Shown here in pieces: positions 1 to 39,825 of a stretch of DNA of 39,825 nucleotides; positions within the stretch are counted from its first letter, which is position 1; each line of letters starts with the position of its first letter. The stretch spans positions 1-39,825 of the IMG/VR virus record IMGVR_UViG_3300049825_000366. The stretch is one strand, 5' to 3'. This stretch comes from a virus. The position numbers were made by a program, and so were the translations under genes. The notes below the pieces were generated by a model. That model was not told the origin of the DNA and made no database searches. It saw only the letters and a program-made list of their open reading frames with translations.

Positions 1-81
1 ATATCTTGTTCAGCCCGCAAGCTGTTCTTTCCGATTCACCAAAGCAATAATGCCAGGGTTTGTTGGTGGTGTGTGTGGTGG

Positions 82-354
82 TCACGCGATGCCCCCTGAC
101 GTGTACGAGGTCATACCCACGTTCACCCCATCTTGCCAATTCGCCGTTGTGATAATCTGTATGCGCAAGTTTGGCTTGTCTGGAGCATTCGTCCAGCTTA
201 CTTGCACTTCTGGTGAATCGGTTACCCCTTCCAAAAACCCCCTGTACTTCGGTTGTTCAGCGGTTCCGATGTTCGGCCCACAGGTGATTCGTATTGGCCC
301 GTTCTTGGACGCCAGGATCACGGTATTGGTGGTAACGGTGTGTTTGGTTCCCAT
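82..354 (-). CDS. Hypothetical protein, first gene of the leftward unit
   Basis: This 90-residue protein is not recognised. It is rich in Thr, Asn and Val and looks beta-stranded, with no membrane segment or signal peptide and a single Cys. The ATG lies only 9 bases after a good -10 box (TACGAT), so the mRNA would have almost no 5' leader and no Shine-Dalgarno site. It is the first gene left of the control region. If the genome is circular, the next leftward gene is the one ending at 39565. The coding call rests on the promoter placement and the clean reading frame, not on a family match. Confidence 0.6.
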   Translation of the reverse strand: MGTKHTVTTNTVILASKNGPIRITCGPNIGTAEQPKYRGFLEGVTDSPEVQVSWTNAPDKPNLRIQIITTANWQDGVNVGMTSYTSGGIA

Positions 355-363
355 TGCACACCC

Positions 364-392
364 ATCGTATCACGGGGCACGTCGGAATGCAA
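364..392 (-). promoter_or_regulatory. Sigma70-like promoter, leftward
   Basis: On the minus strand the -35 box is TTGCAT (387-392), followed by a 17-base spacer (370-386) and the -10 box TACGAT (364-369). The -10 hexamer and spacer length are the same as in two rightward promoters at 1024 and 1717. It should drive the gene starting at 354 and, by inference, the whole leftward replication arm. Confidence 0.65.
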
Positions 393-514
393 CAACTATT
401 TGCGACGAGTGCTCATAAGACTTCGTAATGATCGGACGATGCGGCATAACATGGACCGGCACGGTTCGGGCGCGCGCCATTGTGCATGAGGTGGTCCTAA
501 CCTACTACCCTAAC

Positions 515-566
515 CATAGGGCCCACACACCCGGCCCACACATAGGGCCCACACATAGGGCCAAGT
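515..566 (+). repeat. Left iteron array, four 13-bp units
   Basis: Units begin at 515, 528, 541 and 554 with an exact 13-base period. The first and third are identical (CATAGGGCCCACA). The second is degenerate in its first half (CACCCGG), and the fourth keeps CATAGGGCC. The phase is preserved through the degenerate unit, which argues for repeated protein binding on one face at set spacing. Confidence 0.75.
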
Positions 567-570
567 ATGC

Positions 571-718
571 GGCTACCCCTCCCGATTTCGACCGTCGGGT
601 GGCTCCTTCCCCGTTCTTTCTAGTATAAGTTTTTTTTATATATTTATACATATATATACATAATCACTAATACTAGGCAAAAGGGGTACCCCCTAGGCAC
701 TTTTCGGGAGGGGTAGCC
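571..718. repeat. 15-bp inverted repeat bracketing the AT-rich core
   Basis: The arm GGCTACCCCTCCCGA at 571-585 is the exact reverse complement of 704-718. The left arm starts four bases after the left iteron array ends. The right arm ends on the first base of a CATAGGG element. The 118 bases between the arms contain the AT tract and the GGGGTACCCC palindrome. Confidence 0.7.
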
Positions 719-735
719 ATAGGGTACGCCGCCAC

Positions 736-774
736 ATTTGGCCCTATGCATCCGCCCTATGCTTTGGCCCTATG
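736..774 (-). repeat. Right iteron array, three 13-bp units, inverted
   Basis: CCCTATG occurs at 742-748, 755-761 and 768-774, again with a 13-base period. Read on the minus strand, the units are CATAGGG followed by CCAAAG, CGGATG and CCAAAT. The array mirrors the left one across the AT core. Confidence 0.75.
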
Positions 775-904
775 ATTACGGTTGAACATTCCGCCGCATA
801 TTCGGCGAATGGCCCCATGGCGCATCGACGATGTCGGACATCCGATTGGGTAGGCCTACGTGCTACGATAGCGCGGCGGCCACGTTCCGGCCCGGCGCGG
901 GCCA

Positions 905-933
905 TTGACACGGGACATGCCGGATGCTACTAT
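905..933 (+). promoter_or_regulatory. Sigma70-like promoter, rightward (upstream)
   Basis: The -35 box is TTGACA (905-910), the spacer is 17 bases and the -10 box is TACTAT (928-933), close to ideal consensus. It lies 188 bases before the first rightward gene, so its transcript would carry a long leader that includes a CGGTACCG palindrome at 970-977 and a 7-bp stem (960-966 with 991-997). Confidence 0.7.
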
Positions 934-1023
934 GTGTGTGGCCGATGGTTCCCGGTCACGGGTGGCTTCCGGTACCGAGGCACCCCGGTTGCCACCCGGT
1001 ACGAAAATAGTTGCACCAGGGGC

Positions 1024-1052
1024 TTGACTCCTACCCGGCATCATGATACGAT
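1024..1052 (+). promoter_or_regulatory. Sigma70-like promoter, rightward (proximal)
   Basis: The -35 box is TTGACT (1024-1029), the spacer is 17 bases and the -10 box is TACGAT (1047-1052). Expected initiation is near 1059, about 60 bases before the start codon at 1121. With the promoter at 905 it forms a tandem pair driving the rightward genes. Confidence 0.7.
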
Positions 1053-1120
1053 CATCATGTGATCGGGAATCGAATCGAACCGGCAACGGCGATTAATCGG
1101 CCCGGTCGGAATGGAACCAA

Positions 1121-1645
1121 ATGAGCGAAACACAGACCACCACAGCGGCTGCCCCAAAACGGGCACGAATCGTTACCGGGTCCGATTGGGATGAGGCCAA
1201 TCTTACCCTGTCTATGACCTACTCTAACGGCGTGAAGCGAACCTTCGATGCGCAGGCACTCTCGGATGACATCAAGCGCAGCTTGATCCTTCATGGCCTA
1301 CAACAGAAGCTCTCGGACCGCTTCGCAGGCGCAAACGGTGATGCCGACATCGCGGTGAAGGCCTCGGACTCGGTCTACGCCACGCTCGCTTCGGGCGAAT
1401 GGGGAGCGAAGCGCGGTACGGGTGACGGCCCGTCGACAGCCCTCGTCGTGCGCGCCATCGCCGAGCTTCGGGGGAAGACGATCGAAGCAGTCCTGGCGAC
1501 GTGGAAGACCCTTGCCGAGGACGTGCGGAAGAACATCGCCAAAGACGAGAACGTCCGCAAAGCCATGGCTGCCATCAAGTTGCGTGAAGCTGAGGCTGCG
1601 GCATCGGCTAAGGCGACTCCGGCGGCCGATCTCTCGGCGTTCTAG
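1121..1645 (+). CDS. Conserved phage protein of unknown function
   Basis: The protein has 174 residues. The N-terminal half carries a short beta segment (TYSNG at about 33-37, then FDAQAL) leading to an LILHGLQQKLSDRF helix at about residues 55-68. I recall this pattern from small conserved proteins of many tailed phages, with no assigned function. The C-terminal half is helical and Ala-rich. In-frame stop TAA at 1094-1096 limits the start to this ATG, which is preceded by only a weak GGAA site. It is the first gene after the tandem promoters, so it is expected early and strongly expressed. Confidence 0.75.
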   Translation: MSETQTTTAAAPKRARIVTGSDWDEANLTLSMTYSNGVKRTFDAQALSDDIKRSLILHGLQQKLSDRFAGANGDADIAVKASDSVYATLASGEWGAKRGTGDGPSTALVVRAIAELRGKTIEAVLATWKTLAEDVRKNIAKDENVRKAMAAIKLREAEAAASAKATPAADLSAF

Positions 1646-1660
1646 CCCCCGCTAGGGCAT

Positions 1661-1695
1661 TGCGGTACCGTGACAACCCCGAGTCCGGTACCGCA
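1661..1695. promoter_or_regulatory. Perfect 10-bp hairpin of CGGTACCG palindromes, possible operator
   Basis: TGCGGTACCG (1661-1670) is the exact reverse complement of 1686-1695, with a 15-base loop. Each arm itself contains the self-complementary CGGTACCG. An A tract (1695-1702), not a T tract, follows, so on the plus strand it is not a standard terminator. It lies 22 bases before the -35 box at 1717, where an operator or activator site would sit; the A tract could act as an UP element. The role is inferred. Confidence 0.5.
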
Positions 1696-1716
1696 AAAAA
1701 AAGTTTGTTAGGGGAC

Positions 1717-1745
1717 TTGACATCCGAGCTGAGTCGCGGTACGAT
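1717..1745 (+). promoter_or_regulatory. Sigma70-like promoter giving a leaderless mRNA
   Basis: The -35 box is TTGACA (1717-1722), the spacer is 17 bases and the -10 box is TACGAT (1740-1745). The ATG of the next gene is at 1752, exactly where transcription would start, so the transcript is predicted to be leaderless. An A-rich tract (1695-1702) lies upstream. Confidence 0.75.
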
Positions 1746-1751
1746 GGGTGC

Positions 1752-1934
1752 ATGAGAACCACACAGACCGCAGTCGTGACGATTCTAAACATTGTAGGTG
1801 ATCGAGGTAAGCTCAAGGCAAGCATCCTTGCTGATCGCTTACTACACGAGGGTATCACCTACACTTACGAGCTAGTTGGCGAATGTCACACTATCTCGGT
1901 GAACGAGCTTGACGTACCTCGAGCGATGCGCTAG
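1752..1934 (+). CDS. Small protein translated from a leaderless mRNA
   Basis: This 60-residue protein is not recognised. Residues about 20-35 are helical (KASILADRLLHEG), followed by a TYTYELVGE strand, so a small regulator with a winged-helix-like layout is possible but unproven. It has no Shine-Dalgarno site: the six bases between the -10 box and the ATG leave no room for one. A promoter fused to its own start codon sets it apart from the rest of the rightward unit and suggests early or constitutive expression. Confidence 0.6.
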   Translation: MRTTQTAVVTILNIVGDRGKLKASILADRLLHEGITYTYELVGECHTISVNELDVPRAMR

Positions 1935-1951
1935 GCCATCGGGCCTCGCAT

Positions 1952-1996
1952 CCTCCCCTCGGCAAGGGGGGGAGGGTCCCCTCGGAGACGGGGGGA
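1952..1996 (+). terminator. Two GC-rich hairpins, weak terminator candidate
   Basis: CCTCCCC (1952-1958) pairs with GGGGAGG (1969-1975), and TCCCC (1977-1981) pairs with GGGGA (1992-1996). They follow the stop codon of the leaderless gene directly. No T tract follows, so any termination would be partial or factor-dependent. Confidence 0.25.
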
Positions 1997-2072
1997 GCCG
2001 TGTGTTAGAAGCCCTCTCACCGAATCGTATCAGGTTTTTCACTTCGGTACCGCACCGTCGGAGACATCGTAC

Positions 2073-2369
2073 ATGACTAAGCGCGAGTTGCTAATCGTAT
2101 TGCACCGAACGCAGCAGGCGAACCTCGCACTCGCGCAAACACTGGACTTAGCCGAACTCACAGAAGGAGACACCGTGGTAGACCCAAAAATTGCTGAGAT
2201 CATCACCCGCTTTGACACTGCGACCGATGCCATCGCCGCTCGCATCATGAAGCTGATCGCCGCCGGTGGTCTGAGCCCTGAGAGTGAAAGTGCTCTGCGC
2301 GCAGAAGTGGCGAAGCTTGAAGCACTGGGCAAGGACCCTGAGAATCCAGTACCTCCCGTAGTCGTCTGA
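2073..2369 (+). CDS. Small helical phage protein
   Basis: From ATG 2073 the protein has 98 residues. A second start, GTG at 2175, has a much better ribosome site (AAGGAG, 6 bases upstream) and would give a 64-residue form beginning at VDPKIAEIITRF. The shorter part is the section that resembles small phage proteins I know, with two amphipathic helices, a Gly-Gly turn and a Pro-rich tail ending PVPPVVV. A CGGTACCG palindrome lies at 2045-2052 just upstream. The function is unknown. Both starts may be used. Confidence 0.65.
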   Translation: MTKRELLIVLHRTQQANLALAQTLDLAELTEGDTVVDPKIAEIITRFDTATDAIAARIMKLIAAGGLSPESESALRAEVAKLEALGKDPENPVPPVVV

Positions 2370-2377
2370 GCCCGAGC

Positions 2378-3088
2378 ATGAGCACAATCGGCACCAATTA
2401 CTACGACCTGCTTGGTGCAGGACTGACGAGCGCACCCGGCGCACCCCGTCCGCGCCCTGCGACCGGAGCACCAGCGCAGCCCGCGACTCCCTCGTACCTC
2501 TCCGGCTCACCCTGGGAGCAGAACGTGACTGCGGCGAACCAAGGACGACCTGTGAGCTTCACCTCCCCCGGAGCACCGAACACGAACTACGTGACACAGG
2601 ATGCTGCACAACAACTTGCCAGCCTTATGGGGGCGAGGGTTGTGCAGCAGAACATGACCGGAATGGCCTCCCCCGGCAGCCCTGCACCCTCCGTACCGAT
2701 GCGCGGGCTGGACTTTGGGGTGGGTGACGTGCAGGATCCCGGCATGGGCATCTTCCAGCAGCAGCGTGGCGATCCGCAGTGGCTGATTAATCAGCGTTAT
2801 CAGGCAGGGATCGCACCCCCTCCACTCAACACCCCCAACGGCGGCGGTCCCGGAGTACCGCAAGCGTGGCAGTGGAACGGCGTGACCCCACGCACTGCGA
2901 CGAGTGCAACTGGCGTAGGCGTCGGCGCGCAGCAGGCAAGAGCGGCGATGCCCGCACCCCAAGTCTCGTCCGGCGGAGACGGGATGCAGGCGGCCTGGAA
3001 CCGTTCACAAGATCGCGGCGGGCAGGGAGCTGGCAGCGAAGGTCTTATTCAGCTGCTAATGATGCTCCTGGGAGGGGGTGCGGCCTAA
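2378..3088 (+). CDS. Pro/Gly/Ala-rich protein, probably structural
   Basis: The protein has 236 residues, almost all low-complexity Pro, Gly, Ala and Gln, ending in a hydrophobic LLMMLLGGGAA tail. No family is recognised. Its composition closely resembles the proteins encoded at 22085 and 23350 in the internal-protein region, which suggests a disordered virion or scaffold component. It is followed at once by the next gene (TAATG overlap at 3088). Confidence 0.7.
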   Translation: MSTIGTNYYDLLGAGLTSAPGAPRPRPATGAPAQPATPSYLSGSPWEQNVTAANQGRPVSFTSPGAPNTNYVTQDAAQQLASLMGARVVQQNMTGMASPGSPAPSVPMRGLDFGVGDVQDPGMGIFQQQRGDPQWLINQRYQAGIAPPPLNTPNGGGPGVPQAWQWNGVTPRTATSATGVGVGAQQARAAMPAPQVSSGGDGMQAAWNRSQDRGGQGAGSEGLIQLLMMLLGGGAA

Positions 3089-3285
3089 TGGGACTGGACC
3101 TAGTTCACGAGAATGAGATCGGTGACGCAGCGGTGAACAAGCTCTTCGAAAAGCTGAAGACAATCCCGCTCATCCTGCAGATGCGCAATGTTGACCTTAC
3201 GGTGGGGACGACGAAGATCTCGGGAGGCTTCGACCTCAACCTGCACGTCGGGGACATCCTCGAGTGGGCGAAGATCGCGAGCTAG
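3088..3285 (+). CDS. Small hypothetical protein (65 aa)
   Basis: The start ATG at 3088 shares its A with the TAA stop of the gene before it, so translation is probably coupled. The protein has an N-terminal helix (DAAVNKLFEKLKTIPLI) and a C-terminal beta segment with the pattern KISGGFDLNLHVG. No membrane segment and no recognised domain are present. Confidence 0.65.
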   Translation: MGLDLVHENEIGDAAVNKLFEKLKTIPLILQMRNVDLTVGTTKISGGFDLNLHVGDILEWAKIAS

Positions 3286-3286
3286 T

Positions 3287-3499
3287 ATGAAATCAATTGA
3301 AGGACTGCGCAGCTTTATTGAGACAAACACGGAGTCTTTCTCACCTCCTGAAAAAACAATCTTCTGTAAATTTGCTGAGGCTGCTTTTAAGTTTGACTCT
3401 AACGAGCCTCCTGTGATTCTTTATGATCCGGATGGAGTGTTCGCGCCAGGAGGCCCTCTGGCAAAGTTAGTGGAGAATGCGGATAAGGATAAGGTTTAA
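3287..3499 (+). CDS. Small hypothetical protein (70 aa), AT-richer than its neighbours
   Basis: The ATG at 3287 follows the previous stop by one base. The protein starts MKSIEGLRSFIETN and has a short LYDPDG segment. The coding sequence uses clearly more A and T in third positions than the flanking genes, which may mean recent acquisition. No family is recognised. Confidence 0.6.
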   Translation: MKSIEGLRSFIETNTESFSPPEKTIFCKFAEAAFKFDSNEPPVILYDPDGVFAPGGPLAKLVENADKDKV

Positions 3500-3500
3500 G

Positions 3501-3710
3501 ATGCCTCTCACCCTTCCCACCGACCTCATCACCCAGGCACTGCGCCTCGTTAACAATCTGATAGAAGGGGACCCCACTCGCACCGCGCAGTACGTCGCAA
3601 TGTTCTGGCTGTTCTGGCCCTTGTGGAAGCCTCGCTTCACCCCCGAACAGCAAGCACAAATCGAAGGATTAGTGAAGGCAATTCAACCTGCATCACCCAA
3701 GGGGGCCTGA
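3501..3710 (+). CDS. Small hypothetical protein (69 aa)
   Basis: The start ATG at 3501 is preceded by an AAGG site and lies one base after the previous stop. A short aromatic hydrophobic stretch (VAMFWLFWPLW, about residues 32-42) is probably too short to span a membrane but could sit on it. The end is PASPKGA. No family is recognised. Confidence 0.6.
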   Translation: MPLTLPTDLITQALRLVNNLIEGDPTRTAQYVAMFWLFWPLWKPRFTPEQQAQIEGLVKAIQPASPKGA

Positions 3711-3877
3711 TGGTTGGCAAGCGTAAGACTCGTAAGTCTGGCAAGCCTAAGAAGCGTCCGTATCAGCCGAAGGTGCTCATGCTCGAGCCCAACGGTGACG
3801 CCCCAATCTTGCAACTACCTCACACCAAGAGGGCCCCAATGCCTCGTTGGTTCACAGACAGTTTAGCCCTTAAGTAA
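3710..3877 (+). CDS. Small basic protein (55 aa)
   Basis: The ATG at 3710 overlaps the stop of the previous gene (TGATG), which supports coupled translation. The first 20 residues are strongly basic (KRKTRKSGKPKKRP), suggesting nucleic-acid binding. It precedes the small terminase gene. The function is not known. Confidence 0.55.
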   Translation: MVGKRKTRKSGKPKKRPYQPKVLMLEPNGDAPILQLPHTKRAPMPRWFTDSLALK

Positions 3878-3900
3878 GGCACACGAAAGGAGACACCACG

Positions 3901-4398
3901 ATGGCCCTCGAACTCAAGAGCGTTAACACTCGTCACGACGCCATCATGATGTGGCTCCTGTCGAACCCGCACCGAAATGTGAAGGAGTGCGCCGTCGAGC
4001 TGAACTACGGTAGGGCCTACGTCTCCCAGGTGATCGGCACCGATGTGTTCCAAGCGAAGTATCAGGCACTGTGCAAGGAGCAAGGGGTTGAGGCCGCACA
4101 CGCGGGGCAGGGGATTCGTGACCGCCTCGAGCGTGTGGCCCACGTCTCCCTGTCGCAGCTCGAGACTCAGGTCGAGCGCGGGGGGCTCTCACCCAAGGAA
4201 TTGGTAGGCGCTTGCCGAATGAGCCTTTCGGGACTGGGGTATGGCTCACCCAGTGCCGTCGCGCACACCGGACCTGTCACCAACGTGTATGTTGGGAACG
4301 ACGTGCTGCAGGCCGCCCGAGACCGTGTGCTGCTGAGGTCGTCAAGCACCGCCGTAGTAACAGAGCTTCCGATGATTGCCGCAGAGGTTGCTGCGTGA
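3901..4398 (+). CDS. terS: Putative small terminase subunit
   Basis: The protein has 165 residues. An N-terminal helix-turn-helix is visible at about residues 25-50 (NVKECAVELNYGRAYVSQVI), followed by helices with regular leucines typical of the oligomerising core of small terminases. The ribosome site is strong (AAAGGAG, 9 bases before ATG). The protein would recognise genome ends and hand DNA to the large terminase encoded at 6321. Unusually, three genes separate the two subunits. The call rests on the fold pattern, size and position, not on a sequence signature. Confidence 0.6.
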   Translation: MALELKSVNTRHDAIMMWLLSNPHRNVKECAVELNYGRAYVSQVIGTDVFQAKYQALCKEQGVEAAHAGQGIRDRLERVAHVSLSQLETQVERGGLSPKELVGACRMSLSGLGYGSPSAVAHTGPVTNVYVGNDVLQAARDRVLLRSSSTAVVTELPMIAAEVAA

Positions 4399-4679
4399 AA
4401 AGCGCCATAATTGCAATCACTACGATTTCAGTAGATGCTACAGCCTTTGTTCCTTTGCCTGCGCCTACATACACTAGCTGGCTTGAGGCAGTAAGTAGTA
4501 CTGACTGGTTATTCCGGTCTGATGACACTGACTCTGCAACGGAACAGCTAGTAATGGCAGGAGCTAGCTTTATAATAGCCTGTAACAATTGGTTTCACAA
4601 AATGGCCCCAGGAGAAGCAATTGGCTTCGCCAAAGCGGTCACAGGGACAATCACAGTAACACTTAAGGGGACACGATGA
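4395..4679 (+). CDS. Hypothetical protein (94 aa)
   Basis: The start is GTG 4395, which overlaps the small-terminase stop as GTGA; its own stop overlaps the next ATG as ATGA. It ends TVTLKGTR, like a small beta-domain. It lies directly before a fibre-like exported protein and may be its partner (inference). Codon use is more AT-rich than in the terminase genes. Confidence 0.6.
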   Translation: MKSAIIAITTISVDATAFVPLPAPTYTSWLEAVSSTDWLFRSDDTDSATEQLVMAGASFIIACNNWFHKMAPGEAIGFAKAVTGTITVTLKGTR

Positions 4680-5878
4680 GATTTGTCCTGCTGTTACTCG
4701 CAGCACAAGTACTAGCACAGAACACCGCTGTTGATATTCGCCGCGTTGGTGGAGTCTCGGTGAATGGGGCTACTGGTCTACTGGTGAACTGCCCAACCTG
4801 CTCGGGGGGTGGCGGCGGTGGTGCGGTGACCCAGAGCGGCACTTGGGTAGTAGGGCAGAGTGGCGCGTGGAACATGAGCGTGTTGAACTGGCCTTCATCG
4901 CAACCTGTGACAGGGGCTTTCTGGCAAGCGACACAGCCCGTGAGCGGGACCTTTTGGCAAGCGACACAACCAGTTAGCGCCTCTACTCTACCTCTACCGT
5001 CAGGTGCGGCAACAGAGACTACCTCAGCAGCTATCAGTGGTAAACTCCCAACAGTGCTCGTGAATGGTCGTCTATCTGTTGATGGGTCAGGTGTTACACA
5101 GCCTGTTAGCGGAACAGTGACCACAACACCTCCCTCGAACGCAAGTACTAACGTCTCCCAAATTGCAGGCACCACAGCGGACACCAACAGCGGAGTCAAG
5201 AGTGCTGGTACATTACGGGTGGTGTTGGCAACGGATCAGCCGCAACTCACGGCTAAGCTCCTCGTCACACCTGACTCGGTGGCCTTACCAGCGAACCAAT
5301 CGGTGAACATGGCACAAGTTGGCGGCACGACTGCAGTGAATGGCGGGGTTGCCGGTAGTTTGGCAGTGGGCGGCAACAACACCAATAACACCGCGATCAC
5401 TCAGAATCCAGTCCTCACAGGAATCGAGGCTCTCTCAACGCAGCCAGCCGCAGCCACGACTGGAAACCTTCGACGCCTCGTTGGAGCACTCGATGGTGCC
5501 TTATACGTGAGACCGGGTGGTCCAGTGTCGTGGTCGTGTGGTTTGGATAACCTTGGAGCAACCCTGACTGAGTGTCGGGCCGCTCCGGGGGCTGGCTTGC
5601 GGTTGTACATCACAGACATCGTAGCGACATCGACGACAGCGACAGCCGGACAGTTCTTACTAAGGTTTGGCACAGGCACCAACTGTGGTACAGGTACGGC
5701 TTCCTTGTACCCATCCGCTGCCACAGTCGTAAGAGTGCCATATCCAGGAAATACTGTTGCCCCCTTCATGGTAGCTATGAATACTCCACTAGCGGTTACC
5801 GCGAATAACGCTCTATGTGTACTCGCTACCGCAGTCAACACGCTTACAATCCAAATAAATGGATACACAGCTCCTTAG
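4676..5878 (+). CDS. Fibre-like protein with Sec signal peptide
   Basis: The protein has 400 residues. Residues 1-15 form a short signal peptide with a hydrophobic core and a VLA-Q cleavage site. A Gly run (about 43-49) is followed by repeats of the FWQATQPVSG type (two 11-residue copies near residues 82-98, also visible as a 33-base DNA repeat at 4922-4968) and a LPLPSGAATET segment. These are familiar from phage tail and fibre proteins. The C-terminal 130 residues look like a compact beta-domain. Six cysteines remain after cleavage. A phage fibre would normally fold in the cytoplasm, so the signal peptide is odd. It may be an exported receptor-blocking or surface protein. Confidence 0.7.
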   Translation: MRFVLLLLAAQVLAQNTAVDIRRVGGVSVNGATGLLVNCPTCSGGGGGGAVTQSGTWVVGQSGAWNMSVLNWPSSQPVTGAFWQATQPVSGTFWQATQPVSASTLPLPSGAATETTSAAISGKLPTVLVNGRLSVDGSGVTQPVSGTVTTTPPSNASTNVSQIAGTTADTNSGVKSAGTLRVVLATDQPQLTAKLLVTPDSVALPANQSVNMAQVGGTTAVNGGVAGSLAVGGNNTNNTAITQNPVLTGIEALSTQPAAATTGNLRRLVGALDGALYVRPGGPVSWSCGLDNLGATLTECRAAPGAGLRLYITDIVATSTTATAGQFLLRFGTGTNCGTGTASLYPSAATVVRVPYPGNTVAPFMVAMNTPLAVTANNALCVLATAVNTLTIQINGYTAP

Positions 5879-5886
5879 GAACCCTT

Positions 5887-6315
5887 ATGATTAACTATCA
5901 GCTCATCCCCGTGTTCGCCGACTTCTTCTGGTCGCCTGAGACCAAAATGCTGTACTACGAGAGTGGGCTTCCGGTGGGCCGTAGCACCTACGAGCGCCCG
6001 CTCAGCAAGAACCCCTGGTACAACTTCTGGTCCCCGCCCAGGTACCTGAACCCTTCGATGTACGCCACCGACATCACGGCGATGACCGTGAAGCTGTGGG
6101 CGAAGGAGCGCTTCCCCTCACTCGATTTCAGTATGGAGTATCCTGCGGTCACCGGCGACGTCAGCCATCCGATGTTCTTGCTCGTCGTTAGTAACGGTCA
6201 GAAGTCGGAGCGGTACAACGCCGGAATGATCGCGTTCGCCCGCGACAAGAACGGTGAACAGGCAGCCTATGTCAGTTTTGACGCCGAGCTTCGCCTCGCT
6301 CGAATCCTCTCCTAA
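5887..6315 (+). CDS. Hypothetical protein (142 aa)
   Basis: The start ATG at 5887 is preceded by the bases AGGAACCCTT, the same ten that precede the start at 10043. The protein is rich in aromatic residues, with an N-terminal FFWSPETKMLYY section and a C-terminal alpha/beta section. No signal peptide, membrane segment or known catalytic motif is seen. It lies six bases before the large terminase gene. Confidence 0.65.
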   Translation: MINYQLIPVFADFFWSPETKMLYYESGLPVGRSTYERPLSKNPWYNFWSPPRYLNPSMYATDITAMTVKLWAKERFPSLDFSMEYPAVTGDVSHPMFLLVVSNGQKSERYNAGMIAFARDKNGEQAAYVSFDAELRLARILS

Positions 6316-6320
6316 GCCTT

Positions 6321-7853
6321 ATGCAACTTCCCTCGTCCACCAACTCCTCGTCGGCCCCGCCGGGTGCCACACTCGTGGATGTCAGTGAGCTGGTCATGCT
6401 TGCTGCCTCCGACGGGGAGCTTTTTTGTCGGACGTTCTTCCCCAAGGTGTTCAGGCAGGAGTCCCCAAGCTTTCACAAAGTACTGTGGGACGACTGGCGA
6501 GATCCCTCGTGCGAGCTAACCGCCGATTCGGTGTTCCGCGGTGGTGGCAAGACAACCCTCATTCGTGCGTTCATCCTGTTCAGTGCTTGCTACGGGCTCT
6601 CCCGCACGATCTTGTATGCAGCGGCAAGTGGCACGAAGGCTGACGAGAGCGTTAACTGGATACGTCGCATCGTTGAAGGTAGCAGTGAGAACGGCACCTT
6701 GCTCGCCCGCACCTTCGGCCTGCGTCCTGGCTCAAAGTGGAACGACGAGCGTATTGACATCGTGCACGAAGGACTCGGGCACACTGTGAGCATCATCCCC
6801 GCAGGCATAACTAGCGGCATCCGTGGCCTGAACATCGAAGGGTATCGACCCGACCTCATCATCCTGGACGACATTCAGACCGAGGAGAACGTCGGCACCC
6901 CTGAGCAGTTGCGCAAAACCAACGAGGTAGTCTACGGCAGCATTCGTAAGACGCTCGCCCCAAGGTCAGAAGCCCCCAACTCTCGTATGATTATGGCACA
7001 GACCCCGATGAAGCCTCGGGATATCATCAGCCAGGCCGAGCAGGACCCCGAATGGCGGTTCCGTCGCTTCGGTATTCGGGACGACGCCGGTAAGTCTCGA
7101 TGGGAGGCACGCTTCCCCAGTGCACAAATTGACGCCGAAGAGCGCGGAGCAAGTGCTCGCAACCAATGGGCACTGTTCGCCCGAGAGTCGCTGTGCATTA
7201 ACGTCCCTGACGAGGGTCAGTACTTCCGTGAGAGCGATCTACGGTTCTACGAGAACGCCCCTGAGCGAATGGTCATCGCCTACGCAATTGACCCAGTGCC
7301 TCCGCCGAGCGCCGCGCAGATCGAAAGTGGCCTCGCTAAGAAAGACTACGAGGCACACGTGGTCGTAGGTATCACCCCTGACCGCGACGTGTACGTGCTC
7401 GAGTACGCTCTCAGCAAGAACCATCATCCGGACTGGTCGAGCACCAAGCTGTTCGAGCTCGCTGGAAAGTGGCGTCCCCTGCGTGTTCGCATTCACGCTG
7501 TCGCTTACGAGGTCACCCTGAAGTGGTACTTCGAAGAAGAGATGAAGAAGCGCGGAACCTTTCACGTGGTTGAAGCCTGGAAAGACCAGCGACCGAAGCC
7601 CATCCGCATCCGGCAGAGCCTGAGTGCCTTGGCTGCACACGGCAAGCTGTACGTGAAGCGCGGCATGACCGAGTTCCTGCAACAGTGGGCGATGTACCCC
7701 GGAGTGGACCATGATGACCTCCTTGACTCGACGGCGACCGCGGTGAGCCTCGTGCTCGAACTCGCCGCAAACGCCGATATGGACGACCTGTTCGGAGTTG
7801 CGGACAGCGGTGCAGCGGCGCAGCTTCCCGTCGGCTGGAGACGCTGCCCATGA
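6321..7853 (+). CDS. terL: Terminase large subunit
   Basis: The protein has 510 residues, normal for the family. The ATPase domain shows a Walker A-like FRGGGKTT (about 72-79) and Walker B LIILDD (about 179-184) followed by an acidic catalytic region. The nuclease domain shows an AIDPVP strand (about residue 320) and, near the C-terminus, DHDDLLDSTA with the metal-binding aspartates. It packages DNA through the portal encoded next; the genes overlap as ATGA. The ATP motor pumps DNA and the nuclease cuts concatemers. Confidence 0.93.
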   Translation: MQLPSSTNSSSAPPGATLVDVSELVMLAASDGELFCRTFFPKVFRQESPSFHKVLWDDWRDPSCELTADSVFRGGGKTTLIRAFILFSACYGLSRTILYAAASGTKADESVNWIRRIVEGSSENGTLLARTFGLRPGSKWNDERIDIVHEGLGHTVSIIPAGITSGIRGLNIEGYRPDLIILDDIQTEENVGTPEQLRKTNEVVYGSIRKTLAPRSEAPNSRMIMAQTPMKPRDIISQAEQDPEWRFRRFGIRDDAGKSRWEARFPSAQIDAEERGASARNQWALFARESLCINVPDEGQYFRESDLRFYENAPERMVIAYAIDPVPPPSAAQIESGLAKKDYEAHVVVGITPDRDVYVLEYALSKNHHPDWSSTKLFELAGKWRPLRVRIHAVAYEVTLKWYFEEEMKKRGTFHVVEAWKDQRPKPIRIRQSLSALAAHGKLYVKRGMTEFLQQWAMYPGVDHDDLLDSTATAVSLVLELAANADMDDLFGVADSGAAAQLPVGWRRCP

Positions 7854-9769
7854 CCAAGAACAAGTTCACGATCCCCTTCGACTCGGAGCGGCACCGCACC
7901 ACGCTCTCTCGACTAATGCGCCTGTTCCGCATGAGCCGGGATCGTATGACAGAGCGACACTCGGCTTGGAAGAAGGCAGAGGATCTGTTCCGTGCGTACC
8001 TTCCAGAGACCGAGGTAAGCCGGAAGCAGTCGGCCTCGATCGAGAAGGGCGGCAGCGAACTAAAGCAAGTGTTCATCCCGTACTCCTACGCGATGGCCCT
8101 GACGACCCATGCGTACGCGACTAGCGTGTTTATTGGAAGGGACCCGGTGTGGCAGTATCAGGGCAGGCACGGAGAGACTCAGCAGAGCGTGCTGTGCCTC
8201 GAAGCCCTCATGGCCTACAATCAGACTGTTGGCGGACTCGCAGTGCAGCAGTTTGTGTGGTTGCTTGACCCACTGAAGTACGGCATAGGGGTCGTGACGA
8301 GCGACTGGGAAAAGCAGGTCGAGACCTTCAGCGAGTTCCAGCAGGCGAAGGAAGAGCTTGGCGGGGTCGCCTTTGGTGAAGACAAGTGGGACCTCGTCGA
8401 GGAAATGGTCGAAGGGTACTGCGGGAACGTCCTACAGAACGTTCGCCCCTACGATTTCTACCCCGATCCTCGTGTGCCTCTAGTTGACTTTCAGAAGGGT
8501 GAGTTCTGCTCACACACAACGCTGAAGAATCTCACTGCTCTGAAGTCGATGGAAGAGGCACTCGACCTTTTCAACCTGGAGGAACTGCAGGCCGGCATTG
8601 GCGGAGAGATGAAGCCCTCGGAGGACGGCAGCCGGGACAACATGCTCGCCGCACAACAGGTGTGGAATAGTGCCGACCTAAAGGCGGGCGGCGTTGGCCT
8701 GTGGCGAGTAGTCGTTGATCTTATCCCTAAGGACTGGGGACTCCCGACGAAGTTCAACACAAAGCAGAAGTGGGAATTTCTCGTCGCCAACAACAAGTGC
8801 ATTGTGCAGGCACGGCCCCTGGGGCTGCGGCACTGCAAGTTCCCCTACGACGTAATCTCCTACGAGGTCGACGGGTACGACGTTAGCACTCGTGGGATGA
8901 TGGAGATCACGCGCCCACTGAATGAGGTCATGAACTGGTTGTTCAACACACACTTCTTCAGTGTGCGACGGTCTCTCAATGGGAACATGATCGTCGATCC
9001 TAATAGGGTGAACATTAAGGATCTGATCGACGGTGGTCCTGGCCGCATCGTGCGTTTGAAGCCAGAAGCCTACGGCACCGACGTGCGCAGTGCGTTTGCC
9101 GAGATGCTGAACGTGGACCCGACGAGAGGGCACCTTGGTGACAGTCAGTACGTTGCCGGTCTCAGTCAGATGCTCGCCGGCTCGAACGACACCCTCATGG
9201 GGAACCTTGGTAAGGGCAGGAAGACGGCGACCGAAGTGCGGTCGGCGGCCTCGTCCGGCATGGGCCGTATGAAGACCTACTGTGACTTTGCCTCGGCCTT
9301 GGGTTGGTCGCAACTCTCTCGTAAGATGATAGCTAACTGTCAGCAGTTCTACGATGGGACTAAGATGTTTCGGATCGCCGGTGATCTCTTCGAGGGCACG
9401 AAGTTCGTTAACGTGGACAAGTCACTGATCACAGGTGAGTTCGACTGGGTGCCGGTCGATGGCACGCTTCCGGTCGACAGGTTCGCGCAGGCCACCTTGT
9501 GGAAAGAGATTATGATGGGCTTGGCAAAGAGCCCTCAGCTTGCAGCAGGCTACGACATGACTAAGATCTTCGCGCACATGGCGAAGCTGGCCGGCCTGAA
9601 GAACATCGATCAGATGCGCTTGCAAGTCGTGCCGGACCAAGTGGCGCAGCAAATGATGCAAAGTGGTAACGGAGTGCCCCTCGGGGCAGGAGGTGGTTCG
9701 GGTGGATATCCAGGAGACTCGCCGAGCGCAGCAATTGGAAGTATGGTCGCAGGAAGTAACGGAGCTTAG
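7850..9769 (+). CDS. Portal protein
   Basis: The protein has 639 residues. It follows terL directly, contains the long mixed alpha/beta core with many conserved aromatic and Pro residues found in portals of short-tailed phages, and ends in a Gly/Ser-rich tail. The segment RPYDFYPDPR (about residues 198-207) is the typical portal motif of this group. It forms the dodecameric ring at the capsid vertex that binds terminase and later the adaptor (18397) and nozzle (19041). The start overlaps the terL stop. Confidence 0.88.
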   Translation: MTKNKFTIPFDSERHRTTLSRLMRLFRMSRDRMTERHSAWKKAEDLFRAYLPETEVSRKQSASIEKGGSELKQVFIPYSYAMALTTHAYATSVFIGRDPVWQYQGRHGETQQSVLCLEALMAYNQTVGGLAVQQFVWLLDPLKYGIGVVTSDWEKQVETFSEFQQAKEELGGVAFGEDKWDLVEEMVEGYCGNVLQNVRPYDFYPDPRVPLVDFQKGEFCSHTTLKNLTALKSMEEALDLFNLEELQAGIGGEMKPSEDGSRDNMLAAQQVWNSADLKAGGVGLWRVVVDLIPKDWGLPTKFNTKQKWEFLVANNKCIVQARPLGLRHCKFPYDVISYEVDGYDVSTRGMMEITRPLNEVMNWLFNTHFFSVRRSLNGNMIVDPNRVNIKDLIDGGPGRIVRLKPEAYGTDVRSAFAEMLNVDPTRGHLGDSQYVAGLSQMLAGSNDTLMGNLGKGRKTATEVRSAASSGMGRMKTYCDFASALGWSQLSRKMIANCQQFYDGTKMFRIAGDLFEGTKFVNVDKSLITGEFDWVPVDGTLPVDRFAQATLWKEIMMGLAKSPQLAAGYDMTKIFAHMAKLAGLKNIDQMRLQVVPDQVAQQMMQSGNGVPLGAGGGSGGYPGDSPSAAIGSMVAGSNGA

Positions 9770-10046
9770 GGCTCGCCAACGTGACCTGCAAGCGCTTGGG
9801 TCGGCACCAGGTTGGGTCTGGATACGGACTCATCTGCGAGCGCGGGCCCGTATGATGAAGGACGACATCGTGAGCAAGCCCTTAGTGGGGGAGCACGCAC
9901 GTATGGCTCCCTTTAACCAAGGGCTGGCCACCGGGCTCGCCCTCGCCGCGGACAGTGCCGTGCATGAGATAGAGCAGATTGAGTATGAGATCGGGCAAAG
10001 GCTCGATGCAATTAGACAGGAACAGGAACAAGAGGAACCCTTATGA
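9702..10046 (+). CDS. Small helical head protein (114 aa)
   Basis: GTG 9702 is chosen because an AGGAGG ribosome site lies 8 bases upstream, inside the portal coding sequence. The gene overlaps the portal end by 68 bases and the next gene by 4. The protein is charged and helical throughout (WSQEVTELRARQRDLQAL; HEIEQIEYEIGQRLDAIRQE). Its position between portal and scaffold suggests a scaffold-associated or head protein. No family is recognised. Confidence 0.7.
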   Translation: MDIQETRRAQQLEVWSQEVTELRARQRDLQALGSAPGWVWIRTHLRARARMMKDDIVSKPLVGEHARMAPFNQGLATGLALAADSAVHEIEQIEYEIGQRLDAIRQEQEQEEPL

Positions 10047-10948
10047 ACAACTGGTACGTGAGACGATTGCAGGAAGAGGCCGGAGACGCTGACGGTGGAG
10101 GTGGCGCACCTGTCCCTGTTGTGAGCGCAGAACCTGCAGCACCTGCACCTGCCTCGCCCTCAGTGCACATGCAGGATGACGGCGGGACGCTCTCAGACAT
10201 GCTGGACTTCCGAACACAGGGACACGGTACCGCACCTACGCCGGTTCCGGTACCATCCCCCGTTGTTGTAGCTCCTGCGGTCACACCTGCTCCTGTGCCC
10301 GCGCAACCACAAGCTACACAGCCCGCTCAAGTGCCGCAACAAGTGCCTGCCACACAGGTGCAGCAGACGCCTCCTCAACAGTTCGCACCACAACAGGACC
10401 CCGGAGAGCAGGCCCAGCGTTATAACGCGACTCGTGAGGCGGCAATCCCGCAAATCGCAGCTCGCTACCAATTCACCGACGAGCAGAAGATGGCCTTGCT
10501 CACCGAACCCGAGACCGTCCTCCCGACGATGGCGGCTCGGATCATGGTCGACGCCTACGAGAGCGCAGTCGGCGTGCTCACACAGATGCTTCCTGGACTC
10601 ATCCAGAGCATCTCACGCGAGAGCAACATTGTGCAGTCTCGCGAGGAACAATTTTGGAAGGTTAACGCTGACCTACGCGACAAACCTCAGGACATAATCG
10701 CCCAAGTCGCACAAACTTACCTACGTGTCAATCCGCAAGTCTCCGCGGAGAAGGCAGACCGGGAGATCGGCACACTGGTTCGCCAGTTGCTAGGCATCGC
10801 TCCCCCAACTCCCACGGCGCCCCAAGTGCCTGTGGCTAACCCGCTCGTCGCACGCACACCACTCGGTGTCGCCGCGATGGGTGCGCCCCCAGTACTCGGA
10901 GAACAGGAATCAGTCCTGACCGACATGCTGAACTGGCGCAGAAACTAA
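10043..10948 (+). CDS. Capsid scaffolding protein
   Basis: The protein has 301 residues. About residues 20-130 are Pro/Ala/Gln-rich and disordered, and about 140-250 are helical and charged. Two copies of a short motif bracket the protein (LSDMLDFR near residue 50 and LTDMLNWRRN at the very end). The duplicated motif may be the capsid-binding element (inference). The gene lies between portal and major capsid protein, the standard place for a scaffold, and has no catalytic motif. It is expected to leave or be degraded when DNA is packaged. Confidence 0.8.
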   Translation: MNNWYVRRLQEEAGDADGGGGAPVPVVSAEPAAPAPASPSVHMQDDGGTLSDMLDFRTQGHGTAPTPVPVPSPVVVAPAVTPAPVPAQPQATQPAQVPQQVPATQVQQTPPQQFAPQQDPGEQAQRYNATREAAIPQIAARYQFTDEQKMALLTEPETVLPTMAARIMVDAYESAVGVLTQMLPGLIQSISRESNIVQSREEQFWKVNADLRDKPQDIIAQVAQTYLRVNPQVSAEKADREIGTLVRQLLGIAPPTPTAPQVPVANPLVARTPLGVAAMGAPPVLGEQESVLTDMLNWRRN

Positions 10949-10960
10949 GGAGACACACAC

Positions 10961-12160
10961 ATGGCGTTTTTTGCAGGTATTCGAGACACTGGCGACTGGG
11001 GGACCGGGGAGCGTCCCCAGAGCTATCGGGGCAACATCCTCATGCTGAATCCCAACGGGCGGATGCCCTTGTTCGCATTGACGGACAAACTCAGCAGCGA
11101 GAAGGTAGACGATCCGCAGTACCACTGGTGGAATGAGCGGAACACGGTGATTCGCCTCACGATGAATGCGACGGCGATCACGACCTCACAGACCCTCACG
11201 GTTGCGAGTGGGGCTCTTCAGCTTCGCCCTGGCCAAATTCTCAAGGTCGATGTGATCGGCACGGCAGAGCCCTCCTCCTACATCGGGGCCAACGTCGAGA
11301 TGATGTACCTGTCGTCTGTCACCAGCGACACGGTAGTCGTCGTCAAGCGCGGTCAGTTCGGTACCACGCCGGTCGCCCTCACTACGGGCACTACGTTCCT
11401 AACTGCCCTCGGTACGGCCTTTGGTGAGAACTCACTGCCGCCCTCGTCGGTCACCAACAATCCGACGAAGTACACCAACTACACGCAGATCTTCCGCACG
11501 AACTTCGGTCTGTCTCGCACCGCCGATCAGACCTTTGCCCGCACCGGGGACGCCTACAAGCAAGATCGGGAGCGCGCACTGTTCGCCCACGGCCGGAACA
11601 TAGAGTTCCAGTTCTTGTACGGTCTCGCCTCGGAGGGCATTGACGCTTCCGGCTTCCCGATTCGCACCACCGGCGGCATTCGCTCCTTCCTCACCTCGAA
11701 CGTCACCATCTTCCAGACGACGCCGACCGAGAACACCTTCTTGGACGCCACGTATCCCATCTGGAACTATGACACGCGCGCCGGTGACGAGCGCCTGTGC
11801 TTCTGCGGCAACGGCTTCTTGAACTCTCTCAACAAGATGGCCACCAGCGCCCCCAAAACGCAGATCGTTCAGACCGAAGTCGTCAAGATGTACGGGATGA
11901 ACCTGAACACTTGGCAGCTTCCGCAGGGCAAGCTTGGGTTCAAGACCCACCCGCTGATGAACAACCACGCGCAGTACAACAATGCTGCCTTCATCCTTGA
12001 CCCGACGGCCCTGAAGTACCGGTACCTGCAGGACACGAAGTTCGTGAAAAATCAGCAGACTCCGGGTCAGGACGGTATGCTCGACGGATGGCTGACTGAG
12101 TGCGGGCTCGAGGTCTTGGCCGAAGAGACCTGCGCCTACATCGGTAACTTCGTGGTCTGA
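10961..12160 (+). CDS. Major capsid protein, SU10/N4gp56-like
   Basis: The protein has 399 residues. The N-terminal RDTGDWGTGERPQSYRG and the SRTADQTFARTGDAYKQDRER helix (about 186-206) match the pattern of the SU10-type capsid family (DUF5309), which has the HK97 fold. A strong AAGGAG site lies 8 bases before the ATG. It directly follows the scaffold gene. Four cysteines are present, far fewer than in the exported proteins downstream. It forms the icosahedral or prolate shell. Confidence 0.85.
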   Translation: MAFFAGIRDTGDWGTGERPQSYRGNILMLNPNGRMPLFALTDKLSSEKVDDPQYHWWNERNTVIRLTMNATAITTSQTLTVASGALQLRPGQILKVDVIGTAEPSSYIGANVEMMYLSSVTSDTVVVVKRGQFGTTPVALTTGTTFLTALGTAFGENSLPPSSVTNNPTKYTNYTQIFRTNFGLSRTADQTFARTGDAYKQDRERALFAHGRNIEFQFLYGLASEGIDASGFPIRTTGGIRSFLTSNVTIFQTTPTENTFLDATYPIWNYDTRAGDERLCFCGNGFLNSLNKMATSAPKTQIVQTEVVKMYGMNLNTWQLPQGKLGFKTHPLMNNHAQYNNAAFILDPTALKYRYLQDTKFVKNQQTPGQDGMLDGWLTECGLEVLAEETCAYIGNFVV

Positions 12161-12175
12161 CGAGAAGAGGTGACT

Positions 12176-12913
12176 GTGATCTACAAGGATGAAAGGGTGC
12201 TGCCGGTGAGGGCCTCCGCAAAGGTCCTCATTGGCTTCCCAACAACGGGGCTGTGGTCCGACCAGTTCGGCATGGCCTTGTGCAACATGTGCATCAGTAC
12301 GATGCAGCGGCGGCCCGACATCGAGCTCGCCGTTCTCAACGAGAAAAGCAGCATGTTGTGGGTGACTCGGCAGCACCTGTGCGAGGTGGCCGCTGAACAC
12401 GGCTTCTCTCACATTCTGTTCGTAGACACAGATCAGAGCTTTCCCTCATCGTTGTTGGCACGGCTGCTCTCACACGAGAGGGCAGTCGTCGCCTGCAACA
12501 TTGCGACTAAGGTCGAGGCACCACACACGCAGGAGACTGCGGTGACCTCCTACGACCCGAGCACGCGCACGGCGACCGGCTGTGAGCGCACCACCGGACT
12601 CGAGCGTGTTTGGCGCGTCGGCACCGGTGTCATGCTCATCCGCACGTCTGTCTTCAAGGACATTGCAAAGCCCTGGTTCCCTGTCACGTGGCTCGAGAAT
12701 GAGCAACGGTGGGTGGGAGAGGACTGGGGATTCTGTGAGAAGCTTGAGAAGGCTGGCATTCCAATCTGGGTCGATCACGATGCGAGTGCACTCATTGGGC
12801 ATTGGGGGCAGAAAAATTTCACCTTGCCTAGGTACGAGCAAGCTCAGCACAATCGTCCCCTTATCATTGACCCCAGGACTGAGGCTACACGCCTCGTAGA
12901 GGTGCGAGGATGA
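12176..12913 (+). CDS. GT-A fold glycosyltransferase-like protein
   Basis: The protein has 245 residues from GTG 12176, chosen because AGAAGAGG sits five bases upstream; a GTG at 12170 is also possible. It shows a nucleotide-binding start (VLIGFPTTG), a DxD metal motif in LFVDTDQSFP (about residue 85), a GTGVMLIR segment, GEDWGFCEKL (about 180-189) and a final HWG. These are in the order of phage and bacterial GT-A glycosyltransferases. It would transfer a sugar from a nucleotide sugar to a virion protein or host glycan. It opens the accessory block between capsid and adaptor genes. Confidence 0.72.
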   Translation: MIYKDERVLPVRASAKVLIGFPTTGLWSDQFGMALCNMCISTMQRRPDIELAVLNEKSSMLWVTRQHLCEVAAEHGFSHILFVDTDQSFPSSLLARLLSHERAVVACNIATKVEAPHTQETAVTSYDPSTRTATGCERTTGLERVWRVGTGVMLIRTSVFKDIAKPWFPVTWLENEQRWVGEDWGFCEKLEKAGIPIWVDHDASALIGHWGQKNFTLPRYEQAQHNRPLIIDPRTEATRLVEVRG

Positions 12914-14184
12914 AGAAATTCTTATTTTGGCTGTGGGTGTTCGCTCTCGGTTACTTAGTAAGTGCACAAACACAGCTCACGATTTCGTTCACTGCGACGG
13001 GCACAGCTAATGCGATCGTCGGGAACCCTATTTATGCTGTGAGTTCGTATGCAGCAATGGCTTCCGCAGTACCACCGGTGAAGGCGTGCTTCATCGCAAC
13101 GCTGGCCAATACGTCGGCTACTACGCTGTCAATCAGCGGGCACGCAGCTAAGGCTGTGGTGACTGGGGTGAGCACGGCGCTCACTGCGAACACGATTCTC
13201 GCCGGTCAGTACGTGTGCGTGACTTACAGTGCAGCGAACGATAACTTTCAGATGCAGACAAGTGTCGGTGGTGGTGGTGGGGGTACTGGTGACGTAGTGG
13301 GGCCGGCATCGGCACTCGACAACGAGGTCGTGGTATTCGACAGTACGACCGGGAAGCTCGTGAAGCGCGGCACCGGTTGCACCTTGGCCTCAAGTACGAT
13401 CACCTGCACAGGTGGCTTCATAGCCGGAGACGGCACGAAGACGAGTGGGTCAGTGTTCTCAGAGCTCACTGCGAATGGCTCGAATTATTCGGCACTCTTC
13501 GCCAGGGACTCCTTGGCGGCGGACTCCTGTTACTTCCTGCCTAGCGCGGTGGGATCGAGCGGACAGGTGTTGAGCGACAGCGGAACCACAGCGGTGACGA
13601 CAGAGACTGTACCTAAGACCTGTCGCATACTGTCTTGGGTAGCAAGCGGGAGTGGTGGGTTGGATCTAAGTACGACCGGCCATTGCTTCTTCCTGGACGG
13701 CTGCGTTTATCCCGCTGCCTCGATTTCCACGTTCGCCACGAACGCGAATGTCACTTACATGGTTCAGGTGATTATCCCAGCGACGGTCAAGCGGGGAGCG
13801 GCTAAGATATACGTGTACGACGGTGGGACCAGTGTGCAAGCTGCAGCATTTGGTATTTACGCCAATTCCTCCGATGCGCCGGGAGTGCAACTGCAGGCGT
13901 TTAGGCTGGTGGGGTGGAATGCCTCGGGGTACTTTTCTGTCACTTTGGACGCGGCAACTCAATCGGCGGGGGTATTTTGGTTGGCCTGGGCCGCAGAGGT
14001 CAACACCTTGCGAACGGTCACTAGAGTGGCCGGAGATAGCTTCCTTGGTAACAACGGTCCACGCATGGTAAGTTGCAGCAACCCTGTGCAGGGAGCAGGT
14101 GCAACTTATGCTCTGCCGACCACGTGTGGAACAGCCTCAGCCGAAGGGAACGTCACAGCCCCGATTGTTATGCTTGTTCCGTAG
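12910..14184 (+). CDS. Fibre-like protein with Sec signal peptide, Cys-rich
   Basis: The protein has 424 residues. Residues 1-19 form a clear signal peptide (MKKFLFWLWVFALGY... with an SA-Q site). After a Gly run, GDVVGPASALDNEVVVFD (about residues 127-144) is the short motif common in phage tail fibres and virion decoration proteins. The remainder is beta-rich. The mature part contains ten cysteines, several in near pairs (GCTLASSTITC; HCFFLDGC), which suggests disulphides formed outside the cytoplasm. ATGA overlap with the glycosyltransferase suggests joint expression. Confidence 0.72.
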   Translation: MKKFLFWLWVFALGYLVSAQTQLTISFTATGTANAIVGNPIYAVSSYAAMASAVPPVKACFIATLANTSATTLSISGHAAKAVVTGVSTALTANTILAGQYVCVTYSAANDNFQMQTSVGGGGGGTGDVVGPASALDNEVVVFDSTTGKLVKRGTGCTLASSTITCTGGFIAGDGTKTSGSVFSELTANGSNYSALFARDSLAADSCYFLPSAVGSSGQVLSDSGTTAVTTETVPKTCRILSWVASGSGGLDLSTTGHCFFLDGCVYPAASISTFATNANVTYMVQVIIPATVKRGAAKIYVYDGGTSVQAAAFGIYANSSDAPGVQLQAFRLVGWNASGYFSVTLDAATQSAGVFWLAWAAEVNTLRTVTRVAGDSFLGNNGPRMVSCSNPVQGAGATYALPTTCGTASAEGNVTAPIVMLVP

Positions 14185-14198
14185 GAGAGAAAATACTT

Positions 14199-14489
14199 AT
14201 GAATCGTATAGCATTCTTTACTGTCTTTTTTGCGTGGCTGACTTCAGCTTTTGCGCAGAGCTCAAAAGTGTACAAGGTGGGACAATGCCCAATCTGCGAC
14301 ACGCCTGCACCCAAAAAGCCGTTTGCCAATTTCGCCACAACTAAGGGTGCGTGTACCACAGCATCTCTAACGCCGAGAGCGATGAGACGAGATCTTCCTG
14401 CTAACGTTGTATTTCATCCTGAGACAGAGTGCTACTGGCAGTCGACAGCCTGTCCAACATGCCTGAACGTGTACCTCAATAAGCTGTAA
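14199..14489 (+). CDS. Small Cys-rich exported protein
   Basis: The protein has 96 residues from ATG 14199, with AGGAG 11 bases upstream. Residues 1-20 are a textbook signal peptide (MNRIAFFTVFFAWLTSAFA, then Q). The mature 77 residues contain six cysteines, including CPIC and CPTC pairs near the two ends. Redox-active CxxC or metal binding is possible, but no thioredoxin fold is visible. It lies between two large signal-peptide proteins and may be a chaperone, adaptor or disulphide partner for them (inference). Confidence 0.65.
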   Translation: MNRIAFFTVFFAWLTSAFAQSSKVYKVGQCPICDTPAPKKPFANFATTKGACTTASLTPRAMRRDLPANVVFHPETECYWQSTACPTCLNVYLNKL

Positions 14490-14494
14490 TTCCT

Positions 14495-17400
14495 ATGAAA
14501 TCACTCATTCGAATCTGCGGGTGCGGACTATTCGTGCTCCTGTGGGTGCTTGCCTTCGTGCCTACCGCGTTTGGTCAGACCACGGTGTACCTGCCGAACC
14601 CAAACGTGGGGTTTTGCAACATCACAGGGGTGAGTACGGCGAGCCCCGCGGTCATCACCTACAACGGCAACTGCGCGATAGTGAATGATGACATCATCCT
14701 GATAGACGGCGTGATCGGTGCGACCGCGATCAACATTCGGCTCGACACGCCGACTGATCTCAATAACCTGTATCGGGTTGTAAAGAACCGCACGTCAACA
14801 ACGTTCACGGTTACTGACGGAGGCGGCACTGCCATCAACGGAACCGTGCATGGATCTTGCGCGGGTGCGGCCTCCACTCACGCCGGGAACTGCGCCTACG
14901 TGGAGGGCGGATATTTTGCCAAGGCGTCCAGCTACACGCTGCGTGATCACCCGCGCGGCCTTTTCGACGGGCCAGGGGGCACGGAGACCGTACGTCTGCT
15001 CACCGGAGGAGCGGGAGCGGATGTGACGGCAAACTTCACCCGCGCTCAGATGCGGGCTCATTGCACGGCTCGCAAGGCACTCGCGAATCAGTTCGCACGA
15101 GGTATGGGAACTTATGGGACCTCGGGAGCGCTGGCTTGCGCGATGGTGTGGAAATTGGATGGGGACACAGCGGCCCGCGACGTGGCGCTGTATGACCTTA
15201 GAAATCCTGAGCAACTAAATTACGGGAGCGGGAGTTGTGACTCGACTCTCGCTTGGTGCGGTGGATCGGTGAGCAGCGTCGGTGACTACCCGATGCACTA
15301 CGGTCGCACCTTCGACTATGCCTACACTCTGATGCAGGATCTTCTTACGACACCAGAGAAGCAGCGCATTATTGACGTATTTTATTCGGATTACGCTTGG
15401 CCCAAGGGAGGAAGCAGCCCGCTGTCAACGGCAACTGTGACTGGGCCGCTGGCGTGGAGAATCGCATCTCCAGGGGTTGGTACCTACTCGGACGCTGGCG
15501 GATCTGCCACGATCACGGGCAGTGGAACGTCCTGGAGTGGCGTGGTCCAGGTTGGGGATCTATTTTTTTCCGACGTTACCGATTATGCTGTCTCCCGCAA
15601 GGTTACAGCGGTAGCCGGAGAAGTGTTGACATTGGAGTATGGGTTTGGGTCGGCTCACTCAGGCTCAGCTTACTACATCGCTCGACCGTTCAACACTGTT
15701 ACGAACGGCGGACTTATTTTCTTATCAAAGCATTACCCCATTGGCCAGTGGGGAGGCGGCAACGGTCATCAGTACAGAAAGGCCTTTGGAATCCCCGCTG
15801 GTGGCGACGGGTATCCCAGTCCCTACTACGGGGGGATATCCGCGCAGAGTCATCTCTACAACAGCATCGACGGCAATGCCAATCTGATGCAGGTGTACGG
15901 GCGGGCCATCAAGGGCCTAACCTACGCGAACGTGGACAATCAAGCCAAGCTGGACTTCAGCCGCGCGGAACTCGCCTTCGTGACCCAGGCTCTTCCATTT
16001 CAGTTGGGCACCTGGGGTGGACCTAACGGAATGGCTAGCGTATACAATTTCGAGCGCGGCTGGGAACCCGCGCTGGAACATGCAGAGGTCCTGAAGCGCT
16101 CAGTTATCTCCTACCCAGATCCGTACCCGACGAGCTTCTACACCAACGCACTCAAGACGGTCATGGCCACGAAGCTCCCAGGGTCTAACATGATGCAGAC
16201 CTTATTTGAGAACGGCAACTTGGGCTTCTCGGGGCGGCAACTGTGGGGGACGGGAGTGGCATTATCCAGGAACCCGACCAGCAGTCTGGCATTACAGACC
16301 AACGGATTCCTGCTTGGCGAACTAAACATCGACGGCGCAGGCAACGACGGGGCACCGTTCATCAGCGATGACCAATGGACTGCGCCGCTCTGGTACATGC
16401 TGTACAATCACACTACGGGATCGACCACCCCGACTGACCTCACCTGGTCTCTCGTGCCTGACGTGGCGACCTGCGTAGCGAGGTTTAGCGCCGCCGAGTG
16501 CTCGACTTACTTCCGCGACGAGCGCAAGATGCTCATCAGCCGAACGACACAGAACACGACAGCCACGTACTGGTCTGTGGACTACTCCGGTTTTGCTTGC
16601 CGCGACCACTGCGCTGGCGGCCTGGGCGGTTGGCAGTCCCTGACGATTGGCAATGTTCCGCTGATCTCGGGCGACTCTTACAGCGGCTTTGGCACCTACC
16701 GCAGAGGGCAGGCCGGGTACATCGTTCCTCCGCCCCTTCACGCCGGTGTCGATTTACTGAGTGGTGATCCTAATCTAGCTACTCTGTGGTATCCAAGCTG
16801 GGCTGGTTTCCAGAGTTTGTCCGGTGGGAATAATAACTATGCCTATGCCCGGATGGAGCGTTCGCCTAGTTACGCAGCCGCGGCGAATATCACTAGCGCT
16901 ATCACCGATCACGCGCACTTTAAAAAAGCCAGCGAGCAGGACTACATCATTCAGCGCAGCACGGTTGTGAACACAAGCGCGCAAGATGTGCATCAAGTAG
17001 AACAGATGGCGTTGTACGACACGCTTGGATCGCTCACGCAGACCTGCGGAACGCCAACCAGCAACACCTGTGTGACGCTATCGAGTAGCAGTAAGACCGT
17101 GTCCAACGTCAAGGGGACCAAGCGCCTGAACGTGGTGCCTATCGGATTCTCGCACGGGATTCGACTTGCCACGCCGAGTGGCACCGACTCCAACGGCTCT
17201 TACACCAATGGGGTCGGCTACACCTTTCAGTACTATATCTGCCCTTCCGGGGATGGTGGCTCGACTTGCGTATCGGCCACTAACCAGGAATGGTTCACCG
17301 TGTTCGAGCCATCGAACTCAGCCTCAACCGGCTTCCCCACCGTGGCCACATTCGGCACGGCTGGCAACTGGCACGGCGTGCTGGTCACCAGTGCGGCGGG

Positions 17401-17698
17401 CGGCATCCGCAAGGCACTAGCTGTTCACGATGCGACCATGACTCCCGTGCAGACCTCGGCGTCATTTACCCTGGCATCCGGCCCGGCTCAAGTAGTCGTC
17501 GCTGGGTTGGTGGCTGGCACCTATACCCTGTCGAGCGGCGGTACGCCCGTGTGCAGCTCGGTGGTGGTGTCGGCAGGCGACAACTCGCTGGAGTGTTCTG
17601 CGGTTTCGGCTGGCGCGATCACCGTAGCCGTAAATGGCGGTACGGTAACCCGTCACCAGGGCACGGTGCGAGCCACTGGTAAAGCTCAGCTTAAGTAG
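14495..17698 (+). CDS. Large exported polysaccharide-lyase-like protein (heparinase II/III-like)
   Basis: The protein has 1067 residues. Residues 1-27 are a signal peptide ending AFG-Q. About 28-115 is a beta domain resembling short domains at the front of phage tail proteins. About 130-600 is mainly helical with many Trp, Tyr and Gly, as in an alpha/alpha toroid, and is interrupted by a beta insertion at about 310-400. About 650-950 is beta-rich, with the pattern DYSGFACRDHCAGGLGGWQSL and a GDSYSGFG turn, like the core of heparinase II/III-type lyases. Eighteen cysteines remain after cleavage, many in close pairs. It probably cuts host capsule or exopolysaccharide. The exact family is unconfirmed. 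Confidence 0.6.
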   Translation: MKSLIRICGCGLFVLLWVLAFVPTAFGQTTVYLPNPNVGFCNITGVSTASPAVITYNGNCAIVNDDIILIDGVIGATAINIRLDTPTDLNNLYRVVKNRTSTTFTVTDGGGTAINGTVHGSCAGAASTHAGNCAYVEGGYFAKASSYTLRDHPRGLFDGPGGTETVRLLTGGAGADVTANFTRAQMRAHCTARKALANQFARGMGTYGTSGALACAMVWKLDGDTAARDVALYDLRNPEQLNYGSGSCDSTLAWCGGSVSSVGDYPMHYGRTFDYAYTLMQDLLTTPEKQRIIDVFYSDYAWPKGGSSPLSTATVTGPLAWRIASPGVGTYSDAGGSATITGSGTSWSGVVQVGDLFFSDVTDYAVSRKVTAVAGEVLTLEYGFGSAHSGSAYYIARPFNTVTNGGLIFLSKHYPIGQWGGGNGHQYRKAFGIPAGGDGYPSPYYGGISAQSHLYNSIDGNANLMQVYGRAIKGLTYANVDNQAKLDFSRAELAFVTQALPFQLGTWGGPNGMASVYNFERGWEPALEHAEVLKRSVISYPDPYPTSFYTNALKTVMATKLPGSNMMQTLFENGNLGFSGRQLWGTGVALSRNPTSSLALQTNGFLLGELNIDGAGNDGAPFISDDQWTAPLWYMLYNHTTGSTTPTDLTWSLVPDVATCVARFSAAECSTYFRDERKMLISRTTQNTTATYWSVDYSGFACRDHCAGGLGGWQSLTIGNVPLISGDSYSGFGTYRRGQAGYIVPPPLHAGVDLLSGDPNLATLWYPSWAGFQSLSGGNNNYAYARMERSPSYAAAANITSAITDHAHFKKASEQDYIIQRSTVVNTSAQDVHQVEQMALYDTLGSLTQTCGTPTSNTCVTLSSSSKTVSNVKGTKRLNVVPIGFSHGIRLATPSGTDSNGSYTNGVGYTFQYYICPSGDGGSTCVSATNQEWFTVFEPSNSASTGFPTVATFGTAGNWHGVLVTSAAGGIRKALAVHDATMTPVQTSASFTLASGPAQVVVAGLVAGTYTLSSGGTPVCSSVVVSAGDNSLECSAVSAGAITVAVNGGTVTRHQGTVRATGKAQLK

Positions 17699-17773
17699 AG
17701 CACAACCATGTGGGAGATCGTCACGCCATCGTCCATCTGCATCGGGATTCGTTGGAAGAAGAGAGAGGTTCGT

Positions 17774-18091
17774 ATGTCAAGACAATTTGCAGGTCTCCTG
17801 CACGTCTGCATCGCCGGAATCGGGTATGTGACTGGGAGTAGCCTGCTAGCAACTGCCGCTCGTGTCTACGGGTGGAGTGAGGATTACAAGGACCTCCTGG
17901 TGGGTTTGTGCTTCCTTGCGGCTAGTGTGTTGCAGGGTTTGCTTGGTTGGGTCAGCCAAGCCTACAACGTGGACGGGACACTGCCGGGCACAGTACCGCA
18001 GACCACGGTGCACAAGGTAGTTCAGCAGCCTGGGGAAGGGCCGACTGAGACGACAACGGTGACTGAGCCTGTTACACGAAAGACTGAGTAG
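17774..18091 (+). CDS. Two-TM membrane protein, holin candidate
   Basis: The protein has 105 residues from ATG 17774, chosen for AGAGAGG six bases upstream; an ATG at 17708 without a site would add 22 residues. Two hydrophobic segments (about 7-28 and 40-60) are joined by a short charged turn, and the C-terminal 40 residues are polar and Thr/Pro-rich. Size, topology and pairing with the next membrane gene fit a holin that permeabilises the inner membrane. No specific holin family is recognised, and no endolysin lies beside it. Confidence 0.6.
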   Translation: MSRQFAGLLHVCIAGIGYVTGSSLLATAARVYGWSEDYKDLLVGLCFLAASVLQGLLGWVSQAYNVDGTLPGTVPQTTVHKVVQQPGEGPTETTTVTEPVTRKTE

Positions 18092-18136
18092 GGCATTTGT
18101 GGGAGTCGTAGGGCGCCTCTCACATAAGGGGGAAGG

Positions 18137-18388
18137 ATGACAGAATTTGCGAGCTTCATTAAGGAGCTTGGCTTACCAACAGCGGGAGTAGTTTATATGG
18201 CTTGGCTTTTGGCTAACGAGAGTAAGGCGCATACTAAAGCATTGGGACTTGCTAAAGAAGAATCTGAGAAGAAGTTCGCAAAGATGCACGAAGAGATTCA
18301 CAGCCTGTCACAAATAGTAATTGAAGTCGTGCGAGAAAACTCGCGGGTTATTGCGACATTGGTGCAGCTTGTACAGGCTCGAGACTAG
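18137..18388 (+). CDS. One-TM coiled-coil protein, holin or spanin-like
   Basis: The protein has 83 residues with a strong AAGGGGGAAGG ribosome region. An N-terminal hydrophobic segment (about 13-27, LPTAGVVYMAWLLAN) is followed by a long charged helix with heptad-like leucine, valine and isoleucine spacing (about 40-80). This layout is shared by small phage lysis-module proteins such as XhlA-type holin partners. It immediately follows the two-TM protein, which supports a joint role in lysis (inference). Confidence 0.6.
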   Translation: MTEFASFIKELGLPTAGVVYMAWLLANESKAHTKALGLAKEESEKKFAKMHEEIHSLSQIVIEVVRENSRVIATLVQLVQARD

Positions 18389-18396
18389 GAGGTTGT

Positions 18397-19044
18397 ATGG
18401 CTACTGCAGGTGATTTGGTGACGCTGATCGCGGGGAGGCTAGGGAATCGTACCGGGCTCGACGCGACTATCCTCGCCGAGATGATCGCAGCTCAGCGAGT
18501 GCTCGAAAAAAGCCCTCCGTACCCGTGGTGGCTCGCAACAGTGTGGAGTGCTGGGATTTCGGCAGCGTCAACACCCTTGACCTCGTTAGGCTTCATTGAG
18601 TTTGTTGAAGACAGCCTGTTTGTGTTAGGACCAACTGGTGGTACTGCATACTCACCCCCAAAACCGTTGTCGGGTAGCCACTGGCAGCACGCTTTTCAGG
18701 CTGTTCTAGATAGAGGGCGTATCCGGAATTACACTCTCATTGGAGACACCGCATACTGGAACCCCTCTCCTGATGTCGCATATGATGTTAAGGGTATTAT
18801 GTACGTGAAGGACACTGTGATCGCCAACACGTCGACATCAAACTTGTGGACCAACCAGGGGGACGATCTGCTTATGGCTTACACAGGGTTTGAAGTTGCC
18901 TCGTCCCTGCGCGACATGGGAGCGATGGAACGTTTCGCAGGCAGTAAGCAGGTCGCACGCGCTCGAATGAGTAGTGAGAACACGAGTCGGCTCGAGAGCA
19001 TGAGGCAGGCGATGATTGCAGCGGGTGAGGACGCCCGATTATGA
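18397..19044 (+). CDS. Head-tail adaptor protein
   Basis: The protein has 215 residues with an AGGAGG site before ATG. An N-terminal helical part (TAGDLVTLIAGRLGNR, then an AAQRVLEKSPPYPWW turn) and a C-terminal helix pair with Arg/Met-rich ends match the adaptor of SU10- and P22-like short-tailed phages. It overlaps the nozzle gene by four bases (ATGA). It would dock on the portal ring and carry the nozzle. Confidence 0.72.
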   Translation: MATAGDLVTLIAGRLGNRTGLDATILAEMIAAQRVLEKSPPYPWWLATVWSAGISAASTPLTSLGFIEFVEDSLFVLGPTGGTAYSPPKPLSGSHWQHAFQAVLDRGRIRNYTLIGDTAYWNPSPDVAYDVKGIMYVKDTVIANTSTSNLWTNQGDDLLMAYTGFEVASSLRDMGAMERFAGSKQVARARMSSENTSRLESMRQAMIAAGEDARL

Positions 19045-20561
19045 GCATGGTGACGGTGGATTTCCTTGGGCAGACTGGTCTCATAAAGGACAGAAAGCCT
19101 TACGACCTCGGCCCTGAGTTCTTCACCGACGCACTGAACGTCGCCTTCGAGGAGGGTGAGGCTCGCAGTAACATCAACTGGCAACCGATGCTTAATCTCG
19201 CCGCGTTTGGCGCCTACGGCTTGTTTTATGTGCATTCTCCATTGACCCGCTACTGGGTGATGACAGGACTCGCAGGCATCAAAAGCATCTCGGACACAAC
19301 AGTAACCGTTAGAACACGAGGGGCTGGCCCGTACACAGGAGGCGGACTCGACTTCTGGAACGGGGGCATGTTCAACGACATCCTGATCCTGAACAACGGT
19401 ATTGACAAGCCACAGTCGTGGGATTTGCCAGGTGGGGCTGCGTTGCTCGTCGATCTGCCGAACTGGCCTGCAACTGTCAGGGCAAAGGTCGTTCATCCCT
19501 TCAAGAACTTCCTCGTCGCCCTGAATGTGAGTAAGGCAGGCGTTCGTGACGATCGTATGGTCAAGTGGAGTCACATCGCCGCACCCCTCACAGTACCAAT
19601 TTCTTGGGACGAAACAGACCCCACAATCGAAGCGGGGGAGATCACTCTGTCTGAGGGCGAAGACGTAATCGTAGATGGGCTCGTTGTAGGGGATCAATTT
19701 GCAATCGGGACTAACAATCAGACGTGGGCGATGCGGTTCGTTGGTGGTCAGGACGTGTTCGCCTTTCAGAAGGTATTCGGAGAGGTCGGGCTGCTCACCC
19801 AAGGCGCCTGGACAACATTTCTCAACAAGGTATTTCAAATCACTGCAGACGACTTCATTGTACATGATCTAAACAGCTTGGAGAGCATAGGCTCTGGCTC
19901 GGTGCGACGGTGGTTTTTTGACCAGCTCACAACCACCAACTACCCGTATGTGAGAGTTGTTAGGAAGGTAAGCGCCAAGGAAGTTTGGATACTGCTACCA
20001 GGGGCAGGGGTTACCTATACGACCTTAGCGCTCATCTGGAACTGGCAGTTTAACACGTGGAGTCTTCGTGATGTGCCTGCCACGTATGCAGTAGCGTCTG
20101 GGTATACGACTGATTCCACGGCGACTAACAAGTTTAAGGACAGGTTAGGTTTGGTCTCGACGGCACCTTACTTGCACGAGCATATCGACACGCATGTGAG
20201 TGGGCTAGTGAACCTGACCTACGTTGAGCGTACCGGGCTGGCGATTAAGGCAGGGGGCGACGGGAAACCTGCAATAGACCATGGCTCGATAGCAGTGCTT
20301 CGAGAGTTCTGGCCCAAGATTGACGCAGCTGACGGTGAGGTCTTCGAGATTACGATCGGCTTTCAGCTGTTTCGACACGATCCGGTGACGTGGCTGCCCG
20401 TCAAGTACTTCACTGTGGGAACAGATCAAAAGGTTACTGCGTGGGGATCGTATCGGTACCTCGCGTATCGAGTAGCTCACACCAACAGTGGAGTAGGCGC
20501 GCAGGTCCCTTGGCGGTTCCTTGGGTTTGAACTTGACCTCGACATGTCAGGGAATTTCTAA
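19041..20561 (+). CDS. Tail nozzle / stabilisation protein
   Basis: The protein has 506 residues. The sequence FNDILILNNGIDKPQSWDL (about 112-130) is a hallmark of the beta-propeller nozzle proteins (P22 gp10-like, T7 gp12-like role). The rest is regular beta-rich blades with Trp and Gly turns and without cysteines. It would plug and extend the adaptor as the tip of the short tail. A second ATG at 19047 could be used. Confidence 0.78.
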   Translation: MSMVTVDFLGQTGLIKDRKPYDLGPEFFTDALNVAFEEGEARSNINWQPMLNLAAFGAYGLFYVHSPLTRYWVMTGLAGIKSISDTTVTVRTRGAGPYTGGGLDFWNGGMFNDILILNNGIDKPQSWDLPGGAALLVDLPNWPATVRAKVVHPFKNFLVALNVSKAGVRDDRMVKWSHIAAPLTVPISWDETDPTIEAGEITLSEGEDVIVDGLVVGDQFAIGTNNQTWAMRFVGGQDVFAFQKVFGEVGLLTQGAWTTFLNKVFQITADDFIVHDLNSLESIGSGSVRRWFFDQLTTTNYPYVRVVRKVSAKEVWILLPGAGVTYTTLALIWNWQFNTWSLRDVPATYAVASGYTTDSTATNKFKDRLGLVSTAPYLHEHIDTHVSGLVNLTYVERTGLAIKAGGDGKPAIDHGSIAVLREFWPKIDAADGEVFEITIGFQLFRHDPVTWLPVKYFTVGTDQKVTAWGSYRYLAYRVAHTNSGVGAQVPWRFLGFELDLDMSGNF

Positions 20562-20794
20562 TGCTACCACCCTTACCTAATGACGATCACGCGGCAATCC
20601 TGTTCCTGTATGACAGGCTCGTAGAACAGGACACCGCAATCTTTGAACTGTCTGCAGGCATTCGTGAGGTGACCTACGTGGCACCTACGAAGCCTCGTAC
20701 TGGGATGATTCGCTTCGCCGATGGTACTAGGTGGAACCCAGGGGTAGGTGCAGGGTACTATCAGTACAAGGGGGGTGCATGGGTAGCCTTGTGA
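20561..20794 (+). CDS. Small tail-associated protein (77 aa)
   Basis: The ATG at 20561 shares its base with the nozzle stop (TAATG). Residues 1-30 are helical; the C-terminal half has the pattern MIRFADGTRWNPG then GYYQYKGGAWVAL. This DGT-W-G-Y-W pattern is common in short phage proteins next to tail genes, where it makes a small beta unit. The role is unknown, probably virion-associated. Confidence 0.65.
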   Translation: MLPPLPNDDHAAILFLYDRLVEQDTAIFELSAGIREVTYVAPTKPRTGMIRFADGTRWNPGVGAGYYQYKGGAWVAL

Positions 20795-21279
20795 CCCCAG
20801 TGGATGGGTACCAAAACGAAGCCGTCCCCGGTACCGTGCTCTATGAATGCGTCCTGCTACCACCTGACGCAGCGCAGGCGACGTGGGGGCGTACTATGCC
20901 CTTCTTGCGCAGGGCGATGCAAGAAGCAAACGGCGAGCTGACCGAGAGTTCGATCCGCGCCGGGGTTGCCTGCACACTCATGACCGTCTGGGTTGTGATG
21001 AGGGAGAACGAGCTGTTGGGGGTGTTGCTCACGCAGGTGGTCGAGTACCCCTCATCACTTAGGTCATTGCAAATTACGCTGATGAGCGGTACACGCTTTC
21101 GCCTGTGGATGGGAGTAGCCCTCGACGAGTTGCTTCTCTTCGCTAAGCAGGAGCGCTGCACTCGTCTCGAAGCGATCGGCCGGAAGGGTCTTAGCAAATT
21201 GCTCGCCCCTTGTGGGTTTGAACCAGCATATCAGACAGTAATAAGGGAGGTGACTGTTGGGAAAAAGCGCCGGAGGTAA
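20779..21279 (+). CDS. GNAT-like phage protein
   Basis: The protein has 166 residues from ATG 20779, chosen for AAGGGGGG just upstream inside the preceding gene. The C-terminal part shows an acetyltransferase-like arrangement: helix LDELLLFAKQERCTRLEAIG, then RKGLSKLLAPCGFEPAY (about 136-152). Similar GNAT-like proteins lie among tail and internal-protein genes of many podoviruses, where their role is unsettled. The CoA-binding Q/R-x-x-G-x-G/A loop is not clear, so catalytic activity is uncertain. Confidence 0.62.
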   Translation: MGSLVTPVDGYQNEAVPGTVLYECVLLPPDAAQATWGRTMPFLRRAMQEANGELTESSIRAGVACTLMTVWVVMRENELLGVLLTQVVEYPSSLRSLQITLMSGTRFRLWMGVALDELLLFAKQERCTRLEAIGRKGLSKLLAPCGFEPAYQTVIREVTVGKKRRR

Positions 21280-22075
21280 TACGACGACAAGTCAGACGGG
21301 GTACCCGTCGTGGCAGCTGCCTGCTGTGCAGCGGTTCGTGAACGACAGCACCTCGCTGTATCAGCAGGGCGGACCTCAGATGTCCCCCGACAGCAGGGTC
21401 GCACCGTTCAATCAGAGTGAGTTGGCTGCACAGACCACGCTGCAGAACGCTGCGGGTGATGCGGGGAACCTCGCCAACTCGGCGGGTGCCGCGGCTCACT
21501 TTAACCTGGGAGCAGGGAGAGACCCCAACAGCAACCCTTTCCTGCAGAGTGCGATTAGGTCGGCAACACAGCCGGTGATTGACAACCTCCTAGAACAGGC
21601 ACTCCCGCGCATCCGCAACCAGAGCTTCCTGTCGGGGACGTATGGAGGGAGTAGACAGGGGATCGCCGAGGGGAACGCCGTGCGCGATACGGCTCGGGTC
21701 GCCACGGACACCGCCTCGCAGATGGCGAATCAGGGGTACCTGAGTGGACAGGCTAATGCCACAAATACAATGCAATTACTGCCCACTCTGCAGCAGGGGT
21801 TCGCTGCGCCTGCGACAATGCAGGGTGCAGTGGGTGAGCAAGAACGAGCGTTGCAGGAAGCGGTCCTGAACGAGAACGCCAACCGGTATGAGTACAACCA
21901 ACAACTGCCCTATCAGAACCTCACGCAGTACGGGAATGCCGTTCGGCAGCCCTTCGGCACCGAGGGCGGCACGACAACGACTGTGCCTCCGCCGAGCACG
22001 GCGTCGCAGATCGCAGGAGGAGCACTGAGCATCCCTGCGCTGATTGCCATCTTGAAGCAGTTAAAAATAACGTAA
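21257..22075 (+). CDS. Internal virion protein candidate
   Basis: The protein has 272 residues from TTG 21257, a rare start supported by AAGGGAGG seven bases upstream. It is rich in Gln, Asn and Ala with helical middle sections (ATQPVIDNLLEQALPRIRNQ) and a YGGSRQGIAEGNA turn. The C-terminus is a hydrophobic helix (ALSIPALIAILKQLKIT) that could enter a membrane. These traits and its place after the nozzle suggest an ejected or internal protein. Confidence 0.65.
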   Translation: MGKSAGGNTTTSQTGYPSWQLPAVQRFVNDSTSLYQQGGPQMSPDSRVAPFNQSELAAQTTLQNAAGDAGNLANSAGAAAHFNLGAGRDPNSNPFLQSAIRSATQPVIDNLLEQALPRIRNQSFLSGTYGGSRQGIAEGNAVRDTARVATDTASQMANQGYLSGQANATNTMQLLPTLQQGFAAPATMQGAVGEQERALQEAVLNENANRYEYNQQLPYQNLTQYGNAVRQPFGTEGGTTTTVPPPSTASQIAGGALSIPALIAILKQLKIT

Positions 22076-22084
22076 GGAGGAAGC

Positions 22085-23350
22085 ATGTTGTACGCTCCCA
22101 TTGCAGTAGCACCGATCATCGCCGGCTCAGGACCACTCGCTCCCTTGCTTGCCGGCGGACTGGGCGTCGCCGGACTTATTGGCTGGCTCTTGTCTCGTGG
22201 ACACAAGAACAAGCCAACACCCGTTGCGACAAACCCCGTCACTGGGCAGCCCGTTCCAACGAACGCTGACGGCTCATACTGGGGCATCGACCCAAATAGC
22301 GGGCTGCCAGGACAGCTCATCGATCAGGTGTGGGGAGCGCAGGCACCTGAAGGCCTTAGCACACCAGGAATGACCGCAGGTCAGTACGTGCAGGGACGAG
22401 CCGGCCTGCCGTTCTGGGCCAACAATCGCTTCGTGGGAATGAGTGAGCAGCTTGGTGGATGGGACAAGTTTGTCGAGTGGTCGATGAAGCCCGAGAACTG
22501 GGGCAGCATTATGACCGTGTTGGGTCAGCCCTGGGGACAGAGCGAGGTAGATCAGCTACCCCCTGGGTACACACCGGACATGCAAGCAGCACAGCCCCCC
22601 GAAGATCCCTCAATGCAGCCAAACGAGGGAACGACCTCGAACGTACCCGAGGGCCAGCAGGGACCGTCCGGCGTAGACGCGCAGGGGAATCCTGTGTATC
22701 CTACTACGGTGACAGGAGGTCTGAATCCTGGTGCGACCTTGCCAGTCATAGGAGGAGCGGCGGGAGCAGGCTTGCTTGGCAGCATCCTCGCAGGGGGTGG
22801 TGGTGGACAACCTGCCGTTAACCAAATACCCCCTCCAGATTACTCTGTGACAACGTGGGGAAGTCCTGACGATCCGCAGGGGTTACCTCCCGACGACCCA
22901 CTTTCTAGCATTCCCTTGGGTGCCACCCTGAACCCTCCAGGTACATCTATGACTTGGGGAGCACCACCGTTAGCAGGGAATCCTACAGTAGGAGGCTTCC
23001 TAGGGGCGCCTTTGGTGAGCGGTGGTGGTGGGGGAGGTGGCACAGGTACCTTAGGAGGGATGCTTGGTGGGCCCCTCGGTGGAGCGGTTGCAGGAGGTCT
23101 TGGAGGACTGCTCGGAGGGATCCTCGGTGGCGGGAACGGGTTCACGCAGCAACAACCAGGCCAGCAACAACCTGGGCAAGCTGCAACACCACCCATCAAC
23201 CTCGTGATCCCACCATCGACCACCACGACACCTGCTCCGTATGCTACACTGCCGGGGCAGACTCCTGTGCAGTCAGTGTTTGGGCCACCACCCTTGCCTA
23301 ATCGACCTATACCATCCTTGGGAATGTTACTGAAAGGACTAACAGCATAA
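22085..23350 (+). CDS. Gly/Pro-rich internal virion protein candidate
   Basis: The protein has 421 residues with an ideal TAAGGAGG site before ATG. An N-terminal hydrophobic stretch (about 1-40, two segments separated by a Gly/Pro turn) is followed by a short folded part with many Trp residues (about 60-150) and a long Pro/Gly/Gln-rich tail with a glycine-rich hydrophobic block at about 310-350 (LGGMLGGPLGGAVAGGLGGL). That block resembles membrane-active glycine-zipper segments. A role in forming the ejection channel is an inference. Confidence 0.6.
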   Translation: MLYAPIAVAPIIAGSGPLAPLLAGGLGVAGLIGWLLSRGHKNKPTPVATNPVTGQPVPTNADGSYWGIDPNSGLPGQLIDQVWGAQAPEGLSTPGMTAGQYVQGRAGLPFWANNRFVGMSEQLGGWDKFVEWSMKPENWGSIMTVLGQPWGQSEVDQLPPGYTPDMQAAQPPEDPSMQPNEGTTSNVPEGQQGPSGVDAQGNPVYPTTVTGGLNPGATLPVIGGAAGAGLLGSILAGGGGGQPAVNQIPPPDYSVTTWGSPDDPQGLPPDDPLSSIPLGATLNPPGTSMTWGAPPLAGNPTVGGFLGAPLVSGGGGGGGTGTLGGMLGGPLGGAVAGGLGGLLGGILGGGNGFTQQQPGQQQPGQAATPPINLVIPPSTTTTPAPYATLPGQTPVQSVFGPPPLPNRPIPSLGMLLKGLTA

Positions 23351-24489
23351 TGGGCAGTTTGCTTGGAGCACTCGGACAGATCCTCATGCAGAGGCGTAAT
23401 CAGGGCATAAGGACGCCGCCGTTCGTTGGTGGGCGAGGTGGGGGTGCAGCACAACGTGGGGCTAAACCAGGCTCACCCGCTGCACCGACGCCCGGAATGC
23501 CCATACCGATGCCCGGTGCGGTGCCCTTGCCTGGGGCACCTCCTAGGGCAGTAGCACCTCCCGAGGAAGACCCTGCTTATAACGGCCCTACTGATCCCTT
23601 CGGTAGGAACAGACCCAGTGTTCCTGGGAGAGCTCCACAGGCACCTCCGCGCACAGGCGTACTGAGTGTGCTGCAAAACCCGAACGTCGCGGGGACCGCA
23701 CTCGCTGCGGCACAGCAACTCACCCGCGCGAGGTACCCCGGAGAGACCGGCATGAACAATGCTGTGAACGCGGTCACGGCAGGCTTCAACCAGCTCGCTC
23801 AACAGAAGGCGATGCAGCAGGCACGAGAGCAGCTCGCCCAAGAACAGGCGACAAAGAACGCGCAGTGGGATCGTGAGCAGAAGCGTAAGGAATCCGACAC
23901 TTCTGGTGAAAATGCACGAAGAACTGCACAGAGTCAGAACGATGCTAACAAGACCAACAACGAGAAGCTGCAAGGGGAGACCGATCGCCAGTACAAGGCT
24001 CGTATGGCGAAAGTTGCTGAACAAAACGCAACATCGACTAAGGAAAACACTGACTCTCTGAAAACTTTTAGAGTTGGGGAGTTGAACGCGCAAGAGAAGC
24101 GTCTAAAGCAAGCTGCTGAGGTACACAAACTTGAGCAGGATAAGTTCGAGGAGGTTAAAAGACAGTTTAAAGCCGGACAGATCTCGAAAGAGAGGTACGA
24201 AAAGCAGAAACTCTCCGTCGACTGGGCGCAGGTCGGTGTGGCTCACGAGCGTAACGTCCTACTTAAGGCGAAGGTCGGCGAGGGCGTCGACGTGAAACTG
24301 ATGGGAGAGGCGTATGACGATGCTGTTAACACTCTGCGGTTACAGGCGGAAAACGACTTTTCGGCTGACGCCAAAAATTACCCAGAAGCTACAAAGAAGC
24401 TTGCCGAGCAACTGTACTTAGAGCGCAAAAGTAAGCGGGACGCCGCTGCGGCTGAGACGCCCGCTGGCACTAAGAATCCCTACAGATAG
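23350..24489 (+). CDS. Coiled-coil internal virion protein candidate
   Basis: The protein has 379 residues. The first 110 are Pro/Gly-rich and disordered. About 120-350 is a long charged helix rich in Gln, Lys and Glu (ARRTAQSQNDANKTNNEK). TAATG overlap with the preceding gene suggests equal production. By position and build it fits the middle member of an ejection-protein set, but no family is named. Confidence 0.62.
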   Translation: MGSLLGALGQILMQRRNQGIRTPPFVGGRGGGAAQRGAKPGSPAAPTPGMPIPMPGAVPLPGAPPRAVAPPEEDPAYNGPTDPFGRNRPSVPGRAPQAPPRTGVLSVLQNPNVAGTALAAAQQLTRARYPGETGMNNAVNAVTAGFNQLAQQKAMQQAREQLAQEQATKNAQWDREQKRKESDTSGENARRTAQSQNDANKTNNEKLQGETDRQYKARMAKVAEQNATSTKENTDSLKTFRVGELNAQEKRLKQAAEVHKLEQDKFEEVKRQFKAGQISKERYEKQKLSVDWAQVGVAHERNVLLKAKVGEGVDVKLMGEAYDDAVNTLRLQAENDFSADAKNYPEATKKLAEQLYLERKSKRDAAAAETPAGTKNPYR

Positions 24490-24499
24490 GTGACGATTC

Positions 24500-27400
24500 A
24501 TGGCTGACATCAAAGTGATCCTCGATCCGCTCCCTGTGCCGGCCGAAGTCAAGGCACAGGCGTGGGACGCATTCTCCGCGGTGCAGACGGAGGGAGACTT
24601 CTCGGCTCGGTTCGATAAACTGGCGATCCCGAAGGAGGCGAAGGCCGCCCTGTGGGATGCCAAGTTCAAGCCACAGGTGTCCGTGTTTGCAAACAACGCC
24701 AAGGAGGTTATCACACCGAAGAAACTGGGAGTGCAAGTAGGGGCGGCGCCTGCTGCGGCCCCTATTCCCACACCGACGACTCCTGCGAGCCCTGCTCCGG
24801 TGCTGTCCCCTGGTCAGGAGATTGTGAATGCTACACTAGGATTGATGAAGCAAGGGGTGCAGGACGTTGGTCACGGGTTGCAGCAAGCACTGATGCCAAG
24901 TATGCCTCCGACTGCCTCTCACGTGACGAACCCTACGCCTACCTTTGATCAGCGCGCAGGTGGTGTCTCACAGGCAATCGGTGGTGCGATGGAGGCGACG
25001 GCCCCGATCGCACTTCCATTAGCTGCTGTGACTGCCGGAATTCCTGCGACTGTCGCTGGTATTGCTGTAGGCACAGGTGCAACTATCCTTGGAACTGGTG
25101 CAGCGAGCGCTGTCGGAGCAGGCCCTGGCGTTAGTGCCCTGCTTGGTGACGCGCTCGGGCTGTGGTCCGGTGGGAAGGTTGCGCACTGGGTAACCAAAAG
25201 TGCTAAGGGAAGACTACCCACTGAGAAGGTGACTTCAAAGGTAACTTTCAACGAGATGCGTGACACGGTGACTGATCCGCACGAACTAGCAAAGGGTGTC
25301 GACCTCGCCCCAGTGGAGGTCCCTGCACAGGCGTCGTTTGGGGGAGGTGTGCCCATGCGTGTAGACACTCCTTTGGGACAGCCACCCACTCCGACTGCTC
25401 CTCGCCCTAATGTCGACCTCGCAGCGATCTTTGGGTATGGTCCTGGGGAACAGGCTCGTCCTACGCCTGACTTGCTAGTCGTTCGTGAGGGTGTGCCGAT
25501 GCTCGTAGCGAGCGAGGAGGAGGTCGCAGCTAGGGTGCTGCGGGGTGCCGGGTTGCCGGATGCGCCCACCGCGCCCACGATGCCCCCGCATGATCGGCAA
25601 ATGACCGTAGCGCCGTCCACCGCGCCGGGTGACCCCACGATGCCACCCCCACCGGCGCCGCCCTACGATGCAATCACCGTACCCGAGCCTGCCGACACGC
25701 CTCAGGCTCGCATCACTCACGCTATTCAGACCTTCGGACGAGTCACTCGCAATTGGTTGCAGATCCGTCAGGTAGGGTACGAGTTCCCTGACGTCGCCCC
25801 GATTCAGGACTTTGTTGCAGGGGGCGACCGCATGAGCACCCTCGCGAATCAGATTAAGTCAATGGGAGCTAAGGTCACAGAGGAGTGGCGAAAGCTCGGC
25901 CGCACGCGCGAGAAACAACTGTCCGAGTTTCACTATGATGTGACGCAGGTTAGTTACACTCGTCGGAAGAAGTTCTCAGCAGAGGAACTCGCCGCGAGGG
26001 CGAAGCATGAAGGGCTTGACGACAAAACGTTCGAAGTGTTTTTGCAGGCGCAGGAGTTCTTCGTAAAGTCGATTGAGGATTTGCGATCGGTCACCCTCGA
26101 GGACGCGAAAGCACGCATCACGGACCCCGCACATCTGCAAGTGACGCTCGACGCGATCAACCGCTCGTTCGACGGGTTCAAGGAACGGACGTACTTCCCT
26201 CTGGGGCGTTTCGGTGAGTTCACAGTGACGGCGAGACCGCCGAACGGTGGGGAGACCCTAGTCCTCGAGACGTACGAGACCAATCGTGAGGCGAAGCTCG
26301 CCTACGAGGCGATGAAAAAGAGGTTCGAGGGGACTGACACTGTTGTCGTGAAGGACAGACTCACCCCAGAGCAGCGAGAGAGCCTTCGCCTGCCCGCAGT
26401 CGTACGGGAGCGGCTCGCTACCGCGCTCGACCTAAGCCCAGAGCAGGTCCGAGTGATGAACGATATTGCTAAGAACGGTGTGCCCTCGATGTCGTTCGTG
26501 CATCACCTCAGACAGCGCCGAGGGATCGAGGGATTCTCTCGTGACGGTCTGCGCACCTTTGACTCCTACGTGAAGTCGATTGCGAATCACACGGCGAAAA
26601 TGAAAGAGGAGCGGAACATTCAGGCGGCCATCGATGCCGTGGATCGCATCGCGGCTGAGGTGCGAAGAGTAGGTGGGGATAACGTGCCCACGCGTAACTT
26701 GCACTCTTGGATGGTAAACAGCAAGAAGTGGATGATGAACCCGCGCATCGTCGCTGCGGCCTTGAGCGGTGCGCAGTTCTTCTGGCATTTTTCCTACGTG
26801 CCAGTGCAGGCTTTCATCAATTTGTTTCAGTTACCGACGTTCACCTACTCGCATCTCGCAGCACAGGTGGGGGACAAAGAGGCAGCACTCGCACTAGTCC
26901 GTACGATGAAGAACGTGACTGCTGCGTACACTAAGAGGCAGTTCGGGGCCAACAAACAGTATGAGGGGAGGATCTCGCCAGAGACCTGGGGCGCGATCGA
27001 GCGTGCGCAGGACGAGGGCGTGCTCGCCGACACCTTCGTGAAGAACGTTGCAGCGTATGCTCATGCGTTCTCGCTGGAACGGGCAGCTGGCTTCGCATTC
27101 GGGGAGAGTGGTGCAGCTGCCTCCCGTTACGCCTCTCGCTACACGCACTGGCTCATTGACAAGGGGACGCTACCGTTCCAAGTCAGCGAGCAGTACAACC
27201 GTATTGTGACCTTTGTGGCACAGCTCGAACTCGCCAAGACGCAAGGCTTTGCTGACCCATATAAGGCTGCAGTCGACGCAGTGTACAAGACGCAGGGATC
27301 GTATGAGGCGTGGAACAGAGCGCCGATCACTCGTGGGATGCTCGGACCCCTGTTCGTCTTCAAGGGGTACACGATGAGCTCCCTTTACTTTTTTGGGCGA

Positions 27401-28312
27401 CTGCCTGGGCAGAAGCGCGCCCTCGTTGCCCTCGCGTTCATGGCCGGTTTGCAAGGATTGCCGGGCGCAGAGAATGCCTTAGACATCCTCGATGCCATGG
27501 GTTCGTGGGGCTCTGAGAAGCTGCACGTTAAGAATCCGCGCGTGGACTTGCGCAATACGATTAGAGAGTACGTGAACGAGGTACTTGGGAGCAGTGATGC
27601 CGTGATGCACGGAGTCTCGCGATTGCCTCAATCCTTGTTCGACGTGAGTGCTAATCTAAGTATGGGCCGCATTGTTCCTGTAGTGAGCCCAGTCAGTAAG
27701 ATGTTCAAGGGGGAGATGCGACCTGACGTGGGAATGTTACGCATAATTGAAGAGCTGACGGGTGTGTCAGGCTCGAAGGGCATGAACATGTTTAAGGCCG
27801 CCGTCGAGATGAATCCTGACTCGGCAGTGTTCAACCGGGTGATGCTGCCCTCCGCGCTCAGCAACATCGACGAGTCGTATCGGGCCTACCGTCAGGGGAA
27901 GGTCGTTGCGGCGGACGGCTCGAAGCTAATCGACATCGACCCACGCGATCCGGTGCAGCTCGCTGAGGTCCTCGGAATGTCGATGGGCTTAAAGCCAAGG
28001 CGCCTGTCAGTCGCACAGGAACTGAGTTATGCTCCCAATGACCTGAAGAACTATTACAAGCTGCGTGAAGCGATGGTCAAGAAGCAGTACGAGCTTGCAA
28101 TTCTCGATGGCACCGACGAGGAGAAGAAGGCGGCACGTGAAGCTGTTCTTGAGCACAATCGACTCGTCCCGCACGGGTTCGGAATCTTGCCTAAGGACAC
28201 CGTGCAGGGGAAGAAGGCACGGGCGAAAGGCCGGTACTTGCGGGAACACGGCCTGCCTAGTGAGAAGGGCCTCATCGAGGTTTACAAGAGTCAGCGAGAG
28301 GTGATTCGCTAA
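24500..28312 (+). CDS. Large internal/ejection protein (1270 aa)
   Basis: This is the largest protein in the window. The N-terminus carries two related short units (PVPAEVKAQAWDAF and IPKEAKAALWDAKF). It is followed by a hydrophobic Ala/Gly-rich part (about 155-240), a Pro-rich linker (about 290-400) and a long helical region (about 410-1250). Around residues 945-985 the pattern GMLGPLFVFKGYTMSSLYFFG resembles large phage polyvalent or ejected proteins. No lytic transglycosylase catalytic Glu motif or protease signature is visible. As the last and largest gene of the structural unit it fits a T7 gp16-like role: entering the cell and guiding DNA. Confidence 0.7.
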   Translation: MADIKVILDPLPVPAEVKAQAWDAFSAVQTEGDFSARFDKLAIPKEAKAALWDAKFKPQVSVFANNAKEVITPKKLGVQVGAAPAAAPIPTPTTPASPAPVLSPGQEIVNATLGLMKQGVQDVGHGLQQALMPSMPPTASHVTNPTPTFDQRAGGVSQAIGGAMEATAPIALPLAAVTAGIPATVAGIAVGTGATILGTGAASAVGAGPGVSALLGDALGLWSGGKVAHWVTKSAKGRLPTEKVTSKVTFNEMRDTVTDPHELAKGVDLAPVEVPAQASFGGGVPMRVDTPLGQPPTPTAPRPNVDLAAIFGYGPGEQARPTPDLLVVREGVPMLVASEEEVAARVLRGAGLPDAPTAPTMPPHDRQMTVAPSTAPGDPTMPPPPAPPYDAITVPEPADTPQARITHAIQTFGRVTRNWLQIRQVGYEFPDVAPIQDFVAGGDRMSTLANQIKSMGAKVTEEWRKLGRTREKQLSEFHYDVTQVSYTRRKKFSAEELAARAKHEGLDDKTFEVFLQAQEFFVKSIEDLRSVTLEDAKARITDPAHLQVTLDAINRSFDGFKERTYFPLGRFGEFTVTARPPNGGETLVLETYETNREAKLAYEAMKKRFEGTDTVVVKDRLTPEQRESLRLPAVVRERLATALDLSPEQVRVMNDIAKNGVPSMSFVHHLRQRRGIEGFSRDGLRTFDSYVKSIANHTAKMKEERNIQAAIDAVDRIAAEVRRVGGDNVPTRNLHSWMVNSKKWMMNPRIVAAALSGAQFFWHFSYVPVQAFINLFQLPTFTYSHLAAQVGDKEAALALVRTMKNVTAAYTKRQFGANKQYEGRISPETWGAIERAQDEGVLADTFVKNVAAYAHAFSLERAAGFAFGESGAAASRYASRYTHWLIDKGTLPFQVSEQYNRIVTFVAQLELAKTQGFADPYKAAVDAVYKTQGSYEAWNRAPITRGMLGPLFVFKGYTMSSLYFFGRLPGQKRALVALAFMAGLQGLPGAENALDILDAMGSWGSEKLHVKNPRVDLRNTIREYVNEVLGSSDAVMHGVSRLPQSLFDVSANLSMGRIVPVVSPVSKMFKGEMRPDVGMLRIIEELTGVSGSKGMNMFKAAVEMNPDSAVFNRVMLPSALSNIDESYRAYRQGKVVAADGSKLIDIDPRDPVQLAEVLGMSMGLKPRRLSVAQELSYAPNDLKNYYKLREAMVKKQYELAILDGTDEEKKAAREAVLEHNRLVPHGFGILPKDTVQGKKARAKGRYLREHGLPSEKGLIEVYKSQREVIR

Positions 28313-28322
28313 GGACGTCACG

Positions 28323-28490
28323 TCATCTCCTTGTGCGAACGGCGCCTGCCCCTTGGCCGAGGGTGGGCACTGCTCCCTGCCGTTCGACCAGCTCGATAAT
28401 GTCGATGATGCGGTCGACCCTGTGCAGGACCATCCCTGTGATGATGATGTAGGTGAGGTACTTAAAGTAAAGGGGGGAGATTGTCCTCAC
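28323..28490 (-). CDS. Small membrane protein (55 aa)
   Basis: The GTG start at 28490 overlaps the stop of the 29-residue gene upstream as GTGA, with an AGGT site just before. The N-terminal third (ISPLYFKYLTYIIITGMVL) is one membrane segment. A charged amphipathic helix (DRIIDIIELVERQG) and a basic end (VRTRR) follow. It is the last gene of the leftward unit and ends ten bases from the rightward stop. A longer reading from 28583 has no spacing for a ribosome site and is less likely. A lysis or membrane-remodelling role is possible. Confidence 0.5.
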   Translation of the reverse strand: MRTISPLYFKYLTYIIITGMVLHRVDRIIDIIELVERQGAVPTLGQGAGAVRTRR

Positions 28491-28576
28491 AGATACCTCA
28501 CTGCGAAGCCAAGGGCGATGAACACGCCCAGCAGAACGTAGACTAGTAGCTCGCGATCGAACTCGTTTGGTTTCAT
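28487..28576 (-). CDS. Tiny membrane protein (29 aa)
   Basis: The ATG at 28576 overlaps the stop of the upstream ATPase gene as ATGA and has AAGGAG eight bases before it. The product is MKPNEFDREL followed by a single hydrophobic helix (LLVYVLLGVFIALGFAV) and RYL. Both of its ends overlap neighbouring genes, which supports real translation. Small size and one membrane helix recall phage membrane morons or antiholins, but no family is recognised. Confidence 0.5.
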   Translation of the reverse strand: MKPNEFDRELLVYVLLGVFIALGFAVRYL

Positions 28577-29787
28577 TGTACATTCTCCTTCTTTGCTGTC
28601 CAGCAGAGCATTTGGCCCTGCTCTGTTACGATAATACTGATTTGGCTCGCCGCGACGAGGTTCCCTAGGAACTTGTCGAAGTCGGCGAACGACATTTGCG
28701 AGCGGAACTGCTGGTAGAGCAGCCCCTTCGGGACTCGACCGTGCGCCTTGATGATCTCCTCGATGCGAAGCTGCGGTCGCATGACCTCGGCGCTGTGCAC
28801 GTTGGACAGCACCAGAGGCATCGTAAGTTCGAGTGCGCTCACGGCGACGAGGGCCTCACTGAGATCCTCCGTGGTGATTACGAGGGTGTCTCGCTTGGCT
28901 GCCGACAAGACCATTGCGAGCTTGTGCACGTGGGCCTGTTTCCTCCCCCAGTACCCACCGAAGTCTTCCCTGGACAGGTGCACTGGGGGCTTCCCATGGT
29001 GCTCCGCGTACCACCGCTCGCCCAACTCGTACGCTTCCTCGGTCATAGTGAACTCCCCCCGAAGACCAGCAATTTCGTTGAGGTCCGCCATGAGCCGGTC
29101 CTCGAGTCCCTGCACGTCGATGTGCTGTCGCTTGGCTTCGCGCCGAGGGTAGGCGATGAGTCGCTTCTTAGTCTGTTCGAAGACGAAAACGCAGCGCGAG
29201 GCGAACCCTGTCCCTATCATTGCCTCGGTCATGTTGACTGCGATCCACTTCGGTGTGGTCCCACCCAGTATGTTGATCCACGGCTTTTCGAGGTTTGTAC
29301 GCCCGTCCATCTTGGTGCGACGGGACCACTCCTCACTGCCATCGCCTCCCCACAAGTCAGTGATCATGTCCATCATCTCGTTGTCGTCAGGCTTGAGGAA
29401 CGACCCAAGCTCCGGCGCTTTGAACGTAAGACAGCAGTGCGTTCGGAACTCACCCGACGGGAGCTCGACAGCCTCCTGTGCGGCGAGCAGGTCTGGGATG
29501 AGAGACTGCCACGTGAGACTGTTTGCCCCAATGTGCACCCCGTCAATCTTCTTAAGCAAGCGCATCCCGTAGTTAATCGCTGTGCTCTTGTTGCACGTGG
29601 CTGGCTCGGCGACCAGCACAAGGTAGAAGTTCGGTGTGAACTCGAACCCTCCCATCGGGAGGAACACCTTCGCACGAAGAGCGCCTCCGAGCACAGCCAC
29701 CCCTGTCCAAAAGTGAAAGGCAGCAGGAGCCTCGGAGAACTCGGTGTACTCCATGTAGGCCTTGAGCCAGTTGGCAAAGTTGCGCAA
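28573..29787 (-). CDS. DUF3987-like ATPase, probable replication helicase
   Basis: The protein has 404 residues and starts with TTG 29787, supported by a GAGGGGGG site; no ATG exists between the upstream stop and this point. The N-terminal pattern AAFHFWTGVAVLGGAL and the ATPase core resemble the phage/plasmid DUF3987 proteins often found as primase-helicase parts. The P-loop region reads AEPATCNKST (about 60-69), so both usual glycines are replaced and only the Lys-Ser remains. A KPWINILGGTTP strand and an arginine-rich SRCVFVFE region follow. The C-terminal 80 residues look like a winged helix. Confidence 0.6.
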   Translation of the reverse strand: MRNFANWLKAYMEYTEFSEAPAAFHFWTGVAVLGGALRAKVFLPMGGFEFTPNFYLVLVAEPATCNKSTAINYGMRLLKKIDGVHIGANSLTWQSLIPDLLAAQEAVELPSGEFRTHCCLTFKAPELGSFLKPDDNEMMDMITDLWGGDGSEEWSRRTKMDGRTNLEKPWINILGGTTPKWIAVNMTEAMIGTGFASRCVFVFEQTKKRLIAYPRREAKRQHIDVQGLEDRLMADLNEIAGLRGEFTMTEEAYELGERWYAEHHGKPPVHLSREDFGGYWGRKQAHVHKLAMVLSAAKRDTLVITTEDLSEALVAVSALELTMPLVLSNVHSAEVMRPQLRIEEIIKAHGRVPKGLLYQQFRSQMSFADFDKFLGNLVAASQISIIVTEQGQMLCWTAKKENVQ

Positions 29788-29847
29788 ACGTCCCCCCTCG
29801 TGGTCGTCGTAATGGTACCGGAAGTGTGCATTGGGTGGTACCGTGCC

Positions 29848-30249
29848 CTAATCGTGCCAGGCTTGCAGAATAGCTAGGATCTGAGCAGGGTCGTTCTCGA
29901 CCCAACGCAGGTGAGGATTCCAGAAGAATACCTTACCAAGCTTGCGTTCGCCCACCATGAAGATGGGCTTGTCGAGAGCGAGTGCGTAGCCTAGCTCAAT
30001 GTGCTTGCCCAACCCTGGACGGGCGCCAACCGGCTCGACGAAGTAGAAGAACACCGAGCAGGCACGGATGTCCGCGAGGTCGTGGGCCTGTGACAAGATA
30101 GAACCGGCCGGCGTCACTGTGTGCTCCTCGAGCTGTGTGGTGATCCACCGAGGGACCCCCCAACCTATTTGATAGATTTGCTCACAGAGACTAAGAAAAG
30201 GTTCGTCTCGACGAGCTTCGAAGTTGTGGGCGAGATAGACGAGGGACAT
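29848..30249 (-). CDS. Nucleoside 2-deoxyribosyltransferase-like protein
   Basis: The protein has 133 residues from ATG 30249 (TGATG overlap with the gene before; GAGG eight bases upstream). It begins with the SLVYLAHNF strand, has DLADIRACSVFFYF (about 57-70) and GLGKHIELGYALALDKPIF (about 79-97), where the Glu corresponds to the catalytic residue of the family. Such enzymes cleave or exchange the base of deoxynucleosides or deoxynucleotides. In phages they may recycle or remove host nucleotides or feed modified-base synthesis. The substrate cannot be read from the sequence. Confidence 0.72.
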   Translation of the reverse strand: MSLVYLAHNFEARRDEPFLSLCEQIYQIGWGVPRWITTQLEEHTVTPAGSILSQAHDLADIRACSVFFYFVEPVGARPGLGKHIELGYALALDKPIFMVGERKLGKVFFWNPHLRWVENDPAQILAILQAWHD

Positions 30250-30470
30250 CAACTTTTCCTCTTTTCTGCTTCTACTATTAGCTCAATCGTAGTACGAAGC
30301 TCCGCGCGATCACGGCGAAGCTCGTTGCACTCCTGCTGTAGTGCCTCGAGTAAGCCAGCGTCGTTTTCCCCGACTTTCACGAGTGCATCGACACGTTGCC
30401 ACTCGACGAGGTCTGCTGGAAGTTCAGCTACTATCCGGAGAATGTTCTCAGCGTTTTGTCTAGTCATCAT
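30249..30470 (-). CDS. Small coiled-coil protein (73 aa)
   Basis: Two ATG codons open the gene at 30470 and 30467, one base after the polymerase stop. Residues 5-30 are helical (NAENILRIVAELPADLVEW) and 37-73 form a charged coiled coil (LLEALQQECNELRRDRAELRTTI). A longer reading into the polymerase gene is possible but looks non-coding. No family is recognised; it may be a partner of the polymerase or of the transferase encoded next. Confidence 0.62.
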   Translation of the reverse strand: MMTRQNAENILRIVAELPADLVEWQRVDALVKVGENDAGLLEALQQECNELRRDRAELRTTIELIVEAEKRKS

Positions 30471-30471
30471 C

Positions 30472-33093
30472 CTATCCTTTCGCTTCTGCCCAAGTCTTCC
30501 TGCTCCACCCACCAGAGGTAGGTATGACCAAGGGGTCGTCGAAGGGCACGACGACCGAGAGTAGGCTCTTGACCTTCGCCGACACCGGAGCGAGGTCCGG
30601 CACGTCCGGCGCTTGTAGCACCAGTGAGTCATGCACCTGCATCATTACGTCGATCTCCGGCGCACAGCGATCGAGGTTCATCCAGCCCGTGTTGATCACG
30701 ATTGCGACTGTGTGCTGCGGTTCCCATGCGACGGCCTTGGGGAGCAGGGCGTCAGGCCTATCGAAAAAGAAGCACTCGTACCCGTACTTACTGCGGACGG
30801 AGTGCCTGGTCTGCAGCTGCTTGTACACGTCGTCATGCCAGCGTTTGATGCCAGGTCGTGCTGAGAAATACCTACGCTGCATGTTTTCGGATGCGTGCAC
30901 CGTGACCCCGCAGTTCGCCGCCATCGTGCGCGCCGAGCCCACATAGTTAGTCCCGTGGATAAAGCGCTTAGCCATGTCACGAGACGCGCCGATGATCTTG
31001 GCGTGCTCGGCGTGAAGGTCGACCCCGGACTTCAGGGCCTGCTTGAGTTCCTGCGTTGGTCCGGTGGGGTCGAACTCACAGGCGAGCCACGCCACTACTT
31101 GCAGGTCGGCACGATCGAGATCCCAGTCACCTATGACCTTGCCCTCGTCCGGTATGAACATCTTGCGGACGTTGGGCAGAGAGAATAAGTAAGTCACGTG
31201 AGCGTCAGGTGGTTGACCTCGAAGGAGCAATAGTCCGGCTTCCTCTTCTTTGACAAGGACCTTCCACGCGGCGGGCTCGTCGATCTTAGGGTTGTGCCCC
31301 TGCATCACCTTGAACAGTTGGTGAAATGGTAGGTGCCCCCCGAGCTCTCGTACCACTTTCGCCCAGGGACCGAAGCCCGCCGGAATGTTCTGACCGTTTG
31401 CCCCGTACTCCATGGGGTCCTTACGCGAGGAGAAGCGGTACGTCGCAGTACCGTCCCTGTCATAGGTGCAGTGGAAGCGGCCCTCACGCAGCGCCGCCTT
31501 GAGGAAGGTGCTGTTGAAGACAGTACCCGAGCGAATGTTGCTGATGATGTCGAGCACTGGGCGGAGTTCGGGTCGGCGCTTCCCCACCGTAGTGAGGGCC
31601 TCATCGTCGAGCGTTGGTGCCTTTGTCTTCTTGCTGAGGACAGGCTGACACCCGAGGTCATGGTAAAAGAACGCCTTCATCTGCTTAGGACTGCGCGGGT
31701 TCAGGGGGTGCCCGGCTATGCGCGAGAGGCGCACTTGAAGCTCGTCGATCTCCGCCGACAGTTCCTTTGTGAGGCGCCTTCGTTCCGACTGATCGATACG
31801 CACACCACGCAAGGTCGCCGCCGTCGTGGGCAAGTCCAAAGCCATCTGGAAGGAGATGGGCGAATGGCGCTCTCCGTTTGCGAGGATGATGGTCTCGTGG
31901 GTGCGTCCGAGCTTTTCCGCGTTCTGCTTTTGTACCTGCGCGAGTTCGTAGGTGATTACGCAGTCCTTGCAGTTATAGGTCCACAGGGACACCCAGTCTG
32001 TCTTTTGCGGATTCCACGTTTTCTTCTCCTCTTTCGACTTACCCTCGTCCTTCCAGTAGCGGTAATACTTGCAGAACAGCGATGCCTGAAAGCTCACCTT
32101 CTTGGGGAGCAAGGCCCAGTTCGTGTGGTGGTAGGTGCTGGTGTCGATCGAGGTGGGTGGGCAGGCGAGCATGTCCCGCCACAGGTACACCTTGTCGTAG
32201 CCGAAGTTCTGCCCAATGGCGCGCAGGTTCTGATGCAGGAGCACGCCTCGGATTCGCTTCACGATCTCGAGCTCGACCTTCGCGGTCCAGTACGAGCCCT
32301 CTGGCTTTCGTAGGTCCATGAGCGGTATGCAGATCGCGTCGGTCTCACTGGGCGCGAACCCAATGCACGAGGTCTGCTTGAGCGAAGTCTCAATGTCGAT
32401 CGAAAGCTCGTGCGCACCGTCCCCCAGGGACTCATCGATCCGGTCGAGCCATGCATGGGTCTGCTCCTCGGTGGGCTGTACACAGAACGAGTACTTCGGG
32501 TAGGCGATGTCAGGCGACTCGGCCTCACGCTTAGCGCGGCGTAGGTCCTGCACCAGCACGAACATCCAAGGGTACATACGGAGGACTGCGGCAGGGTGAT
32601 ACGTGGCCAACACCTTGTACGGGCGCTGCGTATCCTCGCGAATGATACGGCTCTCGAGAAGGGAGCCACGCCAACTTGTGATGCCACTCTCCCCACAGAG
32701 GACTTGCATAGGGGTGTTTCCCAGTGCAATGATGACGTTCGGGTTGACCTTGCGGATAGTCTCGCGCAAGAGGGTCACCTGATCTTCGACGAAGGGGGCG
32801 ACGTACAGACGTAGGCGGTCACTCCAGACGAGCCCCTGCCGGATGGCTAGGTGCTTGTTCTTCGTGATGAAGTTCTCGATGTCGTTGCGAGGCGGCCTGT
32901 GGCACACGACGTTGGCGCAGGGGATGCCCTCACGTTGCAGCCCCGCTTGGCGAAGGGCGTCGTTGAGCAGGGCACCGCTCGCCCCGACAAAGTTCTGCCC
33001 TCGCACTTCCTCATCGCCACCGGGAGCCTCGCCCACGATCATGATGCGAGAGGGCCAACACTGTGGGGGGACGAATGCACCTAGCGAGGTCAC
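30472..33093 (-). CDS. Uracil-DNA glycosylase-like / 3'-5' exonuclease / family A DNA polymerase fusion
   Basis: The protein has 873 residues from GTG 33093, chosen for GTGA overlap and GGGAGAAG upstream. About 15-190 is a UDG superfamily domain (VGEAPGGDEE near 20-29, CHRPPRND near 64-71, ATYHPAA near 163-169). About 225-390 is the proofreading exonuclease: DIE at 233-235, N296/D300 and Y373/D377, all three motifs intact. The polymerase shows motif A D658-LDRA-D663, motif B R705/K709/H713/Y717 and motif C VHDS (820-823). The residue aligned with E. coli E710 is Asp, and the one aligned with F762 is His; both are atypical. It copies the phage genome and may check for uracil. Confidence 0.88.
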   Translation of the reverse strand: MTSLGAFVPPQCWPSRIMIVGEAPGGDEEVRGQNFVGASGALLNDALRQAGLQREGIPCANVVCHRPPRNDIENFITKNKHLAIRQGLVWSDRLRLYVAPFVEDQVTLLRETIRKVNPNVIIALGNTPMQVLCGESGITSWRGSLLESRIIREDTQRPYKVLATYHPAAVLRMYPWMFVLVQDLRRAKREAESPDIAYPKYSFCVQPTEEQTHAWLDRIDESLGDGAHELSIDIETSLKQTSCIGFAPSETDAICIPLMDLRKPEGSYWTAKVELEIVKRIRGVLLHQNLRAIGQNFGYDKVYLWRDMLACPPTSIDTSTYHHTNWALLPKKVSFQASLFCKYYRYWKDEGKSKEEKKTWNPQKTDWVSLWTYNCKDCVITYELAQVQKQNAEKLGRTHETIILANGERHSPISFQMALDLPTTAATLRGVRIDQSERRRLTKELSAEIDELQVRLSRIAGHPLNPRSPKQMKAFFYHDLGCQPVLSKKTKAPTLDDEALTTVGKRRPELRPVLDIISNIRSGTVFNSTFLKAALREGRFHCTYDRDGTATYRFSSRKDPMEYGANGQNIPAGFGPWAKVVRELGGHLPFHQLFKVMQGHNPKIDEPAAWKVLVKEEEAGLLLLRGQPPDAHVTYLFSLPNVRKMFIPDEGKVIGDWDLDRADLQVVAWLACEFDPTGPTQELKQALKSGVDLHAEHAKIIGASRDMAKRFIHGTNYVGSARTMAANCGVTVHASENMQRRYFSARPGIKRWHDDVYKQLQTRHSVRSKYGYECFFFDRPDALLPKAVAWEPQHTVAIVINTGWMNLDRCAPEIDVMMQVHDSLVLQAPDVPDLAPVSAKVKSLLSVVVPFDDPLVIPTSGGWSRKTWAEAKG

Positions 33094-33491
33094 AGAGGCT
33101 TCTCCCGCGTCAGCTGCTCGGCCTTTTTGATGTGGTCTCTGATAAGCATTCTGGCATCCCAACCGCGGGACAGAGGTGGGCAGTTCCCAAGAACCTCTTC
33201 GAACAATTCCTTGAGCAAGGCCTCCCCGTCTTCGAGATGGTCGAGACGCTCCCTGCATTCGAGTGAGAGCACAGGGTCACACTCAGTGAAGATCGCCAGT
33301 GCCTTTGGCGTGTGGTGGCAACCGATTATGCCCGAGGTGAGGTCGCGGAGCACCGCGGGCAGCTGCGAGGGGTCCACGGTGTTCGTCGCACTCTGCTTGG
33401 CCATGAGGCGTGCCTCCTCGATAGAGCCTGTGACGGCCACGAAGTCGTACCCGGTGAGACCTGGGTTTTCGAAGTAGTAGAAGAAGCTCAT
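33090..33491 (-). CDS. Hypothetical protein (133 aa)
   Basis: This protein is not recognised. It begins MSFFYYFENPGLTGYDFVAVTGS, an amphipathic start with many aromatics, and contains GIIGCHHTPKALAIF in the middle and a charged C-terminal helix. Both ends overlap neighbours (ATGA before, GTGA into the polymerase), so it belongs to the coupled replication cluster. It may be a polymerase accessory factor (inference from position only). Confidence 0.6.
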   Translation of the reverse strand: MSFFYYFENPGLTGYDFVAVTGSIEEARLMAKQSATNTVDPSQLPAVLRDLTSGIIGCHHTPKALAIFTECDPVLSLECRERLDHLEDGEALLKELFEEVLGNCPPLSRGWDARMLIRDHIKKAEQLTREKPL

Positions 33492-33652
33492 GCTCTTGGT
33501 CCCGTCTTTTTCAGTTCTATCTTATTCTCCATCAAGCAAGGCGTGTCATGACCAAACGCATAAGAGGAAAAGCATTTTTCACAACGCTTCTCTTTGCGCC
33601 CATTAGCCATCTTTACAGTTTCCCACACATGCTTGAATTCAGGTTCTTTCAT
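33488..33652 (-). CDS. Small zinc-finger-like protein (54 aa)
   Basis: The ATG at 33652 overlaps the stop of the methyltransferase gene (ATGA), and its stop overlaps the next ATG (ATGA). GGAGGAG lies five bases upstream, one of the better sites in this arm. Residues 24-39 contain CEKC, then a His at 35 and a Cys at 39, a possible CCHC zinc knuckle, flanked by basic residues (NGRKEKR). Nucleic-acid binding is likely but untested. Confidence 0.6.
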   Translation of the reverse strand: MKEPEFKHVWETVKMANGRKEKRCEKCFSSYAFGHDTPCLMENKIELKKTGPRA

Positions 33653-34950
33653 CGTACTCCTCCCATCCGCTCACGCGCTACCTTCGTATCGAGGTCAATT
33701 GCGGTCGCTCGGCACATGAGCTGCCTCGCAGCCTCAATCACCGTACCCGAGCCACAGAACGGATCAAGCACGTTGTCCCCAGGGAGCACTGACCACGACA
33801 GCAACTCCCGATACAAGGCTACTGGCTTCTGTGCGGCATGAACCTTGTCACGATCCGGCGTCATTTCGATGAGGTCCGATCGCAGCGAGCCTTGAATGGG
33901 GCGGTCTCCCCTGGTGGCGAACAGTATGCACTCGTAGGAGCGGGCTGGCCACAGCATTGCATTGCCAGCAGTCATCGTGCCTTTGCTCCAGATGATGGGG
34001 CGAGGGTAGACTTTCCAGTTGAGGTCCAGAAGCTCTTGCCAAATCTTCTCGAAGTTTTGTTGCTCACAGAACCAGAACAACTGGGCGCGCTCCTTCATGA
34101 CCGAGGTGATTGCGGATGCCCATCGTGGCATGTCCCTTGCAAAAGTTGTCTCGCTGTCGTCGTACTGGTGCAGGTTTTCTGTGCTGCGCCGAGAGGTCCC
34201 CTGCGATGTGAGGTTCTGCGAGCTCGCCGAGATCCCATACGGCGGGTCAGTGATGCACACGTCAAAGGTAAGGGCAGACACGTTGGCGAGCACCTCGTAG
34301 CAGTCCCCCTCGATCAATCGGAAACGGTCCTCGGTAGGCGTAGTGAGGGCCCTCGCCGCGGTGCGACGGGCGATCTCGGCAATCGCTGCGCGCTCTGCCT
34401 TGGCGAGCACACGCGACCGTGCCTCTCGTAGCGAGGGAGCATTGGCGATGTTAGGGTCGGACAAGTGCTGTGCGACGATCACTGCGTCTTGGGCAAAGTC
34501 AGGCGCAAGGGGTGTCTCCGCGACGGTCGCCTTGATGGTCTGCGTTGGGTTGTCGCGCAGGCGCATCGCGTGCAGCTTGGCGAAGCCCTCGACCCTGCGC
34601 TGCCATGTGATGTCGAGCCGATAGACGTTCTCGTGGAGCTCCTCTTCGAGGGCGTCGTCCTCCGATAAGTGCTCGGTGATGATTGCGGGGATGGTGCCCT
34701 CGTACCACTCGCCGCAGAAGCGGACACGGCCGAGCTCTCGCACTGCGCGTAGTCGGCGCTCGCCGCAGACGAGCTCGAGCTTGGGGCTCACCCGGATGGG
34801 GTGCAGCAGGCCACGCGCTGCGATGCTGTCACGAAGCTCGTGCGCCTTTGCCTCTGGGAACTCACCCCGATTGCGCGACGGGAGAATGATGATGTCAGAC
34901 AGAGCCAGACACGAAATAGTTTGGTATGGTGGAGAATTGTGTTGGGTCAT
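33649..34950 (-). CDS. ParB-like / DNA methyltransferase fusion
   Basis: The protein has 433 residues from ATG 34950 (GAAGG seven bases upstream); ATG 34962 is an alternative that would lie in a hairpin loop-out. About 10-115 is a ParB/Spo0J-like domain (IILPSRNRGEF; VCGERRLRAV; HENVYRLDI). A helix-turn-helix linker follows. The C-terminal half is an N6-adenine/N4-cytosine methyltransferase with motif IV DPPYG (about 235-239), QKPVALYREL and motif I DPFCGSGT (about 396-403), in beta-class order. It probably methylates phage DNA to escape restriction. The ParB part may direct it to sites or load along DNA. Confidence 0.85.
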   Translation of the reverse strand: MTQHNSPPYQTISCLALSDIIILPSRNRGEFPEAKAHELRDSIAARGLLHPIRVSPKLELVCGERRLRAVRELGRVRFCGEWYEGTIPAIITEHLSEDDALEEELHENVYRLDITWQRRVEGFAKLHAMRLRDNPTQTIKATVAETPLAPDFAQDAVIVAQHLSDPNIANAPSLREARSRVLAKAERAAIAEIARRTAARALTTPTEDRFRLIEGDCYEVLANVSALTFDVCITDPPYGISASSQNLTSQGTSRRSTENLHQYDDSETTFARDMPRWASAITSVMKERAQLFWFCEQQNFEKIWQELLDLNWKVYPRPIIWSKGTMTAGNAMLWPARSYECILFATRGDRPIQGSLRSDLIEMTPDRDKVHAAQKPVALYRELLSWSVLPGDNVLDPFCGSGTVIEAARQLMCRATAIDLDTKVARERMGGVR

Positions 34951-34964
34951 GATTACCTTCATAA

Positions 34965-34988
34965 GGTCCCGGACACCTGCCCGAGACC
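34965..34988 (-). promoter_or_regulatory. Hairpin just before the methyltransferase start
   Basis: On the minus strand GGTCTCGG and CCGGGACC pair over eight positions (one G-U) around an eight-base loop. The stem ends two bases before ATG 34962 and 14 before ATG 34950. It could reduce translation from the first ATG or give feedback control. No T tract follows, so it is not a standard terminator. Confidence 0.4.
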
Positions 34989-35010
34989 CGAGTAAGCCAT
35001 CAGGACGAGG

Positions 35011-35544
35011 CTAGGGCCAAAGTCCCCCTAGTCCGCTGCCGTACCGCAGCAGAAGCAGGGCTATGCCGATGCCGACGAGGTGCAAGGTGCCTGGCTCGGG
35101 CACCTCCCCCGACGGTGGATCACCGATGAACACCGATGGCAGGGTGAAAGTTGTAGTGATCGAGGCCGAGACGATGGTGAACAACGTGCCGTCTGCCGTG
35201 GGTGTGAGGTTCATGGTGACGAGCTGCGGCCCGCTCACACAGAACCCACCAGTGTGCCAACACACCTTGTCGGCTGTGTTGGTGTACGTGAGGTCCCCTG
35301 CGGCAAAGGGCTGCAAAAGCTCGACGCCGGTGAGCGTGAACTGACAGTGATCGGCGGCACCCCCAGCGCTGATTGTCGGCCCTGCGATCTCGATGTCGAG
35401 TGGTGAGGTGTGAGTGTTCGGAGGGAACTCCTTGCAGGTGACTGGTACCTGGGTGAACGCCGTGCCCCAGACAGCGGGCGTGAGCAGACTTCCTCCGATG
35501 ATGTTTGCGCACAGCAGTAAGCTGCTCGCGAGTAGGTTTCGCAT
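35011..35544 (-). CDS. PEP-CTERM surface protein with signal peptide
   Basis: The protein has 177 residues. Residues 1-25 are a signal peptide (MRNLLASSLLLCANIIGGSL). The mature domain is beta-rich with four cysteines. The C-terminus shows VPEPGTLHLVG, a hydrophobic helix (IGIALLLL) and an Arg, the PEP-CTERM signal recognised by exosortase. AAGGAG lies 13 bases before the ATG, and the gene is preceded by a 113-base non-coding gap, so it stands apart from the coupled cluster like a moron. It is expected on the host surface or secreted after processing. Exosortase would come from the host. Confidence 0.75.
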   Translation of the reverse strand: MRNLLASSLLLCANIIGGSLLTPAVWGTAFTQVPVTCKEFPPNTHTSPLDIEIAGPTISAGGAADHCQFTLTGVELLQPFAAGDLTYTNTADKVCWHTGGFCVSGPQLVTMNLTPTADGTLFTIVSASITTTFTLPSVFIGDPPSGEVPEPGTLHLVGIGIALLLLRYGSGLGGLWP

Positions 35545-35657
35545 GATGATGGTCTTTCTCCTTCTGACTTTACCCTAGCGGGTAACCAGTGGCACTCCTA
35601 GAATGCAGCTGGCTATCGGCTAATATTTCTTCCCGTTGACCGCCATCCTGCCAGCAC

Positions 35658-35825
35658 TCAGCTTGGCCTCGGCATCATAGCCGTAATCATCTCTTTCATC
35701 CTCTGGACTAGCGCTACCACTTCCTCCACCGTAGTCTCCATCGCGGAGACACGCGCCTCCAGTCGCGCAACCCTGTCAACATCCGCTGGCTTCGGTGACT
35801 TGCCGAGTATTTCGCCGTGCTTCAC
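35658..35825 (-). CDS. Small coiled-coil protein (55 aa)
   Basis: The GTG at 35825 overlaps the stop of the gene before as GTGA. The product starts KHGEILGKSPKPADVDRVARL, and residues 15-50 make one long amphipathic helix with Val/Leu/Met in heptad spacing (ARVSAMETTVEEVVALVQRM). It probably forms a coiled coil. The region up to the next gene (35545-35657) holds no other frame I can support. Confidence 0.55.
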   Translation of the reverse strand: MKHGEILGKSPKPADVDRVARLEARVSAMETTVEEVVALVQRMKEMITAMMPRPS

Positions 35826-36106
35826 AGTGCACCCGCTTCTCCTACACGTTGTCCGCCACTCTGGTCATCCGCGGCCTCGGCAGGAGGGGCCTCGCCGGCG
35901 ACGTGCCACGAGTTCACCGGATGTCCTACCTCCCCGAAGTACGGTGAGCGGGCGACGTGCCCCTGCTGGTACATCTCCCTCTCCCCGAATACCCAGAGAT
36001 CGACGACCTGCCCGGAGTGCACCCTGTCGACCACCGCCGGTCGCAGAATGCCGTCTCGTGTGTTGTACAGCACTGTCTGTCCGATGTGCGGTATTGCGAG
36101 TGTCAT
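35822..36106 (-). CDS. Small conserved phage protein (94 aa)
   Basis: The ATG at 36106 shares its base with the TAA of the previous gene (TAATG) and has AAGGAG nine bases upstream. The core GQTVLYNTRDGILRPAVVDRV, then VVDLWVFGE and NSWHVAGE, matches a small beta-barrel-like protein found in many phages next to replication or lysis genes, with no assigned function. The C-terminal 25 residues are Ala/Gly/Glu-rich. Confidence 0.7.
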   Translation of the reverse strand: MTLAIPHIGQTVLYNTRDGILRPAVVDRVHSGQVVDLWVFGEREMYQQGHVARSPYFGEVGHPVNSWHVAGEAPPAEAADDQSGGQRVGEAGAL

Positions 36107-36330
36107 TAGTGTAACTCCTTCCAAATATCTATTGTCGCTTGCACATCCGCGCCCGCCTCGTGCCAAACCGACTGCCTGCCGGGGAACAGTGTTTCGTGCA
36201 CCGTTCGTAGCTTCAGGTCGCGGAACCGTTGCCCGAACCGAGCCTCGTGGGTGAGCGCGATCTGCATTACGTCGAGAGACTGCTGTCGCACGATTTGAGT
36301 AGGTGTGAGGTTCACTGTGTAGGTCACCAC
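36106..36330 (-). CDS. Truncated duplicate of the exonuclease C-terminus
   Basis: The protein has 74 residues from GTG 36330 (GGAAGGAG eight bases upstream, inside the exonuclease coding end). Residues about 16-72 match the last part of the adjacent exonuclease at 52 of 57 positions, including the HEAGAD motif (ExoIII). The ExoI (DLETTG) and ExoII parts are missing, so it cannot be an active exonuclease alone. DNA of the two copies differs at about 38 of 168 positions by hand count, mostly silently, so the protein seems to be kept by selection. It may bind DNA or assemble with the full enzyme. Confidence 0.7.
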   Translation of the reverse strand: MVTYTVNLTPTQIVRQQSLDVMQIALTHEARFGQRFRDLKLRTVHETLFPGRQSVWHEAGADVQATIDIWKELH

Positions 36331-36506
36331 TTGCTCAGCTCCTTCCACACATCGATCGTCGCTTGTACGTCAGCACCTGCCTCATGCCACACCGACTGCC
36401 TCCCCGGGAACAGGGTCTCATGCACGGTACGCAGCTTGAGGTCACGGAAGCACTGACCCTTACGTGCCTCGTATGCTAGGGCGATCTGCATCACGTCGAG
36501 GGATTG
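36115..36506 (-). repeat. Tandem partial gene duplication (168-bp units)
   Basis: Copy one spans 36339-36506 (end of the exonuclease gene) and copy two 36115-36282 (the truncated gene), offset by 224 bases. Both end with Trp-Lys-Glu-Leu, whose codons read TGGAAGGAGCT or TGGAAGGAGTT. That stretch supplies the Shine-Dalgarno site of the next gene in each case. Confidence 0.8.
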
Positions 36507-36911
36507 CATACGAGCGGGCATGAACTGCGTACCGAACAGCTCTCGCAGGAACTTCATGTCGAAGCCCTCGGAGTTCCAGCCAACGAGCTGTGCAACGCGA
36601 TAGGTCGCACCAACCTTGCTGCGAAGAGAGACGTCCCGGTAACCTTCAAGCAAGTTGCGAACCGTATCGCGTAGTTGGTCCTGTGGGATAGCCTCCCGAT
36701 CCCATACTTGCTTATCATACCCGTTAATGGCGAGTGCCTTGGGGTCGGCCCAAGCCTCGACAATCTGCACCTTGCGATCAAGGGTGTGCACAACCTCGTG
36801 GTCCTCGGTGCGCAGCACCTTCGCGTGGAACTGACAGATTTGGTGCTGCCCTTGGTGCTGCCCTGCGATGAGACCTGTCGTCTCAAGGTCGAAGAAGATG
36901 AGGTGGGTCAT
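36324..36911 (-). CDS. DnaQ-like 3'-5' exonuclease (DEDDh)
   Basis: The protein has 195 residues. ExoI is IFFDLETTG (about 5-13), ExoII is VGWNSEGFDMKFL (about 109-121) and ExoIII is HEAGAD (about 178-183), so the DEDDh residues are all present. It would degrade single-stranded or mismatched DNA 3' to 5'. The polymerase has its own proofreading domain, so this enzyme may act in repair, recombination or host DNA breakdown. ATGA overlap with the gene before and GTGA-type overlap with the truncated duplicate after. Confidence 0.83.
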   Translation of the reverse strand: MTHLIFFDLETTGLIAGQHQGQHQICQFHAKVLRTEDHEVVHTLDRKVQIVEAWADPKALAINGYDKQVWDREAIPQDQLRDTVRNLLEGYRDVSLRSKVGATYRVAQLVGWNSEGFDMKFLRELFGTQFMPARMQSLDVMQIALAYEARKGQCFRDLKLRTVHETLFPGRQSVWHEAGADVQATIDVWKELSKW

Positions 36912-37372
36912 GACTGCCAGTCAATCCTTCCGCACTTGTAACAACAAATCTGGTCTACTTCGTTGTACCAGTTACAGAACTTACACATCTGGGGTCGCTG
37001 TTCGGTGGTCAAAAGCTTGTCAGGTTCTGTGTTAGGCAGCACGCCCATGCGCTCGAACTCCGCCAGCATGTTGAGGTTCGCTGCTGCGTGGCCGAGGTGG
37101 TCCTCTGCCGAAGCAACACGGGGTGTCGCGGTGAGCTCGCTCACGTAGGTGTCGTACAACTGCAGGGCGTGATGCAACAGGTTGCTCACGCGCCCGAGGG
37201 CGAACGCTTGGTCTGCCTCCTTGTAGTTTTTCCAGTACGCAGGCTGACCCTTAGTGATCTCAGTGGCCTCATACTTCTTGTGTCCCTCTGTCATCGCCGC
37301 GGCGAGCCGCCGTGCGAAGCTGAGATTGATGTCCTGAAAACGCAGGGGGTGTGCGGATTGTTTTGCGGGCAA
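36908..37372 (-). CDS. DUF5664-like (dATP/dGTP diphosphohydrolase-type) protein with zinc ribbon
   Basis: The protein has 154 residues from TTG 37372, supported by AAGGAG seven bases upstream. The helical core has HKKYEATEI, WKNYKEAD, VSNLLHHALQLYD and EDHLGHAAANLNML (about 92-105), the order seen in the MazG-like DUF5664 group of phage nucleotide hydrolases. The C-terminus is a zinc ribbon: C130, C133, C143/C144 and C147. It may hydrolyse deoxynucleotides to tune the pool. Assignment is by pattern and moderately sure. Confidence 0.58.
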   Translation of the reverse strand: MPAKQSAHPLRFQDINLSFARRLAAAMTEGHKKYEATEITKGQPAYWKNYKEADQAFALGRVSNLLHHALQLYDTYVSELTATPRVASAEDHLGHAAANLNMLAEFERMGVLPNTEPDKLLTTEQRPQMCKFCNWYNEVDQICCYKCGRIDWQS

Positions 37373-37438
37373 TGCTGTCTCCTTAGGGTGTAATGCGTGT
37401 GGGGACCACCTTGGTAAGGCAGCCCCCGTCGAACGGTG

Positions 37439-37627
37439 TTACTTCTGTTGCTTTTGTTCGCTCTTGGAGAACTTCGCTATGCCCTCAAGCACAGACGCTC
37501 GCCCTCCTGGATGCGGACCTGCCCCAAACATTGCCTGTCGTATCAGCTCATGGTACTGAGGATCGTACAGGCAAAGGCAGAACAGGGCGTGTTCGACCTG
37601 TCGCTGGTAGCTCTCTGCTGAGGACAT
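37439..37627 (-). CDS. Small hypothetical protein (62 aa)
   Basis: The ATG at 37627 has a strong AGGAGGGGG site and lies nine bases after the SSB-like gene. The protein starts MSSAESYQRQVEHALFCLCLYDPQYHEL and ends in a Lys/Gln-rich tail (KFSKSEQKQQK). It is helical. The end lies in a 66-base gap before the next start. No family is recognised. Confidence 0.6.
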   Translation of the reverse strand: MSSAESYQRQVEHALFCLCLYDPQYHELIRQAMFGAGPHPGGRASVLEGIAKFSKSEQKQQK

Positions 37628-37636
37628 CGCCCCCTC

Positions 37637-38113
37637 CTACAACTGCGGTAGGAACTGATACCGAGAGTAAATCTTCGTCGGATCATTCGCGTCGGGTTGC
37701 AGTTTGTGCTTCACGCGGACGGGGCGGCCAATGCTGCGAAGGGGTGACCAGTTTTCCCCAGACTTGTTCAGGCCAATCGCTGAGCGGAACACCCCTAGTC
37801 CAGTGTTCATCCCTTCGCTCATGTCGAGCACGGCCATGCCGTTGCGCATGGTGAGGTCGAGGATGAAGTCGGCCTTGTCGGTGAACGGAGTGCGCTTCGT
37901 GAGACGCTCGATCTCCGCTCCCTCGAACTTCAAGCCGATGACCATTTTCCAAATCTTGCCACTGCCGTCCTTCTTCACGATAGGCTCGGTCTTTACCTCG
38001 GTGATGGTGGCCGTGTACTCGGCTCCGTCGGCGAGAGTCAGACGCTTGGTCGAAGTGGCCGCGTCGTACTCAGTTGCCATAAACGCGTTAACGTCAAAAT
38101 CAAAATCACTCAT
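37637..38113 (-). CDS. SSB-like OB-fold protein candidate
   Basis: The protein has 158 residues. After an acidic N-terminus (MSDFDFDVNAF) come alternating beta strands (KRLTLADGAEYTATITEV; WKMVIGLKFEG; RPVRVKHKLQPD) as in phage OB-fold or DUF669-like single-strand binding proteins. Position two genes after a Sak4-like ATPase supports this, since such pairs are common. There is no acidic C-terminal tip; instead, the next upstream gene encodes a separate acidic protein. Function is inferred. Confidence 0.5.
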   Translation of the reverse strand: MSDFDFDVNAFMATEYDAATSTKRLTLADGAEYTATITEVKTEPIVKKDGSGKIWKMVIGLKFEGAEIERLTKRTPFTDKADFILDLTMRNGMAVLDMSEGMNTGLGVFRSAIGLNKSGENWSPLRSIGRPVRVKHKLQPDANDPTKIYSRYQFLPQL

Positions 38114-38147
38114 TGCTATTATTTCCTTTACTGATTCGTTTCGTAAT

Positions 38148-38190
38148 TGGTCCGGTCTGGTCTGTTCTGATCTGATCGTACCAAGACCAG
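38148..38190 (-). promoter_or_regulatory. Pentamer repeats and stem in the SSB-like leader
   Basis: Six consecutive pentamers of the form YGNTC (plus strand, 38148-38177) lie in the 114-base gap upstream of the SSB-like gene. CTGGTCT (38157-38163) also pairs perfectly with AGACCAG (38184-38190). In the leftward mRNA they read as GANCR units. They may be a binding site for the SSB-like protein on its own mRNA (inference). No good -35 box is seen. Confidence 0.35.
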
Positions 38191-38227
38191 GGCGCGACGT
38201 GCGTGCCCGGCCTTCGCACCGCCGAGG

Positions 38228-38452
38228 TCAGGCAGAGAGGGCGTCGTCGGGGTCGTCCTCGTCGTCCGGCTCGAGTTCGTCGTCGTCATCCTCTTCGTCT
38301 TCGTCCTCGTCGAAGTCTTCCTCGTCGTCGTCTTCGTCGAGGTCGTCTTCCTCAGCCTCTTCAAAGTTATCGCATCGGCACTCGGCCCATTCGAGCTTGC
38401 AATACGCGCACTTGTCGAGGTCGTCGTCAGCGGTCACAGTTGGTTCGGTCAT
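38228..38452 (-). CDS. Strongly acidic protein with zinc-knuckle-like start
   Basis: The protein has 74 residues from ATG 38452 (AAGGA five bases upstream; ATGA overlap). The first part has CAYC and CRC (C15, C18, C25, C27), a possible zinc site. Of the last 45 residues, 34 are Asp or Glu. Such a tail can mimic DNA, block DNA-binding enzymes or recruit proteins as an SSB tail does. It sits between the Sak4-like ATPase and the SSB-like gene. An anti-restriction or SSB-partner role is possible; the sequence does not decide. Confidence 0.62.
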   Translation of the reverse strand: MTEPTVTADDDLDKCAYCKLEWAECRCDNFEEAEEDDLDEDDDEEDFDEDEDEEDDDDELEPDDEDDPDDALSA

Positions 38453-38577
38453 TTTCCTTCGTCTTTGCCCTTTCGTTGTCTGATTATTTGAAACAAAGCT
38501 CTTAGGCCCACAACAAGCCAAAAGCCTAGCCATACCCACTTCCAATCTGCCAGTGGTGCTCCGCGACCGTATTCCAT
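38449..38577 (-). CDS. Tiny membrane protein (42 aa)
   Basis: The ATG at 38577 overlaps the stop of the ATPase gene (TGATG) and the stop overlaps the next ATG (ATGA). Residues 12-32 are one hydrophobic, Trp-rich helix (WKWVWLGFWLVVGLRALF), followed by a basic tail (RQRKGKDEGK). The fit between both neighbours is the main support. Possible roles are membrane anchoring of replication proteins or superinfection immunity (inference). Confidence 0.5.
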   Translation of the reverse strand: MEYGRGAPLADWKWVWLGFWLVVGLRALFQIIRQRKGKDEGK

Positions 38578-39560
38578 CACTTAGCACTCGCCGCGATCAC
38601 TCCACCCCTCGCCAGCCAGCCCACTTCGGGCGTGGTGAACAGTTGCGAAAACTTGGGCTCGAGCTTTGCCGAGACGGGGAGGTGCCGTGCCGACAGGGCC
38701 ACGCGCGAGTCCGACGTACTCCACGAGAACGCACCGCCCTCTCCCTTCGTGAGGATCACGTCGGAGAACTTGTTGGGGATGTTTGGGGCGAGCTTGTTGC
38801 CGATCGTGTACGGGAAGAAGCGCTCCCCGCCCTGCACCTCGTCCTTCTCGGAGGCGAGGTGTGAGAGCAGCACAACGTGGCAGTGCGTGGCGTCAAGGAT
38901 GGTGTCGAGCAGACTCTCGAGTGTGTTCATAACCACCTGATAGTCAGGTTGTGACAACGCCTGTTTGCTGCCCACCGCACAGTACTTGGCCGCGCGGGTG
39001 AGTCCTGTGAGGTTGTCGATCACCAGCACCCTGTTTGTGCCCCAGGTGCTCACGTTCCCCCAGTTGGTCCCATCATCGGCGACGAACTGACGCAGGGCAC
39101 CGATCACTTGGAAGAACTGCCTGAAGCCTGACGACTTCCCTGACGCTTCCTGAATCGCCTTGTTGCTTTGGGAGTACGCGGCCTGCGCTGTCGCCTCGAT
39201 CAGTGCAAAGGGGTCGGTGGGCTTCCCGTTGGGTTGTGTCGAGGTGTCGGCGAACGAGACCGTCTTAATGCGGCACAGGGCTGTGTCGGGCTCGTTGTGG
39301 TCTGCCCAATTCCCGATCACCGTGCGACAGTTCCGGTCCATGTCGATCACACCTACCTCGAACGGGGGGCACCCGCCGCCGATGATCCTGTGCATGTGGC
39401 GCAAGGTTAGCAGGGCATGATTCTTGCCCGAGCCGTTAGGCCCTTCGAGAATGATGCTCATACCTCGCATGGCGCTTCCCGGCCCTTTTATGTTGGGTTC
39501 GTACCGGCAGCCAATTACATTGGGTGTACCAACTAAATCTTCAATTGTCTCTTTAATCAT
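38577..39560 (-). CDS. Sak4-like RecA/AAA ATPase
   Basis: The protein has 327 residues from ATG 39560, chosen because TTGGAG lies nine bases upstream and the previous gene ends four bases before; an ATG at 39581 would overlap that gene. Walker A is GPNGSGKN (about 40-47), in which the usual Ser/Thr is Asn. Walker B is RVLVIDN (about 177-183), and a CHVVLLSHLAS strand (about 227-237) follows, as in Sak4-type single-strand annealing or RecA-like recombinases of phages. It would act with the SSB-like protein in replication-linked recombination. Confidence 0.72.
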   Translation of the reverse strand: MIKETIEDLVGTPNVIGCRYEPNIKGPGSAMRGMSIILEGPNGSGKNHALLTLRHMHRIIGGGCPPFEVGVIDMDRNCRTVIGNWADHNEPDTALCRIKTVSFADTSTQPNGKPTDPFALIEATAQAAYSQSNKAIQEASGKSSGFRQFFQVIGALRQFVADDGTNWGNVSTWGTNRVLVIDNLTGLTRAAKYCAVGSKQALSQPDYQVVMNTLESLLDTILDATHCHVVLLSHLASEKDEVQGGERFFPYTIGNKLAPNIPNKFSDVILTKGEGGAFSWSTSDSRVALSARHLPVSAKLEPKFSQLFTTPEVGWLARGGVIAASAK

Positions 39561-39564
39561 ATAA

Positions 39565-39819
39565 TTATCTCCAAGTCCCATCTGTGCCCATTTCGTAGGG
39601 CACCAGCGTGCACACGATGCGGAACTGTGCTAAGATCACCCCTTCGGTGTCCTGAAATATGAGGGTGGGTGTGTCGCCGAGGTCTACGACTGCCACAGGG
39701 AAAGCGGTGCCCTTAGGTGTGTCAAGCATCGCTACCTTCGTCGTCACCTTCTGGTACTGGTACACTCTGTCGAAAATCTCCCCGTCGCACTCCTTGAACT
39801 CGAACCATTGCGTCTCCAT
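39565..39819 (-). CDS. Hypothetical protein at the window edge (84 aa)
   Basis: This protein starts METQWFEFKECDGEIFDRVYQY and is beta-rich (TLIFQDTEGVILAQFRIVCTLV). Only six bases precede its ATG in the window, so neither a ribosome site nor an upstream in-frame stop can be seen and the gene may begin earlier. If the window closes into a circle, the next gene upstream is the one at 82-354 in the same direction. No family is recognised. Confidence 0.55.
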   Translation of the reverse strand: METQWFEFKECDGEIFDRVYQYQKVTTKVAMLDTPKGTAFPVAVVDLGDTPTLIFQDTEGVILAQFRIVCTLVPYEMGTDGTWR

Positions 39820-39825
39820 TAGAAG

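Follow-up and report, generated by a model that had tools for sequence, protein, structure and literature searches.

Predicted Sec-exported, cysteine-rich proteins in the virion operon of a podovirus-like virus as candidate adsorption parts

Textbook assembly of tailed phages is cytoplasmic, so neither export signals nor a reliance on disulphides would be expected of tail proteins. The virus considered here (an IMG/VR virus record of 39,825 bases, analysed over its whole length and called the window below; G+C ~58%) raises the question of what four cysteine-rich proteins with apparent Sec signal peptides are doing in a virion operon. If adsorption proteins are Sec substrates, a tailed phage would have a second assembly compartment.

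Family matches and the order of its genes mark the window as podovirus-like; its replication genes are on the strand opposite to the virion operon. On the plus strand lie a podovirus-type portal gene (7850..9769; Pfam SU10_portal, 1.4e-16), the major capsid protein gene (10961..12160; phrog_1328, 2e-37), which is the left landmark of the slot discussed below, and the nozzle gene (19041-20561; phrog_3287, 6e-83). A glycosyltransferase-like gene (12170..12913, plus strand; phrog_1574, 8e-15) separates the capsid gene from the export cassette, and near relatives keep it at the same place behind their capsid gene. The adaptor (18397-19044, plus strand), which directly abuts the nozzle, the terminases (3901 and 6321), the scaffold (10043), and the ejection-type genes (up to 28312) were assigned from gene order and matches in relatives. 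By portal, the nearest isolates are Microcystis phage Mel-JY34 and Vibrio phage VS-ABTNL-3, followed at a greater distance by Caulobacter phage Kuura and a Desulfofustis phage; the gene orders of all four are similar to that of the window. No obvious endolysin or spanin was seen among the window proteins scanned; the products of 17708/17768 and 18137 resemble membrane proteins of a lysis module. The minus strand encodes a ParB-like N-terminal domain fused to an N6/N4 DNA methyltransferase (33649-34962; Pfam 1e-21) and a nucleoside deoxyribosyltransferase-like protein slightly under the Pfam cut-off (29848-30252).

A preliminary description of this DNA had assigned typical Sec signal peptides to the genes at 4676, 12910, 14199, and 14495. 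All four open reading frames are present at these positions on the plus strand, and they score 7.4, 6.7, 6.9, and 7.3, respectively, on a home-made heuristic over the n-, h-, and c-regions for which Escherichia coli proteins served as controls (OmpA 8.0, DsbA 8.1, Bla 7.1, MalE 7.5, PhoA 6.5; low scores for the LacY membrane helix, 4.8, and EF-Tu, 1.1). The highest score among the remaining virion-operon genes is 5.3, for a membrane protein. Chance hydrophobic N-termini were ruled out, as a score of at least 6.7 was reached by none of 2162 internal pseudo-N-termini of window proteins and by one of 9000 from relatives. Each of the four has a basic n-region, an uncharged hydrophobic core, small residues at −3 and −1, and no cysteine at +1, as befits a substrate of Sec and signal peptidase I. 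Cleavage is predicted after MRFVLLLLAAQVLA in the 4676 protein, after YLVSA in the 12910 protein, and after TSAFA in the 14199 protein, always before Gln; for 14495, the site after VPTAFG was chosen by eye, the top site of the score lying 7 residues upstream, and with this placement the claimed Gln at +1 is found in 4/4. Lipoproteins of the spanin or exclusion type were rejected because none of the four has a lipobox and Gln takes the +1 position each time. A misassigned start codon seems improbable, as 14495 uses the first start after a stop and retains its signal, though that start is without a clear Shine-Dalgarno sequence upstream. We find the prediction of Sec/signal-peptidase-I signals in these four genes convincing.

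The mature parts contain 6, 10, 6, and 18 cysteines (in the order 4676, 12910, 14199, 14495), exactly as first described. The accompanying claim that neighbouring assembly proteins are free of cysteine is true of the nozzle, but not of the portal (7), terL (5), the capsid protein (4), or the glycosyltransferase-like protein (6). Of the signal-bearing proteins with at least two cysteines, a set picked by signal score and not by cysteine content, 25 of 28 have an even mature count, vs 416 of 765 (54%) other operon open reading frames (Fisher 1.5e-4). A hand count without the window's four proteins and without the L106 orthologues of L105 proteins (two relatives described below) gives 18/21. Cysteine content is 1.67 per 100 aa in signal-bearing proteins vs 0.65 in controls. 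Even counts and raised content are both as in disulphide-bonded periplasmic proteins, the bonds themselves being predicted. Taken together, signal scores, Gln at +1, cysteine parity, and recurrence in relatives support Sec export and oxidative folding well.

In Bacteroidota, the ‘Q-rule’ describes Gln exposed as the new N-terminus after cleavage (PMC5837995), and the window's four proteins conform to it (4/4, with the 14495 site by eye). Gln at +1 does not fix the host, because it is also common in a sample from Acidobacteriota: it occurs in 9 of 23 predicted signals of a Granulicella tundricola plasmid (L182, L230-L232), compared with 1 of 10 in E. coli. An acidobacterial host would fit the Gln at +1, the ~58% G+C, and a possible PEP-CTERM protein. 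The last is a fifth candidate exported protein of 177 aa overlooked by the preliminary description (35011..35544, minus strand), with a weak N-terminal signal (score 5.2) and a C-terminal PEP-CTERM-like motif that reaches 20.0 bits for PF07589 (cut-off 20.7) and 15.4 for TIGR02595 (cut-off 16). No PEP-CTERM was found in the records of L105, L106, L150, L158, L022, and L098, and a phage-encoded exosortase substrate would be unusual.

The first protein (4676..5878, plus strand; 400 aa, signal 4676-4717, mature N-terminus QNTAVD) carries the ‘FWQATQPVSG’ repeat module of phage proteins. One relative, L150_10869 (32% identity over 147 aa, 6e-5), also has a signal, which is missing from the matching proteins of L173/L174, L177-L181, L087, and L088. 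The second (12910..14184, plus strand; 424 aa, signal 12910-12966, mature N-terminus QTQLTI) contains at residues 127-155 a tail-fibre module, ‘GDVVGPAS.LDN..V.FD.TTGKL’, that recurs with 65% identity over 29 aa in L055 and in similar form in L137. With a module common to relatives in 12910 and a repeat known from signal-free phage proteins in 4676, the view that two of the four look like fibres is supported. The third (14199..14489, plus strand; 96 aa, signal 14199-14255, mature N-terminus QSSKVY) has CPIC and CPTC motifs among its cysteines, no match to a Pfam, PHROG, or NCBIfam family, and no relatives found; lying between two large exported proteins, it may serve as a clip in the structure or help in redox chemistry. 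The fourth (14495..17698, plus strand; 1067 aa, signal 14495-14575, mature N-terminus QTTVYL) resembles at residues 43-117 a module of a phage tail tubular protein B, by a weak tblastn match to Pelagibacter phage HTVC035P (41% over these residues, E 0.01), and is otherwise unassigned. Its proposed identity as a polysaccharide lyase found no support, as Pfam, PHROG, NCBIfam, and PDB sequences gave no match. Across the four proteins, the tail modules are short, family matches are weak, and no attachment domain was recognised. Phage-collection searches with 12910 and 14495 at the DNA and protein levels yielded nothing useful except one weak module, PDB sequence searches gave chance matches only, and AlphaFold2 models made without an alignment were uninformative (pLDDT 35 for 12910 and 32 for 14495).

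The positions of the genes are informative in themselves. The 4676 gene lies between terS and terL, and the other three follow the capsid gene and precede the adaptor. Both places, the terS–terL gap and the capsid–nozzle slot, are variable among relatives and are where these have their tail fibres. A fibre with a recognisable anchor domain (‘MGLE...GDDHLRLLK’) is present in 55 of the 59 relative loci that hold both capsid and nozzle genes, loci that are not all independent and from which the anchor profile itself was built; the window gave no meaningful match to the anchor HMM. The anchored-fibre gene stands beside the adaptor in most relatives, whereas in the window the adaptor abuts the nozzle and no such gene was found. 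Since the closest clade (70–72% capsid identity) has an anchored fibre in this slot and no signal-bearing one, the window's set looks like a replacement, and the signal-bearing trait is patchy. Two near relatives encode instead a medium-sized signal-bearing protein after the nozzle (L098:16371-16991 and L101:16840-17367).

Because direct scans of viral contigs with 14495 and 12910 found no relatives, these were gathered through capsid protein searches, and ~190 non-duplicate loci were scanned. Large signal-bearing proteins occur in the virion operons of L004, L022, L044, L049, L050, L063, L067, L080, L084, L105, L106, L148, L150, and L158. Several match tail families: a tail spike in L004 (1e-17), pectate-lyase-like plus tail fibre in L050, a tail family in L067, and a Phage tail repeat in L105_15827 (42 bits); L158_10570 has a weak acetylesterase match. 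The four-gene arrangement that the preliminary description had suggested seeking in other viruses has a counterpart in L105 and L106, which have in common an orthologous signal-bearing cassette of four genes whose signals are retained in 4/4 pairs at about 28–40% identity. The trait is not universal, as a further 27 non-duplicate relatives of L106 had no additional convincing large signal-bearing fibre proteins; four isolates examined had no signal-bearing fibre. L107 has several breaks in its capsid, portal, and fibre frames and looks like a frameshift-rich assembly.

Some of these loci place a signal where an anchor would be expected. In L105 and L106, the anchor gene encodes only 121 and 124 aa, the shortest of 48 pattern matches, and the gene after it encodes a signal-bearing protein with a terminal part like the collar-like ends that one-piece fibres have (1e-3 by blastp; by profile comparison, probability 75 and E 2.6e-5). 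L150_12440 consists of a signal peptide followed by a phrog_14820 domain, which in the non-exported fibres of L207 and L020 stands behind the anchor phrog_6465, and L158_8633 has a domain in common with anchored fibres (2e-11). As predicted from these sequences, the same domain is thus found with and without export, and L150, L158, and the 4676 repeat are natural comparisons.

We suggest, at roughly even odds (a probability of about 0.5), that the four genes encode Sec-exported adsorption parts that fold with disulphides in the periplasm and are joined to virions at lysis. This reading draws on the authentic-looking signals, the tail modules in at least two of the mature parts, the location in fibre slots, and the absence of the anchored fibre. 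The parts would be fibre or spike subunits and one small cysteine-rich partner, made as Sec precursors; the host Sec translocon would export them and signal peptidase I would cut before Gln. Folding and disulphide formation would then take place in the periplasm, beyond the reach of the cytoplasm, where the capsids and stub tails would be put together. Once the cell lyses, the two sets of parts would meet and the exported ones would dock, giving a disulphide-stabilised adsorption apparatus. In other phages, free fibres or spikes dock on finished particles outside the cell. Such a route would account for unusually cysteine-rich environmental phage fibres and would alter the annotation and production of such genes. 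We hold more tentatively, at a little under an even chance, that two compartments are used for virion assembly in some tailed phages, the trait having arisen repeatedly by exchange of an anchor for a signal or by a split of the fibre gene.

The alternative that survives best, possible although not probable, is that the proteins are exported but do not become part of the particle: tail-fibre modules would then make up soluble adhesins, or enzymes that modify the cell surface. Before or at lysis, they could occupy receptors of the infected cell as well as those on debris, bringing superinfection exclusion and less wasteful re-adsorption, or thin the exopolysaccharide. The evidence for export (signal scores, cysteine parity, Gln at +1) is identical for this alternative. 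L150, L158, and L022 have a full-length anchored fibre alongside signal-bearing proteins, with fibre domains in those of L150 and L158, so the exported proteins are possibly extra there; the weak acetylesterase match of L158_10570 and the Q-rule signal proteins encoded by Porphyromonas gingivalis phages (PMC10367356) point the same way. However, the window is without any other recognisable fibre, the anchor of L105 and L106 is shortened just upstream of a signal-bearing collar protein, and a comparable pair of genes in a Bradyrhizobium phage (below) occupies the usual main-fibre site. Where the preliminary description had offered both release ahead of lysis and surface parts matured in the periplasm, the comparative evidence favours the second. 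Were the proteins absent from the particle, they would still be phage-made exported receptor binders, relevant to exclusion and adsorption.

It is improbable that the four are host-derived cargo (morons) for secreted proteins that landed in the tail slots and have nothing to do with the virion: the patchy distribution, the host-adapted look of the signals, and the want of clear phage relatives of 14495 and 14199 agree with such an origin, but 4676 and 12910 contain fibre modules, and several lineages use the same slots, including the orthologous L105/L106 cassette and the relatives with tail families. Least probable of all is that the N-terminal hydrophobic segments are retained, unprocessed membrane or assembly anchors, a reading to which the heuristic nature of the signal score gives some room but against which stand the AXA-type sites, Gln at +1 in 4/4, the bias to even cysteine counts, the raised cysteine content of the mature parts, and the same domains without the segment in other phages.

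Turning to known systems, a literature search in which most subscription journals were outside the scope returned no description of Sec-exported tailed-phage fibres, and no named system like the window's four-gene set was found in searchable papers; we do not claim priority. A paper on the AlgoCIS injection system was considered as a precedent and set aside, its ‘signal peptide’ being just a reference title. Filamentous phage coat proteins are virion proteins with cleaved Sec signals, but they are inserted in the membrane and belong to non-tailed phages that are extruded through it. T5 Llp is a phage lipoprotein for superinfection exclusion; lipoproteins of this type resemble the window's four as phage products that are exported and might act at receptors, but they have a lipobox, whereas the four have no cysteine at +1 and are mostly far larger. 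The phages of P. gingivalis encode Q-rule signal proteins of unknown function that are likewise Sec substrates with Gln at +1, but these are not described as parts of a virion or fibre (PMC10367356). Anchored podovirus fibres (with a phrog_6465 N-terminus; Mel-JY34 and VS-ABTNL-3 have a similar gene order) occupy the same genomic slot and have C-terminal domains in common with the signal-bearing proteins of L150 and L158; they differ in having no signal peptide, few cysteines, and anchor and fibre in one piece.

A likeness is also seen in a cultured phage, ppBdUSDA122-1 of Bradyrhizobium diazoefficiens USDA 122, in which two adjacent signal-bearing genes lie directly 3' of the gene for a large tail protein; spontaneous phage release is reported for soybean bradyrhizobia (PMC10127595). 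WAX24264.1 has 482 aa and 6 Cys; WAX24263.1 has 865 aa, a predicted mature start at residue 23, 18 mature Cys, a Collar domain (40 bits), and matches to tail-fibre PHROGs. The record annotates WAX24263.1 only as a tail fibre and its neighbour as a hypothetical protein. In a Rhizobium phage, a fibre whose N-terminal module is related begins at about the mature start and has a signal score of 0.9. With the window's set, the pair have in common signal peptides, many cysteines in even number, a tail-fibre position, and genes in a row; they differ in coming from an unrelated, long-tailed temperate phage and in having a typical collar domain. With such genes in a cultured lysogen, the question raised by the window can be tested now.
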